Positions 1-64,000 of a stretch of DNA of 64,000 nt are shown here, one piece after another. Position 1 is the first letter of the stretch; every line of letters begins with the position of its first letter. The stretch is taken from contig NZ_FOIJ01000008.1 of NCBI RefSeq assembly GCF_900111745.1, positions 62,001-126,000 of the forward strand, in the 5' to 3' direction. The notes beneath the pieces were generated by a model. It saw nothing but the letters and a program-made list of their open reading frames with translations, did not search any database and was not told the DNA's origin. The position numbers and the translations under genes were made by a program. Source of the DNA: Stigmatella erecta. GTDB lineage: Bacteria > Myxococcota > Myxococcia > Myxococcales > Myxococcaceae.

Positions 1-487
1 GCTTGAACTCCTGCGCCGTCAGCTCCACGGCCTTGCCGGCGCGCGCCACCGTCTTGCCCACCATGTCCACCTCCACGTCCCCGAAGGTCACCGGGGGCGC
101 GCCGGAGACGGGGTGCCGGCGGCGCAGCACGGCCTTGATGCGCGCCATCAGCTCCTGCAGCCCGAAGGGCTTCACCACGTAGTCATCCGCCCCCAGGTTG
201 AGGCCGAGAATCTTGTCCGTCTCCATGCCCTTGGCGGAGAGCATCACCACGGCGGTGTCCCGGCCCCGCTGGCGCAGCTCCTTGAGGACATCGAAGCCGT
301 TGAGTTCCGGCAGCATGATGTCCAGGACGATGAGGTCCGGCGCCTCGTCGAGCGCCTTGGCGAGCCCCACGCGCCCGTCCTGGGCCTGGAGCACCTCGTA
401 GCCCTCGATGCGCAGGTTGATGGACAGGCCCGTGAGGATGGACAGGTCATCCTCCACGACCAGGATGCGTTGGACCTTGCCGCTCAT
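1..487 (-). CDS. OmpR-family response regulator (3' end outside window)
   Basis: DNA-binding response regulator, read from the right. The receiver domain fills about residues 5-118: acidic residues in VVEDD, the phospho-accepting Asp in VLDIMLPELNG, a Ser in VVMLSA and the Lys in VVKPFG. It then enters an OmpR-type winged helix (ELTAQEFK), and the window ends before the stop. The ATG at 487 overlaps the stop of the upstream sensor kinase by 4 bp (ATGA), so the two are translationally coupled and form a cognate pair. The kinase probably phosphorylates this protein. Target genes cannot be inferred. Confidence 0.93.
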   Translation of the reverse strand, partial: MSGKVQRILVVEDDLSILTGLSINLRIEGYEVLQAQDGRVGLAKALDEAPDLIVLDIMLPELNGFDVLKELRQRGRDTAVVMLSAKGMETDKILGLNLGADDYVVKPFGLQELMARIKAVLRRRHPVSGAPPVTFGDVEVDMVGKTVARAGKAVELTAQEFK

Positions 488-2004
488 GCCTTGCCCGCTG
501 GCAGCTGGATGGTGAAGAGGCTGCCCCGGCCCAGCTTGCTCTGGACCGAGATGCGCCCCCCGTGGGCCTCGATGATGCGCTTGGTGATGGCCAGGCCCAG
601 CCCGCTGCCCTCCGTCTTGCGGGTCAGCAGGTTGTCCACCCGGTAGAAGCGCTCGAAGATGCGCTGGCGGTCCCTGGGTGCGATTCCCACCCCATTGTCC
701 TCCACGGAGAAGGCCACCCACCGCCGGTACGCGCGGACGGTGAGGGCGATGCGCTTGTCCTGCCCACTGTACTTGTAGGCGTTCTGCAGCAGGTTGAGCA
801 GGGCGCCGGCCATGGCGTGCCGGTCCACGTCCACCGGGGGCAGGCCGCTGGGCACCTCCACCTTCAGGTCCATGCCCCCGTCCAGGCGCTGGGCCCGGAA
901 GGCCGCCACCGCCGTGTCCACCACGTCGGCCACCGCGATGCGCTCGCGCTGGTACTCCTTGCGCCCGCTCTCCAGGCGCGCCCAGTCCAGCACCCGCTCG
1001 ATGAGGACCGACAGCCGCTCGGTCTCCCGCGTGAGCAGCTGGAGCACCTCCTGTATCTGCGCGGGGTCCTTCAGCCTGCCCAGCGCCAGCGTCTCGATGA
1101 ACATGCGGATGGAGGTCAGCGGGGTGCGCAGCTCGTGGCTCACCAGCGAGACGAAGTCCGTCTTCAGCCGCGACAGCTTCGCCTCCCGGTAGAGGACCCG
1201 GCCGGTGTACACCACCCCGAAGGTGAGCGTCAGGTAGAACAGGCCCAGCAGCACGCCGTACACCACGCGGTTGCGCGTGGAGGCGCGCGCCACCGGGTCC
1301 TCGCCCGTGGGGAGCACCACCAGCTGGAAGTCCTGCAGCGGCGCCGCGAGCACCTGGTCCGCCAGCACCTGGGGGCCCAGGGCGCTCGCCCGGGCCTGCA
1401 CCACCTCGGACATGAGCCGGCCCATGAGCCCCTCGTTGGTCTCCCGGGGGATGGGCCTCAGCGCGAAGAGCACCGGCTCCGGGGAGGCCAGGTAGCGCTC
1501 GGCCAGCTCCGTCAGCAGCGCCTCCACGGCGGTGGTGGACAGCTGGGTGCCGCGCACCCCGTTGCCGTGCCGCTCGGCGGCGATGAGCACCGGCAGGCCC
1601 CCCACATATAAGGAGAAGACGGTGGGGTCCGGGGGCAGGTGGCTCAGGTCGGTGAGCACCGCGTTGAGCGCGAGCGCCAGGGGGGCATCCGAGCACGTCA
1701 CCTTGCCCCCTTCGATCCAGAAGGAGGCGTTGGAGAGCACCCGGCCTGGCGTGTTCACCAGGTCCAGCTCCTCGCCGCGCTCCACGAAGCGGGCCTGGCG
1801 CAGCTCCTGGGGCAGGTCCTTGACCAGCGCCTTGAGGGTGCCGTGCCAGGCGGCCTCCAGGCGCTTCTCCACCGCGGCGCGCTCGTTGATGATGGCCACC
1901 ACGCCGAAGCCCGACAGCCCCGCCGAGGGCAGCACCACCAGCACGATGAGCAGCGCGAAGGTGCGCCGGAAGCTCAGGACGATGGGGGGCGAGGCACGGG
2001 CCAC
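484..2004 (-). CDS. Membrane-bound sensor histidine kinase
   Basis: 506-residue sensor kinase. It has an N-terminal membrane segment (about residues 13-35), a periplasmic sensor of about 200 residues without a recognised fold, and a second membrane segment near 245-265. The HisKA domain follows, with the H-box SLVSHELRTPL (phospho-His H290). The C-terminal ATPase domain shows an N box (LLNLLQNAYKYSG), VEDNGVGI and GSGLGLAI. The start is GTG at 2004, preceded by AAGGAG. It overlaps the OmpR-type regulator by 4 bp. The ligand is unknown; the variable periplasmic domain suggests an envelope or extracellular signal. Confidence 0.94.
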   Translation of the reverse strand: MARASPPIVLSFRRTFALLIVLVVLPSAGLSGFGVVAIINERAAVEKRLEAAWHGTLKALVKDLPQELRQARFVERGEELDLVNTPGRVLSNASFWIEGGKVTCSDAPLALALNAVLTDLSHLPPDPTVFSLYVGGLPVLIAAERHGNGVRGTQLSTTAVEALLTELAERYLASPEPVLFALRPIPRETNEGLMGRLMSEVVQARASALGPQVLADQVLAAPLQDFQLVVLPTGEDPVARASTRNRVVYGVLLGLFYLTLTFGVVYTGRVLYREAKLSRLKTDFVSLVSHELRTPLTSIRMFIETLALGRLKDPAQIQEVLQLLTRETERLSVLIERVLDWARLESGRKEYQRERIAVADVVDTAVAAFRAQRLDGGMDLKVEVPSGLPPVDVDRHAMAGALLNLLQNAYKYSGQDKRIALTVRAYRRWVAFSVEDNGVGIAPRDRQRIFERFYRVDNLLTRKTEGSGLGLAITKRIIEAHGGRISVQSKLGRGSLFTIQLPAGKA

Positions 2005-2195
2005 GGGGTCTCCTTACTCCGCTCCCGGCATGTATGCCCGTGTCGTGGAGGGTTGGCCAGGAGCGAGGCTTCTGTGTCGGGCGAGTCACACCCGGTGTGG
2101 GGAAACATTCGACTTCCGGCCGCCGCCGGTGGCACCATGCCGGTCCGAGTGGAAGGGGTAAGCCGGGCCGGAACCCTTCCTGTTGAGGAGCGCCC

Positions 2196-4205
2196 ATGCG
2201 CAAGCAGGTTCTGGCCGCGGTGATGGTGTGGGCCCTGGGGTGGACGGGCTGTGAGCAGAAGCCGGTCGCCACCTATTCGTCCTCCGCGGGCTCCGTGGCG
2301 CTCAGCCGGGATGACGCGCTGCTCTATGCGGTGGACACCGACAACGGCATCGTCGCGGTGGTGGACACCGGGGCGTTCGAGAAGGTGGCCGAAATCAAGG
2401 TCGGCCGCGCCCCCGAGCGCATCACCGTGGGGCCGGATGACACCTTATATGTCTCCAACCGGGGCGGCCGCAGCGTGTCCGTCATCCGCCGGGGCGAGTG
2501 GACGGAGGCGGCGCGGCTGAAGGTGGGCGTGGAGCCCATGGGCCTGGCGCTCTCCGCGGATGGCCAGACGCTCTTCGTGGTGAACACCGCCATGCTGGAG
2601 ACCACCGAGACGGGCTCCGTGGCCGCCTTCGACACGGCCACGCTCGCCCAGCGCTGGGAGCTGCCCGTGGGCGAGGAGCCCCGCGGCATCGCGCTGATGG
2701 AGGATGGCACGGCGCTCGTGACGCTCCACCGCTCGGGCGAGGTGGTGCAGCTGGACCTGTCCAGCCGGGACCGGCCGAAGGTGCTCAAGGCGAGCACCGG
2801 GCTCTATGAGCGCGCCAACGCCACGATGCTGAAGCAGCGGGGCCCTGGCGGCAGTGCCCAGGAGTTTCCGGGCGCCCTCTTCCATGCCCGGGGCATGACG
2901 GACGTGGTGGTGTCGCCGGACGGCCGCCGGGCCTTCGCGACGGCGCAGTGGGCGCGAGAGGATCCCGTCGTGACGCCGGGGATGCCGGATCCCGGCAATG
3001 GCGGCGGCGGGGGCAGCCTCTACGGGGGCGGCGGGCCGTGCGGCACGGGCGCCATCGCCTCGCCGGGCATCGTCACCTTCGAGGCGGACACCGCCGAGCC
3101 GCGGGTGGATGACCACAGCCAGACCTGCCACGAGGATGGCAACCCGGACTATCCGCCCAACACCATCACCAGCCCGGACCCCTCGCACCCGGTGCAGGGG
3201 CCCATCGCGGCCGTGGTGGACCCGGCGGGGGCGTGGCTCTACGTGGTGAACCGCGAGACGAACAACGTGGCGGTGATTCCCACCAACCGCCGCTCGGGCG
3301 AGGACCTGAGCCGCAGGCCGGGCCCTGCCACCTCCACCGTGCGCCAGCTCGTGCGCGTGGGCGCGGGCCCCACCGGCATCGCCCTGTCGCGGGATGGCCG
3401 CCGGGCCTACGTGTACAACGGCTTCGACCACACGCTGAGCCGGCTGGTGGGCGATGGCACGGGGACGGTCAACATCCGCGAGGAGGAGCCCCGGCTGAAG
3501 CTCGCCGGGGACGTGCTGCCGCCCGAGGTGGTGATGGGCCGCAAGCTCTTCTTCTCCGCGCTCGACACGCGCATGACGGCGGCCAACGTGGGCGCCGCGT
3601 GCTCCACCTGCCACCACGACGTGCGCGATGACGGCCACACGTGGATGTTCCCGGATGGGCCGCGCCAGACGCCCACGATTGCCGGCCGCATGATTCCCCA
3701 GACGGGCCCGTTCCACTGGAGCGGCGAGTTCTCCTCGCTGAGCGACTTCCTGGACACCACCGTGCGCCACCGCATGGGCGGGGGCATGGTGGATGCGTTC
3801 ATGACGGCGCAGCTCACCGCCTTCATGGATGTGGCCCCGGCGCCGGACAACCCCTACCAGCGCGAGCAGATGACGGAGGCGCAGATCCGCGGCTCCCAGG
3901 TCTTCCTCAAGGCCCGGTGCGACGAGTGCCACGCGGGCGAGGCGCTCACCAACAACAAGCAGGCCAACGTGGGCACCTTGGTGCTCACGGGCGCGCAGCC
4001 GGACAACGACGCCGTGCGCAAGCTGGGGCTCAACACCCCGTCCCTGCTGGGGCTGGCGCGCAGCGCGCCGTACCTGCATGACGGCAGCGCGAAGACGCTC
4101 CGGGAGCGCATCTTCCAGACGCGCTACACGGATCAGCATGGCAAGACATCCCAGCTCTCCGACGCCGAGGTGGAGGATCTCGTCGAGTTCCTGCGCACGC
4201 TGTAG
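2196..4205 (+). CDS. Beta-propeller (YVTN-like) and di-haem c cytochrome lipoprotein
   Basis: 669-residue exported lipoprotein (LGWTGC lipobox, Cys near 24). Residues about 30-420 are propeller-like repeats with YVTN-type signatures (LYAVDTDNG, LYVSNRGG, LYVVNRETNNVAVI). They are interrupted near 265-285 by a glycine-rich loop and two Cys-containing stretches. The C-terminal part resembles the cytochrome c peroxidase/MauG family, with two haem c motifs: CSTCH at 469-473 and CDECH at 575-579. The family moves electrons in the periplasm or at the cell surface; the substrate here is unknown. The ATG has a GAGGAG ribosome site. It is divergent from the sensor kinase gene, which might regulate it. 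Confidence 0.88.
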   Translation: MRKQVLAAVMVWALGWTGCEQKPVATYSSSAGSVALSRDDALLYAVDTDNGIVAVVDTGAFEKVAEIKVGRAPERITVGPDDTLYVSNRGGRSVSVIRRGEWTEAARLKVGVEPMGLALSADGQTLFVVNTAMLETTETGSVAAFDTATLAQRWELPVGEEPRGIALMEDGTALVTLHRSGEVVQLDLSSRDRPKVLKASTGLYERANATMLKQRGPGGSAQEFPGALFHARGMTDVVVSPDGRRAFATAQWAREDPVVTPGMPDPGNGGGGGSLYGGGGPCGTGAIASPGIVTFEADTAEPRVDDHSQTCHEDGNPDYPPNTITSPDPSHPVQGPIAAVVDPAGAWLYVVNRETNNVAVIPTNRRSGEDLSRRPGPATSTVRQLVRVGAGPTGIALSRDGRRAYVYNGFDHTLSRLVGDGTGTVNIREEEPRLKLAGDVLPPEVVMGRKLFFSALDTRMTAANVGAACSTCHHDVRDDGHTWMFPDGPRQTPTIAGRMIPQTGPFHWSGEFSSLSDFLDTTVRHRMGGGMVDAFMTAQLTAFMDVAPAPDNPYQREQMTEAQIRGSQVFLKARCDECHAGEALTNNKQANVGTLVLTGAQPDNDAVRKLGLNTPSLLGLARSAPYLHDGSAKTLRERIFQTRYTDQHGKTSQLSDAEVEDLVEFLRTL

Positions 4206-4232
4206 CCTGGGGGCGCTGACCCGGAGCGTGCC

Positions 4233-4736
4233 ATGACGGCGAAGACGGATGTCCCCTCCTCCTCGAAATTGCTCGTGCGGGCCGCGGATCATTCGCGGTG
4301 GCCCGAGCAGTCCCAGTCCCACCCGCTCAATCCCGCCTCGCTCGTGCGGGGCCTGTCGCTGAGTGAGCTGACCGGGCTCAAGCGCCTGGGGATTCACCTG
4401 CTGAAGCTGGCGCCGGGCAAGGAGTCCTTCCTCTTTCACTCCCACCAGTCCGAGGAGGAGTTCCTCTACATCCTCTCGGGGCGGGGCATCGCCGAGATTG
4501 GGGAGGAGCGTTATGAAGTGGGGCCCGGGGACTTCATGGGCTTTCCCACGCCCAGCGTGGGCCACCACCTGCTCAATCCCTTCGACGAGGAGCTCGTTTA
4601 CCTCTCCGGGGGCGAGCGGCGGGAGGTGGAGGTGGCGGACTTCCCTCGCCTGGGCAAGCGGCTGGTGCGCACCGGGATGCAGGCGGCCATCTACGAGGTG
4701 GACCGCGGACAGAAGCTCTCCTTCGAGGAGGAGTAG
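4233..4736 (+). CDS. Cupin-domain protein
   Basis: 167-residue cytosolic protein with a single cupin barrel. Motif 1 is FHSHQSEEEFLYILSG, with the usual two His and Glu metal ligands. Motif 2 is GFPTPSVGHHLLNP, with the third His. Such small cupins bind a metal and may be enzymes, sugar-binding proteins or regulators; nothing here decides the substrate. It lies 27 bp after the cytochrome lipoprotein on the same strand and may share its transcript. The start ATG follows a GGAGCG stretch. Confidence 0.85.
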   Translation: MTAKTDVPSSSKLLVRAADHSRWPEQSQSHPLNPASLVRGLSLSELTGLKRLGIHLLKLAPGKESFLFHSHQSEEEFLYILSGRGIAEIGEERYEVGPGDFMGFPTPSVGHHLLNPFDEELVYLSGGERREVEVADFPRLGKRLVRTGMQAAIYEVDRGQKLSFEEE

Positions 4737-4743
4737 CCCCCGC

Positions 4744-5334
4744 TCAGGGCAGCCCTCCGTCGCCCGCGGGCGCTTCCGGAGGCGGCGCCGCCGCAGGGCC
4801 CGCGTCCGGCTGGAGCAGGGCGGAGGTGGTGGCGCGCAGGGCCAAGCGCAGCACCTCGACGGAGCGCTCGGAGCCCGCGCCGAGCCAGGTGACGGCCAGT
4901 ACGCACGGGGTGTCATCGTCCCAGGCCACCACCTGGAGCATGCCGGGCACGGGCGAGCGGCGAGCGGCGGCCCGGCCCAGCGCGGGCACCTCCACACCGC
5001 CGGCCTTCAGGGTGGGCGCCAGCAGCTCGCGGACCTCGGTGTGGGAGTCCCGGGGCTGGCAGTCATAGGTGAGCGAGACGGTGACGCCGGGCTCGGCCGC
5101 CGAGCGGTAGGTGCACAGCGGGCCACAGGTGGGGCACGCGCGCTCCTCCTTGGCGGTGAAGCCAGGCAGTGCCAGCTCCAGGAGATCCGCGGGCAGCAGG
5201 GTGTCACACCCAGGCCCCGTCCACGCCACGGCGGGCGGGCGCGGGCCCGCATCCTCCGGCGTGGAGGGCGCGCGCTCCCGGCATGCCCCGAGTGTCAGCG
5301 CCATCACCAGTCCCACGCCCCATCCGGGCCTCAT
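4744..5334 (-). CDS. Lipoprotein of unknown function
   Basis: 196-residue predicted lipoprotein: short signal with lipobox LTLGAC (Cys 17), then a Pro-rich stretch. The body contains a cysteine cluster (CPTCGPLC) and further single Cys, suggesting disulfides. The C-terminal 20 residues are Ala/Pro-rich. I do not recognise a family. The frame stays open far upstream of the chosen ATG, but only the ATG at 5334 gives a signal peptide. It is convergent with the cupin gene, with 7 bp between stops, and divergent from the exported protein at 5464. Confidence 0.75.
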   Translation of the reverse strand: MRPGWGVGLVMALTLGACRERAPSTPEDAGPRPPAVAWTGPGCDTLLPADLLELALPGFTAKEERACPTCGPLCTYRSAAEPGVTVSLTYDCQPRDSHTEVRELLAPTLKAGGVEVPALGRAAARRSPVPGMLQVVAWDDDTPCVLAVTWLGAGSERSVEVLRLALRATTSALLQPDAGPAAAPPPEAPAGDGGLP

Positions 5335-5463
5335 CCCGTCGTGCTCCTCCGCCGGAGATGCCGGCGCGCGGATGCTAGACCGGGCGGGGCGTCTCGGGGG
5401 CACAATGCGGGCGGTTGGTGGGTGCTGGACGTCCGGGGCGTGTTCTAAGCTGCCCCCGGCCCC

Positions 5464-6330
5464 ATGCGAACCGCCCTCCTGACATCCCTGCTGGCCCTGA
5501 GCGTGGGGCTGCCTGCCTGGGGGCAGGAGGCCTCCGGGCCCGCCTCCGCCAATCCGGAGCCGGACGAGTCCTGGCTGAGCTTCCCGGGCCCGGAGGCTGG
5601 GCCCCCTCCGGTGGACACCATGCCCGTGCCCCCCCCTCCGCCCCGCCGGGAGGCGCCCGGCCCCGCGGCCCCCCGCCAGGAGGTGTCCCGCCCCGGCGCG
5701 CGGGCCCCCGTGCGGCCGGCGGCGTTCGGTTCCAACCGGGTGAGCCTGCAGGGCGCCATCCCCCTGGGGCAGGGGCAACTGGCGGCGGGCGTGCTGCTGG
5801 GGTTTCCGCTCGTCTCGGGCCAGGTCTCCTGGGGGGCGCTCTCCTGGCTCGATGCGGGCGCCGTCGTGAACAGCCTGTACGGCGTCATGAACGAGGTGAA
5901 CGCCCGGGTGCGGCTGTCCCTGGTGAACGGCGAGGAGGCCCAGGTGTCCCTGGGCCTGGAGGGCGGGCACGCCTTCTTCCTCAAGCCGCAGGCCCGCGAG
6001 CAGCACGGTGGGCGGTACTTCACGGGCCGGCGCGACTGGAACCTCCTGCCGGGGCTGACCGGCTCGGCGCGGGTGGGGCGGCGGACCCGGGCCTTCCTGG
6101 ACGTGCGCTACCACCTCGCCTTCGACACGGACCCCGTCGTCCGCACGCCGCTGGGCGGGGCACCGGCCTCGGTGAAGGTCTCCAGCAATGTGCTGTTCCG
6201 CACGGGGGTGGAGGTGCCCTTCTCCGAGCGGACGTCCTACGTCATCATGGTGGGCGGCAACATCCACGGCCGTCCCGAGGATGCCTCTTTCATGCCCGCC
6301 GTCTCCGTGGGCATGGTCGCGGGCATCTGA
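5464..6330 (+). CDS. Exported protein, probable outer-membrane beta-barrel
   Basis: 288 residues with a cleavable signal peptide (cleavage near Ala18-Trp-Gly-Gln). A Pro-rich, low-complexity segment spans about 25-90. A C-terminal region follows that alternates hydrophobic and polar residues and is rich in Gly and aromatics, as in outer-membrane barrels (for example VSLQGAIPLGQG, YVIMVGGNIHG). No named family is recognised. It lies 36 bp upstream of gpsA on the same strand and could share a transcript; no functional link is evident. Confidence 0.72.
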   Translation: MRTALLTSLLALSVGLPAWGQEASGPASANPEPDESWLSFPGPEAGPPPVDTMPVPPPPPRREAPGPAAPRQEVSRPGARAPVRPAAFGSNRVSLQGAIPLGQGQLAAGVLLGFPLVSGQVSWGALSWLDAGAVVNSLYGVMNEVNARVRLSLVNGEEAQVSLGLEGGHAFFLKPQAREQHGGRYFTGRRDWNLLPGLTGSARVGRRTRAFLDVRYHLAFDTDPVVRTPLGGAPASVKVSSNVLFRTGVEVPFSERTSYVIMVGGNIHGRPEDASFMPAVSVGMVAGI

Positions 6331-6366
6331 GGGGCCGCCCAGGCTCCCGCTCCTTCCGAGGCTTCC

Positions 6367-7374
6367 ATGCGCAGCAGCGTCATCGGCTCTGGCTCCTTTG
6401 GTACGGCGCTCGCCAACTCCCTGGCGGTGACGTGTGACGAGGTCCGCCTGTGGGGGCGTGACGAGGCGCTCGCCGCCAGCATCAACACCCGTCACGAGAA
6501 CCCCACGTACCTGCCGGGCATCCCGCTGTCCCCGCGGGTGCGCGCCACGCTGGACTTGAAGGAGGCGCTGGAGGGCGCGGAGCTGGTCATTCTGGCCACG
6601 CCCAGCCAGGCCACGAGAGACCTCATCTCCCGGGCGGTGGACTTCCTGCCGCGCCACGTGCCGCTGCTCACGGTGGCCAAGGGCATCGAGAACGAGACGC
6701 TGCTGACGATGACGGAGCTCTTGGAGGACTGCCTGCCGGAGGAGTTCCACCCGTATATCGCCGTGCTGTCGGGCCCCAGCTTCGCGCGGGAGCTGGCGCT
6801 GCGCAGCCCCACGGTGGTGACCATCGCCTCGCACTGGGAGAAGGTGGCGGCGCGGTGCCAGAAGATGCTCCAGACGGAGACCTTCCGCTCCTACACCTCC
6901 AACGACGTGGTGGGGGTGCAGTACGGCGGGGCGCTGAAGAACGTCATCGCCATCGCGGCGGGCATCGCGGACGGGCTGGGCATGGGCCACAACGCGCGGG
7001 CGGCCATCATCACCCGGGGGCTGGCGGAGATTACCCGCCTGGCGGTGCGCAAGGGCGGCAACCCGCTGACGCTCTCGGGGCTGTCGGGGATGGGGGACCT
7101 GGTGCTCACGTGCACGGGCGAGCTGAGCCGCAACCGCCGCGTGGGCATGGAGCTGGGCAAGGGGCGGGCGCTGGCGGACATCCTCGGGGACATGAAGCAG
7201 GTGGCCGAGGGGGTGAAGACGGCCAAGAGCGCCCAGGACCTGGCGGTGAAGCTGGGGGTGGAGCTGCCCATCTGCCAGCAGGTCTACGCCATCTCCCACG
7301 AGGGCAAGAGCGCCAAGGCCGCGGTGGTGGAGCTGATGACCCGTCAGCCCAAAGCGGAGCTGGGCGGCGCCTGA
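6367..7374 (+). CDS. gpsA: Glycerol-3-phosphate dehydrogenase [NAD(P)+]
   Basis: Reduces dihydroxyacetone phosphate to sn-glycerol 3-phosphate for phospholipid synthesis in the cytosol. The 335-residue length matches the family. The N-terminal Rossmann motif GSGSFGTALA binds the nucleotide. Family blocks include VAKGIE, LSGPSFA and the catalytic Lys region GGALKNVIAIAAGI, then NARAAIITRGLAEI and SGMGDLVLTC. The gene is complete with no unusual insertions. Confidence 0.97.
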   Translation: MRSSVIGSGSFGTALANSLAVTCDEVRLWGRDEALAASINTRHENPTYLPGIPLSPRVRATLDLKEALEGAELVILATPSQATRDLISRAVDFLPRHVPLLTVAKGIENETLLTMTELLEDCLPEEFHPYIAVLSGPSFARELALRSPTVVTIASHWEKVAARCQKMLQTETFRSYTSNDVVGVQYGGALKNVIAIAAGIADGLGMGHNARAAIITRGLAEITRLAVRKGGNPLTLSGLSGMGDLVLTCTGELSRNRRVGMELGKGRALADILGDMKQVAEGVKTAKSAQDLAVKLGVELPICQQVYAISHEGKSAKAAVVELMTRQPKAELGGA

Positions 7375-7390
7375 GCCCGGGGCGGGGCGC

Positions 7391-7849
7391 TCAGTAGCGC
7401 GCGTCCTTCCGCTCGTTGCCGGTGCCCCGGACGCGCCACACCATCATCCGGTTGGAGCTCATGTAGGAGCTGATCATCCCCTCCTGCTGCATCTGCTCCA
7501 GGAGCTTCATGGTCTTGAGGCGCTCCAGGCCAATGGCGCGGGCGAGCACATCGCCGGGCAGGCCACTGAGGTTGCTGCGCAGCTCGTTGACGATGGCGCG
7601 CTTGAACTCGTTCTTGGTCAAGCCGTCCATGTCCTGGCTGCGCCAGGCCTGGATGATGCCGATGATGACCAGCCCCAGCGCGAGCAGGCCCAGCGCGGGG
7701 TAGATGATGTGGCTGTTCTGCTCCAGCAGCTCGAAGTACTTCGGCGCCATGGAGGAGGCGGGCCGCGCGTACTTCGGCCGGTTGTCCTGGCCCGGGAGGC
7801 CTTCGATCTGCGCCAGGTAGAGGAAGAAATAGAAGAGCAGCGTGAGCAC
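7391..7849 (-). CDS. Small membrane protein of unknown function
   Basis: 152 residues if started at the GTG at 7849. An N-terminal hydrophobic segment (LLFYFFLYLA) and a second one near 48-66 (IIYPALGLLALGLVIIGII) flank a short charged loop. The C-terminal half is soluble and mostly helical (DGLTKNEFKRAIVNEL onward). No family is recognised. The open frame continues upstream to a TTG at 8236, but that would run through the divergent gene at 7970, so a start near 7849 is preferred. There is no strong ribosome site, and the start is uncertain. It is convergent with gpsA. Confidence 0.66.
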   Translation of the reverse strand: MLTLLFYFFLYLAQIEGLPGQDNRPKYARPASSMAPKYFELLEQNSHIIYPALGLLALGLVIIGIIQAWRSQDMDGLTKNEFKRAIVNELRSNLSGLPGDVLARAIGLERLKTMKLLEQMQQEGMISSYMSSNRMMVWRVRGTGNERKDARY

Positions 7850-7969
7850 GGGCGCGAATCTAGAAAAGCCTGAGGCGGGACACCACCCCTGCCAGACGCT
7901 CTCCTGCTCGCCCGCCGCAGGGTGCCGGATGGGGGAGGGGGCCGCAGGTTGGGAAGAGAGGAGGCCCCC

Positions 7970-8395
7970 ATGCTCACCCTGTTGCTCCTGGAGTTGCTCA
8001 TGACCGCCCCCCTGACGGTGGAAGGGCCCGGCGTTCCCGAAGGCGTCGAGACCCTCGAGGGGCTGCGGTGGAAGCAGCGGGTGCTGCTGCTGTTCCCCGG
8101 GGAGCCGGGCGGACCGTGGCAGGCCCAGCTTCAAGGGCTGGAGCGGGCCCGGCCGGAGCTCGCCGAGCGGGACGTGCTCGTGCTCATCGTGGGGGACACG
8201 GCGGGGAAGGACGCCCGCGTCCCGGATGAACGGCAAGCGCGGGCGCGCTGGAAGGTGGCGCCCGGGGAGGGGGCCGCGGTGCTCATCGGCAAGGACGGGG
8301 GCGAGAAGTGGCGCTCGCCCCTGCCCGCCCCCTGGGAGGAGATGTTCCCCGTGATTGACGCCATGCCCATGCGCAAGCAGGAGCAGGGCGGGTAG
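7970..8395 (+). CDS. DUF4174-type protein
   Basis: 141-residue protein with an N-terminal hydrophobic stretch that may be a signal sequence. The body resembles DUF4174: a strand such as RVLLLFPGE, then a helix, then VLVLIVGD, and a conserved C-terminal GAAVLIGKDGGEKWRS. The fold is thioredoxin-like in appearance, but no CxxC is present. The biochemical role of the family is not known to me. The ATG at 7970 is preceded by GAGAGGAGG, which supports it over an upstream in-frame start at 7922. Its stop lies 3 bp from the hflX stop. Confidence 0.75.
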   Translation: MLTLLLLELLMTAPLTVEGPGVPEGVETLEGLRWKQRVLLLFPGEPGGPWQAQLQGLERARPELAERDVLVLIVGDTAGKDARVPDERQARARWKVAPGEGAAVLIGKDGGEKWRSPLPAPWEEMFPVIDAMPMRKQEQGG

Positions 8396-8398
8396 GGC

Positions 8399-10051
<1,653 letters not shown>

Positions 10052-10210
10052 CGATTCATTCTCCCGTGCGGGTGTGGGGATAGATGCCCGCGGCCGTCCT
10101 CTCCTGACAGTCTAGGGTCTGGCCCGCCCGGTTTCACGGCCTTGCGTGCTTCCAGGGGGCTAGAGGAAACACATGAGGGGCGGGCCCTCTTCCGGCTTAA
10201 TCTCGGGGCC

Positions 10211-11350
10211 GTGAGTGACTCGGGACGAGATGGGGTGCGCGCCGCCCGGCGCGTGGTGGTGAAGATCGGCACGAACGCGCTGACGAACGCCACGGGGCGC
10301 TTCAACCGCGCCCACTTCGAGGCGCTGAGCGAGGATTTGCTCTGGGCGGCGAAGGACCGGGAGCTGGTGGTGGTCTCCAGCGGCGCCATCGCCCTGGGGG
10401 TGGAGCGGCTGGGGCTGCCGGCCCGGCCCAAGGATATTCCCGGCAAGCAGGCCTGCGCGGCCGTGGGCCAGAGCCGCCTGATGCAGGCCTATGAGGAGGC
10501 CTTCGGCCGGGCGGAGAAGCGCGTGGCGCAGATCCTCCTGACGCACGAGGACGTGCAGGACCGGCGGCGCTACCTCAACGTGAAGCACGCCCTGGACCGG
10601 TTGCTGGAGGCAGGCGTGGTGCCCGTCATCAACGAGAACGACACCGTCTCGGTGGACGAGCTGAAGTTCGGCGACAACGACACGCTGGCGAGCCTCGTGG
10701 CCGGTGTCGTCGAGGCCGAGGTGCTGGTGGTGCTCTCGGACGTGGAGGGGCTCTACACGGCCGACCCGCGCAAGGACGCCGGGGCCCGGTTGCTGGCGCA
10801 GGTGGACGCGGTGACGCCGGAGCTGCTGGCGCTGGCGGGGGGCAGTGGCTCGGCGGTGGGCACCGGGGGCATGTCCACCAAGGTCCGGGCCGCCGCCCGG
10901 GCCTCCGAGCGGGGCATCCGCTGCGTCATCACCTCGGGCGCCGTCCCGGGCCGGCTCCGGGCGGTGCTGGCCGGTGAGCCCGTGGGGACGCTCTTCGAGG
11001 CCGCCTCCAGCCGCCGCAGCGCCCGCACCGCCTGGATTGCCCACGCCCTGCGGCCCAAGGGGCGGCTCGTCGTGGACGCCGGGGCCCGGGACGCCATCGT
11101 CGGAAGCAAGCGCAGCCTCCTTCCCTCGGGCATCAGGCAGGTGGAAGGGGACTTTGGCCGGGGCGACCCGGTGGACTTGGTGGACGAGCAGGGCACGCCG
11201 TTCGCCCGGGGGCTCAGCGCCTACGAGGGCAGCGAGCTGCGCCGCATCGCGGGCCACAAGAGCACGGAGATCGAATCCCTGCTGGGCTACCGCTACCTCG
11301 ATGAGGCGGTGCACCGCGACGATCTGGCGGTGCTGCAGACCCTGGCGTGA
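10211..11350 (+). CDS. proB: Glutamate 5-kinase
   Basis: First step of proline synthesis: ATP-dependent phosphorylation of glutamate. The 379 residues match the family. An amino-acid kinase domain (VVVKIGTNAL, VVSSGAIALG, INENDTVSVDELKFGDND, LLSDVEGLY-like) is followed by a C-terminal PUA domain from about 285. The start is assigned to GTG at 10211 because the kinase fold begins 17 residues later; the open frame runs upstream only as antisense to hflX. proA is not adjacent. Confidence 0.95.
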   Translation: MSDSGRDGVRAARRVVVKIGTNALTNATGRFNRAHFEALSEDLLWAAKDRELVVVSSGAIALGVERLGLPARPKDIPGKQACAAVGQSRLMQAYEEAFGRAEKRVAQILLTHEDVQDRRRYLNVKHALDRLLEAGVVPVINENDTVSVDELKFGDNDTLASLVAGVVEAEVLVVLSDVEGLYTADPRKDAGARLLAQVDAVTPELLALAGGSGSAVGTGGMSTKVRAAARASERGIRCVITSGAVPGRLRAVLAGEPVGTLFEAASSRRSARTAWIAHALRPKGRLVVDAGARDAIVGSKRSLLPSGIRQVEGDFGRGDPVDLVDEQGTPFARGLSAYEGSELRRIAGHKSTEIESLLGYRYLDEAVHRDDLAVLQTLA

Positions 11351-11409
11351 CAGGCTGACAGGGGCATTTCGCCAGGGCGGGCGCCGCAGGGTGCCCGGAC
11401 CCCGGGAAC

Positions 11410-11874
11410 TTAGATGGACCGGGCGCTGATGGTGCCCTCGGACTCCGAGAGGTTCATCATGGCCCGGAACTCCGGGGAGTCCACCCGCATCAGCAGCAGG
11501 GAGACCTCGAGCTCACCCGGGACGTTGCCCAGCTGGAGCTTGCGCTGCTGACCGTGCAGGAGGGACAGGTCCGAGTGCCCGCGCAGCTCCGGCAGGGTTA
11601 GATCCAGCGCCAGGCGGTAGGACTGCCCCTCGGGCATGGGCTTCAGGATGAGCTGGTAGTCCGAGTGCGGGGCCCCCGGCTTGCGCCGCTCGGCCCGGAG
11701 CGTGCGGCCCGTCTCTCCCAAGAGCTTGGGCTGAGCCACCAGCCGGCCCTCCCGCCGGACCTCCAGCGCGAAGTAGAGCGGCTCGGCCTCGGCGGGGGCG
11801 GGCACCATGAAGCTGGTGAGGGCGGCCAGGGCCAGTCCCGCGAAGACACTTCTGAGAAAGGAGGAGGTGTTCAC
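11410..11874 (-). CDS. Exported protein of unknown function
   Basis: 154 residues with a clear signal peptide (FLRSVFAGLALAALTSFMV, cleavage near the AEA at about 30). The mature part is about 120 residues of predicted beta strands with few cysteines. I recognise no domain. The start is GTG at 11874, with AGGGA about 7 nt upstream. It is convergent with proB and divergent from the WYL regulator pair. Confidence 0.7.
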   Translation of the reverse strand: MNTSSFLRSVFAGLALAALTSFMVPAPAEAEPLYFALEVRREGRLVAQPKLLGETGRTLRAERRKPGAPHSDYQLILKPMPEGQSYRLALDLTLPELRGHSDLSLLHGQQRKLQLGNVPGELEVSLLLMRVDSPEFRAMMNLSESEGTISARSI

Positions 11875-12182
11875 GATGGATCCCTGTCAGAGCAATCTTC
11901 GCGCCACGTTGGCTTGGCCGGGCGCCGGCCGACCCTCTCTCCCCGAGAGGTGGGGGCCGCTTCACCTCAGGAATACCCCAGAAATGCGCCAAGGGCGAGT
12001 CCCCCCTGCTCTCTTGCCCGGAGTCCAAGTGTAAATAAATGGGCCACCTCGCATTACCTGCTTGCCTGTTCAGGTGTCGATGGGTACCGATCCGGATGTA
12101 CCCGCACCCCTCGTCTGTTTCCATGAACATGCCCGCCTTGACCCCGCGTGCCCCCATTCGCCATCGTCGCCGGCCTCCTGAC
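11875..12182. other. Intergenic region with no gene seen
   Basis: 308 bp between the exported-protein gene (leftward) and the first WYL regulator (rightward). It holds promoters for both. An AT-rich patch near 12029-12040 (TAAATAAAT) could be a -10-type element, and an inverted repeat lies at 12082-12103. No coding potential beyond an N-terminal open extension of the WYL frame. Confidence 0.6.
12082..12103. promoter_or_regulatory. Inverted repeat GGGTAC-N10-GTACCC
   Basis: Perfect 6-bp arms separated by 10 bp, 80 bp upstream of the first WYL regulator. The spacing puts the arm centres 16 bp apart, which suits a dimeric DNA-binding protein. Autoregulation by the WYL proteins is a guess. Confidence 0.4.
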
Positions 12183-13205
12183 ATGGACCGTACGGAACGC
12201 CTACTCGATCTCGTCGCCTTGCTGCTCGACGCCCGCGAGCCCATCTCGTGGGCGGAGCTGCGCGAGCACTTCCCCTCGGACTACGGCGGCATCTCGGACG
12301 ATGCGGCCGAGCGCAAGTTCGAGCGCGACAAGGCGGAGCTGCTCGAGCTGGGGCTGCCGCTCGCCTACGTGCAGGGCGATGACGACCGGAAGGACGGCTA
12401 CCTCGTCGACCGGAGCGCCTACTACCTGCCCGAGGTGGACCTGACCAAGGAGGAGCTGGCGGTGCTGTACGCCGCGGGCAGCGCCTCGCTGGCCTCCGGC
12501 GCCTTCCCGGGCAGCGATGACCTGGCGCATGCGCTGCGCAAGATCGGCTTCTTCGCGGGGGATGCGCTGCCCACGCCCCGGGTCCGCATGGAGCTGGGCC
12601 TGGCGCAGGGCGATGGGGAGCTGTCCTCCCGCCTGGAGCACCTCTGGGAGGCGTGCGCCTCGCACAAGTGGGTGCAGATGGCCTACGCCTCGCCCAAGCA
12701 GCCCGCGGTCACCGAGCGCAAGGTGGACCCGTACGGCCTGGCGCTGCGGCGGGGCGTCTGGACGCTCGTGGGCTACTGCCACCTGCGCCAGGGGCTGCGC
12801 ACCTTCCACGTCCACCGCATCCGCGAGCTGAAGGTGAACCCCTCCAAGCCCCGGACGCCGGACTTCGAGGTGCCCGCGGGGTTCTCGCTCGACGCGCACG
12901 TGGCCTACTTCCCGTGGCAGCACCGCTTCCATGAGCCCATGGAGGTGACGCTGAGCCTGCGCGGGGATGCCGCCCAGCGCGTCTCGAGCCTCTTTCCGGG
13001 CGCCACGGTGGAGCCCGATGGCGAGCGGGTGCGGGCCCGGCTCGGGGTGACGTTCCTGGATGGGCTGCTGCGCTTCTGCCTCGCGCTCGGACAGGACTGC
13101 CGGGTGGAGGCCCCCGAGGCCGCCGTCAGCCGGGGGCACGAGATGGCCCGGCGCATTCTGGAGCGCCACGCTCCGCCCTCCGACGAGAAGAAGGTGAGTG
13201 GATGA
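12183..13205 (+). CDS. WYL-domain transcriptional regulator (first of pair)
   Basis: 340-residue regulator. An N-terminal helix-turn-helix (about 1-75, starting MDRTERLLDLVALLL) is followed by a WYL domain from about 145. The eponymous motif reads WTL rather than WYL (WTLVGYCHLRQGLRTFHVHRI). A C-terminal WCX-type extension begins near 245. WYL domains sense ligands such as nucleic acid in known cases. The ATG at 12183 is chosen because the HTH begins there; upstream in-frame codons encode non-conserved sequence. It overlaps the next WYL gene by 4 bp, the arrangement of mycobacterial pafB-pafC, though no proteasome genes are nearby. Confidence 0.88.
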   Translation: MDRTERLLDLVALLLDAREPISWAELREHFPSDYGGISDDAAERKFERDKAELLELGLPLAYVQGDDDRKDGYLVDRSAYYLPEVDLTKEELAVLYAAGSASLASGAFPGSDDLAHALRKIGFFAGDALPTPRVRMELGLAQGDGELSSRLEHLWEACASHKWVQMAYASPKQPAVTERKVDPYGLALRRGVWTLVGYCHLRQGLRTFHVHRIRELKVNPSKPRTPDFEVPAGFSLDAHVAYFPWQHRFHEPMEVTLSLRGDAAQRVSSLFPGATVEPDGERVRARLGVTFLDGLLRFCLALGQDCRVEAPEAAVSRGHEMARRILERHAPPSDEKKVSG

Positions 13206-14125
13206 GCACCGTGCATGAGCGGCTCCGCCGCTTGCTGTTCCTCGTGCCCTACGTCTCCAAGCACCCCGGCGTCTCCGTGGATGACCTGTCCAAGGCGCTC
13301 AACGTCAAGCGCGAGGACCTCCTGCTGGAGCTGGACCTGCTCACGTGCGTGGGCCGGCCGCCCTTCAACCCGGACGACTATGTGGACATCTACGTGGACA
13401 ACGACCGGGTCTACGTGGATCTGGATCAGCGCCTGTCCCGGCCTCCCCGGTTGACGGCGGGCGAGGCCGCGGCCCTGGCCGCCGCGGCGGAGCTGCTGCG
13501 CCCGGCCGCGGGCGATGCGCTCCAGGGCGCCCTGCAGAAGCTGGAGCGCATCCTCCCGGCGGGGGCCCGCGAGCGCTACCGGGAGATGCACCGGAAGATC
13601 GACGCCTCCACCGACGCCCCGCAGTCGCTGGGACCCCTGACCCGCGCCATCCTGGAGCGGCGGGAGGTGACGTTCGACTACGCCAGCCCGGGGCGGGCCT
13701 CGGAGCCGCGCAAGGTGCGGCCCTACGAGCTGCTCAGCCACCGGGGCCAGTGGTACCTCCAGGGCTACTGCCACACCCGCCAGGACGCGCGGCTGTTCCG
13801 GCTGGACCGCATGGAGAACCTGGCGCTCACGGACATTCCGTTCCAGCCGCCCGCCGACGCGCGCGCCGCGGTGCCCAACCCCGCCCGCTCGGACGCGAGC
13901 GTCCGGGTGCGCTTCTCCAAGCTGGTGGCGCCGTACGTCCGGGAGCGCTTCGGCTCGGATGCCCGGCTGCTGGCCGACGGGGGCGTCGAGGTCCGGGTGG
14001 CAGGGGACAGCGAGCGGTGGCTCACCCAGTGGGTCCTCTCGTTTGGAGGGGAGGCCGAGGTGCTGGAGCCCGCTTCCGCGCGCGCGGCCGTTGCCCGGGC
14101 CGCCCAGGCCTCGCTAGGATTCTAG
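13202..14125 (+). CDS. WYL-domain transcriptional regulator (second of pair)
   Basis: 307 residues. An N-terminal winged-helix-like segment (about 1-75, LRRLLFLVPYVSKHPGVSV) is followed by a canonical WYL domain: WYLQGYCHTRQDARLFRLDRM near 182-202, and a C-terminal WCX region. It starts at the ATG overlapping the previous stop. In mycobacteria PafB and PafC act together in the DNA-damage response. The pairing here suggests the two proteins act as a heteromer, but the target is unknown. An FHA gene follows 7 bp later. Confidence 0.88.
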   Translation: MSTVHERLRRLLFLVPYVSKHPGVSVDDLSKALNVKREDLLLELDLLTCVGRPPFNPDDYVDIYVDNDRVYVDLDQRLSRPPRLTAGEAAALAAAAELLRPAAGDALQGALQKLERILPAGARERYREMHRKIDASTDAPQSLGPLTRAILERREVTFDYASPGRASEPRKVRPYELLSHRGQWYLQGYCHTRQDARLFRLDRMENLALTDIPFQPPADARAAVPNPARSDASVRVRFSKLVAPYVRERFGSDARLLADGGVEVRVAGDSERWLTQWVLSFGGEAEVLEPASARAAVARAAQASLGF

Positions 14126-14132
14126 AGATTCC

Positions 14133-15719
14133 ATGGGCTTCCAGCTGAAGATTGCCGAGGGCAAGGACGCGGGCAAGGAGTTCCAGTTCGAGCACGAAGA
14201 GGTGCTGATCGGACGGACCCCCGAGTGCGACGTGGTCTTGTATGACGCGGGGATTTCCCGCAAGCACTGCCGCATCTTCAGTCTGGGAGAGCGCTACTTC
14301 GTCGAGGACATGGGCAGCTCCAACGGCACCAAGGTGAATGGGGCGCCCATCAAGAAGCAGCCGCTGTCGGATGGGGACCAGATCGGCCTGGGGCCGGTGG
14401 TGTTCTTCTTCGAGGCGGTCGCGTCGGATCCGGGCGAGGAGCCCAACACCGACGCCGGGGACGAGCCCCGGGACGATCCCAGCACGCGCATCGTCTCCCT
14501 GGAGGAGGTCAAACAGCGCCGCGGCAAGCGCGAGGTGATGAAGCCCGAGGGCGAGGACGCGCAGCCGGAGCGGCTGGACAAGATGCAGCGCTCGGCCACC
14601 CGCATGGGGATGCCCGCGATCCGCCCCTCCCGCCCCTCGGCGGGAGTGCCCCCCGCCCGGGCCCTGGACCGGGCGGCCCCCGCGGCATCTCCCCCGTCCC
14701 GCCGGACCGGGGGCGCCGGATCCGTGGAGCGCGCGGCCCCCGGGCGGAGCACTGCCGCGACGGGGGCGGTGCTGTCGGCCGCGGAGCGGGCCCGCATCAA
14801 GCGCGGCTCCGGGAGCATCGCCGCCCAGCTGAAGATCTTCTGGATCGAGGCGGGCACCTGGACCCGCCGCGGCGTCATCGCCGGCATGGTGATGCTGGGG
14901 CTGAGCGTGGTGGGGCTGGCGTACTGGCTGGTGCTCGACTCCGGCCGCAACCCGAACGCGGGGCTCCCCGAGCCCGTGGTCCTGAGCGCCAATCCCATCG
15001 AGGACTCGTTCGGCCTGGGGCCGGACGTGGCGTGGGAGCGGCCTGACCTGAAGTCCTTCACCTGGGAGTACACGGCCGCCACGCGCGCGGTCGTCATCCT
15101 GCACTTCCAGGCGCAGGGCATCTCGCAGGGCGAGCTGGTGGTGACGGTGAACGGCCTGGATGTGGGGCAGGTGCCCGCGGACACCCTGGCCAGCCGGGAC
15201 CGCTCGCTGGAGATCATGATCCCCCCCAACGTGCTCAAGAAGGGGGAGGTCAACCGCTTCACCTTCGACAACACGAAGAACCCCCCGGGCGAGGACACCT
15301 GGCGCATCTGGAACGTGTGGGTGGAGAAGGCCCTGCTGCCCGAGCTGCCCCCGGATCAGCTCGTGCTGGAGGCGCGCAACGCCTATCAACGCGGCAAGCT
15401 GAACATCGACCGCGCGGACGTGGGCGCCCGCAACCGGTACCTGGCGTGGAAGTCCTTCCGGGAGGCGTGGCTGATGCTGGAGGCCCACCCCGAGCCCAAG
15501 CCGGACCTCTATTACGAGGCCCGCGACCGCATGGGGGATGCGCAGCAGGAGCTGGATCGCACCTGCTCCAAGCTCCTCCTGGAGGCGGAGGGCTACTACA
15601 ACCAGCGCAACTACAAGGCGGCCAAGCACACGCTGCAGCACATCCGGGAGTACTTCCCGGAGTCCGACCAGCCCTGCGCCATCAAGTCGGACAACAAGCT
15701 CGTCGAGTACGACTTGTAG
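14133..15719 (+). CDS. FHA-domain membrane protein
   Basis: 528 residues. An N-terminal FHA domain (about 5-95) carries the phosphothreonine-binding signatures IGRTPECDVVL, GISRKHCRI and MGSSNGTKVNG. A long low-complexity linker (about 100-235) follows, then one transmembrane helix (about 247-268). The C-terminal 260 residues are probably periplasmic. They contain a beta-rich domain and, at the end, helical TPR-like repeats (YYNQRNYKAAKHTLQHI). It probably links Ser/Thr-kinase signalling in the cytosol to an envelope complex. It is co-directional with the WYL pair and 7 bp after it, so likely one operon. Confidence 0.88.
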   Translation: MGFQLKIAEGKDAGKEFQFEHEEVLIGRTPECDVVLYDAGISRKHCRIFSLGERYFVEDMGSSNGTKVNGAPIKKQPLSDGDQIGLGPVVFFFEAVASDPGEEPNTDAGDEPRDDPSTRIVSLEEVKQRRGKREVMKPEGEDAQPERLDKMQRSATRMGMPAIRPSRPSAGVPPARALDRAAPAASPPSRRTGGAGSVERAAPGRSTAATGAVLSAAERARIKRGSGSIAAQLKIFWIEAGTWTRRGVIAGMVMLGLSVVGLAYWLVLDSGRNPNAGLPEPVVLSANPIEDSFGLGPDVAWERPDLKSFTWEYTAATRAVVILHFQAQGISQGELVVTVNGLDVGQVPADTLASRDRSLEIMIPPNVLKKGEVNRFTFDNTKNPPGEDTWRIWNVWVEKALLPELPPDQLVLEARNAYQRGKLNIDRADVGARNRYLAWKSFREAWLMLEAHPEPKPDLYYEARDRMGDAQQELDRTCSKLLLEAEGYYNQRNYKAAKHTLQHIREYFPESDQPCAIKSDNKLVEYDL

Positions 15720-15727
15720 TGAAATGT

Positions 15728-15749
15728 CCCCCCGTGAACGCCGGGGGGG
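15728..15749. terminator. GC-rich stem-loop after the FHA gene
   Basis: CCCCCCG pairs with CGGGGGG around a short loop, 9 bp after the FHA stop. No T tract follows, so it may be an attenuator or a Rho-linked stem instead of a classical terminator. Confidence 0.4.
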
Positions 15750-15794
15750 ATCGAGGGTTGCCGGTCTGACGGACCGTCCGCACCGTTGTTGGGT

Positions 15795-17066
15795 ATGCGT
15801 GAGCTGGGGGCGGAGAGGGAGCAGGCGGGGCTGACGCGGCGGATGGCGCCGGAGGTGGAGCCTGTGCGCCAGGGGCCTGGACCGGTGCCGGAGCATGGCC
15901 GGGTCTGGAGCCCGGCCATCCCCAACCGGTTGCTGGCGCGGTACTACCTGCCTCGCAGCCACACCATCCTTCCGGGCAACTCCTGCCAGCTGCTGCGCGA
16001 CGGCGTGGAGGCCTACCCGGCGATGCTGGAGGCCATCCAGCAGGCGCGCCGCTACATCCGCCTCGAGACGTACCAGTTCATCTCCGACGCGGTGGGCGAG
16101 CTGTTCGGCCAGGCGCTGGCCGAGGCGGCGGAGCGGGGCGTGCACGTCAAGGTGCTCTTCGACGCGGTGGGCTCGTGGACGAGCCGCCGGGACTTCTTCG
16201 AGGCGCTGCGCCAGCGGGGCGTGGACATCCGCCCCTTCAAGCCCTTCAGCCTGAGCCGGGGCCTGCGGCACCTCGTGCGCCGGGACCACCGCAAGATTCT
16301 GGTGGTGGACGGCGAGGTGGCCTTCACCGGCGGGGTGAACATCTCCGCGCACTGGGCGCCCCTGGGGCAGGGGGGCGGGTGGCGCGATGACGTGCTGCGG
16401 ATTGAGGGCCCGGCAGTGCACGAGCTGGAGCGGCGCTTCGTGGCCACCTGGCGCATGGCCTTCCAGGACCGGTTCGAGCGCTTCCGCTCGCGGCTCCACG
16501 TGTCGCGGCGGCGCACCCGGACTTCACCCGGCAAGGTGTGCCTGTCGGTGCTCTCCAGCCGGCGCAGCATCCACCGGGCGTACCTGAACGCCATCGCGCG
16601 CGCGCGGCGCAGCGTGCTCATCGCCGCGGCGTACTTCGTGCCGGACCGGCGCATGGTGGCGGCGCTGTGCGAGGCGGCGCAGCGCGGGGTGGAGGTGAGC
16701 CTGCTGCTCAACGGCCGCAGCGACCATCCCCTCCTGGAGCACGCCACGCGGGCCTTCTACGAGAAGCTGCTGGGCGCGGGCATCCGCATCTTCGAGTGGC
16801 AGCGCGGGGTGCTGCACGCCAAGACGGCGGTGGTGGATGGCGTGTGGGGCACCCTGGGCTCCTTCAACCTGGAGCGGCTGAGCCTGGCCTTCAACCACGA
16901 GGCGAACGCCGTCTTCGCGGACCCGCGGCTGGGCAAGGCGCTGGAGGACTCGTTCCGCAACGACTGTGGCAACTGCCGGGAAGTGAGCCTGGCGGAGTTC
17001 CGCCAGCGGCCGTTCTGGCAGAAGGTGCTGGAGCGGGTGCTGTACTTCTTCCGCAAGGTGCTCTGA
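15795..17066 (+). CDS. Cardiolipin synthase-like phospholipase D family protein
   Basis: 423 residues, PLD superfamily. Two HKD motifs are complete: HRKILVVDGEVAFTGG near residue 164 and HAKTAVVDGVWGTLGS near 341. This pattern fits cardiolipin synthases, which join two phosphatidylglycerols. The usual N-terminal transmembrane helices of ClsA are absent, so it looks more like ClsB/ClsC. Start choice is weak: ATG at 15795 or 15843, neither with a strong ribosome site; an upstream TTG is less likely. Confidence 0.88.
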   Translation: MRELGAEREQAGLTRRMAPEVEPVRQGPGPVPEHGRVWSPAIPNRLLARYYLPRSHTILPGNSCQLLRDGVEAYPAMLEAIQQARRYIRLETYQFISDAVGELFGQALAEAAERGVHVKVLFDAVGSWTSRRDFFEALRQRGVDIRPFKPFSLSRGLRHLVRRDHRKILVVDGEVAFTGGVNISAHWAPLGQGGGWRDDVLRIEGPAVHELERRFVATWRMAFQDRFERFRSRLHVSRRRTRTSPGKVCLSVLSSRRSIHRAYLNAIARARRSVLIAAAYFVPDRRMVAALCEAAQRGVEVSLLLNGRSDHPLLEHATRAFYEKLLGAGIRIFEWQRGVLHAKTAVVDGVWGTLGSFNLERLSLAFNHEANAVFADPRLGKALEDSFRNDCGNCREVSLAEFRQRPFWQKVLERVLYFFRKVL

Positions 17067-17206
17067 GCCGCGCGTTCTCAGGTTTCTGAGCCGGCCGCGA
17101 CGGAGGGGGCGTGCTTGCCGGGAGGGGCGTCACGCCGCTCCGGGAGGAGCGCCTTGGCACCGTCATTGCTCCGGGGCAGGGCTCCCTGTTTCCGCTGGAG
17201 CCCGTC

Positions 17207-18523
17207 ATGGATTCGTCATCGGTGTACCGTGCCTTCCTGAACGCCCTGCGTCTGTCGCTCGTGTCCCCCCTGGTGCTGGCGGGGTGTGGAGACGAGGACC
17301 TGACGGGCTACACGCTGCCGGCGTGCGAGGACGATGGGCTCGCGGTGAGTGGCCTGTCTCCTGCGGCACCGGTGGATGCGGTGCAGCTGCGGACGCGGGT
17401 CTCCACCGGGAACGAGGTGGTGAATACCCGGGCCACGGCCACCGAGGGGACGCCCTGCGCGACGGCCTCCTACCCCAGCGCGTGCCAGAGCACGCTGGAG
17501 GGCCTGGCCCCCGCCAGCAGCTTCCACAGGATCTGTTACGACATCTGCAGCGAGTACTACCTGGCGACGACGCGAGGGGATGACGTCACCGCCCACGCGA
17601 CGTTGGAGTCCCTCCGGGGATTCCTGGGCACCGTGGACACCCCACAGGAGGCGGCGCTGATCGCCTTCGCCGAGGGGTACAACCTGTCCTGCGGCAATCT
17701 GAAGCGCGGCGGGGTGCGGACGAACGCAGATGGGAGCTTCAGCGTCATCGGCACCCAGGGCTTCGCCTGCGGGGAGGGCACGAAGGTCACCCGCTTCATC
17801 CTGGAGGTCTCCCCCTCGGGCGAGCTGAAGGAGGTGAGCCGCAAGGTCATCGAGAAGGGGAACGACAACTGCGCGATCGGCCGGCGGCCCGCGGGCCTGC
17901 GGACGGCGGAGGAGGTGGCGTGCACGGACGCGCTGGGCCGCCACTTCGCGGCGGCCGCCCACCTGGAGGCGGCCTCCATCCACGCGTTTCTCCGGCTGCG
18001 CGAGGAGCTCGCGCTCCACGGGGCCGATGCCCGCCTCCAGGAGGCGGCGCTGAGGAGCGCTTGCGATGAGGTGCGGCACACGGAGGTCTCCAAGCGCCTG
18101 GCGGGCCTCTTCGGCGCCGTGCCCCCGCGGCCCGGGGTGGAGGCGCTGCCCCTGCGCTCCCTGTTCGAGGTGGCCCTGGACAACGCGGTGGAGGGCTGCG
18201 TGCGGGAGACGTTCGGCGCGCTGGTGGCGCACCACCAGGCCGCCCACGCGCGCGACGAGGGGATTCGCCAGGTGATGGCGCAGATCGCCGAGGATGAGAC
18301 GCGGCACGCGGGGCTCTCCTGGGCCATTGACCGCTGGGTGCAGCCGAAGCTGTCCGCCCCCGAGCGCGAGCGCCTGCGCGAGGCGCGGGCGCGGGCCGTG
18401 GCGGCGCTGCGCGAGGAGATGGCCACCGCGCCCGAGGCCGTGCTCATCGAGGAGGCCGGTCTTCCGCCGCCGGCCGTGGCCTTCGCGATGATGGACTCCC
18501 TGGCGCAGGACCTCTGGGGCTAG
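17207..18523 (+). CDS. Ferritin-like-domain lipoprotein
   Basis: 438 residues. The signal has a lipobox (LVLAGC, Cys near 25), so the protein is probably lipid-anchored. The middle part (about 30-240) is Cys-rich and not recognised. The C-terminal half is a four-helix ferritin-like domain with the di-iron ligand pattern: Glu in HLEAASIHAF, ExxH in CDEVRHTE, Glu in CVRETFGAL and ExxH in EDETRHAGL. Possible roles are iron handling or an oxidase/oxygenase, and the sequence cannot separate these. The ATG at 17207 is chosen because it starts the signal; the frame is open upstream to 17111. Confidence 0.82.
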   Translation: MDSSSVYRAFLNALRLSLVSPLVLAGCGDEDLTGYTLPACEDDGLAVSGLSPAAPVDAVQLRTRVSTGNEVVNTRATATEGTPCATASYPSACQSTLEGLAPASSFHRICYDICSEYYLATTRGDDVTAHATLESLRGFLGTVDTPQEAALIAFAEGYNLSCGNLKRGGVRTNADGSFSVIGTQGFACGEGTKVTRFILEVSPSGELKEVSRKVIEKGNDNCAIGRRPAGLRTAEEVACTDALGRHFAAAAHLEAASIHAFLRLREELALHGADARLQEAALRSACDEVRHTEVSKRLAGLFGAVPPRPGVEALPLRSLFEVALDNAVEGCVRETFGALVAHHQAAHARDEGIRQVMAQIAEDETRHAGLSWAIDRWVQPKLSAPERERLREARARAVAALREEMATAPEAVLIEEAGLPPPAVAFAMMDSLAQDLWG

Positions 18524-20016
18524 GGCACGGTGATGCGCACGCCCTGACTCTCCGCGCCGCCGCGGCCCACGGCACTGACGGCCCACGAGCCGCTGGAGAC
18601 CTCGAAGCGGGCCTCGGCGCCGCCCGCCACCCGCACGAGCTCCCACGCGCCGGGGGCGGCCTCGCGGTACAGCAGGTGGAACCGCACCGCGGGCGGCTGG
18701 GGCGAGCTCACCCGCGCGGTGAGCCCCTCCAGGGCCACCATCGGCTCGGGGGGGATGAGCGCCGCGCCCATGCGGGGCACGAGGGGGGGCAGGGCGGGCT
18801 TCGCATACAGCGTGTCGCGGAAGAGGGCCTTCACGCCCTTGCCATCATTCGAGAGGAACATCGACCGGAAGTGGATGTCGCCCAGGGCGCCCTGGCCCCG
18901 CAGGGTGCGGGTGAACGCCACCTGCGACTCCAGCTCCGCCAGGGGCCAGTCCTGCGCGGACGTCAGGTGGTGCACCGCGTGCGCGGGGAAGAGGTGCCGC
19001 CCGCCCACCAGCCCGTTGGCCCACCAGCTGGACAGCTTCGAGTACGACTGGGCCGACGACTCGCGCCAGTAGAGCTGGGGGGCGAGGTAGTCGACCCAGC
19101 CCTGGTTCATCCACGTGACGGCATCGCAGGAGATGGCGCTGTAGGCATCCAGGCCGGGCACGGGCACGCCGCTCTTCCAGATGCCGAAGGGCGAGACGCC
19201 AAAGCGCACATGGGGATGCTCGGAGACGATGGTGGCCATCACCTCGCGGATGAGCGCGTTGACGTTCTCCCTGCGCCAGTCGCCCTTCTCCAGCGTGCCC
19301 CCTGCCGACTGATAGCGCTCGTACGTCCCGGTGTCGGGGAAGGGCGTCTGCTGGGCATCGGGGTACGGGTAGAAGTAGTCGTCGAAGATGAGCCCATCGA
19401 CGTCGTAGCGGCCGAGCAGATCCTTCACCACGGCCTTCACGTGCTGGCGGACCTCGGGCTCGCCCGGGTTCATCACCACCGCCTTGTTGTACGTCACCGC
19501 CGCGGCGGGCAGCCGCTGGGTGACATGGTCCGGCGCGGCCACCACGGTGGTGGACATCAACGCCCGGTAGGGGTTCACCCAGGCATGGACCTCCAGGCCC
19601 CGCGCGTGCGCGGCACGCACCAGGTGCTCCAGCGGATCCCACCCCGGATCCGTGCCCTGGGTGCCGGACAGGAAGCGGCTCCAGGGCTCCAGGGCGGAGG
19701 CATAGAGCGCGTCGGACTCCGGGCGGACCTGGAAGAAGAGGGCGTTGAGCCCCAGCCCCGCCATTTCGTCCACCAACGAGTCGAGCGAGGCGCGCCCCGC
19801 CTCGGGCGTCATCCCTTCGGCGGGAGGCCAATCGAGCCGCAGCACCGTGGAGACCCAGACCCCGCGCAGCTCGCGGGAATGGCCCACCGTCACCCGTTCG
19901 GGCTCGGGGGGAAGGGGCGTGTCCGGGCCCTCTGGCGGAGGCGTTCCGGAGTCACCGCACGCCACGAGCATCCACAGCAGTCCAAGGGGCAGCAGTCGGG
20001 TGGGCATCCGGCGCAT
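18520..20016 (-). CDS. GHL10/DUF187 glycosidase-like lipoprotein (DigH type)
   Basis: 498 residues. Lipoprotein signal (LLWMLVAC, Cys 20), then a Pro-rich spacer and a GHL10 (DUF187) barrel from about 48 to 390. Family hallmarks are ELRGVWVSTVLRLDWPP near the start and VDGLIFDDYFYPYP near 217 with the acidic catalytic region. E. coli DigH cleaves denuded peptidoglycan strands, and this protein probably acts on peptidoglycan in the periplasm. The C-terminal 90 residues look like a fibronectin/Ig-type beta domain. Its stop overlaps the stop of the ferritin-like gene by 4 bp. Confidence 0.88.
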   Translation of the reverse strand: MRRMPTRLLPLGLLWMLVACGDSGTPPPEGPDTPLPPEPERVTVGHSRELRGVWVSTVLRLDWPPAEGMTPEAGRASLDSLVDEMAGLGLNALFFQVRPESDALYASALEPWSRFLSGTQGTDPGWDPLEHLVRAAHARGLEVHAWVNPYRALMSTTVVAAPDHVTQRLPAAAVTYNKAVVMNPGEPEVRQHVKAVVKDLLGRYDVDGLIFDDYFYPYPDAQQTPFPDTGTYERYQSAGGTLEKGDWRRENVNALIREVMATIVSEHPHVRFGVSPFGIWKSGVPVPGLDAYSAISCDAVTWMNQGWVDYLAPQLYWRESSAQSYSKLSSWWANGLVGGRHLFPAHAVHHLTSAQDWPLAELESQVAFTRTLRGQGALGDIHFRSMFLSNDGKGVKALFRDTLYAKPALPPLVPRMGAALIPPEPMVALEGLTARVSSPQPPAVRFHLLYREAAPGAWELVRVAGGAEARFEVSSGSWAVSAVGRGGAESQGVRITVP

Positions 20017-20226
20017 TTACCCGTGCACACCCCGGGGCGTCGATCTTGTAGGTAAACGTCGGCACCGGCTTGTGTCCGGCGTTATGAGTCCCTTAAGCCT
20101 GACACCCAGGGGGGCTGCGGGCGTGCGTCCGCTCCTGGAAGCGGGCACAGGAACCCTTTGCAAGCCGCAAGGTGTGGGCCTAGAAGACACCTCGCGCACC
20201 CTCATGGGGAAGGACGGCGAACGGAC

Positions 20227-22956
<2,730 letters not shown>

Positions 22957-22985
22957 GGCGCTTCGCCCGAAGCGCCGGCAGCACC

Positions 22986-23020
22986 GCGGCCCGGTGTACC
23001 TCTTCGGTACGCCGGGCCGC
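22986..23020 (+). terminator. Rho-independent-like hairpin after acnA
   Basis: 14-bp stem (GCGGCCCGGTGTAC with GTACGCCGGGCCGC, one G-U pair) around a 7-nt loop, followed by CGTGTTTCT. It lies 29 bp after the acnA stop and 20 bp before the convergent asnS stop, so it may work in both directions. Confidence 0.72.
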
Positions 23021-23040
23021 CGTGTTTCTGGCTCCGGGGC

Positions 23041-24444
<1,404 letters not shown>

Positions 24445-24643
24445 GGCGCTCTCCCTGGCTTCCAGCTCCCAGCCGGAGCAGCGAGTTAGCCGCGCGCGGG
24501 CCGAAGGACAAGGGCCGCGTGGGGGCTCCCGCCAGGACTGACACCCGTGTCAGGGCGCCCGGGGGCAGCAGGCCCGCGGGGGGCCCGGTGGGAGGGAATT
24601 CCCAGGGTTATCGCTGGCACTGGAGTTGCTGAGAGGCCTGTTC

Positions 24644-25210
24644 ATGCGCAAGGCACTTCGAATCCTCCTCCTCGTCGCGGGCTGTGCCGTGATGATGGCG
24701 ACCTCCGATATCGAGGACATGGGCAGACGCTCGGCGTTCGTCACGCTGGGGGCGGGAGAGGCCCAGACCTTCATGCTCGAGATGCACCCGACGAAGTCCG
24801 GCCCGCTTCGCTACCGGCTTCATGTGAGGTTCCCGGAGGAGTGGAAGGGCGGGGAGGGGGCCCGGGTGGTGGGGATTCTCTCGTCCAGAGAGACCGGCTC
24901 GCTCCGGTTGAATCCCCAGGACACCTTCACCGTGGGGCAGGACCTGGGCGATGGGGCGCGGGTGGCCTTCGTGAACCAGGTGCCTTTCGAGACGCTGTCG
25001 GGGGACGGCTCGGACGAGGGCTGGGCGCTGCCCGAGGGGACGTTCTTCTACTTCACGCTGTACTCACCGGACCGGGCGTTGCTCGGCGAGCTGGAAGTCG
25101 ACCTCAAGAGCATGGAGGCCAAGTGCAAGTGTGACGTGTACGCGGGCGTGAAGCCGGTGGAGCGCTCCCCCCTGCCGGGAATGCCCGCGGATGGCGGCGA
25201 TGGGGGCTGA
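24644..25210 (+). CDS. Exported protein of unknown function, first of three-gene envelope operon
   Basis: 188 residues. A short signal with a possible lipobox (LLVAGC, Cys 14) precedes a beta-rich domain of about 150 residues ending in a Cys-x-Cys (KCKCDVYAGV). No family is recognised. The ATG at 24644 follows GAGAGG; an upstream in-frame TTG at 24626 is less likely. The last 20 bp overlap the next gene, which indicates translational coupling. Confidence 0.7.
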   Translation: MRKALRILLLVAGCAVMMATSDIEDMGRRSAFVTLGAGEAQTFMLEMHPTKSGPLRYRLHVRFPEEWKGGEGARVVGILSSRETGSLRLNPQDTFTVGQDLGDGARVAFVNQVPFETLSGDGSDEGWALPEGTFFYFTLYSPDRALLGELEVDLKSMEAKCKCDVYAGVKPVERSPLPGMPADGGDGG

Positions 25211-25682
25211 GCCTGCCAGGGCCTGTCCCCGGCTGTTCAGCCGGGTGTTGCCCGTGGCCTGCATGGGGCTGGTGGCCCTCAATGACCACTGGCTCAAGGG
25301 CTCCGGGTGGCTGCCCGGCTGGTTCACGGGAAAGCTGTCGGATGTGGCGGGCCTCTACTTCGCGCCGCTGCTGCTCGCGGAGCTGTCGCTGCTGGGATGG
25401 CCTGCCTCCGGCCCTCCGGCCGTCCTGCGCCGGGTGGTGGGGGCGGCCCTGGCCGTGGGCGGGGGATTCACCGCCATCAAGACCTGGCCCGCGGCCGACG
25501 CGCTGTATGAAGCGGGGCTCTCCGCGCTGTGGCGGAACCCTGTCCGCAACACGATGGATCCCACGGATCTGCCGGCCCTGCTCATGCTGGGGCTGGCCGT
25601 GGGGACGGCCTGGCGGAGCCTGGGCCGTGGTGAGGCCCCGGCGCTTCCCGCCGGAGGCGAGGAACAAGGAGCGGGACGATGA
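25191..25682 (+). CDS. Integral membrane protein of unknown function
   Basis: 163 residues with about four hydrophobic segments (near 18-33, 55-74, 81-99 and 127-142). A distinctive block LNDHWLKGSGWLPGWFTGKLSD precedes the second segment. The Asn-Asp-His and Thr-Gly-Lys-Leu-Ser-Asp residues in this block look conserved-family-like, but I cannot name the family. It overlaps the previous gene by 20 bp and the next by 4 bp. A second in-frame ATG at 25200 could be the true start. Confidence 0.68.
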   Translation: MAAMGAEPARACPRLFSRVLPVACMGLVALNDHWLKGSGWLPGWFTGKLSDVAGLYFAPLLLAELSLLGWPASGPPAVLRRVVGAALAVGGGFTAIKTWPAADALYEAGLSALWRNPVRNTMDPTDLPALLMLGLAVGTAWRSLGRGEAPALPAGGEEQGAGR

Positions 25683-26047
25683 ATACGCGAATGCTGGGAA
25701 TCCTGGCCGGGATGGCCCTGATGGGCTGTGGCGGCAACGAGCGGGCAAGGGCGGTGTGCGAGGGGCTGATCGATGATGCGTTCAAGCGCTACGAAGAGGC
25801 CCTTGCCCCCTGTGTGAACGCCTCGGAGGAAGCAGGTTTCTTGAGGCGCTACACGCGCAACCTCGACCGGTGCGAGGACACGCTCGGCGATCGATGCGTT
25901 GAGGATGAGCTCGCCCAACTCGAGCAGTTCGGAGAATGCCTAAAAGCGATTCCCCAGTGCGTGCCCAGCAGCCCAGACGCGTTCCTGCGGGCTACCGAGA
26001 GCTGTCAGCAGGAACTGGAGGATGTGCGCACGGAGTGTCAGTGGTGA
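25679..26047 (+). CDS. Small cysteine-rich lipoprotein
   Basis: 122 residues. The signal has a lipobox (ALMGC, Cys 17) and the mature part carries eight further Cys, mostly in helical context (VCEGL, RCEDT, RCVED, ECLKA, QCVPS, SCQQE, ECQW). The even number suggests disulfides. The ATG follows AAGGAGCGGGACG and overlaps the upstream membrane-protein stop by 4 bp. It is the third gene of the operon starting at 24644. Function unknown. Confidence 0.68.
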   Translation: MNTRMLGILAGMALMGCGGNERARAVCEGLIDDAFKRYEEALAPCVNASEEAGFLRRYTRNLDRCEDTLGDRCVEDELAQLEQFGECLKAIPQCVPSSPDAFLRATESCQQELEDVRTECQW

Positions 26048-26079
26048 CCCTCCGGCCCCTGGGGAGATGACGTGGCTCC

Positions 26080-26262
26080 TCAGGACTCCAGCGGGGCCTG
26101 GGGGCCCGGGATGATGTGCGCGATGTCCAGGTCGACTCCGCCGCTCACGCGGGCGGGACGCTCGGCCTTCTCGCGCTTGAGTTGCTCGCGCTTGAGCTGC
26201 TTGTCCTGATTGCGCTGCTGCCGAGCCCGCTCCTTCTGCCGCTTGATGAATGTGACCGTCAT
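26080..26262 (-). CDS. 60-residue basic protein
   Basis: Short and strongly charged: the first 40 residues are nearly all Lys, Arg, Glu and Gln and should form one long helix (MTVTFIKRQKERARQQ onward). The tail is hydrophobic and Pro-rich, with DLDIAHIIPGPQAP. The ATG is preceded by an excellent GGAGG. It is co-directional with and downstream of the cold-shock gene, but separated from it by that gene's terminator. RNA or nucleic-acid binding is a guess from composition alone. Confidence 0.68.
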   Translation of the reverse strand: MTVTFIKRQKERARQQRNQDKQLKREQLKREKAERPARVSGGVDLDIAHIIPGPQAPLES

Positions 26263-26293
26263 GAGCCTCCAAATGGAGTGAATGAGTAAGTGG

Positions 26294-26315
26294 CCCGGCT
26301 CCTTCTGGAGACCGG
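26294..26315. other. Hairpin upstream of the 60-residue protein gene
   Basis: CCCGG-CTCC pairs with GGAG-ACCGGG around TTCT with one bulge. It is 32 bp upstream of the start codon at 26262, so it may lie in the 5' leader. Regulatory role unproven. Confidence 0.35.
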
Positions 26316-26453
26316 GTCCATGCCTGCAGTCATGATGCGCCGGGAAGCGGCCAGCTACCGAGGGGGGCAGGGCCGCCTTGGCAACCCTTCACGGTACCGC
26401 TCAGGAGCATCAAGTTAAGCACTGGGATCGCGGATGCCCACCCCGCCCAGAAA

Positions 26454-26488
26454 TGAAAAAGGCCCAGCCTCGCTGAGGAGACTGGGCC
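26454..26488 (-). terminator. Rho-independent terminator of the cold-shock gene
   Basis: On the minus strand, GGCCCAGTCTC pairs with GAGGCTGGGCC (11 bp, one G-U) around CTCAGC, followed by TTTTTCATTT. It lies 25 bp after the csp stop. This is the clearest terminator in the window. Confidence 0.9.
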
Positions 26489-26513
26489 GGGCGCAGGGCC
26501 TGGCCAACGCGCT

Positions 26514-26717
26514 TCAGACGGGGCGGACGTTCTGCGCCTGCAGACCCTTGGGGCCGCGGGCCACATCGAACTGGACCTTCTGCCCTTCCTGCAGGGAGCG
26601 GAAGCCATCGGCCTGGATCGCGCTGTGATGGCAGAAGAGATCCTCTCCCGCGCCATCCTGCGTGATGAAACCGAAGCCCTTCGCGTCGTTGAACCACTTC
26701 ACGGTACCATTTGCCAT
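26514..26717 (-). CDS. Cold-shock protein (CspA family)
   Basis: 67-residue single-domain RNA/ssDNA chaperone. It begins [18 protein letters not shown], holding RNP1 (KGFGFI); RNP2 is DLFCHHSAI, with Cys where most homologues have Val. The ATG at 26717 is chosen over an upstream in-frame start at 26801 because family members begin there. A leader of more than 100 nt is likely, as in other csp genes that control translation through leader structure. A strong terminator follows. Confidence 0.95.
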
Positions 26718-27050
26718 AAACTTGTCTTCTTTCTCACCCGGCTCAATGAGTTGAGCCAGAGGCCGCTCCCCTGTCCGGGGCCGGCCATCACCGTGTGTCA
26801 CGTTTCCAAGCGCTTGGCCAGGACCCGCTTTGCATCTCTCTGAAAAGCGGCCCCGTGACTGGCGGCGGAGGTGGAACCTTCGGTCCCTGGCCTTTATTCT
26901 CCCTCGCCCTACAGGGCTCGGGGGAGCAAGCGCTGGTGGTAGCTCGCTCGCCGGGGGTTCCCGGCAAAATGTTCGGTGGTGGACAGTCTAAACCGGCGGC
27001 ACAGACCGAAGAGCCGGAAATCGTGGCGCCGGTACAAAGGAGGGCGGGGA
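26718..27050. other. csp leader and promoter region, no gene seen
   Basis: 333 bp between the csp start (leftward) and the stop of the PNPOx-like gene. It should contain the csp promoter and 5' leader. A perfect palindrome lies at 26806-26817 and an imperfect hairpin near 26900-26925. No convincing open frame. Confidence 0.55.
26806..26817. promoter_or_regulatory. Perfect palindrome CCAAGCGCTTGG upstream of csp
   Basis: 12-bp perfect palindrome 89 bp upstream of the csp start codon. It could be an operator or a leader RNA stem. Confidence 0.4.
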
Positions 27051-27602
27051 CTACTCAAAGAGGCAGGTGGGGAGGCCATCCAGGCTGACCTGATTCTTTT
27101 CCCGCCAGTAGTCTTCAATGCCTTCCACACCCTTGGCTCTGGCCCAGGCGTCCATCTGGGGGCGTTCTTCCTGATACTCAAAGAGCGGCACCCCGTAGCC
27201 GCATGAGGTTTGAACCAGGTCGAAGTCCAGGTGAACCATCTGCCGTGCCCCGAGCGGAGCAATTCCTTCGAAGTGCGCTCTCAGCCGGGTGGCGAACTCG
27301 TCACTGGCGCGGTGGATCACGCGTCCCCTGCCATAGAGGCGCATGATCAGGGGTGGGCCAGCCACGGCGCAGAACATGATGGTCAAACGGCCATCCGCTT
27401 TGAGGTGCGCAGCGGTCTCGTTGCCGCTTCCGGTCCGGTCCAGATACATCACCGCGTTGTCACCCAGAACGCGGAACATGTCTGTGCTGCGCGGCGAGAC
27501 GTTCACGTGCCCCGATGGGGCTGCCGACGCAGTGAAGAACATGTGCTGCTCAGTGATGAAGCGATGGTGATGAGCTTCAAGGCGCGGGAATTGCTTTGCC
27601 AT
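27051..27602 (-). CDS. Pyridoxamine 5'-phosphate oxidase-like flavin protein
   Basis: 183 residues with a split-barrel (PNPOx-like) fold: FFTASAAPSGHVNVSPRS near the start, a conserved YLDRTGSGNETAAHL block and IMFCAVAGPPLIMRLYGRG. Homologues bind FMN, F420 or haem, and the cofactor here cannot be told. A standalone protein of this size is typical of general-stress or oxidoreductase members. The ATG at 27602 is divergent from the alpha/beta hydrolase gene. Confidence 0.88.
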   Translation of the reverse strand: MAKQFPRLEAHHHRFITEQHMFFTASAAPSGHVNVSPRSTDMFRVLGDNAVMYLDRTGSGNETAAHLKADGRLTIMFCAVAGPPLIMRLYGRGRVIHRASDEFATRLRAHFEGIAPLGARQMVHLDFDLVQTSCGYGVPLFEYQEERPQMDAWARAKGVEGIEDYWREKNQVSLDGLPTCLFE

Positions 27603-27709
27603 TCATCCACCATGCCATTCTTGAACAATGCGGAGCCAGCGCTTTCCGGCCGTACAGAAAACGAGACGGGGTGCGATTGCTCCGGGATCGGGGAGTGGTT
27701 TTCCCGCCG

Positions 27710-29275
27710 ATGCGTTACAGATCTCCACAGGAGACCACCCTGGACATCGAGTCGACAGCATCGCAAGGGAAGTGGGGCTGGCCGGTGCTTCTCGCCGTCA
27801 TCGCCGGGCCCTTGGCGGTGGCGGCGCCCGCGGAGGCCGCGCACAAGGCAGGCGACGTCATCCTCGAGGTGGGGACCACGAAGACGCCGGATGGCGAGCC
27901 GCTGCGCTATGAGCTGGGCACGCTCTACGTCCCGGAGAACCGCTCCGCCCCGGGCAGTCGCGTCATCGGCATCGGGTTCGCGCGCATCCGGGCCCAGCGG
28001 CCCACTGGGGCACCGCCCATTTTCGTCCTGCCGGGCGGCCCCGGGCGCTCCTACCTGAACGCGTTCACGGACAGCGACGCCGCCGCGCGCACGCAACTCG
28101 AGGGGATTCTCCTCTACCGGGCCGCGGGTGACGTGGTGGTGGTGGACCAGCGCGGCTACTCGCCGCGCGGCGAAATCCTGACGATGCCGCGGGTGCCCGA
28201 GCCCCTGGACCGGCCCCGCTCGCTGGCCGCGGAGGCGGAGGCCATGGTGAAGCTGGCCCGCGACGCGGTGGCGGCCCATCCCGGCAAGGACCTCTCCGGC
28301 TACAACGTCATCGAGTACGCCGAGGACGTCAACGACCTGCGCCGGGCGTTGGGCTATCGCCGCATCACCCTGTCCGGCCAGAGCTTCGGTTCCCAGTGGA
28401 GCTTCGCGGTGATGCGGCGCCATCCGGAAATCGTGGCCCGGGCGCTGCTCTCCGGCGTGGAGCCGCTCGACAACAGCTACGACATGCCGTCGCATGTCTT
28501 CGCGTCGCTCCAGCGAATCGCCTGGGACGCGGACCACGCTCCTGCCCTCCAGCCCTACCTGCCCGAAGGCGGCGTCATGGCGGCGCTGCGAGCGGTGCGC
28601 GAGCGTCTGGCGAACGGCCCCATCCAGGTCAGCGTCAAGACTGGCGAGACCGGGCCGTCTCGGACGGTGATGCTGGGGCTGGAGGACTTCCAGGGCTCGC
28701 TGCTCCGCGCGCCTCCGTCCTGGCCTGCCTTCGTCCTTTCCCTCTACCACCGCCACTATGACGACTGGGCGCGCGAGGTCATCGAGCGACGGCAGGACAT
28801 CAGCTCCCCCGTCCGCATCATCGCGCCGCTCATCGACAGCAGCCTCTCGGTCTCTGCCAGCCGGGGCCATCTGCTGCGCACCGATTCGGGCACGGAGTTC
28901 CTCGGCCGCTGGGACTTCGACGCGCTGATGGCCTCCACGGAGGCCTGGCCGACACCGGACATCGGCGATGCGCTGCGCCTGCCCGTGCCCAATCCGGTAC
29001 CGGTGGTCTTCTTCCATGGCGACTGGGACACGGCGACGCCCATCGACAACACGCTGGGCATCCTGCCCTACTTCCCTAACGGCAAGGCCGTCCTCGTCCA
29101 CCGAGGCGTCCACCACACGCGAGGTCCTGTCTTCGCACAGGAGCCCGCGGTGCTGGACCAGGTGATTGCCTTCCTCAAAACGGGCGATACCCAAAAGCTG
29201 CCCGTGACGGTGTCCTTGCCGGTTCCCGACTTCCAGGTCCCGCCTTTTCCCGCGCCCACCGCACAGGTCCCGTGA
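27710..29275 (+). CDS. Alpha/beta-fold hydrolase, secreted
   Basis: 521 residues. A hydrophobic segment (PVLLAVIAGPLAVAAPAEAA) near 22-42 looks like a signal peptide. The hydrolase core has the nucleophile elbow SGQSFGS (Ser225), Asp440 in HGDWDTATP and a His468/469 pair in GVHHTRG. An oxyanion block FVLPGGPGRSYL lies near 105. The arrangement resembles TAP-like/proline iminopeptidase-type hydrolases; the substrate is unknown. The ATG at 27710 begins the protein with the signal; the frame is open upstream to a TTG. Confidence 0.85.
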   Translation: MRYRSPQETTLDIESTASQGKWGWPVLLAVIAGPLAVAAPAEAAHKAGDVILEVGTTKTPDGEPLRYELGTLYVPENRSAPGSRVIGIGFARIRAQRPTGAPPIFVLPGGPGRSYLNAFTDSDAAARTQLEGILLYRAAGDVVVVDQRGYSPRGEILTMPRVPEPLDRPRSLAAEAEAMVKLARDAVAAHPGKDLSGYNVIEYAEDVNDLRRALGYRRITLSGQSFGSQWSFAVMRRHPEIVARALLSGVEPLDNSYDMPSHVFASLQRIAWDADHAPALQPYLPEGGVMAALRAVRERLANGPIQVSVKTGETGPSRTVMLGLEDFQGSLLRAPPSWPAFVLSLYHRHYDDWAREVIERRQDISSPVRIIAPLIDSSLSVSASRGHLLRTDSGTEFLGRWDFDALMASTEAWPTPDIGDALRLPVPNPVPVVFFHGDWDTATPIDNTLGILPYFPNGKAVLVHRGVHHTRGPVFAQEPAVLDQVIAFLKTGDTQKLPVTVSLPVPDFQVPPFPAPTAQVP

Positions 29276-29381
29276 CCCAGGACTCCCGCGCCCACGATGA
29301 CCTGGGCGTCGACCTTCATTCTCCCCAGCGGGAATAACATGACGTGCTGCGCCCTCTAAAAGCCGGTGTCGATGGGACGTT

Positions 29382-29411
29382 CCGCCAGTGCCTCGCCCGA
29401 GGTGCTGGCGG
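29382..29411. terminator. Bidirectional hairpin between convergent genes
   Basis: CCGCCAGTGCCTCG pairs with CGAGGTGCTGGCGG (14 bp, two G-U) between the hydrolase gene and the duplicated-domain gene. No T tract on either side. Confidence 0.45.
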
Positions 29412-29432
29412 CCATGGCGAGGGAAGGCCTTG

Positions 29433-30032
29433 TCAGAATTGGCCCGAGAGGTCGCTGGTGCCGCCACTGCGGATCTGCTGAATCTCGCGGGCGCCGTCGT
29501 TGACGATCTTGTCCGACATGTTCTGGAACATCGACGGAGGGCCGCCCCAGGCGTCGTTCTTCAGGGACTCGCTGAGGTGATTCAGCCGGTCCTGGGTCTT
29601 GGTCTTGACCTGCTCGACCTGCAGCGCCTCCCTCGTCATCGGAAGCGTGGCTTCCGGCAGCGCGAGATCCTGGGGGAACTCCGGGAGACGCTCGAAGGAC
29701 TGCGGAGAGTTCGGGGAACGTGTTAGCTCCAAGCGCTCCAGGGCGGGATGGAGGGCAGCACCGCCATTGCGGATCTGCTGAATCTCGCGGGCACCGTCGT
29801 TGACGATCTTGTCCGACATGTTCTGGAACATCGACGGGGGCCCACCCCAGGCATCGTTCTTCAGGGAGTTGCTGAGGTGGTTCAGCCGGTCCTGGGTCTT
29901 GGTCTTGACCTGTTCGACCTGCAGCGCCTCCCTTGTCATCGGAAGCGTGGCGGTGCTCCCCGCGGCAGAAGGGGTGGAGAGGGTATCGGAGGGCCGGGTC
30001 ACGACGGGCTGAGGAGAGGGGGCGATGCGCAT
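29433..30032 (-). CDS. Protein with a duplicated 63-residue domain, function unknown
   Basis: 199 residues from the ATG at 30032, which follows CCGGAGCTCGTC; an in-frame ATG at 30104 has no such ribosome site. After a Ser/Thr/Pro-rich start, two near-identical 63-residue units follow. Each begins LPMTREALQVEQVKTKTQ and ends MSDKIVNDGAREIQQIR-GG. They are joined by about 37 residues of unrelated linker. No signal peptide or membrane segment. I know no family. At most two or three residues differ between the copies, and most nucleotide differences are silent, so the protein sequence is under selection. Confidence 0.68.
   Translation of the reverse strand: MRIAPSPQPVVTRPSDTLSTPSAAGSTATLPMTREALQVEQVKTKTQDRLNHLSNSLKNDAWGGPPSMFQNMSDKIVNDGAREIQQIRNGGAALHPALERLELTRSPNSPQSFERLPEFPQDLALPEATLPMTREALQVEQVKTKTQDRLNHLSESLKNDAWGGPPSMFQNMSDKIVNDGAREIQQIRSGGTSDLSGQF
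29461..29651. repeat. Direct repeat copy 1, 300-bp period
   Basis: About 191 bp matching 29761-29951 at exactly 300 bp offset, roughly 94% identical by eye. It lies inside the gene at 29433-30032. Confidence 0.9.
29761..29951. repeat. Direct repeat copy 2, 300-bp period
   Basis: Second copy of the intragenic duplication; see the copy at 29461. The offset is a multiple of three, so the reading frame is kept. Confidence 0.9.
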
Positions 30033-30461
30033 GACGAGCTCCGGAAGAAAATCGGCGTGGAAGGGGGTGTGTGTCAGTACATTCGCTCCTGTTGCATCCC
30101 CCATGCCTGGAAGGCGAGGTGCAGTGCGCCCCAGACAATCCTCATCGATTTCAAGGCTTTATGAATTCAAAGCCGCCCGGGTGAGGCGGCGCAGGGACGC
30201 CCATCACGGGGAGCGGCTGGTGACAGGAGTCTGCCCATGATGGCAGGGGGCACCACCCATGGGCGAGCCGGGAGCGCGCGCGCTCCATGCCTCTGAGCCG
30301 TGCGGCGTACGCGGCAAGGGCCGTCGTGATTCCTCCCTGGAACAGGAAGACGCCTGCGCTCGCGATGCGTCCGAGCGCCAGCAGATGCGTTCGGCCAGGC
30401 CCCAGGCGAGCCGCCCGGGCTGTGCGCTGGGCCGGAGAAGCCTTTCCCGCGGGCTGGGAGC
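30033..30461. other. Intergenic region with no gene seen
   Basis: 429 bp between the duplicated-domain gene and the SnoaL-like gene, both leftward. A GCCGCC/GGCGGC stem at 30172-30190, followed on the minus strand by TTTGAATTCAT, may terminate the upstream transcript. The open frames here carry no recognisable protein. Confidence 0.55.
30172..30190 (-). terminator. Possible terminator hairpin
   Basis: GCCGCC-N7-GGCGGC with a short T run on the minus strand, about 270 bp past the SnoaL-like gene. Confidence 0.3.
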
Positions 30462-30854
30462 CTATCCCTGCCGAGCCAGCGCCGCGCCCATCGCGGACAC
30501 CACCGCGTTGAGCGCCTTCATCGGCCGGAGCATGACCTTGAAACGGGTGATGCGGCCGGTCTCGTCCCAGTCGATCATGTCGACGCCGTTGACCTGGATG
30601 CCGCCGTCGAGCGTGCACTCGAACTCCAGCACCGCGGAGCGCTCGCGGCGCCACTCTCCGACGTAGCGGAAGGAGGGAACTCCCAGAACCTCGGTGGCGG
30701 CGGTGAGATACTTCATCGTCACCGCCTTGCCCTCCTGCGGCGTGTGCACCGCAGGGCTCAGGAAGACGACGTGGTCGGAGAGCAGCGCGTCGAGCACCTC
30801 GCGCGCCGGTGCGGCCACATAAGCGTGCCAGCTCTGGATCGGATCAGTCGCCAT
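30462..30854 (-). CDS. SnoaL/NTF2-like protein
   Basis: 130 residues with a single cone-shaped SnoaL-like fold: helix (IQSWHAYVAA), LLSDHVVFLSPAVHTPQEG, then strands ending VDMIDWDETGRITRFKVMLRP. Members are small isomerases, hydrolases or ligand carriers; catalytic residues cannot be assigned. The neighbouring gene upstream encodes an NAD-dependent epimerase read in the same direction 128 bp away. Confidence 0.82.
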   Translation of the reverse strand: MATDPIQSWHAYVAAPAREVLDALLSDHVVFLSPAVHTPQEGKAVTMKYLTAATEVLGVPSFRYVGEWRRERSAVLEFECTLDGGIQVNGVDMIDWDETGRITRFKVMLRPMKALNAVVSAMGAALARQG

Positions 30855-30982
30855 CAGCCGCTTCCTTTGTTTGTCTGGGGTCCGTATTTCCGGAAGAGAA
30901 ATTAGAAGCTAGGCCCAGTACAGCACCGAAGAAAGACTCCGGTGCGTCCGGTTCAGCTGTGCCTCCGCCGCCACCGTGGAGA

Positions 30983-31984
30983 TCAGCGGAGGCGAGCGAA
31001 GAGCAAGTTCTCGTCTCGCAGCCAGCGCGTGCAGTCCTCCAGCATCGCCTGCAGCGAGATGGCCTGATAGCTGAGCTCTCGCTGCGCCTTTTCCGAGGAG
31101 CAGAGCGTGCTGGCGCACACGAGGGTGGCGGCATCCGCCGTCATTGGCGGCTCTTGGCCGGTGACCCGGGAGACAAGGTCGGAGGTCCGCCCGACGAGGT
31201 GAAGCAGCCAGGCGGGGGTGGGCTTCCGCGGAACCGGCTTGTCCAGCAGCTTGCCAATGAGGGAGACCATCTCCAAGAGCGAGGCATCCGTCCCGGCGAG
31301 CAGGTAGTTCTCCCCGGTGCGGCCCCGCTCCACGGCCGTGATGTGCGCCCTGGCCACCTGGCGCACCCCACAGAACGAACCTTTGCCGGGAGGAACCCCG
31401 GGCAACTTCCCGGTCGCGATGAGGCGAATCATTCTCGACCAGCCCTGGTAGTCATAGCGGCCAATCACGTTCGAGGGATTGAGGATCACCGCGTCCAGTC
31501 CCGCCGCCAGCGCCTTCCGCACCTCCTGCTCCGCCAGCCACTTCGTGCGGCAGTAGTGGATGGGACAGTCCGGTGCGCGCGAAGGAGTGCTCTCGGTGAT
31601 GGTCTCGTCGACCAGCCCCCAGGCCGCTCCGCTCGAGGTGTGGATGAAGCGGCGCGCTTTTCGCGCCAGGGCCGCCTCGAGGACGATGCGCGTCCCCTCG
31701 ACATTGGTGCGGTACTGGGCGCTGTGGCTGCCTGCCCACAGGCTGGTGCTCGCGGCGACGTGGAACACGGCATCGACGCCGCTGGGTAATGCCGCGAGCA
31801 CCGACTCTCGATCGGTGACGTCGCCGGGGCGGAACTCGACCCCCAGGGCGCTGAGCGATTTGGTGCTGGCGGTGGAGCGGTGGAGCGCCACGACGTGCCA
31901 GCCGTCCGAGACGAGCTCCTCGATCAGATTGCGCCCGACGAAGCCGGTGCCGCCCGTGACAAAGCAGGTTCGCATGGCCCGCAT
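30983..31984 (-). CDS. NAD(P)-dependent epimerase/reductase (extended SDR)
   Basis: 333 residues. The Rossmann motif TGGTGFVGRNL lies near residue 10 and the active-site YxxxK (YCRTK) near 144, with an upstream Ser in HTSSGAAWG. It resembles dihydroflavonol-4-reductase/3-beta-HSD-type extended SDRs rather than sugar epimerases proper. The substrate is unknown. ATGs at 31984 and 31975 are both plausible. Its start lies within a few bp of the LysR-type gene's stop, so the two leftward genes may be co-transcribed. Confidence 0.87.
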   Translation of the reverse strand: MRAMRTCFVTGGTGFVGRNLIEELVSDGWHVVALHRSTASTKSLSALGVEFRPGDVTDRESVLAALPSGVDAVFHVAASTSLWAGSHSAQYRTNVEGTRIVLEAALARKARRFIHTSSGAAWGLVDETITESTPSRAPDCPIHYCRTKWLAEQEVRKALAAGLDAVILNPSNVIGRYDYQGWSRMIRLIATGKLPGVPPGKGSFCGVRQVARAHITAVERGRTGENYLLAGTDASLLEMVSLIGKLLDKPVPRKPTPAWLLHLVGRTSDLVSRVTGQEPPMTADAATLVCASTLCSSEKAQRELSYQAISLQAMLEDCTRWLRDENLLFARLR

Positions 31985-31985
31985 C

Positions 31986-32894
31986 CTAGCACCGGGGGCT
32001 GGCCAGCCCGATATAGGCCGCCAGTTCGTCAGGCTTCCCTTCGGGAAAGGCTTCCTTCAAATAGTCGAGAAAGGCGGAGACACGAGCGCTCAGCAGCCGC
32101 CGCGACGGGTAGAGCGTCCATAGCGTGATTTCCGGCCCCTCGACATCGCCCCAATGCACCAGCGTTCCAGCGGCCAGATCGTGACTCACAAGTGAAATGG
32201 GGAGACGCCCAGCGCCAACGCCCGCTCGGACAGCATCGCGGACCATGACGAGCGACGAAAGGTGAAGGACTGGCTCGACCGCGATGCGAGATCTTCCGGT
32301 GGGCGTCACCACATTCCAGGTTGCACTCCGGTCGCCCGCGCCTCGGACCACCACTGGAACAGCGCGAGGGGCCGCCGGCCGAACGAGGTTCGGGCTCGCG
32401 ACAGCTACCAGCCGGTCGCGCAGAAAAATGCGTCCGACAAGGCGCTCATCCGGATCCGGATTGACGCGAATGACCAGGTCATAACCTTCCTCGATCAGGT
32501 CGACGGTCCGATCTTCCGTTGTGACTTCAAGCCGGACCTCCGGATATTGCAGCGCGAACCCGGCCGCGAGCTTCCCCATGGCGGTCTGCGAGAAGAGCAA
32601 AGGCGCGCTGATTCTCAACTTGCCTCGCGGCCTGGCCCCACCTGAGGCGATCGCTGCCGCGGTCTCGTCGAGCTCGGTCAGCAAGGCCCCCGTTCGCTCG
32701 AAGAGCGCCCGTCCTTCCTCGGTGAGCTTCAGCGCGCGCGCGCCGCGCTCGAACAGACGCAGGTCGAGGGTGGCCTCCAGTTCCGCCACCCGGCGGGACA
32801 GGGTGGCCTTCGGGCGCCCCGCCGCGCGTGCGGCCCGTCCAAACCCCCCGTGCCGGGCGACAAGATTGAAATCAGCGAGAGCAAGCAGGTCCAT
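31986..32894 (-). CDS. LysR-family transcriptional regulator
   Basis: 302 residues. N-terminal winged HTH (LNFVARHGGF-like start, GRPKATLSRRVAELEATLDLRLFERG) and a type 2 periplasmic-binding-like effector domain from about 88. It is divergent from an NmrA-like/DUF1857 pair across a 104-bp gap, the usual layout of a LysR activator and its target. Direct repeats CGGTAAG lie in that gap. The inducer is not predictable. Confidence 0.93.
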   Translation of the reverse strand: MDLLALADFNLVARHGGFGRAARAAGRPKATLSRRVAELEATLDLRLFERGARALKLTEEGRALFERTGALLTELDETAAAIASGGARPRGKLRISAPLLFSQTAMGKLAAGFALQYPEVRLEVTTEDRTVDLIEEGYDLVIRVNPDPDERLVGRIFLRDRLVAVASPNLVRPAAPRAVPVVVRGAGDRSATWNVVTPTGRSRIAVEPVLHLSSLVMVRDAVRAGVGAGRLPISLVSHDLAAGTLVHWGDVEGPEITLWTLYPSRRLLSARVSAFLDYLKEAFPEGKPDELAAYIGLASPRC

Positions 32895-32938
32895 GAGTGT
32901 TCCACCTGTGAGACGGTGGGTCCCAATCTAACGTCTCC

Positions 32939-32961
32939 CGGTAAGAATTTGGAACGGTAAG
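32939..32961. promoter_or_regulatory. Direct repeats CGGTAAG in LysR/NmrA gap
   Basis: Two exact 7-bp copies, 32939-32945 and 32955-32961, spaced 16 bp start to start, within an otherwise AT-richer stretch. The position suits a LysR binding site or the two divergent promoters. Confidence 0.4.
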
Positions 32962-32998
32962 TTATGGGGGTCTCTCGACATCAACAGGAGTGATTCCC

Positions 32999-33868
32999 AT
33001 GACCATCCTCGTTACCGGTGCCACCGGCACCGTCGGCCGCCACGTTGTCGAACAGCTCACCCAGCGCGGGGCCGATGTGCGCGCGCTCGTGCGCGATCCC
33101 GCCAAGGCTCACTTCCCGGTGGGCGTCGCCGTGGCGCAGGGCGACCTGCTCGACATCGACTCGCTGCGGAGCGCCTTCTCGGGCATCTCCACGCTCTTTT
33201 TGCTCAACGCCGTGGTTCCTGACGAATTCACCCAGGCCCTGACCGCGCTCAACCTCGCCCGCGAGGCTGGCATCGAGCGGATCGTCTACCTGTCGGTGAT
33301 CCACAGCGACCGTTACGCGAACGTGCCGCACTTCGCGGGTAAGTTCGCCGTCGAGCGCATGATCGAGCAGATGGGCCTCAACGCCACCATCCTGCGTCCC
33401 GCTTACTTCATGAACAACGATGTCACGATCAAGGACGTGGTGACCGGATACGGCGTCTACCCGATGCCGATCGGCGGCAAAGGCCTCGCCATGATCGACG
33501 CGCGCGACATCGGCGAGATCGCGGCCATCGAGCTGATCCGCCGGGAGCGGGCAGCGACCCCGCTTCCCCTCGACCGGCTCAACCTCGTTGGCCCCGACAC
33601 GCTGACCGGTGCGGATGCCGCGGCCATCTGGACGGGGGTCCTGGGGCGCCCGATCGCCTATCCGGGCGATGACACCGCCGGGTTCGAGCAGAGCCTCCGG
33701 CGGTTCATGCCGAGCTGGATGGCGTTCGACATGCGCCTGATGAGCGAGCGCTTCCTCACCGAAGGCATGCTCCCCGAGGCTGGCGACGTCGCGCGTCTCA
33801 CCACGCTCCTGGGGCGCTCCCTGCGTTCTTACCGCGACTTCGCCGCCGAGATCGCGGCTTCGGCCTGA
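32999..33868 (+). CDS. NmrA-like NAD(P)-binding protein
   Basis: 289 residues, atypical SDR. The nucleotide motif VTGATGTVGRHVVEQL lies near residue 5. No canonical YxxxK is present, as in NmrA/azoreductase-type family members. They act as redox sensors or as quinone/azo reductases. The ATG at 32999 follows CAGGAG. A DUF1857 gene follows 41 bp later, and the LysR gene is divergent. Confidence 0.88.
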   Translation: MTILVTGATGTVGRHVVEQLTQRGADVRALVRDPAKAHFPVGVAVAQGDLLDIDSLRSAFSGISTLFLLNAVVPDEFTQALTALNLAREAGIERIVYLSVIHSDRYANVPHFAGKFAVERMIEQMGLNATILRPAYFMNNDVTIKDVVTGYGVYPMPIGGKGLAMIDARDIGEIAAIELIRRERAATPLPLDRLNLVGPDTLTGADAAAIWTGVLGRPIAYPGDDTAGFEQSLRRFMPSWMAFDMRLMSERFLTEGMLPEAGDVARLTTLLGRSLRSYRDFAAEIAASA

Positions 33869-33909
33869 AGGCCGGGCGGCACCCAACACCCACGAGAAGG
33901 AACATCCTC

Positions 33910-34383
33910 ATGATCTATTCGACTGCCACCGTCCCAGTGAACCCGGAAGGCGAGACCCAGCTGACCCGCGCACAGGCATGGGAGGGCCTGGTTCTCAAGG
34001 CCCGCGACGCACGCCTGTTTCTCCCGCCCGGGCTCTGCACCCGTTGCGACGTCGTCGAGGAGGGCGCTTCTCACATCGTGCGTGAAGCCACGATTGCAGG
34101 AGCCGATCTGCGCGAGATCATCACGTTCGAGCCGCAGAGCAAGGTCACTTTTTTCCAGGCCACCGGTCCGCGCGAGGGCGCGATCATCAACGAGCTGTTC
34201 GAGGCCGCCGACGGCACGCTCCAGCTCCGCTTCTACTGCTACCTCGGCCTGCGCGGCAAAGAGCCGAACGGCCCCGAGGAGCGGGCCGAGCAGGAGTGGA
34301 TGAATGGCGACAAGGGATACAGGAGCGCCTTGCTGTCAACGCTGAAGCGGACGCGCGAACTCCTCGCGGAGGGCCGGCTCTGA
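33910..34383 (+). CDS. DUF1857 (AtaL-like, SRPBCC-fold) protein
   Basis: 157 residues with the block LTRAQAWEGLVLKARDARLFLPP, and DLREIITFEPQSKVTFFQA further on. The family is predicted to have a START-type hydrophobic pocket. It probably binds or modifies a small hydrophobic molecule. It is in one unit with the NmrA-like gene under the divergent LysR regulator. Confidence 0.85.
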   Translation: MIYSTATVPVNPEGETQLTRAQAWEGLVLKARDARLFLPPGLCTRCDVVEEGASHIVREATIAGADLREIITFEPQSKVTFFQATGPREGAIINELFEAADGTLQLRFYCYLGLRGKEPNGPEERAEQEWMNGDKGYRSALLSTLKRTRELLAEGRL

Positions 34384-34487
34384 GCACCACCAGGGACATC
34401 CACCACGGGACTGCCTTTGAGGAGGCGTCCCGCCTTCCGAGGTAGCGGCCGTGCAAGATTCCGAAACCGGCAACATCCAGACTGCCC

Positions 34488-34511
34488 AACCCAGGATACG
34501 GGTCCTGGGTT
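34488..34511. terminator. Perfect hairpin after the DUF1857 gene
   Basis: AACCCAGGA and TCCTGGGTT around TACGGG, 105 bp after the DUF1857 stop. No T tract. Confidence 0.4.
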
Positions 34512-34529
34512 CGACCGGAGGTACCGGCT

Positions 34530-34668
34530 GGGCCTGCTCCGATGGGGTGGCTCTCCCTCACTTCATGGGGCTCAGCGGCAGCGAGCAGGCGAGCCCCGCT
34601 CGTGCGGCTGTCCGCATGCCCCAGGATCCACACAAACTGCGGAAGAGCCACCCCATCGGGGCAAGCCC
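34530..34668. repeat. Large imperfect inverted repeat
   Basis: Arms 34530-34554 and 34644-34668 are 25 bp with two mismatches. The inner core GATGGGGTGGCTCT is perfect. Weaker pairing continues towards a CGAGC-CCC-GCTCG centre near 34593. Such a structure fits a MITE-like remnant, but no target duplication was found. Confidence 0.7.
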
Positions 34669-34973
34669 ACAGGTGCCCACCGACGACGACGTGCATCTGC
34701 CCCGGCGACGGTTGATGGCGCAGATGCGCGGCGCGGGCGCCTGCGACAGCGCGCTTCAGTCACACCGAGGGCGAGAAGGGCCGTTGGCAGGCCTCGATGC
34801 GCGTTACTGCCGATCGCGAGGAAGAACTCCCGTTCATCAGGGAGGAGAAGTCCGGCGCCTGGAAGCCCGCCTCGGTCTCAACCTTCTCGGACGCGTGCGG
34901 CCGAGGACGCAGGCATGAGGGCAGGGAGGAGCGGACGCATGTCTTCAGGTTCCCGTGCAGAAGGGGGCACATC

Positions 34974-35180
34974 GTGCCGTCCGGCTCGACAGCGTGATCG
35001 CGTACCCCTTGAACCGGGCATTGTTCGGCAGGCTCATGGAGTGCATCTGTTTCGCCGGATCGAGTGCGAGGGATTGGCCAAACCTCTCGGGGTAAACCCA
35101 GAGCCGCCGGAGGTCGAACACCCCGGAGCGTGGGTGCGGCGAAAGTAGCAGCACCTGCTTGTTCACGGCGCTTGCCCGCA
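34974..35180 (-). pseudogene. Fragment of a GH92-type C-terminal domain
   Basis: The minus strand encodes FGQSLALDPAKQMHSMSLPN followed by ARFKGYAITLS. This matches the last 35 residues of the GH92 protein at 43267-46581 (FGQSLALDPTKQVHSMSLPN) with few changes. DNA identity is about 90% over roughly 95 bp. Weaker similarity reaches a VLL-PH-R stretch near 35140-35175. The stop codon is missing, apparently through loss of about 37 bp: the 13-bp sequence GTGCCGTCCGGCT that flanks the GH92 terminator also occurs at 34974. No start or body remains. Confidence 0.82.
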
Positions 35181-35193
35181 CATACGATGAGGC

Positions 35194-36450
35194 GTGCCTC
35201 ACCACACCAACTGGTCCCGCAACGTCGAATACTCGGCAGCCCGTTTTCACCGGCCTGGCTCGCTCGACGAGGTGAGGGAGATTGTCGCCAAGGCGAAGGC
35301 CGTCCGCGCTCTCGGGTCACGGCACTCGTTCAACACCATCGCGGACACGCCGGGCGACCTGATCTCCCTGGAGGCGTTCAACCCAGAAGCCGTGATCGAC
35401 CGCGAAGCCCGGACGGTCACCGCCAGTGGCGGCATCCGCTACGGCGAGCTTGGCGCCCGGCTCCAGGCAGAGGGATTCGCCCTGGCGAACCTCGCGTCGC
35501 TTCCGCACATCTCGGTGGCCGGTGCCATTGCGACCGCGACGCATGGCTCTGGATGCGCGAACCGGAGCCTGGCGTCAGCGGTCGCGGGGCTCACGCTTGT
35601 CACGGCCAGCGGCGAGACGCTCGCGCTGACCCGGGCGAGCCCAGACTTCGCGGGAGCCGTCGTCGGTCTGGGGGCCCTGGGCATCGTTACCTCGGTCACC
35701 CTCGATATCGAGCCGGCGTTCACCGTCGCGGTCAGCGTCCACGAGGAGCTCGCCTGGGACACCCTGTTGAACCACTTCGACGCGATCACCGGTGCCGCCT
35801 ACAGCGTGAGCCTGTTCACGAACTGGGCACGGGACACGATCGATCAGGTCTGGCTCAAGCAGCGTTCCCCGGGGGCGCTGCCCATCGAGGGCCAGAGCTT
35901 CCACGGCGCCGTGCCTGCCCGGGTGCGGCGGCATCCCCTGCTTGGCGTCTCACCCGAGGCCTGCACCGAACAACTCGGCATCGCCGGGCACTGGATCGAC
36001 AGGCTGCCCCACTTCCGTCTCGACTTCACCCCGAGCCGGGGCGACGAACTCCAGTCCGAATACATCCTGCCCAGGGCCCACGCGGCCGAGGCCATCCAGG
36101 CCGTGCGCGCGCTGGCCAGCCGCATCGCGCCGCTCCTGCACATCGCGGAGATCCGGACGATCGCCGCCGACGATCTCTGGCTCAGCATGGCGTACCACGA
36201 GGCCAGCGTCGGTTTCCACTTCACGTGGAAGCGCCTGCAACCCGAGGTGGAGGCCCTGCTTCCCGCCCTCGAAGGAGCGCTCGCGCCGTTCAGGGCCCGG
36301 CCCCACTGGGGCAAGCTGTTCCATGCCCAGGCCGGGCACATCGCGACCCTCTACGAGAAGCTGCCGGCCTTCGTTTCGCTGGCCGAGCGGCTGGATCCAG
36401 GCCACAAGTTCCGCAATGCTTTTCTCACCCGCCATGTCTTCGGCGGCTGA
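35194..36450 (+). CDS. FAD-linked alditol oxidase-like protein
   Basis: 418 residues, VAO/PCMH flavoprotein. It resembles actinobacterial AldO, which oxidises terminal hydroxyls of xylitol and sorbitol with release of H2O2; the length is the same. The FAD-binding domain has RALGSRHSFN with His44 (the expected covalent FAD site) and SVAGAIATATHGSG. The C-terminal ALO domain ends HPGHKF-type (LDPGHKFRNAF). The start is GTG at 35194 with GATGAGG upstream. Sugar-alcohol specificity is inferred from similarity only. Confidence 0.87.
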   Translation: MPHHTNWSRNVEYSAARFHRPGSLDEVREIVAKAKAVRALGSRHSFNTIADTPGDLISLEAFNPEAVIDREARTVTASGGIRYGELGARLQAEGFALANLASLPHISVAGAIATATHGSGCANRSLASAVAGLTLVTASGETLALTRASPDFAGAVVGLGALGIVTSVTLDIEPAFTVAVSVHEELAWDTLLNHFDAITGAAYSVSLFTNWARDTIDQVWLKQRSPGALPIEGQSFHGAVPARVRRHPLLGVSPEACTEQLGIAGHWIDRLPHFRLDFTPSRGDELQSEYILPRAHAAEAIQAVRALASRIAPLLHIAEIRTIAADDLWLSMAYHEASVGFHFTWKRLQPEVEALLPALEGALAPFRARPHWGKLFHAQAGHIATLYEKLPAFVSLAERLDPGHKFRNAFLTRHVFGG

Positions 36451-36538
36451 CGCTCCAGGAACGCGAGGGGGGCTGCGCCGCCCCGGAAGCCGCGCGGCGC
36501 TCCTCTTTGGGGTCTTGAGCGGCTTGAGTTCCGCAGCG

Positions 36539-36546
36539 TGACGTCA
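36539..36546. promoter_or_regulatory. Palindrome TGACGTCA before the ABC operon
   Basis: 8-bp perfect palindrome 19 bp upstream of the ABC ATPase start. Short enough to occur by chance. Confidence 0.25.
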
Positions 36547-36565
36547 TAGAGGCCATCCGTCCACC

Positions 36566-37510
36566 ATGACCACCCCCCTGCCACCCATCATCTCCGTCTC
36601 CGGCCTGACCAAGACCTATGCGTCAGGGCTTCATGCGCTGAAGAACATCGATCTGGAGATCCGCAAGGGCGAGATCTTCGCCCTGCTGGGCCCCAATGGG
36701 GCTGGAAAGACGACGCTGATCAACATCATCTGCGGCATCGTCACCCCCAGCTCGGGAAAGATCGTCGCCGACGGGCACGACGTGCTCCGGGAGTACCGCG
36801 CCGCGCGGTCCAAGATCGGGCTGGTGCCGCAGGAGCTGGTCACCGACGCCTTCGAGACCGTGTGGGCGACGACCTCCTTCAGCCGCGGTCTGTTCGGCAA
36901 GGCGCCCCATCCGTCTTACATCGAGAAGGTGCTCCGGGACCTCTCCCTGTGGGACAAGAAGGACGCCAAGATCATGACGCTGTCGGGCGGCATGAAGCGG
37001 CGGGTGATGATCGCCAAGGCGCTGAGCCACGAGCCGGAGATCCTCTTCCTCGACGAGCCGACCGCCGGTGTGGACGTGGGGCTGCGCCGGGACATGTGGG
37101 AGCAGGTCCGGGGCCTGCGCGAGAAGGGTGTGACCATCATCCTGACCACCCACTACATCGAGGAGGCCGAGCAGATGGCCGACCGGATAGGGGTCATTTC
37201 CCAAGGGGCGCTCATCCTCGTCGAGGACAAGACCAGCCTGATGAAGAAGCTGGGCAAGAAGCAGCTCACCCTGAACCTCCAGACGCCGCTGACGGCCCTC
37301 CCGGCCGGGCTGGCCGAGTGGCCGCTCACGCTGAAGGCCGGCGGCCATGAGCTGGAGTACGTCTTCGACGCGAACGAGGAACGGACGGGTGTGCCGAGCC
37401 TCCTGCGGCGGTTGAGCGAGCTGGACATCGGGTTCAGGGATTTGAACACACGCCAGAGCTCGCTCGAGGACATCTTCGTGGGCCTGGTCAAGGAGCGCAC
37501 CGCATCATGA
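36566..37510 (+). CDS. ABC transporter ATP-binding protein
   Basis: 314 residues. Walker [11 protein letters not shown]-loop LVPQELV, signature LSGGMKRR, Walker B ILFLDEPT and H-loop THY are all intact. A C-terminal DUF4162-like tail follows. It is the DrrA/YadG type used by ABC-2 exporters of drugs, lipids or polysaccharides. The 3' end overlaps the permease gene by 4 bp, so the two form one complex. Confidence 0.95.
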
Positions 37511-38280
37511 GCATGACCTTCAACGGCCATGGCGTTTGGGCCATCTACCGGTTCGAGATGGCACGGGCGCTGCGCACCCTGGTGCAGAGCGTGGTGACCC
37601 CGGTCATCACCACCTCGCTCTATTTCGTGGTCTTCGGCTCGGCGATCGGCCAGTCGATGAAGCAGGTGGACGGCGTGCCCTACGGCGCCTTCATCGTGCC
37701 CGGCCTGATCATGCTCAGCCTGTTCACCCAGAGCCTGTTCAACGCCAGCTTCGGCATCTACTTCCCCAAGTTCACCGGAACGATCTACGAGCTGCTGTCC
37801 GCGCCGGTGAGCTACCTGGAGATCGTCATCGCCTACGTCGGGGCAGCCGCGACCAAGTCAGCGGTCCTGGGGTTGATCATCCTGGCCACGGCGGCGATGT
37901 TCGTGCCCATCCACATCCTCCACCCGCTGTGGATGATCGCCTTCCTGGTGCTGACGGCGGTGACCTTCAGCCTGTTCGGCTTCATCATCGGCGTCTGGGC
38001 CAACAGCTTCGAGCAGCTACAGTTCATCCCCATGCTGATCGTGACGCCGCTGACGTTCCTGGGCGGCGCGTTCTACTCCATCGACATGCTGCCGCCCGTC
38101 TGGCGCACGGTGACCCTGTTCAACCCGGTGGTCTATCTGATCTCGGGCTTCCGCTGGAGCTTCTACGGGACGGCGGACGTGGCGGTGGAGGTGAGCCTCC
38201 TCATGACGCTGGGCTTCTTCCTGCTGTGCCTGGTGGTGGTGGGGTGGATCTTCAAGACGGGCTACCGGTTGAAGAACTAG
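37507..38280 (+). CDS. ABC-2 type transporter permease
   Basis: 257 residues with six predicted membrane segments (around 28-48, 61-80, 100-125, 135-160, 170-190 and 232-252). It has the ABC-2 signature near [16 protein letters not shown]. YadH-like. It pairs with the preceding ATPase to make a half-size exporter that probably dimerises. Cargo unknown. Confidence 0.94.
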
Positions 38281-38305
38281 GCCAGGCTCGGAACCGCTTC
38301 AGGGG

Positions 38306-38324
38306 ACGGCCTCGCAGAGGCCGT
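38306..38324 (+). terminator. Hairpin after the ABC permease gene
   Basis: ACGGCCTC-GCA-GAGGCCGT, 25 bp after the permease stop; no T tract. Confidence 0.4.
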
Positions 38325-38338
38325 TGACCTGGCGGAGG

Positions 38339-38357
38339 GGGCGGCACTGCGCCGCCC
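38339..38357. terminator. Second hairpin between convergent ABC permease gene and M1 remnant
   Basis: GGGCGGC-ACTGC-GCCGCCC, perfect 7-bp stem, 20 bp beyond the stop of the minus-strand M1 remnant. Confidence 0.4.
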
Positions 38358-38377
38358 AACGATGGCACCGTGAAGAC

Positions 38378-39300
38378 TCAGCGCGTCGTGCCGCCGTCGA
38401 CCCAGCGCGCGAAGAAGCCTCCCAGGTCCTGCGAGGTCTCGGCCTGCATGGCCTGCCGGAAGTCAGCCGAGCGCACCGAGCGGCCCCAGTGGGCCTGCGT
38501 GTAGGCCTTCAGGCCGCGCCAGAAGGCCTCCTCGCCCAGCAGCATGCGCAGCTCGTGCACCACGAGCGCGCCCTTGTCGTAGACCAGCGAGCGGTCATCC
38601 GCGGTCGGGTGGTCCCAGTTGGGGAAGACCAGCGGCTTGTCATGGCCTGCGGCGCGCACGGCCTCGTACTTGGTGCGCGAGGCCTCGATGAGGGCATCGT
38701 AGCGAGCGCGGCCATCGCGCTGCTCGAACCAGGCCGCGTTCATGAAGCTCGCCACCCCCTTGTTGAGCCAGAACTCGGTCCAGTCCTGGTTGGTCACCGC
38801 GTTGCCCCACCACTGGTGAGACAGCTCGTGTGCGGCCAGCCAGCCCTTGCCCGGGTCCTGAAGCACGCGCTGGCCGAAGCCCTGGCCCATGACCGCGAAG
38901 CCGGCCATCTCCTGAGCCGCCGGGCCGCTCACCAGCACCTGGCTGTAGACCGGCAATGGGTAGGGCATGCCGGCGCGCTCGGCGTAGAAGGCCAGCATGG
39001 CGCGGGTGTCTTGGAAGATGCGGCGCAGCTGCGCCTCGCTGAAGCTGCCGGGCGCGAGGAAGCGCAGGTGGGGCGCGGCGCTGTCGTCGATCACCTCGCG
39101 CAGCCTCCCGGCGGCGAAGCCGTAGAGGTAGCTGGGCATCGGTAGCGCGAGCGACCAGCGGTGCCGCACGCGCCCGTCCGGCCGTGGCTCGACGCGCACC
39201 GGCTGCCCGTTGGCCACCGCCTGCCAGCCGGCAGGCAGCAGCAGGCTGAGTGCCAGCGTCGCGCGATGGGCGGGCGCATCCACGCAGGGCATCCAAAGGA
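38378..39300 (-). pseudogene. M1 metallopeptidase remnant lacking its 5' part
   Basis: C-terminal part of an M1 (aminopeptidase N-like) enzyme of about 305 residues. Homology begins abruptly at WMPCVDAPAHRAT near 39295. The zinc motif HELSHQWWGN is present. The second zinc ligand region reads WLNKGVASF, where M1 enzymes have a Glu in NEG; a single G-to-A change (GAG to AAG) would explain it. There is no start region: upstream sequence in the same frame is antisense to the next gene. Dead by two criteria. Confidence 0.85.
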
Positions 39301-40495
39301 CGTGAAGAGGGAGGACGGGTACGTCACCGTCTCCATCACCGCCGAGACGTCCGTGTCCGCGTCGGGAGAGGTGGAGTTCAACAAGGCCAAGGTCGGTGCC
39401 TCCGTGGAGGGCAGCGTCGAGGCCGGCAAGGGCATGACGTACGAAGTGAAGATGAAGGAGGCGGACTTCGAGAAGCTCAAGCGCGGCGAAATCGCGCCTC
39501 CGCACCCCCTGAACCCGGAGACGATTCCGGACGGCACCTCCATCAAGATGGAGCAGAGCCAGTTCACCGGCTACGGCCTGGACGTGGGCCTGTCCTACCA
39601 CGCCGCGGAGCTGGGCATCTCCGGCGACGTGAGGCAGGGCCAGGGCATGTCCATCGAGGTGAGCCGCACGGGCGACAAGCTCCAGATGACGGCGGGCCCC
39701 ACCGAGTTCATCGAGAACAACGGCAAGGTGAGCCTGGGCGTCGGGCCGGTGTCGGTGAGCATGGGCCGCTCCGACACGCTCAAGGAGTACAAGCTGCGCA
39801 CCGCGGAGTTCGACCTGTCCTCCCCCGCAGGGAAGGAGGCCTTCGAGTCCTTCGCCAAGGACGGCCGCATGCCGGAGAAGGAAGGCCCGGGCGTCTCCAA
39901 CACGCTGCGCTTCGACAAGATCAACTACGAGTCGACGGGCGGCAAGGTGGGGCTGGACATCGGCCCCATCAACCTGGAGACGGACGGCACGACGAACACG
40001 GGCGAATACCTCATCACCCACCACCCGGACGGGACGAAGCCGGTCACCTCGGACATCACCTATGGCGGGGACCACCCGGACATCACCATCGAGCAGAAGT
40101 ACGACAAGGAGGGCAAGCTCATCCCCGGGTCCGAGAAGTTCGCCATGAAGTTCGACACGACGGACGGCAACGCCCGCGAGCTGCTCGTCTACTCGTTCAC
40201 GGGCGACGAGGCGAAGGCGAAGGCCGCCCGGGAGAACGACGAGCCCATCACGCTCAACCTCACCGCCGGCGATGTGAAGGAGCTCCAGCGGCGAGCCCGG
40301 GAGCAGCCCATGAGCCACATGGGCCTCGGCGGTCTGCTCTCCGACTACGACGGCAATCCAGTGGACCCGCTGATGGCGGTGCGCAACATGGCCATCTCGC
40401 CGGCGTACAACGAGTTCCGGCTGGCGGAGAGCTACTTCGGCGTATTCATGGACGGTGACAAGCAGCCCCTGCCCGGTGAGCTGAAGATCGGCTGA
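39301..40495 (+). pseudogene. 3' part of a large secreted-type protein, 5' end missing
   Basis: About 398 in-frame residues of a beta-rich protein beginning DVKREDGYVTVSITAE, with no ribosome site and no start of its own. Upstream codons in this frame are antisense to the M1 remnant. It has no signal peptide and no recognised domain; the repetitive Gly/Lys/Asp texture resembles a long myxobacterial structural or toxin-like protein. The C-terminus (MDGDKQPLPGELKIG) appears intact. An ATG at 39266 exists, but translation from it would include M1 antisense codons. Confidence 0.68.
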
Positions 40496-40526
40496 GACGG
40501 ACCCGCTGGCGTATCTGTCGAGGCCG

Positions 40527-40551
40527 CTCGCCACTTCAGAGGGGTGGCGAG
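40527..40551. terminator. Hairpin between convergent genes
   Basis: CTCGCCACTT pairs with GGGTGGCGAG (two G-U) around CAGAG, 31 bp after the truncated gene and 22 bp from the lipoprotein stop at 40574. Confidence 0.5.
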
Positions 40552-40573
40552 TCAACCCTGGGTGGGCCCGTGC

Positions 40574-41575
40574 CTACTTCGGCAGTGGAACGCGGCGGAC
40601 CTTGAAGGGCAGCTCCGCGGGCGGGGCGTTGGGGACGGTGAGGGCCGAGAGCTGTCCCTCGGACACCCAGGCGCTCTCCTCGGCGATCACCAGCGAAGAG
40701 GGCTCGTCCAGCCCCTCTTGGATCCGCGTCACCGTGCCCCGGTTGTCCGCGAGCGCGATGTGTGACACCGCCTTGCCGTACTGCTCGGCGACGATGAGCC
40801 CCCGGCCGTTCATGTATTGCAGCCCATCCGCGCCCAGGAGCGCCTTGTCCAGCGGGATGGCCTGCAAGGCTCCCGCGGCCCCAGACGCCGTGATGGGGAT
40901 GCGGAAGAGCGTCCCTTCGACCGTCTTGACGGTGTACAGCGAGGACTGCCCATCGTAGGCGAGCCCGTTGAGGCCGAACTGCCCTTGTTGCGGCGCCAGC
41001 TCGGTGGCGCGGATGAACACCTCGGCGGACTCATCGTGCTCTCGCCGGTCCGCCTTCACGCGGATGATGCGCCCGAGCACGGAGTCGCTCGCGTACAGGT
41101 TGCCGGCCGAGTCCTCGGTGATTTCGTTGCAGAACCCCGCCCCGGAGTTGCCTTCCACCGGGAAGGTGTGCCGGTGGACCGCCTGGGCCGTCTGCCGGTC
41201 CACGGCGATGAGCTGCGGCGCATCCGTGGTGCCGTACACGTTGCTGCACAGCCACAGGTACTTCTGGTCCCGCTGCACGTGCAGGCCCACCACGCCGCTC
41301 ACGATGGCCTTCGGCGCGACGAAGTCCTCGGCCTGCGCGCTGCCCGGCTTCACCTGGATGATCTGCCCCGTCATCACGCTGCCGATGTAGAAGGTGTTGT
41401 CCGCGGCGGCCGCGATGCCCTCCGGGTAGAAGTCATTGCCTGGCAGGACAATCTCCATCACCCCCGTGCGCGAAGGAGGCGGGAGGGGCTCCTCCTCGTC
41501 CGAGCACCCCGCGGCGCTCAGGCACGCCAGGGTCACTGCCATACTTCGTAGGCTCAAAGCGGTCGACGTCCTCAT
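40574..41575 (-). CDS. SMP-30/gluconolactonase-like beta-propeller lipoprotein
   Basis: 333 residues. Lipobox LSAAGC (Cys 24), then a six-bladed propeller with NHL/SMP-30-type blades (FYPEGIAAAADNTFYIG, FGLNGLAYDGQSSLYTV, GADGLQYMNGRGLIVA). SMP-30 proteins hydrolyse lactones with a divalent metal, but the metal ligands cannot be assigned here, so it may only bind. The ATG at 41575 follows GGGAG. The AraC-type gene upstream is co-directional with a 93-bp gap. Confidence 0.83.
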   Translation of the reverse strand: MRTSTALSLRSMAVTLACLSAAGCSDEEEPLPPPSRTGVMEIVLPGNDFYPEGIAAAADNTFYIGSVMTGQIIQVKPGSAQAEDFVAPKAIVSGVVGLHVQRDQKYLWLCSNVYGTTDAPQLIAVDRQTAQAVHRHTFPVEGNSGAGFCNEITEDSAGNLYASDSVLGRIIRVKADRREHDESAEVFIRATELAPQQGQFGLNGLAYDGQSSLYTVKTVEGTLFRIPITASGAAGALQAIPLDKALLGADGLQYMNGRGLIVAEQYGKAVSHIALADNRGTVTRIQEGLDEPSSLVIAEESAWVSEGQLSALTVPNAPPAELPFKVRRVPLPK

Positions 41576-41668
41576 GGTTGCTCCCGTCTGGGTTGGGTTG
41601 CGACGGGGAGCAATGTGCCCGGCGAGGCCGCGCGCGTTCTTGAAGAATCTTGCGGTGGAAGTGCGGGC

Positions 41669-42502
41669 TCAGGCGCTCCGGGCGTAGCGGCGGGGGGTCA
41701 TCCCATAGGAGGCCTTGAAGCTCCGGGCGAAGTGGGCTTGGTCCGCGAACCCCAGCGAGTAGGCCACCTCCCCCGCGGGCACTCCCTGGCGCAGCAGCGG
41801 CAGCGCGCGCCACAGGCGCAGGCGTTGCTGGTAGGCGTGCGGAGGCAGCCCGGTGTCCCGGGCGAAGACCCGCGCGAGGTGGAACTTGCTCAGGCCCACG
41901 GCGCTCGCCAGGTCCTCCAGGGACACTCCCTCCGGAGCGTTGGCGTGCAGGTACTCGCGGGCGCGGCGGACCGCGCGCACCTCGGAGCCCAGGGGGTACA
42001 GGGCGGGGCTCCCGGCGCGCCGCAAGAAGACGTCCACCATGGCCTCCACGAGCCATGTTTCCCACTCGAGTGGGGTGGCGCCCTCCCAGAAGCGTTGATG
42101 GAAGCGCAGCAGGCTGTGCGCGGCGCGCGCATCCGCGAAGGCGGTAACTTCGATGGGCAGGGGCCTCGGATGGCGGGAGGTGCCTTCGATGGCGCGCTCC
42201 AGCACGGCGGTCTCCAGACGGAGCCCGCTCAACACGGGCAGGTGGCGCGGATCGCTGGAGGCCGCGTGGAGCGTGTGGGGCGGCACGAAGAAGAGGGCAC
42301 CCGTGGGGCCCGCCTCCTGGGTGTACAGCCCGGACTCCGTCTCCGTGGTGACCACGCCCTCTTGGAGCAGGCCGAGCTCCCACCGGGCGTGCACGTGCAT
42401 GTCAGCGGCAAAAGGCTTCCCCTCTGCCCGGAAGAGCTCGAACCCGGTGGCCTGCTGCCAAGGGCTCTTCTGCTCGCCGTGTGTGCAATCCCTCTGCCCC
42501 AT
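41669..42502 (-). CDS. AraC-family transcriptional regulator
   Basis: 277 residues. An N-terminal cupin-like AraC ligand domain (FAADMHVHARWELGLLQEG with VPPHTLHA) is followed by two C-terminal HTH motifs: VSLEDLASAVGLSKFHLARVF and GEVAYSLGFADQAHFARSFK, ending TPRRYARS. It may regulate the downstream beta-propeller lipoprotein gene. Confidence 0.93.
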   Translation of the reverse strand: MGQRDCTHGEQKSPWQQATGFELFRAEGKPFAADMHVHARWELGLLQEGVVTTETESGLYTQEAGPTGALFFVPPHTLHAASSDPRHLPVLSGLRLETAVLERAIEGTSRHPRPLPIEVTAFADARAAHSLLRFHQRFWEGATPLEWETWLVEAMVDVFLRRAGSPALYPLGSEVRAVRRAREYLHANAPEGVSLEDLASAVGLSKFHLARVFARDTGLPPHAYQQRLRLWRALPLLRQGVPAGEVAYSLGFADQAHFARSFKASYGMTPRRYARSA

Positions 42503-42706
42503 GCGTTGTGCCTCCCCTCAGGAGCATAGGAGAAATTCGGCCAGGGAATCCCCAGACGAGGTCCTGGGCTCGTGAGGTCTCGTAGAGACGCCGTGCGCGC
42601 ATCCGGGCTCCGTCGATTATCCCCAGCGAGCGAAGGCCTATCCTCTGGCGCGCTGGCGCGACGACGTCATGGGGACCGGTGTGCTCGCCCACGAGGGTGC
42701 TCGTTC

Positions 42707-43215
42707 ATGTTGGATAGTCCAGGGTACAGGGTTCTCGGTACCCTCCGGGCCACGGGCTCGAACGCGCTGTTCCAGGCGGTGCGAGAGGCCGATGGCCTGC
42801 CCGTCATCATCAAGACGCCCATGGCGGCCTCTCCGGGGCGCATGGAGAGCGAGCGGTACCGGCGGGAGTTTGGCATCCTGTAATGGCTGCGGGACGTGCG
42901 GGGGGTGGCCAGGCCCTATGCCTGCGAATCGGGGGAAGGGCGGCTCATCGACTTCGGCGTGGCCACGCCCTGTGGGTGCGGCTGTGGGTGGAGGGGCCGG
43001 TGGTCCGCATCCAGGTGGTGGATGATGGCGTGGGCATCGCCCCCGAGGTGAAGGGCAAGCTGTTCTCCCACGGTTTCACCACGCGCAAGGACGGCCACGG
43101 CTTCGGCCTGCTCTCCAGCGCGCTGGTGGCACAGCTCCTCGATGGCCGCCTGACCATCGAGAGCGAGGGACCGGGAAAGGACGCCGTCACCACGCTGGAG
43201 CTTCCGCTCCACTGA
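42707..43215 (+). pseudogene. Collapsed Ser/Thr kinase-histidine kinase hybrid gene
   Basis: From the ATG at 42707, about 57 residues match the N-terminus of large hybrid kinases with a protein-kinase domain first: GYRVLGTLRATGSNALFQAV, then the Lys strand IIKTPM. A TAA at 42881 interrupts the frame (a CAA or AAG codon would continue it). The same frame then gives WLRDVRGVARPYACE and RLIDFGVAT, the latter possibly the DFG loop. The last 85 residues, in another frame, are a histidine-kinase ATPase end (VDDGVGIAPEVKGKLFSHGF, HGFGLLSSALVAQLLDG). The whole middle is deleted. Confidence 0.83.
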
Positions 43216-43219
43216 CGGA

Positions 43220-43247
43220 GTGCCGTCCGGCTTACACCGGACGGCAC
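43220..43247. terminator. Perfect bidirectional hairpin
   Basis: GTGCCGTCCGG-CTTACA-CCGGACGGCAC, an 11-bp perfect stem, 4 bp after the kinase remnant and 19 bp beyond the GH92 stop. One arm plus two bases recurs at 34974 beside the GH92 tail fragment. Confidence 0.72.
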
Positions 43248-43266
43248 CGGGCTTCGTCTCATCCAC

Positions 43267-46200
43267 TCAGGACAGGGTGATCGCGTACACCTCGAACCGG
43301 GCGTCGTTCGGCAGGCTCATGGAGTGCACCTGTTTCGTTGGATCAAGTGCGAGGGATTGGCCGAACAAGCGCACCGGAGGTCCATCCACGCCGCTCCCGG
43401 CTTTGATCCGGTGAGGCATGTCGAGCAGCACGCTGCTGCCGGACGGCGCGTTTCCCGCCCAATCCCCGGCGGTGACCGGCAGGTCCACCACGCTGCCATC
43501 GGTGTACCGGACGGAGACCGTCGTCGTCACGGGACCATTGTGCGACGTGGAGACCAGGTGGAGCGTCTGGTAGTTGCCTCCCGGAAGCAGGATTCCCTGG
43601 CCGCGTGCCTCCACGAAGTTGTGCGTGGTCCCGCCCGGGTCGGGCGCCGAATACGCCACACCCGCCCAGGTGACGGAGCCGGCCGCGGGCAACAGGGTGG
43701 CGTCATAGCTCCAGCCCTGGCCGTCGAAGTTGCCCTCTCGCGATTGGGCAACCGTCGCGGTGCCGTCATGGTTGCGGTCATTCGTCAGGTCCACGGCGCA
43801 TTGTCCGGAGACGCCGGTCAGACAGGCGCCCGCCGGCCGCAGCTCGAGGGTCACGTTCCGGGTGACGGTGTTCGCCCCTTCCGCCGTGACGGTCACCTGG
43901 ACGGGATACACGCCCGCGGGCGTGTGGGCGGGCACGGTGATGGCAAGGGGCCCCGTCCACTGCACGGGCAGATGCCGTGACGACAATGCGAAGGATGCCG
44001 CAGGGGCGGCCCAGCCCGCCGGGACGGCCGGCGTCACGGTGATGTCCAACCCCTCGGGGGCCTGGCCGAGCACATCCAGCGTCAGCTCGATCGTCTGGGC
44101 CTCACTGCTGAGGGGCAGGACGGCCGCGGACGGCCGCACGGAGGCGTCGACATGGCGGCGGGAGTCCCCCTCGCCCGGATTGACCGACGGGGGCCTCGCG
44201 CTGCTCCCGGTGCCCCAGCTGGAGGGCGCGTCGCCGAGTGTATGGGCCAGCTGGCCGCCCCGGAGGACCTCGTTCCACTCCACATAGGCCCGGGTGAGCT
44301 CCTGGCCATCGAGCGTCACGCGCTGGATGTACCGCCGGGTGTCGCTGGCACCGGGCGCCGTGAGGGTCAGCGTGCTGGCCGGACGGGTGCCGTAGGCCCC
44401 AACACGGACCACGGCGGACTCGAACTGGGGGCTGGACAGGGCAAGGAAGTTCGCGCCACTCATCGTCGGATACAAGCCGAGCGACGAGAAGACGTACCAG
44501 GCGGACATGGTGCCCAGGTCGTCGTTGCCCGTCATTCCGTCCGGCCCCGTGGTGAACAATGTCATCGCCGCGCGCACGACGGTGGCCGTCTTCGCGGGCG
44601 CTCCCGCCCACAGGTACATGTAGGGCGCGAGCAGGTCGGGCTCGTTGTTGGGGTTGTACGTGGGCTTGCCGTAATAATCGTAGGGTTGGGTGATCCAATC
44701 CGCGCGAGCAGTCCCTGTGGGATCCGCGAGCAGCTTGCCGTAGGCGAAGAAGGTATCCAGACGCTGTTCGGCCGCGCGCTCACCGCCCAGGAGCGCGATC
44801 AGCCCGGCCGGATCCTGCGGCACCAGCCAGTGGTACTGGTGAGCCCCTCCCTCGTGGAACTGGTGGGAGGCTTCCACCGGATCATACGGCGTCAGCCACG
44901 TGCCATTGGCCGTGCGTGGACGGAACTGGCCGAGGGAGGCGTCCCACAGGTTGCGGTACCACTGCCCGCGTTCGGCGAACATCCGGGCATCGTCCTCGTG
45001 TCCGAGCCCTCGCGCCATCAACGCGAGCGCCGCGTCGGCCGCCGCGTACTCAAGTGTCGCCGAGGCCGGGTGTACGCAGTCGTTGTCCCCGCCCTTGTGC
45101 GCGCAGTCGACGCCCAGCCTCAGGCCGGAGGGGATGTATCCCCGATCGTTGTAATACGTGACGCCCGAGCGGCCGTTGTAGGGCGAATCGGAGGGAGGCG
45201 TCTGGAGCGCGTTCTTGCGCAGCAGCGCGTAGGCCTCCTGCTCATGACCCGCGAGGAGTCCCCGGGCCCAGACTTCGACGAGGAAGGGCGTCACTGGATC
45301 CCCCGTCATGATGTTGGTCTCGCTGTTGGCGAGCGACCAGCGGGGCAGCCAACCCCCATGCCGACCGATGGCGAGGATCGACAGCGCGACGTCCCGGGCG
45401 ACCTGCGGCTCGATCACTTCCAGCAAGTGGTTCTGGGGACGGTACGTGTCCCACAACGAGAAGTTCTGGTACGGCGTGTAGCCGCTCGCCTCGTGGACCT
45501 GGTTGTCGAAACCAACGTACCGGCCGTCCACGTCACCGGCCAGGTTCGGGTGCAGTTGCGCATGGTACAGGGCGCTGTAGAAGGCGGTCTGCCGGTCGCG
45601 GGTGCCTCCGCTGATCTGGATGGCGCCGAGCTTGCTGGCCCACGCGTCATGCAGCCGGGTCCGCGTGGCCTCGAAGTCGAAGGACTCTCCGGTCTCTTTC
45701 GCGAGGTTCTTCCGGGCGCCCTCGAGCCCGGTATAGGACAGGCCCACCTTCACGATGACGTCCAGGTCCGTGGTCGCATCGAACGTCACCCAGGCGCCGT
45801 TGTTCCCAGAACCGGCCGCGTCCCGGGCGCCCGGGGTCCGGGTGGAGCCGCGCCAGGTGCCGTGGGTCGCGAAGGGCCGGTCGAACGTGGCCGTGAAGTA
45901 CACCGTGTGCTGGTCCCGCCCGGCGCAGAAGCCGCCTGCCCGGACGCGGCCCTCGAGGGTCCGGTCCCCGACGACGTGGATCTCCGAGTCCTGGACCGCC
46001 TGGTTGGCCTTGCCGGTGTTGAACAGGACGTTCGCGGTGGCCGTGGACGGGAAGGTGAAGCGCAGCCAGCCGGTCCGCTCGGTGGCGGTGAGCTCGGCGT
46101 TGATGCCGTAGCGTGAGAGTCCGACGCGGTAATAGCCGGGTGTGGCCTCCTCGTCGTCATGCGAGTACTTCGACTTGTAGCCGTTGATGTCAACGGACTC

Positions 46201-46581
46201 GACGGCACCGGTCGTGGGCATGATGGGCAATTCACCCATGACGCCGCAGCCGACACCCGACAGGTGCGTCTGGCTGAAGCCGTAGATGGCGTCCTGTTGG
46301 TAGTCGTATCCGCCCTGGCCGCCCGTGTCCGGACTGAGCTGCACCATGCCGAAGGGGGCGCTCGCGCCGGGAAAGGTGTTGCCGAAGTTCTGGGTGCCGA
46401 TGAAGGGATTGACGAGCTGGGTGGGATCCACCGCGGGAGGAGGGGGGGGAGGCGGGGGTTGGGGCTCCTCCTCCCCTGGAACGTCGGGCTCATCGCTGGG
46501 GGGCTGCGGGTCTTTGCATCCGGCGATCAGGAATCCGGCGACGGCCAGACCCACCATGCTTCTCCTGTGGAACAACCACAT
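43267..46581 (-). CDS. GH92 alpha-mannosidase lipoprotein with NEW3-type and jelly-roll domains
   Basis: 1104 residues. Signal with lipobox LIAGC (Cys 22), an Asp/Pro-rich spacer, then a GH92 exo-alpha-mannosidase (about 52-780). Family signatures are VNPFIGTQNFGNTFPGASAP, FHEGGAHQYHWLVPQD (general-acid Glu) and GNDDLGTMSAWYVFSSLGLYP. An NPCBM-associated NEW3-type Ig domain (about 830-925) and a terminal jelly-roll module (about 930-1104) follow. It trims alpha-mannose from N-glycans or yeast mannan at the cell surface with bound calcium. The domain order recalls actinobacterial GH92 enzymes. Divergent from the subtilisin-lectin gene. Confidence 0.92.
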   Translation of the reverse strand: MWLFHRRSMVGLAVAGFLIAGCKDPQPPSDEPDVPGEEEPQPPPPPPPPAVDPTQLVNPFIGTQNFGNTFPGASAPFGMVQLSPDTGGQGGYDYQQDAIYGFSQTHLSGVGCGVMGELPIMPTTGAVESVDINGYKSKYSHDDEEATPGYYRVGLSRYGINAELTATERTGWLRFTFPSTATANVLFNTGKANQAVQDSEIHVVGDRTLEGRVRAGGFCAGRDQHTVYFTATFDRPFATHGTWRGSTRTPGARDAAGSGNNGAWVTFDATTDLDVIVKVGLSYTGLEGARKNLAKETGESFDFEATRTRLHDAWASKLGAIQISGGTRDRQTAFYSALYHAQLHPNLAGDVDGRYVGFDNQVHEASGYTPYQNFSLWDTYRPQNHLLEVIEPQVARDVALSILAIGRHGGWLPRWSLANSETNIMTGDPVTPFLVEVWARGLLAGHEQEAYALLRKNALQTPPSDSPYNGRSGVTYYNDRGYIPSGLRLGVDCAHKGGDNDCVHPASATLEYAAADAALALMARGLGHEDDARMFAERGQWYRNLWDASLGQFRPRTANGTWLTPYDPVEASHQFHEGGAHQYHWLVPQDPAGLIALLGGERAAEQRLDTFFAYGKLLADPTGTARADWITQPYDYYGKPTYNPNNEPDLLAPYMYLWAGAPAKTATVVRAAMTLFTTGPDGMTGNDDLGTMSAWYVFSSLGLYPTMSGANFLALSSPQFESAVVRVGAYGTRPASTLTLTAPGASDTRRYIQRVTLDGQELTRAYVEWNEVLRGGQLAHTLGDAPSSWGTGSSARPPSVNPGEGDSRRHVDASVRPSAAVLPLSSEAQTIELTLDVLGQAPEGLDITVTPAVPAGWAAPAASFALSSRHLPVQWTGPLAITVPAHTPAGVYPVQVTVTAEGANTVTRNVTLELRPAGACLTGVSGQCAVDLTNDRNHDGTATVAQSREGNFDGQGWSYDATLLPAAGSVTWAGVAYSAPDPGGTTHNFVEARGQGILLPGGNYQTLHLVSTSHNGPVTTTVSVRYTDGSVVDLPVTAGDWAGNAPSGSSVLLDMPHRIKAGSGVDGPPVRLFGQSLALDPTKQVHSMSLPNDARFEVYAITLS

Positions 46582-46823
46582 GAACAGAACTCCTCGTTGT
46601 GACGGCGTTGTGGGGGGAAGAGAAGAAACCCTTTCACCATGTCACGCCGCGGCGCCACGCGGCCCAGTGAAGCCGAAGTGTGCAGTATAGGAAGGATGGA
46701 ATGCCTGTTGAGGAGGCGCTGGCCGCAGCTTCGGCGGCTAAATAATTCTTTGCATCATTTTGCGCCCCGCCGGATCCTCCGCCCTGAGTGCATCCCCTCA
46801 TGCCTCATGAATGGAGAAATGCC
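46582..46823. promoter_or_regulatory. Shared promoter region of the mannosidase and protease genes
   Basis: 242 bp between two divergent exoenzyme genes. An AT-rich element (CTAAATAATTCTTTGCATCATTTTGC, centred near 46750) stands out and could be the protease -10 region. Co-regulation is inferred from the layout. Confidence 0.4.
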
Positions 46824-48431
46824 TTGCTGAAACCTTCCTGGAAGCACTTGATGCTCACCTCTGGCCTCACCGTCCTCTCCGCCTGCGGAGCTCCATCCGC
46901 TGATGCCACAGAGCCCCAGGGACAGGCGGAAGACGCTGCCTTGACGGCCGGCACACCGTCGGCGCGGGAGGGTGCTTCGGCTCTCGCGGCCCTGACCGCA
47001 GGCAAGTTCTTGAGGTCCTCCGACGCCATTCCCGGGCAGTACATCGTCGTGCTGAAGGGCACCTCACTCCGCACCGCCCAGATCTCCCAGGTTGCCCAGA
47101 CTCTCGCCCTCCCGCAGCGGGCCACCGTCACCCGGACCTATGCGCACGCCCTGAATGGCTTCGTGGCGCAAACCACCGAGGAGGGGGCCCGTGCGATCGC
47201 CGCTCAGCCCGAGGTGGAGTACGTGGTGGAGGATGGACACGTCCACACCACGGCGACGCAGTCTGGCGCCACCTGGGGGCTGGACCGCATCGACCAGATC
47301 AACCTTCCGCTCAACGGCACCTACAGCTACGGCCCGACCGGCGCCGGGGTGAACGTCTACATCATCGATACGGGCATCGAAACGAGCCACTCCCAGTTCG
47401 GGGGCCGGGCCTCCGGCGATTACACCGCTGTCGCCGACGGCAATGGCACCAACGACTGCAACGGTCACGGCACGCACGTGGCCGGGACGGTGGGCGGAGC
47501 GACCTGGGGCGTGGCCAAGGCGGCCCGCCTCCATGGCGTCCGCGTGCTGGGCTGCAATGGCTCGGGGTCGATCTCTGGCGTCATCGCGGGCGTGGACTGG
47601 GTGACGGCCAACCGCATCAAGCCGGCGGTGGCCAACATGAGCCTCGGCGGGTCGCCCAACCCAGCGCTGGATACGGCCGTCAGCAATTCGATCGCCTCGG
47701 GCGTCACCTACGTCATCGCCGCGGGCAATAGCTACATCGACGCGTGTTATCCCTCCCCCGCGCGGGTCCCCGAGGCCATCACGGTCGGCGCCAGCGACAG
47801 CACGGATTCCACGGCCTCCTTCTCCAACTGGGGCCCCTGCCTCGATGTCTTCGCCCCGGGGGTGGCCATCACCTCTGCCTATCTGGGCGGCGGCTCCGCG
47901 ACCCTGGACGGGACCTCGATGGCCGCGCCCCATGTGGCCGGTGTGGCGGCGCTGTACCTCGAGAGCAACCGCGCCGCCACCCCCGCCACGGTGGCCACGG
48001 CGATCGTCCTCAATGCACCGGCGAACAAGGTGCGCAACACCATCAACGGCTCCACCACGCGCTTGCTCTACAGCAATCCGCCTCCCGCGTGCGGCACGCT
48101 CGGCAGTGGCCAGGCACTCGCGCCTGGACAGATACTCCCGGCCTGCTCTGGCAGGGCCTACCTCGCGCATCAGACCGATGGGAACGTGGTGCTCTATGGC
48201 CAGTCGGGCGCCGTGCTCTGGAATACGTTCACCTGGAACCAGACCACGTCCACCTTCGTCATGCAGACCGATGGGAACCTGGTGCTCTATCCCAGCTCGA
48301 TGAGCGCGATCTGGAACACTGGGACCTATGGGAACAGTGGGGCCTCCCTGAAGGTGCAAGACGACTGCAACCTCGCCGTGTACAGCGCGGGAGGCTCCCT
48401 CCTCTGGGCCAGCAATACCACCTGCCGGTAG
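46824..48431 (+). CDS. Subtilisin-family protease lipoprotein with bulb-type lectin domain
   Basis: 535 residues from a TTG at 46824, which has GGAG at a good distance and gives a short signal with lipobox VLSAC; ATG 46800 and GTG 46788 are alternatives. An I9 propeptide (IPGQYIVVLKG to YVVEDGHVH) precedes an S8 proteinase K/aqualysin-type domain with catalytic Asp182 (YIIDTGIE), His215 (GHGTHVAG) and Ser365 (GTSMAAPH). The last 110 residues form a B-lectin domain with three QxDxNxxxY motifs (QTDGNVVLY, QTDGNLVLY, QDDCNLAVY) typical of mannose binding. Secreted or surface-held protease that probably docks on mannosylated prey glycoprotein. Confidence 0.92.
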   Translation: MLKPSWKHLMLTSGLTVLSACGAPSADATEPQGQAEDAALTAGTPSAREGASALAALTAGKFLRSSDAIPGQYIVVLKGTSLRTAQISQVAQTLALPQRATVTRTYAHALNGFVAQTTEEGARAIAAQPEVEYVVEDGHVHTTATQSGATWGLDRIDQINLPLNGTYSYGPTGAGVNVYIIDTGIETSHSQFGGRASGDYTAVADGNGTNDCNGHGTHVAGTVGGATWGVAKAARLHGVRVLGCNGSGSISGVIAGVDWVTANRIKPAVANMSLGGSPNPALDTAVSNSIASGVTYVIAAGNSYIDACYPSPARVPEAITVGASDSTDSTASFSNWGPCLDVFAPGVAITSAYLGGGSATLDGTSMAAPHVAGVAALYLESNRAATPATVATAIVLNAPANKVRNTINGSTTRLLYSNPPPACGTLGSGQALAPGQILPACSGRAYLAHQTDGNVVLYGQSGAVLWNTFTWNQTTSTFVMQTDGNLVLYPSSMSAIWNTGTYGNSGASLKVQDDCNLAVYSAGGSLLWASNTTCR

Positions 48432-48439
48432 AGGAAAGG

Positions 48440-49309
48440 CTACGGAGCGGTGGGTGCCCGCTGGGTATAGACGGTGGGCATCACCGCGCGCATGCGCGCG
48501 CCCAGCCCGACGAGGCTCTCGGAGTGTCCGAGGAAGAGCAAGCCCGAGGGGGACAAGTGGCTCAGCAACCGTTCCACGGCGTGTGCCCGTGAGGTCTGGT
48601 CGAAGTAGATGAGGACGTTGCGGCAGAAGATGAGATCGAAGCGTCCCACGACTCCGTGCCCATCATTCAGGTTCACGCGGTGGAAGCGCACCAACCCGCG
48701 CAGCTCCGCGTCCGCCTTCATCCACTCCTCCTGGCTGCCCACGCCTCGCAGCATGAAGGCCCGGAGGTAGTGGTTGGGAATCTCCCGCGCCTTCTTGACC
48801 GGGAAGCGGGCCTGCCGGGCCTGCTCGAGAATGCGCGTGGAGAGGTCCGTTGCCAGGATGTCGATTTCCCAGCCCTCCGCGACGGGCAGGTGGTGGCGCA
48901 GCACCATGGCCAGCGAGAAGGGCTCCTCTCCTGTCGAACAGCCCGCGCTCCAGACGCGGACTCGCCGCGGCTCACCATTTCCGGTCGTCTTCTGCGCCCT
49001 CCAGCGGGGGAGCACCTCGCGTTCCAGGAACTCGAAGTGACGGGGCTCCCGGAAGAAGTGCGTCTCGTGCGTGCACAGCGCGTCCACTAACCGCACCCGC
49101 TCCAGGTCGTCCGTCTCCGCCCGGCGCAGGTAGGCACCGAACGAGGGACTCTTCAGCTCGCGCAACCGGCGCGCCAGCCGGCCCACCACGAGGGCCTTCT
49201 TCGCAGGAGAGAGCCAGATGCCCGCCTCACGGTAGATCAGCCGCTGGAACCCCGTGAACTCTCGCTCGGACAGCGGAGGGGGCTCGAAGAATGCCTCGAC
49301 CTGTTTCAT
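48440..49309 (-). CDS. cheR: CheR-type chemoreceptor methyltransferase
   Basis: 289 residues. N-terminal CheR domain (FTGFQRLIYREAGIWLSP), then the SAM-binding domain: VWSAGCSTGEEPFSLAMVL, DILATDLSTRIL and FDLIFCRNVLIYFD. It methylates glutamates on the receptor encoded two genes upstream. The ATG overlaps the cheW stop by 4 bp. It is the last gene of the chemosensory operon; no cheB accompanies it. Confidence 0.94.
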   Translation of the reverse strand: MKQVEAFFEPPPLSEREFTGFQRLIYREAGIWLSPAKKALVVGRLARRLRELKSPSFGAYLRRAETDDLERVRLVDALCTHETHFFREPRHFEFLEREVLPRWRAQKTTGNGEPRRVRVWSAGCSTGEEPFSLAMVLRHHLPVAEGWEIDILATDLSTRILEQARQARFPVKKAREIPNHYLRAFMLRGVGSQEEWMKADAELRGLVRFHRVNLNDGHGVVGRFDLIFCRNVLIYFDQTSRAHAVERLLSHLSPSGLLFLGHSESLVGLGARMRAVMPTVYTQRAPTAP

Positions 49310-49848
49310 GTCTCCCCTTCAGGGGGGCCATGGCCGGACGCTTCGGATGGAGGAGCTGCCGTGGCCAAGGCGATTTCCTGGGTGCTGAGCACCTTGTTGA
49401 TGTCCAGCAACAGGACGAAGTGCCGCCCCGTCGCCACCCGCCCCATGCCCACCAGATAGTCCGCGTGCACCGGGGTGCCAAAGGAGGGCGGGGGCGCCAC
49501 ATCCTCGGGCGCCAGCTCGATGACCTGGCCGATCGCGTCGGCGAGAAGCCCCAGGACGATCTCCTCGCCCTCCAGCCGCACCTCCACCACCACGATGCAG
49601 CTGCGGCGGGTGAGGGTGGCCGGTGGCAGGCTCAGCTTGATCGTCAGGTCCACCACGGGCACCACGTTGCCGCGCAGGTTGAACACCCCGCGGACCCACA
49701 CGGGCGCTCCCGGGACGGGCGTCACGGTGTCGTATTCGATGATCTCCTTCACCTGCAGGATGCCGAGCGCATACTCCTGCGCGGCGAGGATGAAGCTCAG
49801 GTACTGCGTGGCGGCGGATGTCTCCTCGGTCGTGTTGTTCATGGTCAC
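49306..49848 (-). CDS. cheW: CheW coupling protein
   Basis: 180 residues with one CheW SH3-like fold: [22 protein letters not shown], then [21 protein letters not shown] and [15 protein letters not shown]. It links the receptor to CheA. The stop overlaps cheR and the start overlaps the mcp gene by 4 bp. The C-terminal tail of about 35 residues ([15 protein letters not shown]) is low-complexity. Confidence 0.94.
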
Positions 49849-51518
49849 ACCTGGAAGCGCTTGAACTCGCGATCCTCATCGGTGGGAGCGAGGGGGGCGC
49901 GAGGCGGGGGGTGGGCTCCCGGGTTGAGCCCATGCGCGGCGGCTTTCAGCCCGGGCGCGGATGGGCCGCCCGCGAAGCGGTTCCCCATCACCCGCGAGGT
50001 GCGCTCATAGCCATCCCCCACCCGGAAGAAGGACACCAGCTGCTGCAATGCCTCTGCCTGGGCGGACAGCTCCTCCGCGGTGGAAGCGAGCTCCTCGGAG
50101 GCCGAGGCGTTGCGCTGGGTCACCTGGTCCACGTGAAGCATGGCCTTGTTCATCTGGGTGACGCCGCTGGCCTGCTCCGCGGAGGCGGCCACCACTTCCT
50201 GGACCAGGTCCGCCGTCTTGCGGATGGAGGGCACCAACTCCACCAGCAACTGCCCCGAGCGCGAGGCCACCTTCACGCTCTGGGAGGCCAGGCTGGAGAT
50301 CTCCCGCGCGGCCGTCTGGCTGCGCTCGGCCAGCTTGCGCACCTCGGTGGCCACCACCGCGAAGCCCTTGCCATGGGCTCCCGCGCGCGCGGCCTCGATG
50401 GCCGCGTTGAGCGCCAGCAGGTTCGTCTGGTAGGCGATCTCCTCGATGATGGAGATTTTCTCCGCGATGGAGCCCATGGCCTCCACCGTCTCCTTCACGG
50501 CCCGGCCGCTCTCGTCGGCATCCCGGGCGCCCTGCACGGCCATCTGCTCCATCTGACGGCTGTGCTCGCGGTTCTGGGTGATGGTGGCGGTGATCTGCTC
50601 GAGGCTGGAGGTGGTCTCCTCCACGCTGCTGGCCTGCTCGCTGGTCCCCTGGGACAGGCTCTGTGACGAGGAGGACACCTGCGCCGAGGCCGAGGCAAGC
50701 GTGCTCGCCCCCTCGCGGACCTCACTGATGACCTGGGCGAGCTTCTGCACCATGCGCTGCATGGCCCCGAGCAGCCGGCCCGTCTCGTCCTCGGCCGTCG
50801 AGGCGATGCGCACGGTGAGGTCTCCTTCGGCGATGCGGTCCGCTACCTGTACCGCGTCGGCGAGGGGCCGGGAGATGACCCGCGAGATGAGAACGCTGAG
50901 CAGCACACCCGCCAGGAAGCTGAAGCCCACGACGGTGAAGATCCACCCTCGCGCGGCGGCATAAATGTCATCCGAGTCATTCGAGGCACTGCTCGATGAC
51001 TTCTGGATGGCTGCCACCAGCTCCTCCAGCTTGTCGCTGGCGCGCTGATACGTCTCCTGCAGGCGGCCTTGCTCGACGGCGCGAGCCTCCTCTTTCTGAT
51101 TGGAGCGTGAGAGGGCGAGGAGCCGCTCATGTTCCTCCAGGAAGTCCCTCCAGAGCTTGTTGAACTCCTCGTACATGCGCCGCTCCTCGGAGGAGGAGAT
51201 GAGCGTCTCGTACTTGCGCAAGTTGGAGTCGATCGACTCCAGTTCCTGCCGCATGCTCCGTTCGTAACTGGCCATGCGCACGGCATCGGTCGACAGCAGG
51301 TGTTGATGCTCGTAGATGAGGAAGTCCGAGGAGTCGGTGTTCGCGGTCGAGACGAGGATGATGCTGGGCATCCGGTTGTCGGTCACCACGTCGGTCGCAT
51401 CGTTCATCTTGCTCAGCTGGTGGATGGCGAAGGCGCCGAGCAGGACGCTGAGCATGCTCAAGCAGAGGAAGGACAAGAGCAGCTTGGAGGAGATCTTCAA
51501 GTCGTAGAACCAAGTCAT
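49845..51518 (-). CDS. Methyl-accepting chemotaxis protein
   Basis: 557 residues. TM1 (about 12-33), a periplasmic four-helix-bundle sensor (about 35-190), TM2 (about 192-213), a HAMP domain ([21 protein letters not shown]) and a coiled-coil signalling domain. The hairpin tip [22 protein letters not shown] is fully conserved. Methylation-type Glu/Gln pairs flank it. After the last helix a disordered Pro-rich tail follows, with no CheR/CheB-binding pentapeptide. The start has a CU-rich, not SD-like, leader 18 bp after the cheA stop, so translation may be coupled. Confidence 0.94.
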
Positions 51519-51536
51519 AGGAGGAGGGAGAAGGGC

Positions 51537-53174
51537 TCAGGCGGGGAGGGCCGTGGAGGGCGTCTTCACGGCCTGTTGGAGGAGCGCGGGCACATCGAGG
51601 ATGAGGGCGACCCGGCCATCGCCCAGCAGGGTCGAGCCCGAGAGCCCCGGCAATCCCTGGCAGAACTTTCCCAGGGGTTTGATGACCGTCTGGCCCTGGC
51701 CGAGCAGCGTGTCCACGGCGAGACCCGCGACGCCCCGCCCATGGCCGATGACGACGAGGTTTTCCCGGGCCGGTGCGCTTCCCTCCAGGCCGAAGTGCTC
51801 ACGCAAGCGGACGTACGGGAGCGCGGCTCCCCGCAGGTTGACGAAGCCGGTGCGTCCGGAATGGCTCTCCTCTACGGGCAGCTCCACGCACTCGAGCACG
51901 TTCTCCAGGGGGATGACGTACGTCTGGGCGCCCACGGCGACGCTGAAGCCTTCGATGATGGAGAGGGTGAGTGGCAGGCGGAGGCTGAAGGTGGTGCCCT
52001 GTCCTGGGGTGCTCTCCACGGAGACGGTGCCCCGCAGCATCTCCACGTTGCGCTTCACCACGTCCATGCCCACCCCGCGGCCGGACAGATCGGTGACGCG
52101 CTCGGCGGTGGAGAAGCCCGGCTCCAGGATGAGCCGCAGGAGGGCTCCGTCGTCCGGCGTCTCCTCCGGCCCGAGCATCCCCAGGGTTCTGGCGCGCCGG
52201 GTGATGCGCTCGCGATCCAGGCCCGCCCCGTCGTCGGCCACCTGGATGACGATGGTGCCCGCCTCATGGAAGGCCCGGAGGGCCAAGGTGCCGGTGGGCT
52301 CCTTCCCGCTCGCCTGGCGCACCTGGGGCGTCTCCAGGCCGTGGTCCATGGCGTTGCGAACCAGGTGGTTGAGCGGATCGCGGATGAGCTCGGCGACGGT
52401 GGTGTCCACCTCCACGTCCTCGCCGCTCACCTCCCAGCGGATCTGCTTCTCCAGGCGGAGGCTCAGGTCGCGCACCGTGCGTCCGAAGGGCTGGAAGGTG
52501 CGCCCGATGGGCACCATTCGCACCTTCATCACCAGCTCCTGCAGGTCCAGGTAGAGCCGGTCTCCCTCCCGATGGGCCTCCAGCAATTGTTGGGGCGTGT
52601 AGCGGTTCGCCTGCGCGAGCATGGTGGCCAGGCGTCCGCGCGCGATGGCGATCTCCCCGGTGAGGTCCAGCATCCGGTCCAACCGGTGCAGCTCCACCCG
52701 CAGGGTGTGCTCCCGGGGCGCAGCGGTTTCAGGGGAGGGTTTGGCGGGCTCCTGTGGCAGCGCCCGGCCGGTGAAACTCGCGGGGCTGGCGGCCTTGACC
52801 AGGCTCGCCAGGAGCCCATGCACTTCCGCGGCAGGCAAGCCCATGGCGGGGTCGCTCGCTCGCGTCAACCCCACCCGCTCCCGGAGCCCATCCACTGCCT
52901 GCAAGAGCAGTGAGCCCAGCCCCTCGTACAGCATGATGGCCTGCGTCTCCAGAAGGGTGAGCAGGTCTTCCAGCGTGTGGGCCAGCTCCACCGCTTCGGT
53001 AAGCCCGAGCGAGGAGGCGGCGCCCTTGAAGGTGTGGATCGTGCGGAAGACGGCCTGCAGGCGCTCCGGGCCGAATGAGCGCTCGAGCGCAAGCAGCTCC
53101 TGCTCCAGGGTGGCGAGCAGCTCCTCGGCTTCGGCGAGGAACACAGCGTGGACCTTCTCCAGCTCGGGAGTCAT
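51537..53174 (-). CDS. cheA: CheA histidine kinase
   Basis: 545 residues from the ATG at 53174; an in-frame TTG at 53207 is less likely. HPt domain with phospho-His47 (RTIHTFKGAASSLG), a short linker (no clear P2 response-regulator-docking domain), dimerisation P3 (HRLDRMLDLTGEIAI), ATPase P4 (HLVRNAMDHGLE, VADDGAGLD, GRGVGMDVV) and CheW-like P5. It phosphorylates a response regulator; the only candidate nearby is the NtrC-type protein upstream. Confidence 0.95.
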   Translation of the reverse strand: MTPELEKVHAVFLAEAEELLATLEQELLALERSFGPERLQAVFRTIHTFKGAASSLGLTEAVELAHTLEDLLTLLETQAIMLYEGLGSLLLQAVDGLRERVGLTRASDPAMGLPAAEVHGLLASLVKAASPASFTGRALPQEPAKPSPETAAPREHTLRVELHRLDRMLDLTGEIAIARGRLATMLAQANRYTPQQLLEAHREGDRLYLDLQELVMKVRMVPIGRTFQPFGRTVRDLSLRLEKQIRWEVSGEDVEVDTTVAELIRDPLNHLVRNAMDHGLETPQVRQASGKEPTGTLALRAFHEAGTIVIQVADDGAGLDRERITRRARTLGMLGPEETPDDGALLRLILEPGFSTAERVTDLSGRGVGMDVVKRNVEMLRGTVSVESTPGQGTTFSLRLPLTLSIIEGFSVAVGAQTYVIPLENVLECVELPVEESHSGRTGFVNLRGAALPYVRLREHFGLEGSAPARENLVVIGHGRGVAGLAVDTLLGQGQTVIKPLGKFCQGLPGLSGSTLLGDGRVALILDVPALLQQAVKTPSTALPA

Positions 53175-53291
53175 GGGTCCGGAAGGCAAGAGCAATCCGC
53201 ACGCCAAAGATACATCTGTTCAGAAGTGCGCGGAACTCCTTGCCTTGTGAAATGGAGCCATGCTCGATGCTCAAACTTTTGAATCTGGATT

Positions 53292-54638
53292 CTAGACTTT
53301 GGACGAAAGGCCCAAGCTCTTCAGGCGTTGATACAGCGAGCTGCGGGGAATCCCCAGTCGCTGGGCAGCCCGGCCGACATGGCCTCCCTCGGCTTCCAGT
53401 ACGCGGGTGATGTGGCGGCGCTCCACTTCCCGCAGGGTGAGGTGCAGCTCGGGTGCGCTGGGGGCCTCTTCGGGGAGTTCGTTGAGCATCCGCGCGATGG
53501 CGGAGCCGTTGAACTGCAAGTCCTCCACGCGCAGGGTGGAACGGGAAGAGAGGAGCACGGAGCGCTCCAGCACGTTGCGCAGCTCGCGCAGGTTGCCGGG
53601 CCAGGGGTAGGCGCGCAGGGCGGCCTCTGCCTGCGGGGCCAGCTTGAGTCCTGGGCGTCCGAGTTCACGCGAGAGCTGTTCGAGCGAGGCGTGGGCGAGC
53701 GGGGAGATGTCCTCGGGGCGCTCCCGCAGGGCGGGAATGTGCAAGGGCAGGGTGCTGATGCGGAAATACAGATCGCTGCGAAACTGCCGGGCCCTCACCC
53801 GCTCGACGAGATCCTGGTGGGTGGCGGCGATGAGCCGGATGTCCACCGAGCGCTCCTCCACCTCTCCCAGGCGCCGGAAGCGCCGCTCCTCCAGCACCTT
53901 GAGGAGCTTGGGTTGGACGAGGGGATCCATGTCTCCCACTTCGTCGAGGAACACGCTGCCCCGGTGGGCTCGCTCGAGCAGGCCCTGCTTGCTGCTGACG
54001 GCACTGGTGAAAGCGCCCCGCTCGTGGCCGAAGAGTTCCGTTTCCAGGAACTGGGGCGACAGGCCCGCGCAGTTGAGTTGAATCAGGGGCTCATGGGCCC
54101 GGGGCCCGTGGCGGTGCAGCCAGGATGCGAGCACGCCCTTGCCCGTTCCAGTCTCTCCCTGGATGAGGATGGAGCGGTCACTGTCGCGCACGCGCTGCGC
54201 GGTGGCTTCCAACTGGCGGATGAGTGGACTGGTCCCCAGGAAGGGATCGAGTTCCTCCGGTGGGTTCCGGGCTCTCCGGGCCTCGTGGACGCATGCCACC
54301 ACCCGCGACAGCACGGGCCAATCCACCGGTTTGGGAAGAAACTGCTCCGCCCCCAGCTTGACGAGCTGCACGGCCCTGTCGATGGATGGGTTCTCGGCGA
54401 GAACGATCAGAGAGGTGAGGGGGGACATTTCCCGGAGCTCGGGAAGCAGCTTGAGCACGGAGAGACCCGGCAAACGGTCATCGAGCAGCACCACTTCCAG
54501 CGGGGCCCGGCGCAGGGACTCATGCGCCTCCTGGCTGTTTCGGGCCTCGGAGACCTCCCAGCCAGTCTCCTCCAGCCACCGGCGAAGGGTTGCACGGACC
54601 AACGGATCCGCATCAGCGATCAAACACCTACCTCTCAT
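53292..54638 (-). CDS. NtrC-type response regulator and sigma-54 activator
   Basis: 448 residues. The receiver domain (about 4-115) has Asp9/Asp11, phospho-site Asp53 (LLDDRLPG) and Lys in LPKPV. The usual Thr/Ser switch after VL is Ala (VLAEN). The AAA+ domain has Walker A GETGTGKG, the sigma-54 loop GAFTSA instead of GAFTGA, and Walker B VFLDEVGDM. A Fis-type HTH (GHVGRAAQRLGIPRSSLYQRLK) closes the protein. First gene of the chemosensory operon, 117 bp upstream of cheA; probably the pathway output. Confidence 0.93.
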   Translation of the reverse strand: MRGRCLIADADPLVRATLRRWLEETGWEVSEARNSQEAHESLRRAPLEVVLLDDRLPGLSVLKLLPELREMSPLTSLIVLAENPSIDRAVQLVKLGAEQFLPKPVDWPVLSRVVACVHEARRARNPPEELDPFLGTSPLIRQLEATAQRVRDSDRSILIQGETGTGKGVLASWLHRHGPRAHEPLIQLNCAGLSPQFLETELFGHERGAFTSAVSSKQGLLERAHRGSVFLDEVGDMDPLVQPKLLKVLEERRFRRLGEVEERSVDIRLIAATHQDLVERVRARQFRSDLYFRISTLPLHIPALRERPEDISPLAHASLEQLSRELGRPGLKLAPQAEAALRAYPWPGNLRELRNVLERSVLLSSRSTLRVEDLQFNGSAIARMLNELPEEAPSAPELHLTLREVERRHITRVLEAEGGHVGRAAQRLGIPRSSLYQRLKSLGLSSKV

Positions 54639-55345
54639 GGCGTTTCACCGTCTTCCTCGTACCGGGTCCCCGGCGGAACGCACGGGCGGCCCCCCTTCGC
54701 GCCCGGGAGGCCATCCCGGCGCGATACAGCTAGTAAAATATGAACACGCGGCGTGAATCGAAGAGAGTGTCACGCGGAGCCGGAGGCGCGTCCCGTGGGG
54801 AGTGGCGGACCTGACCGGCGTTTCACTCAGCTCCCGGTTTTATCCGCCACCGGGAGACTTCGGGCCGGGCACTGCGCGAGCGCAAGGTGTTCCTGCTCGC
54901 CCTGGCACCCGCGGTCCGGTTGTCACCCGCCGGGAGCTTCTCGGCCGGGAGAGTACGGGGGAGGTCTTCTCGGCCGCCGGGCGCCGCCCCTGCTTGCTGA
55001 GCGTCGCCGGGTGGCCCTTCAGGATACGGGCGTTGGTGTCCGCACGTGGCTCTGGATGGTGGTGCATGGGATGATTCCCCCCTGAGGGTCCGTCAGGTGC
55101 GCCCTGAGTCTACAGGATCGAATCCTGAAAACACCAGAGTCATGGGGGCTCATGGGCCAGGGCGGGATACCGGGCCGAGACAGCGAGATTCAGCCCTGGA
55201 GAGCTCCCCATGGGAGCTCGTAACAATCAGACGGCTGAGAGAGGATGATATGTCTATTCGAAGCACCCCGTCATCGCCAATGCCGGATGTTTCCCGTTTA
55301 TCATCCCAGCGTGCTGGAGCGTGGGGAAGGCGGAGAGCGCCGCGA
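54639..55345. other. Gene-free region
   Basis: 707 bp between the leftward ntrC-like gene and the stop of the DJ-1/PfpI gene. It must hold the chemosensory operon promoter. Overlapping short frames (for example 54753-55085) have no ribosome site and no recognisable product. A short palindrome CAGGAT-CGA-ATCCTG sits at 55113-55127. No other structure seen. Confidence 0.5.
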
Positions 55346-56017
55346 TCAGCCTACTCTCGCCTGCTGCGGGTAGGAGATGGGCTGCCCCGGATCGCGATGC
55401 CAGTCGTACTCGGCTGCCTTTGCCGCCATCTCCGCGACGGCCCGGCCCGCGAGCCGCGAGACGAGATAAAAGGCCATGTCGGTGCCTGCGGAGACGCCAG
55501 CGGAGGTGACGTAGTGGCCTGCATCGACCCAGCGCGAGACGTTGTCCCATAACACCCGGGGCCCCTGCTTGCTGACCCAGCCGAACGCTGCATGGTTCGT
55601 GGCTGCGGGCTTGCCGTCGAGCAGGTTGAGCTTCGCCAGCAGTGCCGCGCCGGTACAGACGGACGCCATGATGCCCACCTTCGCGTCCATGGCCTTCAGG
55701 AAGTCGAGGGTCCCCGGATCATCGACGAGCTTGCGTGTACCGATGCCGCCCGGCACCATGAGGACATCGAAGTGCTCCTTCGCGGCCTGTGCCGTGTCAA
55801 GGTCCGGCATGGCCTGCGGTCCATTGAGGCTGCTGCGCACCGGTTTCAGCTCCTTCGCGATAAAGACTACCTGGAACGGATACGGCGGCTGATCGCCAGT
55901 GGCCTGCCCGAGATAGCGGGCGATGGTGAAGGCCTCGGTGAATCCCCACACATCAAGCGGCTCGAAGCCGTCGAAGATGAAGATGCCGATGCGCTGCGTA
56001 GGAGGAAAGTCCGCCAT
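55346..56017 (-). CDS. DJ-1/PfpI family protein
   Basis: 223 residues, class I glutamine-amidotransferase-like fold. Nucleophile Cys121 lies in SVCTGAALLAKLNLLDG. The acidic partner is probably Glu19 in DGFEPLDVWG. GGIGTRKL forms the oxyanion loop. It resembles isonitrile hydratase-like members more than protease or glyoxalase types, so the substrate is uncertain. The ATG at 56017 follows AAGGAGTGCCC. Confidence 0.87.
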   Translation of the reverse strand: MADFPPTQRIGIFIFDGFEPLDVWGFTEAFTIARYLGQATGDQPPYPFQVVFIAKELKPVRSSLNGPQAMPDLDTAQAAKEHFDVLMVPGGIGTRKLVDDPGTLDFLKAMDAKVGIMASVCTGAALLAKLNLLDGKPAATNHAAFGWVSKQGPRVLWDNVSRWVDAGHYVTSAGVSAGTDMAFYLVSRLAGRAVAEMAAKAAEYDWHRDPGQPISYPQQARVG

Positions 56018-56500
56018 GGGCACTCCTTGAAGTTACGGTGAGGCAATTCAACCCAAGCCTAACAGGGGGCTCAAGAAGTAAGCCCAGGTCAAGGAGGAGA
56101 AGTTCTTCGATCAGGGGCTCACCCCGCACTACGCCTTCAACACCGAGCAGGCGCGGCAGAAGGCGCAGCTCCAGCGGACCTTCGAGAGCGAAAGAGACCT
56201 CATCGGCGCGCTCAGCAAGCGCTATCCGGCGAAAGGCGAACTGGCCGACGGCTTCCAACTGTCCGTGGATTACGCGCTGGCCTGGGAGCCCCCATCCCGT
56301 GAATTGCAGCTTCGTCACCGTGCCCCCTTGGGACGCGATGGCGTTGCGGATCCAGTTCTTCCCGGTGTGACTTCAAGCCCGGCCAATCGCTCGGGCCGTG
56401 TTCCCGGCGGGTGCCGTCACGAAAGATAGACATTCTTGCCAAAAAGAGAGGAGGCTTCCCGGAGAGGGCGCAGTGTTTCCCTCCATCAGATGAGGAATCG
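56018..56500. other. Intergenic region with a coding-like fragment
   Basis: 483 bp between the DJ-1/PfpI gene and the RCC1 gene. It contains the fragment at 56082 and the promoters of both flanking genes. No complete gene. Confidence 0.5.
56082..56300 (+). pseudogene. Coding-like fragment without a start
   Basis: Directly after a TAA, one frame reads a well-behaved helical protein segment (VKEEKFFDQGLTPHYAFNTE onward, to VDYALAWEPP) of about 72 residues, then degenerates. No ATG/GTG/TTG precedes it. Probably the remains of a gene; family not recognised. Confidence 0.38.
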
Positions 56501-58981
56501 ATGAAACATCCCTTCCAAGCCCATTCGCACAAGGGCCTTTTCGCCACCCTGGCCGTGCTCCTGCTCGCCGCTGCCGGCTGTGGAGGCAATGAGCCTCCTA
56601 CCCTGGTCGAGAGCACGCAGTCGGCGGCCAGCGCGCGGCCCCTGGAGACCGTCACCTTTCGCGTCACGGCGAAGGACGCCGAGAGTTCATCGCTTCGCTT
56701 CTCCTGGGAGGCCAGTACCGGCACCCTCGGGGACCCGAGCCATACCGCCACCACCAGCGAGGTTGCTTGGACCGCCCCCGCCTGTGCCGCCCGTGCCACG
56801 GGAGAGGCCACCGTCACCGTCACCCTTCAGGACGAGAAGGGCAGCGCGCTGGCCCGTCCCTTCACCGTCTCGCTGCAGCCCTGCCGCGCCCTCTCTCTCT
56901 CCAGTGGGGCCTATCACTCCCTCGCGGCGCTGTCGGACGGAACGGTCTGGAGTTGGGGGAACAACTTGAGCGGTCAGTTGGGCGATGGGAGCACCCGCCT
57001 GAGCAGCACGCCCGTCCAGGTGTCTGGGTTGAGCGGCATCACCGCCGTGGAGGCAGGTGACTTTCACTCGCTGGCCTTGCACAAGGATGGCACCGTCTGG
57101 GTCTGGGGCCCCATCCTCGACAGCCACGGGGCATCCACCGACCAGCTCGCGCCCATCCAGGTGCCCGGGCTGACGGACATGACCGCACTCGCCGCTGGCA
57201 TCGAGCACTCCCTGGCGCTGCGCAACGACGGCACCGTCTGGGCCTGGGGCGACAACTCCTTCGGCCAGTTGGGCGATGGGACCCGTACCGTGCGCCCCAC
57301 GCCCATTCAGGTGCCCGCGCTGACGGGCATCGTGGCCGTCTACGCGGGCTCCTACCACTCGCTGGCCGTGCGCGATGACGGCACCCTGTGGGCCTGGGGC
57401 GACAACTCCTCCGGCCAGCTGGGCGATGGGTCCTACACCGCCCGCCCCACGCCCCTTCAGGTGCCCGGGCTGACGGGCATCACCGCCGCCGCTGGAGACG
57501 AGAGCCACACCTTGGCGGTGGGCAAGGACGGCACCGTCTGGGCCTGGGGGCAGAACTTCGGTGGCCAGTTGGGCGATGGGTCCCATGACGAACGTGTCAC
57601 CCCGGTCCAGGTGCCTGGGCTGACGGGCATCACCGCCGTCGCGACGGGCTATATCCACTCCCTGGCGCTGCGCAGCGACGGCACCCTGTGGGCCTGGGGA
57701 GACAACGCCAAGGGCCAGCTGGGCGATGGAACGCTCACCGAACGTCTCACCCCTGTTCAGGTGCCTGGCCTGAGCCGCATCACCGCCATCGCGGGGGGTT
57801 ACAAACAGTCGCTGGCCCTGCTCAACGACGGCACTGTCCGGGCCTGGGGGCTGAACAGCTTTGGCCAGCTGGGCAATGGGGTCACCGCCCACCGCTTCAC
57901 GCCCGTCCGGCTGGCGGGACTCACCGGCATGACTGCCGTGGCAGCACACACCAGCCACTCCCTGGCGGTGGGCTCCGGTGGCGTTGCGTGGTCCTGGGGG
58001 CTCAATACCCTGGGGGCGCTGGGGGACGGAACCTCAGCCAACGAGCGGGACACGCCTGCCCAGGTGTCCGGGTTGACAGGAGCCATCGCGGTCTCCGCCG
58101 GCTATGCCCACTCGTATGCGCTCCGCAACGATGGCACCGTCTGGGCCTGGGGCAGCAACCTCTTTGGCCAGCTGGGCGATGGGAGTTCTCAGAGCAGCCG
58201 CGCCACCGCAGCCCTGGTGCCAGGGTTGACGGACATCACCGCCATCACTTCTGGCTCCTCTCACGCCTTGGCCTTGCGCGGTGATGGAACGGTCTGGAGT
58301 TGGGGAGAGAACCGTGATGGCCAGCTGGGCAATGGGACAGCCACCCAGCAGGGCACGCCCCTTCAGGTGCCCGGGTTGACGGGTGTCACCGCCGTGTCCG
58401 CCGGCTCCAGGCACTCCCTGGCCGTGCGGGCTGACGGCACCGTCTGGGCCTGGGGGCGCAACGCCCAGGGCCAGCTGGGCGATGGAACCACCACCCAACG
58501 CCTCAGCCCGGTCCAGGTGCCCGGGCTGGCGGGTGTCACCACTGTCTCCGCGGGCCTCTTGTTCTCCGTGGCTTTGCGCAATGACGGCACCCTCTGGGCC
58601 TGGGGAAGCAACTCGTCCGGTCAGCTGGGCGACGGGAGCACGGCGCAGCGTCTCACCCCGGTTCAGGTGTCTGGGCTGACGGGCGTGAGCGCCGTCTCCG
58701 CCGGGGCAAGTCACTGCCTGGCCGTGCGCAATGACGGCACCCTCTGGGCCTGGGGGTACAACGGCACGGGCCAGTTGGGCGAGGGGAGCATCCCCGGCCG
58801 TCTCCTTCCTTCTCAGGTGTCTGGGCTGGCGGGCATCACCGCTATCGCCGCGGGCTCCGAACACTCCCTGGCCGTGAGCAATGACGGGGCCCTGTGGGCT
58901 TGGGGCAGCAATGAATTCGGCCAGGCCGGGGACGGAAACGCAGCGTCCTACAAAACTCCTGGGCCCGTGCTGTTGCCCTGA
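56501..58981 (+). CDS. RCC1-repeat lipoprotein
   Basis: 826 residues. Lipobox AAAGC (Cys near 27), then a beta-sandwich of about 110 residues (VTFRVTAKDAESSSLRFSW) and 14 RCC1-type repeats of about 52 residues. Each carries a variant of WxWGxNxxGQLGDG. Fourteen repeats would make two seven-bladed propellers. It is probably surface-exposed and adhesive or a scaffold; RCC1 GEF activity is unlikely outside the cell. The ATG at 56501 follows TGAGGAATCG; the open frame upstream to 56411 lacks a signal. Repeat 2 is degenerate (VWVWGPILDSHG). Confidence 0.9.
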   Translation: MKHPFQAHSHKGLFATLAVLLLAAAGCGGNEPPTLVESTQSAASARPLETVTFRVTAKDAESSSLRFSWEASTGTLGDPSHTATTSEVAWTAPACAARATGEATVTVTLQDEKGSALARPFTVSLQPCRALSLSSGAYHSLAALSDGTVWSWGNNLSGQLGDGSTRLSSTPVQVSGLSGITAVEAGDFHSLALHKDGTVWVWGPILDSHGASTDQLAPIQVPGLTDMTALAAGIEHSLALRNDGTVWAWGDNSFGQLGDGTRTVRPTPIQVPALTGIVAVYAGSYHSLAVRDDGTLWAWGDNSSGQLGDGSYTARPTPLQVPGLTGITAAAGDESHTLAVGKDGTVWAWGQNFGGQLGDGSHDERVTPVQVPGLTGITAVATGYIHSLALRSDGTLWAWGDNAKGQLGDGTLTERLTPVQVPGLSRITAIAGGYKQSLALLNDGTVRAWGLNSFGQLGNGVTAHRFTPVRLAGLTGMTAVAAHTSHSLAVGSGGVAWSWGLNTLGALGDGTSANERDTPAQVSGLTGAIAVSAGYAHSYALRNDGTVWAWGSNLFGQLGDGSSQSSRATAALVPGLTDITAITSGSSHALALRGDGTVWSWGENRDGQLGNGTATQQGTPLQVPGLTGVTAVSAGSRHSLAVRADGTVWAWGRNAQGQLGDGTTTQRLSPVQVPGLAGVTTVSAGLLFSVALRNDGTLWAWGSNSSGQLGDGSTAQRLTPVQVSGLTGVSAVSAGASHCLAVRNDGTLWAWGYNGTGQLGEGSIPGRLLPSQVSGLAGITAIAAGSEHSLAVSNDGALWAWGSNEFGQAGDGNAASYKTPGPVLLP

Positions 58982-58993
58982 CCGGGCGTTGCC

Positions 58994-59016
58994 GGGCGGG
59001 CATGCGGTGCCGCCCG
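58994..59016 (+). terminator. GC-rich hairpin after the RCC1 gene
   Basis: GGGCGG pairs with CCGCCC around about 10 nt, 13 bp after the stop; no T tract. Confidence 0.35.
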
Positions 59017-59193
59017 CCATGAGGGCCAGCAGCATCTGAACGAAGGACAATGCCCGCAGCCAAGTGGGCGCGGAGAATGAATCATTCGGCGCCCGTTGCG
59101 TCTGAGGGCCTGGTTGGGTCCGGGTAGGTCAGGCGGGGCCGAAGTTCGCGGGGCGGGCCGGTCGCTCCTCATATCCCTGAAGGCAGATCTCCT

Positions 59194-61638
59194 ATGCAGA
59201 GGTGGCTCGGCGCGCTTGTGGGCGCCCTGGTGGGCTGTACCGCTTGTTCCGGGCCGGACTTCAACGCCGGGCCGGCCGATGACATGCCCGAGTTCCAGCT
59301 GGAGATGCTCTCGGGGCCCTCAAACCTGGGCACGGGCTGGAAGGACCTCATGGTGGTGCAGCTGTGCAACCGGGGCGACGTGCCCGGCAGCACCGAGGTG
59401 GGCTTCTACCTGTCGCGCGACAGCCTGATCGACGAGGGCGATGCGTTCCTGGCCTCCAGCGAGACGGCCCTGGTGCCTGCGGGGAGCTGCCGCAGCGTCA
59501 GCGCGAAGGCCGAGACGCCGCGCGTCCTGGAGGGCAGCTACTACCTGGGCGCCATCGCGGATCCGCATGACCAGGTGCGTGAGGGCAATGAGAGCAACAA
59601 CCGCCACCTGGGCCGCACCGTGCAGGTGGACCTGACCCCGCCGCCGGCGCCGGTGCTCTCGTGGCTGGAGCCGGTGGGGGGCTCTTCGCTGGTGCCGAAT
59701 ATCTCGGCCCAGAGCGAGCCGAACGCCTCCATCCTTCTCTACCGGGGTGATCGCTGCACGGGCATGGCGGTGGCCAACCTGACGTCGGGCTCGTCCTGCC
59801 CGTATCCGGACGGCTCCCCGGAGTACGTGGTGAGCAGCTACTCGGCGCGGGCGTACGATTTGGCGGGCAACGTCTCGGGCTGTACCAGCATCCCTGTGCC
59901 GTCCGGGGCCGGATACCCGGACACGACGCCGCCGGCCCCGCCGCTGCTCGTGAGCGTGGACTGGCACTACGGCACCCTCCAGCACCAGCTGCGCGTGACG
60001 GGCACGGCCGAGCCACGCAGCGAAGTGGCCGTCTTCGTGGACGTGGCGTGCACGGGCATGCCGGTGGCCACGGTGTTCGCGGGGACGAGCGGCGCATTCA
60101 GCGCGGAGCTCGCGGTGGCGGTGGCGGGCCCGGGCCGCATCCGCCGGGTGTACGTGGCGGCGCGGGATGCGGCGCTCAACGAATCCACGTGCGTGCAGGG
60201 GCCGGCGTACGAGACACCGTGCGCACCAGGCTACGGCAACTGCGATGGGAACCCAGCCAACGGTTGCGAGGTAGACCTGACGGCGGACGCGGACCACTGC
60301 GGCACGTGCGGCACGGCGTGCACGGGGCAGGGCAACGCGCAAGGGGTATGCGTGGCGAGCACGTGCGACGAGGCGTGCCCGGTGGGCACGTACGACTGCG
60401 ATGGGAAGCGGGCCAACGGCTGCGAGTCCACGACGGCGTGTGGGCCGGCGGTGTGCACGGTGGCGCGGACGAAGGAGCTGATGATCACCGCGCTGCCGGT
60501 GGTGGAGGACCCTGCGCGCACGGCCCTGGGCGGGGCGTGGCACTTCGAGGCGCTGGTGCGGGCGATGGCCGGGGGCGGCGATCCCTCGGCGTTGGTGCGC
60601 CAGTGGCTGAAGACGTGGAATACACCTCAGACGATCAACGGGCTGACGGTGCCGGCGCGGCCGCTGATGATGACGAAGGTGCTGGGGCCATGGGAGGAGC
60701 GAAGTGGGGGCCCGTCGCAGCCGTTGAACTTCGCGCACGCGCCGTTCCGGCTGCTGGCGATCGTGAACCGGATGGACCTGCGTCAGCCGGGGCTGCAGGC
60801 GGGAGAGGGGCGGTTCGTGTTCGGCGTGGTGGCCCCGAACGGCACCCCGCTGGAGTTCACGGTGATCCTCGAGTACGCGCTGCCGGGCACGACGCCGGAG
60901 GCGATCCAGCGCTGGGCACGGGATTGGCACGAGCTGGGGCAATTGAACCTGGGGAGCGCGGAGTTCAAGACGAAGCTGCAGGGGCTGACGGACCGGTTCG
61001 CGAAGGCGGGGGTTCTGCCCGGAAGACCGCACGGCAACGCGCTGAACCAGATCCGGACGAACGAGGCGGCGCTGGGCGAGCCGTGGGAGATGCGGGAGTT
61101 CGTGCTGACGGCGGCGGGGCTGCAGCCGGCGACGGTGAAGCTGACGGCGGACAACGGGTTCAACAACACGAATGTGCTGAGCAACTTCATCCACGCGAAC
61201 CAGGAGGCGATCCTGGCGGAGCAGCACACGGTGCCGGAGCGCTTCTCGGGGCTCCGGTTCCTGGGGGCGTCGTCGAAGGTGCCGGAGGGCTTCTTCTGGC
61301 GTGCGCCGTCGGTGGAGAACGAGGCGCGGCACAAGTTCTCGCTGAACACGTGCAACGGGTGCCATGCGGGGGAGACGGCGACGGAGTTCACGCACATCTC
61401 GAATCGAGCCGCGGGGCAGCCGGCGCAGCTCTCGCTGTTCCTGAGAGGCGGGACGGTACGGGATCCGGTGGCGTTGATCTCCCGGCCGTTCGATGACCTG
61501 GGGCGGCGAGCGCAGGATCTGGAGACGCTGGTGTGCGGGACGCCTGGAGGCGCGAGCATCAATGGCCCGGAGCGGACGTTCGAGACGTTGCTGGGCTACC
61601 CCGCGCCGTCGAACCTGCCGAGGGCACGCGTGCACTGA
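59194..61638 (+). CDS. CARDB-domain lipoprotein with a single haem c motif
   Basis: 814 residues. Signal with lipobox (LVGC then TAC). A CARDB adhesion domain (about 35-150, GDVPGSTEVGFYLSRD, VREGNESNNRH) is followed by two Ig-like modules and a Cys-rich stretch (about 345-425, CDGNPANGCEVD and CDGKRANGCES). The C-terminal 390 residues hold one CNGCH (Cys720, Cys723, His724) expected to bind haem c. This end recurs in myxobacterial surface proteins, but its function is unknown to me. The ATG follows AAGGCAGATCTCCT. Confidence 0.83.
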   Translation: MQRWLGALVGALVGCTACSGPDFNAGPADDMPEFQLEMLSGPSNLGTGWKDLMVVQLCNRGDVPGSTEVGFYLSRDSLIDEGDAFLASSETALVPAGSCRSVSAKAETPRVLEGSYYLGAIADPHDQVREGNESNNRHLGRTVQVDLTPPPAPVLSWLEPVGGSSLVPNISAQSEPNASILLYRGDRCTGMAVANLTSGSSCPYPDGSPEYVVSSYSARAYDLAGNVSGCTSIPVPSGAGYPDTTPPAPPLLVSVDWHYGTLQHQLRVTGTAEPRSEVAVFVDVACTGMPVATVFAGTSGAFSAELAVAVAGPGRIRRVYVAARDAALNESTCVQGPAYETPCAPGYGNCDGNPANGCEVDLTADADHCGTCGTACTGQGNAQGVCVASTCDEACPVGTYDCDGKRANGCESTTACGPAVCTVARTKELMITALPVVEDPARTALGGAWHFEALVRAMAGGGDPSALVRQWLKTWNTPQTINGLTVPARPLMMTKVLGPWEERSGGPSQPLNFAHAPFRLLAIVNRMDLRQPGLQAGEGRFVFGVVAPNGTPLEFTVILEYALPGTTPEAIQRWARDWHELGQLNLGSAEFKTKLQGLTDRFAKAGVLPGRPHGNALNQIRTNEAALGEPWEMREFVLTAAGLQPATVKLTADNGFNNTNVLSNFIHANQEAILAEQHTVPERFSGLRFLGASSKVPEGFFWRAPSVENEARHKFSLNTCNGCHAGETATEFTHISNRAAGQPAQLSLFLRGGTVRDPVALISRPFDDLGRRAQDLETLVCGTPGGASINGPERTFETLLGYPAPSNLPRARVH

Positions 61639-61652
61639 GTGTTTTGCTTTCT

Positions 61653-61680
61653 TTGCTTGAAATGCTTGTTTTGTGATAAG
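61653..61680 (+). promoter_or_regulatory. Candidate promoter for the GH76 gene
   Basis: TTGCTT, 16-bp spacer, extended -10 (TGTGATAAG), in an AT-rich stretch 78 bp upstream of the start codon. Composition stands out from its surroundings. Confidence 0.38.
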
Positions 61681-61757
61681 GGCCCTGGCCAGGGCGTCAA
61701 GTCGGCCATCCGTGGCGTGGACGACTGGCGCTGCGTGCCTGTCTCCCGGGAGGGACC

Positions 61758-63185
61758 ATGTCCAAAGTGCTCCACAGTGTCGGTGCCGCCGTCGCGGCGC
61801 TCTTCGTGTCCGCGCCGTCGGTGGCCGCGGCGGCCATCTGTAACAAGTATTGCGATGGCCGTGACCCCGCGCTGTCGCCGAAGGACCGCCAGCCGGTCAG
61901 CGCGTCCATCCACTCGCGGAGCATCGTCCTGCACTTCAACGATGACGACGCGATGGCCTGGGCCTCCATCGAGAACGGCAATCCGGGAGACCAGGTGTGG
62001 CTCGACCGGTCCTTTGATGGGGGCCGTACCTGGGGATCCGGCAGCAAGCTGGGCGAGGCGACGATTCCGGGTTCGTACCGGGGGTGGCGCACCCTGATGT
62101 ACAACGTGGACGACTGGAGCACCCACGGCGTGGGGGCCCTGCGCGCCTGTGGCAAGGCCGGTGACCGGCCCGAGATCGCCTGTACGCCGTGGGCCCGCAC
62201 CACGTGGAATGCCTGGGACCGGCGCACCGCCGCGGCGACCGCGCTGATGCAGTTCTACGACAACAACACCGGGCTGTTCAGCACCACCGGCTGGTGGAAC
62301 TCGGCCAACGCGCTGACCGCGATCATCGACAACATCCGCGTGTCCGGTATGCCGAGCTACCGCTACGCCATCGCCAACACCTATGACCGCAACCGCTCCG
62401 CGCAGGGTGGCAACTTCACCAACGACTACATCGACGACACGGGCTGGTGGGGGTTGGCGTGGATCGCCGCGTACGACCTGACCGGCGAGACCCGGTATCT
62501 GGACACCGCCCGGGCGGACGCCGATTACATGGCGCGCTACTGGGACAGCGTGTGCGGCGGCGGGGTCTGGTGGAGCACGGCCAAGCAGTACAAGAACGCG
62601 ATCTCCAACAGCCTCTACCTGCAGCTCAACGCCGCGCTGCACAACCGCATCCCGGGGGACACCGTCTATCTGCAGCGGGCCCGTTCGACGTGGACGTGGT
62701 TCCAGGGTACCGGGATGATCAACTCCTCGAACCTGGTGAATGACGGCGTCAACCTGAGCACTTGCAAGAACAACGGGGATGTCGCCTGGACGTACAACCA
62801 GGGCGTCCTGGTCGCAGGGCTCGCCGAGCTGTACCGCGCCACCGGGGACAGCGCCCTGCTGACCCGGGCGCGCCAGCTCGCGGACGCATCGACCACCCAC
62901 CCGTCGCTCCACGTGAACGGAATCCTCCGGGAGCCGTGTGAGAGTGGCGACTGCGGAGGGGATGGCCCCTCGTTCAAGGGGGCGTACGTCCGTGGGTTGG
63001 GGGCGCTGAACGCGCTGCTGGCCGATCGGCCCTACAGCGCTTACCTGCGCCGTCAGGCGGACTCCGCGTACACGAAGAATCGCAACGCCCTGGACGCGTA
63101 TGGCCTGCGGTGGGCTGGAGGCCTGGACCGCACGGACGCGGCCCGCCAGCACAGCGTGGTCGATCTGATGAACGCTGCGCCCTGA
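61758..63185 (+). CDS. GH76 family endo-alpha-1,6-mannanase
   Basis: 475 residues, secreted (signal to about 26, AAAA-IC). A small Cys-containing domain of about 120 residues ([13 protein letters not shown]) leads into a GH76 barrel with the catalytic Asp pair Asp226-Asp227 in [14 protein letters not shown]76 enzymes cleave alpha-1,6-mannan backbones of fungal and yeast walls. The N-terminal domain and codon texture resemble Streptomyces enzymes, so acquisition from an actinobacterium is possible. The promoter candidate upstream is AT-rich. Confidence 0.9.
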
Positions 63186-63197
63186 GCCGGGCGCCGC

Positions 63198-63620
63198 TCA
63201 GGCCTCCTGGAGCCGGCTCCAGGCGGCGCGGTAGCGCGTGAGGCGCTCGGCCTCGCGGGGGCCCACGGAGGGCAGCCGCCGGACATCCATGTTGTCCTCC
63301 AGGTCCGCCAGCTTCACGCGGCGGGCCAGCGGGTGGGGGCGGAGGCGCTCGATGAAGGCCTCGTAGCTCTCGCCCTCGCGCTTGGTGAGGCAGTCCAGCG
63401 CGCCCAGCACCTCTTCTGGGTAGCCCAGGGCGCGCAGCCGCTCCAGCGTGTACGGGGTGTCCTCCACCACGTCGTGGAGGATGGCCGCCATGCGCTCGGC
63501 CTCCGTCTGCAGGCGCATCATCACCCGCAGGGGGTGAAGGATGTAGCTCTGTCCCGCCTTGTCGCGCTGGCCCCGGTGGGCCTCCACGGCCAGGGCGATG
63601 GCATCTTCCAGGGTGGGCAT
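63198..63620 (-). CDS. Small HD-domain phosphohydrolase (MESH1/RelA-SpoT hydrolase-like)
   Basis: 140 residues from the ATG at 63620, with GGAGG upstream; an in-frame TTG at 63626 is less likely. Metal-binding HD signatures: HRGQRDKAGQSYILHPLRV and ILHDVVEDTPYT, then LADLEDNM. It consists only of the hydrolase half of RelA/SpoT, so it may degrade (p)ppGpp or another nucleotide. No synthetase part. Confidence 0.87.
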   Translation of the reverse strand: MPTLEDAIALAVEAHRGQRDKAGQSYILHPLRVMMRLQTEAERMAAILHDVVEDTPYTLERLRALGYPEEVLGALDCLTKREGESYEAFIERLRPHPLARRVKLADLEDNMDVRRLPSVGPREAERLTRYRAAWSRLQEA

Positions 63621-63663
63621 CGGCAACCTCCAGGCCCGGCAGCATCCCGCGCCGGGCTCCGGC

Positions 63664-64000
63664 TCACCAGAGGTCCTTCTTGCCGCGCAGGGCCTTTTTC
63701 TGGCTGTCCTGCTTCTTGCCCTCCAGGCGCCGCCGCTGGGAGCCCTTCGTGGGCTGGGTGGCCCGGCGCACCTTGGGCACGAAGGTGAGCGCCTTGAGCC
63801 CTTGCCGGAGCCGCTCCAGCGCCACGCCCTTGTTCTGCACCTGGCTGCGGCGCTCGGTGGCGGTGACGGACAGCTCGGTGGGCGGGTGGGTCAGCCGCAC
63901 GCCGCTGGCGGTGGTGTTGCGGTGCTGGCCGCCCGGGCCGGAGGCGATGAAGTACTCCACCTCGCACGTCTTCAGCAGCGCCTCGTCGTCGAGCTGGAGG
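63664..64000 (-). CDS. Release-factor-like (GGQ) protein, 5' end outside window
   Basis: Homologue of the class I peptide release factor catalytic domain: [18 protein letters not shown] carries the GGQ loop. A Lys/Arg-rich tail follows ([20 protein letters not shown]), as in ArfB/YaeJ-type ribosome-rescue proteins. No codon-recognition domain is visible. The frame is open at the window edge (EVEYFIASG preceded by [10 protein letters not shown]), so the start lies beyond 64000. Confidence 0.87.

Follow-up and report, generated by a model that had tools for sequence, protein, structure and literature searches.

A divergent pair of exoenzyme genes in Stigmatella erecta

Within the 64,000-nucleotide stretch of Stigmatella erecta DNA analyzed here (the window), a GH92 lipoprotein gene (43267-46581, minus strand) and an S8 protease gene (46824-48431, plus strand) stand back to back, which raises the question of whether the two enzymes work as a unit, as the first-pass annotation proposed, or are neighbors by accident. 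The features of the locus are as follows.

43267..46581, minus strand: GH92 exo-alpha-mannosidase lipoprotein, 1104 aa
43270..44166, minus strand: GH92 C-terminal accessory region with a weak NEW3/Ig-like part, below cut-offs
46516..46581, minus strand: GH92 lipoprotein signal, MWLFHRRSMVGLAVAGFLIAG before the Cys, then Lys at +2; lipobox LIAGC
46582..46823, no strand: GH92/S8 intergenic region, 242 bp
46601..46612, minus strand: decayed palindrome relic CACAACGCCGTC at -31 from the GH92 ATG, differing from GACAACGTTGTC by 3 mismatches
46824..48431, plus strand: S8 protease of the proteinase K/aqualysin type, 535 aa, TTG start
46824..46886, plus strand: signal peptide of the protease precursor with lipobox LSA/C
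47037..47249, plus strand: I9 propeptide (PF05922)
48090..48428, plus strand: B-lectin (MMBL) domain with three QxDxNxxxY motifs
48171-48197, 48264-48290 and 48357-48383, plus strand: the motifs QTDGNVVLY, QTDGNLVLY and QDDCNLAVY
61758..63185, plus strand: GH76 family protein, 475 aa (PF03663, 175 bits)

The divergent layout off a single 242-bp region is confirmed by the coordinates, as is the GH76 gene that had been placed 13 kb from the pair. The length of the gap depends on the TTG start of the protease at 46824, which is supported by a GGAG sequence 7 nt upstream and by an identical TTG/GGAG arrangement in L005 and L015. The gap measures 185 bp in the sister species; with that species excepted, the other GH92 loci share just 34-50 bp 5' of the GH92 ATG. 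Because homology ends there, the gap is a junction rather than an old common control region. A shared divergent promoter was also considered and set aside, as a scan of positions 42400-49400 gave a single sigma-70-like site where chance alone predicts 0.5, and this does not count as evidence.

Catalytic features of the GH92 enzyme

The domains PF07971 (493 bits, cut-off 24.6) and PF17678 (262 bits, cut-off 34.5) span residues 56-784 of the 1104-residue protein, and residues 930-1103 show a weak match to AziU2/Azi28. The catalytic acid Glu577 and the base Asp688, the latter within an NDD motif (686-688), are invariant among 31 aligned sequences and align with 2wvx, which we take to be BT3990. 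In family domains, acid Glu and base Asp the enzyme resembles Bacteroides BT3990 (alpha-1,2) and BT3130 (likely alpha-1,3). DED and His-Glu motifs mark alpha-1,2 GH92 enzymes (PMC12858847). The window GH92 differs from the Bacteroides alpha-1,2 enzymes in having NDD for DED and, in the alignment with 2wvx, no His-Glu at the corresponding place; the NDD motif is reported for alpha-1,3 GH92 enzymes. The domains and catalytic residues agree with the earlier statement that GH92 trims alpha-mannose, and a role of this enzyme, and of GH76, in alpha-mannan use is plausible.

Actinobacterial relatives of GH92 and a candidate operator

GH92 genes were found in 8 of 96 genomes of the family, distributed over three genera (g1, g3 and g7) and ~85% identical between genera; the other 99 of the 195 Myxococcota genomes searched lack the gene at that level of identity. 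In the family searches, scoring was limited to the top candidates of each genome (7 for GH92, 15 for S8), and the family counts may therefore be low. The eight myxobacterial genes form a single clade (support 100) within Actinomycetota, enclosed by a 71-row group of Pseudonocardiaceae and Streptomyces with support 97; outgroup branches of this tree are very long, and the position of the clade inside the actinobacterial group is not fixed. Identity to the actinobacterial loci is 65-74% in a sample of the best 80 of 118, which may leave out records close to the window genome, and the next-best Myxococcota GH92 reaches 44%. The secreted actinobacterial enzymes (Allokutzneria, Amycolatopsis, Streptomyces) share the catalytic residues and, from about residue 50 onward to the C-terminus, the order of domains. 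ShAM1 is a characterized GH92 of Streptomyces (PMC10269736), and GH92 genes of Streptomyces lavendulae are reported to rise on yeast prey (PMC13170338). No common gene neighborhood was found around the actinobacterial GH92 genes, the commonest neighbor family occurring at 14 of the 80 loci (best 80 of 118).

A palindrome upstream of these genes, with the letters TGACAACGTTGTCA, is a candidate GH92 operator in actinobacteria. Among the best 80 of 118 actinobacterial homologues, it stands 5' of 56 with at most one mismatch and is missing from 24, compared with 4 occurrences in 386 random stretches; it was first noticed in these same loci and counted afterwards. Copies with 1-2 mismatches lie at -31 from the ATG in five of the eight myxobacterial GH92 genes, and the 31-nt spacing recurs in both Allokutzneria loci. 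The GH92 genes of L005 and L007 have 5 mismatches to the palindrome, and the relic in the window, taken alone, is no better than chance and was recognized via its orthologues. By eye, no relic operator was seen 150-250 nt upstream of GH76 in four genomes. A search of the open-licence literature with the operator letters yielded no name for it, and one for a LacI-type mannosidase regulon yielded Clostridium only; the operator set is apparently unnamed so far.

The presence of closely similar GH92 genes in three genera might suggest that the gene is old in the myxobacterial family and was passed from there to actinobacteria. We consider this course very improbable, however, because the myxobacterial clade has little depth and lies inside a broad actinobacterial group, the gene is sparse in the family and absent at that identity from the other Myxococcota genomes searched, and the window genome has just two copies of the palindrome, at one mismatch, against 6-15 in each of eight actinobacterial genomes.

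Lipoprotein signals and predicted location

Lipoboxes were called in both precursors by pattern and eye, and the translations bear out the earlier assignment (LIAGC in GH92, LSAC in the protease). The Cys and the Lys at +2 are kept in all eight myxobacterial GH92 genes, the window included. In contrast, the signals of the actinobacterial GH92 proteins look type I, and the lipobox pattern was found in none of the best 80 of 118. Lys at +2 is an inner-membrane mark in M. xanthus, a genus other than that of the window host; the rule rests on 8 of 12 proteins, and FibA given Lys+2 was still not kept in the inner membrane (PMC3222651). By analogy, the conserved Lys+2 suggests that GH92 sits at the inner membrane and not at the surface. 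Among other lipoproteins, Lys+2 occurred in none of eight non-GH92 candidates, too few to lean on; the sample of 412,919 bases held 11 candidates without duplicates, three of them GH92, and the strict pattern missed known ones. Because the similarity of the GH92 signal to actinobacterial leaders is not specific to Allokutzneria (z about the same for others, 6.0 for L067 and 5.7 for L027), the signal may have been replaced instead of converted. A one-base deletion as the origin of the new Cys codon, judged from the letters, was dropped as unproven.

The S8 protease matches PF00082 with 139 bits and the propeptide profile PF05922 with 40 bits. The catalytic triad Asp182, His215 and Ser365 and the oxyanion residue Asn302 are invariant across nine aligned sequences, whereas the lipobox Cys is missing in two of the nine (L016 and L017). 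The S8 domain and mature N-terminus are as in keratinase 5wsl, aqualysin I 4dzt and proteinase K, and the I9 propeptide has its counterpart in the proteinase K zymogen 8rse; unlike 5wsl, 4dzt and proteinase K, the window protease has a C-terminal B-lectin domain and a lipobox ahead of the propeptide. The solved homologues start past the propeptide, and by homology to the N-termini of 5wsl and 4dzt the mature protease is expected to start at ATQSGATWG (47253). Its lipid anchor would then sit on a propeptide that is expected to be cleaved. Of the proposed surface location of the pair, the lipoboxes stand, whereas the Lys+2 of GH92 and the propeptide-borne anchor of the protease argue against the surface itself. 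No paper on a lectin-protease in Myxococcus was found in the open-licence literature.

The lectin domain and its likely ligands

The three QxDxNxxxY motifs noted in the protease C-terminus were recovered intact in 8 of the 9 aligned sequences, the window included (L018 is without the third), and are therefore not mere chance; in the third motif, Ala replaces the first Val of QxDxNxVxY. The domain scores 25.6-25.7 bits and does not reach the PF01453 cut-off of 32.4, whereas the sister-species protein scores 34.1 bits with neighboring repeats counted in. As a family-wide marker B_lectin was rejected, since it matches in 23 of 96 genomes and leaves the window genome below the threshold of the same search.

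Compared alone with solved structures, the lectin domain is closest to pyocin L1/L2 and putidacin L1 (E ~1e-17, best 3.5e-17). These bacteriocins have an MMBL domain with QxDxNxVxY motifs, as the window protease does; however, pyocin L1 and putidacin L1 carry two tandem domains, whereas the window has one three-motif domain fused to a protease. The NCBIfam model LLB_putidacin gives 85.7 bits, under its cut-off of 275. In lectin-like bacteriocins, QxDxNxVxY sites favor D-rhamnose over D-mannose (PMC3916391). These observations speak for an alternative in which the protease-lectin targets bacterial prey via D-rhamnose LPS or another bacterial polysaccharide and its adjacency to GH92 is accidental. 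Yet the matches to a mycobacterial mannose lectin and to several from plants are almost as good (E between 1e-14 and 1e-10 for plant agglutinins), and the motif contacts D-rhamnose and D-mannose in the same way (PMC3916391). We hold this alternative tentatively, at somewhat less than even chances; it can be compatible with a captured GH92. The mannose-type designation is upheld for the motif but not as mannose specificity, the nearest solved relatives favoring the D-rhamnose of bacterial LPS.

Do the genes form a mannoprotein attack module?

The earlier reading was of a co-regulated surface GH92 and lectin-docked protease that attack fungal mannoprotein together with GH76. It gains some support from the divergent genes, the two lipoboxes, the lectin motifs and the GH76 gene within 13 kb; both sister species have GH92 and S8 in this layout and GH76 close by. 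Close relatives of GH76, a protein with an apparent type I signal and no lipobox, occur in 7 of 96 family genomes, six of which also have GH92; this co-occurrence and the proximity of GH92 and GH76 in two species count against the account preferred below. Bacteroidota alpha-mannan loci, such as that of Salegentibacter (PMC9213526), likewise contain GH76 and GH92 in one neighborhood; unlike those loci, the 28 window proteins scanned include no SusC/SusD-type match, and the window arrangement is not kept across species.

The synteny expected of a GH92/S8-lectin unit did not appear beyond the sister pair. Close relatives of both genes are present in 6 of 96 family genomes, but they are adjacent in only two of the six, the sister pair, and apart in four; outside the sister pair, GH92 and S8 genes have unrelated neighbors. 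Among the best 80 of 118 actinobacterial GH92 loci, with flanks of up to 10 kb, no lectin match was found, and the other partners amounted to an S8 match at three loci and a partial GH76 match at one. With the Lys+2 of GH92, the protease anchor on the propeptide and the ambiguous lectin ligand added, we regard the fungal module as unlikely: the domains, lipoboxes and motifs of the first-pass annotation are real, and the attack module is unsupported as a unit.

A probable gene capture beside an independent protease

We consider it probable that two independently distributed exoenzyme genes recently met, and that the GH92 is a captured actinobacterial enzyme turned lipoprotein. A secreted alpha-mannosidase of actinobacteria would have passed into the myxobacterial family, in the simplest case by one transfer that also brought the leader, ribosome site and operator included, and probably the signal peptide; the signal would then have turned into one of the lipoprotein type, carrying Lys at +2. 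GH92 would most likely be envelope-tethered, on the periplasmic face of the inner membrane should the M. xanthus rule apply, where it may take terminal alpha-mannose, probably not alpha-1,2-linked, off mannan fragments. The neighboring protease, separately distributed, would be propeptide-activated and extracellular, and its lectin tail would remain on the released enzyme and may bind mannose- or D-rhamnose-type glycans of prey. Of this account, the domains, catalytic residues, gene distribution, position of the clade within Actinomycetota, matching site of the palindrome and Lys+2 lipobox are observed; the direction and number of transfers, signal conversion, enzyme location, linkage, ligand and prey are deduced. 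For the fuller account we see even chances: a single capture with leader and operator, a signal rebuilt with an inner-membrane retention residue that turned a shared enzyme into a cell-kept one, and an operator from a small group of actinobacterial sites, apparently without a name so far, that mostly precede GH92 genes.

The tempting yet unsupported fungal-attack module thus comes off the list. What the locus offers instead is a testable case of proposed cross-phylum transfer, in which an enzyme once released seems to have become tethered to the membrane, along with a candidate actinobacterial operator for the use of alpha-mannan.

Composition of the locus

The genome around the window comprises 9.2 Mb. 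The first-pass annotation had described a GH92 alpha-mannosidase gene and a lectin-bearing protease gene diverging 242 bp apart, with a GH76 gene nearby, and this arrangement is borne out by the following coordinates:

43267-46581, minus strand, GH92 gene, both family domains far above the Pfam cut-off
46824-48431, plus strand, S8 protease gene with a TTG start, whose product joins an I9 propeptide and the S8 domain to a lectin domain at the C-terminus
61758-63185, GH76 gene

The catalytic residues of GH92 are invariant among 31 aligned sequences. The three lectin motifs proposed for the protease C-terminus were confirmed, and 8 of the 9 sequences aligned keep all three intact; the domain falls under Pfam's own cut-off, yet solved MMBL lectins match it, the best with an E-value of 3.5e-17. 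The C-terminal domain of GH92 (residues 930-1103, window 43273-43794), in which no Pfam domain scored above cut-off, matches solved Azi28 and AziU2 (E 3e-6 to 5e-6). Elsewhere in the window, NmrA-like, AtaL-like, FAD-oxidase and ABC transporter genes stand in a row at 32990-38280 and may form a small cluster for biosynthesis or detoxification.

Conservation of the GH92/S8 pair

Close GH92 relatives (E up to 1e-150, best 7 candidates per genome scored) were found in 8 of the 96 family genomes, and close S8 relatives with the lectin included in the match (E up to 1e-125, best 15 candidates per genome scored) in 9 of the 96. At these depths both are present in six genomes: the window genome G000, its sister species G002, and G001, G003, G012 and G039. 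The synteny that had been proposed as a module was observed in only two of these six, G000 and G002, the latter being the nearest relative by both GH92 and S8. The genes lie on one contig more than 2 Mb apart in G001, G003 and G012; in G039 they sit on separate contigs, neither of them closer than 40 kb to a contig end. Comparison of neighbour families revealed no further link between GH92 and S8. The pair does not look like an inherited unit. In G001 and G003 the S8 protein is 62% identical, has a different N-terminus and looks like another subfamily, against 92% identity for the GH92 of the same genomes, so that the S8 gene at the window locus may have a separate history.

Homology of the intergenic DNA with other GH92 loci stops 34-50 bp upstream of the ATG, the sister species excepted. 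In that species the GH92-S8 gap is 185 bp, GH76 is nearer than in the window, and ~4 kb of other DNA follows GH92 downstream. A lone HATPase domain at 42883-43215 (110 aa) looks like a kinase remnant, since its sister-species counterpart has 286 aa and is separated from GH92 by these ~4 kb. A co-directional set of chemosensory genes at 48440-54638 (minus strand) encodes CheR, CheW, MCP, CheA and a sigma-54 response regulator and ends 8 bp from the S8 stop; the set is kept in the sister species, and in G001 a 91% CheA is distant from S8 as well as from GH92. The interval that separates this set from GH76, at 56411-61638, encodes an 856-aa protein with RCC1 repeats and another that contains CARDB, and the same interval of the sister species holds only a 100-residue match to the RCC1 gene. 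GH92 is found in 6 of the 7 genomes with GH76, at distances of about 135 kb in G001 and 153 kb in G003; this co-occurrence and spacing leave room for a shared task but are confounded by kinship.

Origin of the GH92 gene

In a homologue scan with one genome per species, the best 80 of 118 loci were all from Actinomycetota and 65-74% identical, with alignments that nearly all start near residue 50 and run to the C-terminus. Among 195 Myxococcota genomes, the next match beyond the eight myxobacterial GH92 proteins has 44% identity. In a 90-row tree whose two outgroup branches are both too long for trust, these eight form one clade (support 100) nested in a group of Pseudonocardiaceae and Streptomyces (support 97), with Micromonosporaceae outside.

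The palindrome GACAACGTTGTC was first spotted by eye in actinobacterial GH92 loci and counted afterwards. At no more than one mismatch it was present in 56 of these best 80 actinobacterial homologues, within the 320 nt ahead of the residue-50 position, compared to 4 of 386 random stretches of the same loci; the other 24 match at chance level. In both Allokutzneria loci it starts 31 nt ahead of the ATG. Exactly this distance recurs in myxobacterial GH92 loci with one mismatch (L006, L012, L013) or two (L011, L014), these five well-kept copies having a T-to-C change at position 9 in common; at the same distance from the ATG the window GH92 has three mismatches and L005 and L007 have five. The window's site alone is at chance level (29 matches at up to three mismatches in the window, 17.6 expected). 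The leader is a further, independent line of evidence on the gene's origin. The 14-base palindrome occurs at two places in the window genome, each with one mismatch and with no GH92 within the 3 kb fetched, so the set of sites was not brought along with GH92.

Each of eight actinobacterial genomes has 6-15 sites for the palindrome TGACAACGTTGTCA at up to one mismatch (reversed control, 0-1). Judged by coordinates, 6 of the 20 exact sites precede the GH92 homologue used to select the genome in question. Thirteen of the other 14 were examined. A further GH92 gene, recognised by Pfam or tblastn, begins at nine of them; a GH5/CBM10 gene follows one, another is the second member of a site pair, and no GH92 start adjoins the last two. 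Several one-mismatch sites examined also precede GH92 genes (stretches L122, L131, L136, L138 and L141) and one precedes a GH97 gene (L137); nothing recognisable was found beside those in L132, L133 and L139 among the part of the genes scanned. We read TGACAACGTTGTCA as a candidate operator of a GH92 (alpha-mannan) regulon in actinobacteria (L113-L144).

Secretion and anchoring

The lipobox noted on the window GH92 is common to all eight myxobacterial genes and is followed in each by Lys, residues from +3 on being variable. In the best 80 of 118 loci, all actinobacterial, a search of up to 75 residues ahead of the homologous region gave no lipobox pattern (0 of 80), and the leaders there look like type I signals. 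Against shuffled leaders, the myxobacterial signal aligns with two Allokutzneria signals at z 6.8 (L034, 20 residues gapless) and 5.7 (gapped). Conversion of an old secretion signal into a lipoprotein signal is likely at most, since the actinobacterial leaders of L067 (6.0) and L027 (5.7) score similarly. In M. xanthus, 8 of 12 inner-membrane lipoproteins are reported to have Lys at +2, and the same source describes no inner-membrane retention of FibA with an added Lys at +2 (PMC3222651). By this rule from another genus, GH92 would likeliest be tethered and face the periplasm.

The protease also has the lipobox attributed to it, but its Cys21 lies upstream of the I9 propeptide, and the solved relatives start at the equivalent of residue 144. 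Maturation should therefore remove the anchor with the propeptide and set protease and lectin free together. The lipobox Cys is missing in two of nine aligned lectin-proteases (L016 8709-10241; L017 8726-10258), so the anchor is not a constant feature of the family and may be dispensable. The nearest solved bacterial lectins with the same motif are pyocin L1 and putidacin L1, reported to prefer D-rhamnose over D-mannose at that motif (PMC3916391). Bacterial prey would be at least as likely a target of the protease as yeast.

Specificity and role of GH92

Aligned with 2wvx, which we take to be BT3990, the window GH92 has NDD and lacks the His-Glu pair. BT3990, an alpha-1,2 enzyme, instead has DED and His584-Glu585 (PMC12858847; PMC5930347), and NDD has been reported for alpha-1,3 GH92 enzymes (PMC12858847). 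An alpha-1,2 type thus appears unlikely for the window enzyme, judging from these motifs. In S. lavendulae grown with yeast for 12 h, expression of secreted GH92 reportedly rose 16.1-fold on average; mannosidase activity in co-culture was described as low and one purified mannosidase as inactive on mannan (PMC13170338). Crude enzymes prepared from another myxobacterium, Cystobacter fuscus HM-E, were reported to be weakly active on mannan (PMC11936981). By analogy with the S. lavendulae response and the C. fuscus activity, a yeast- or fungus-related role for GH92 appears plausible.
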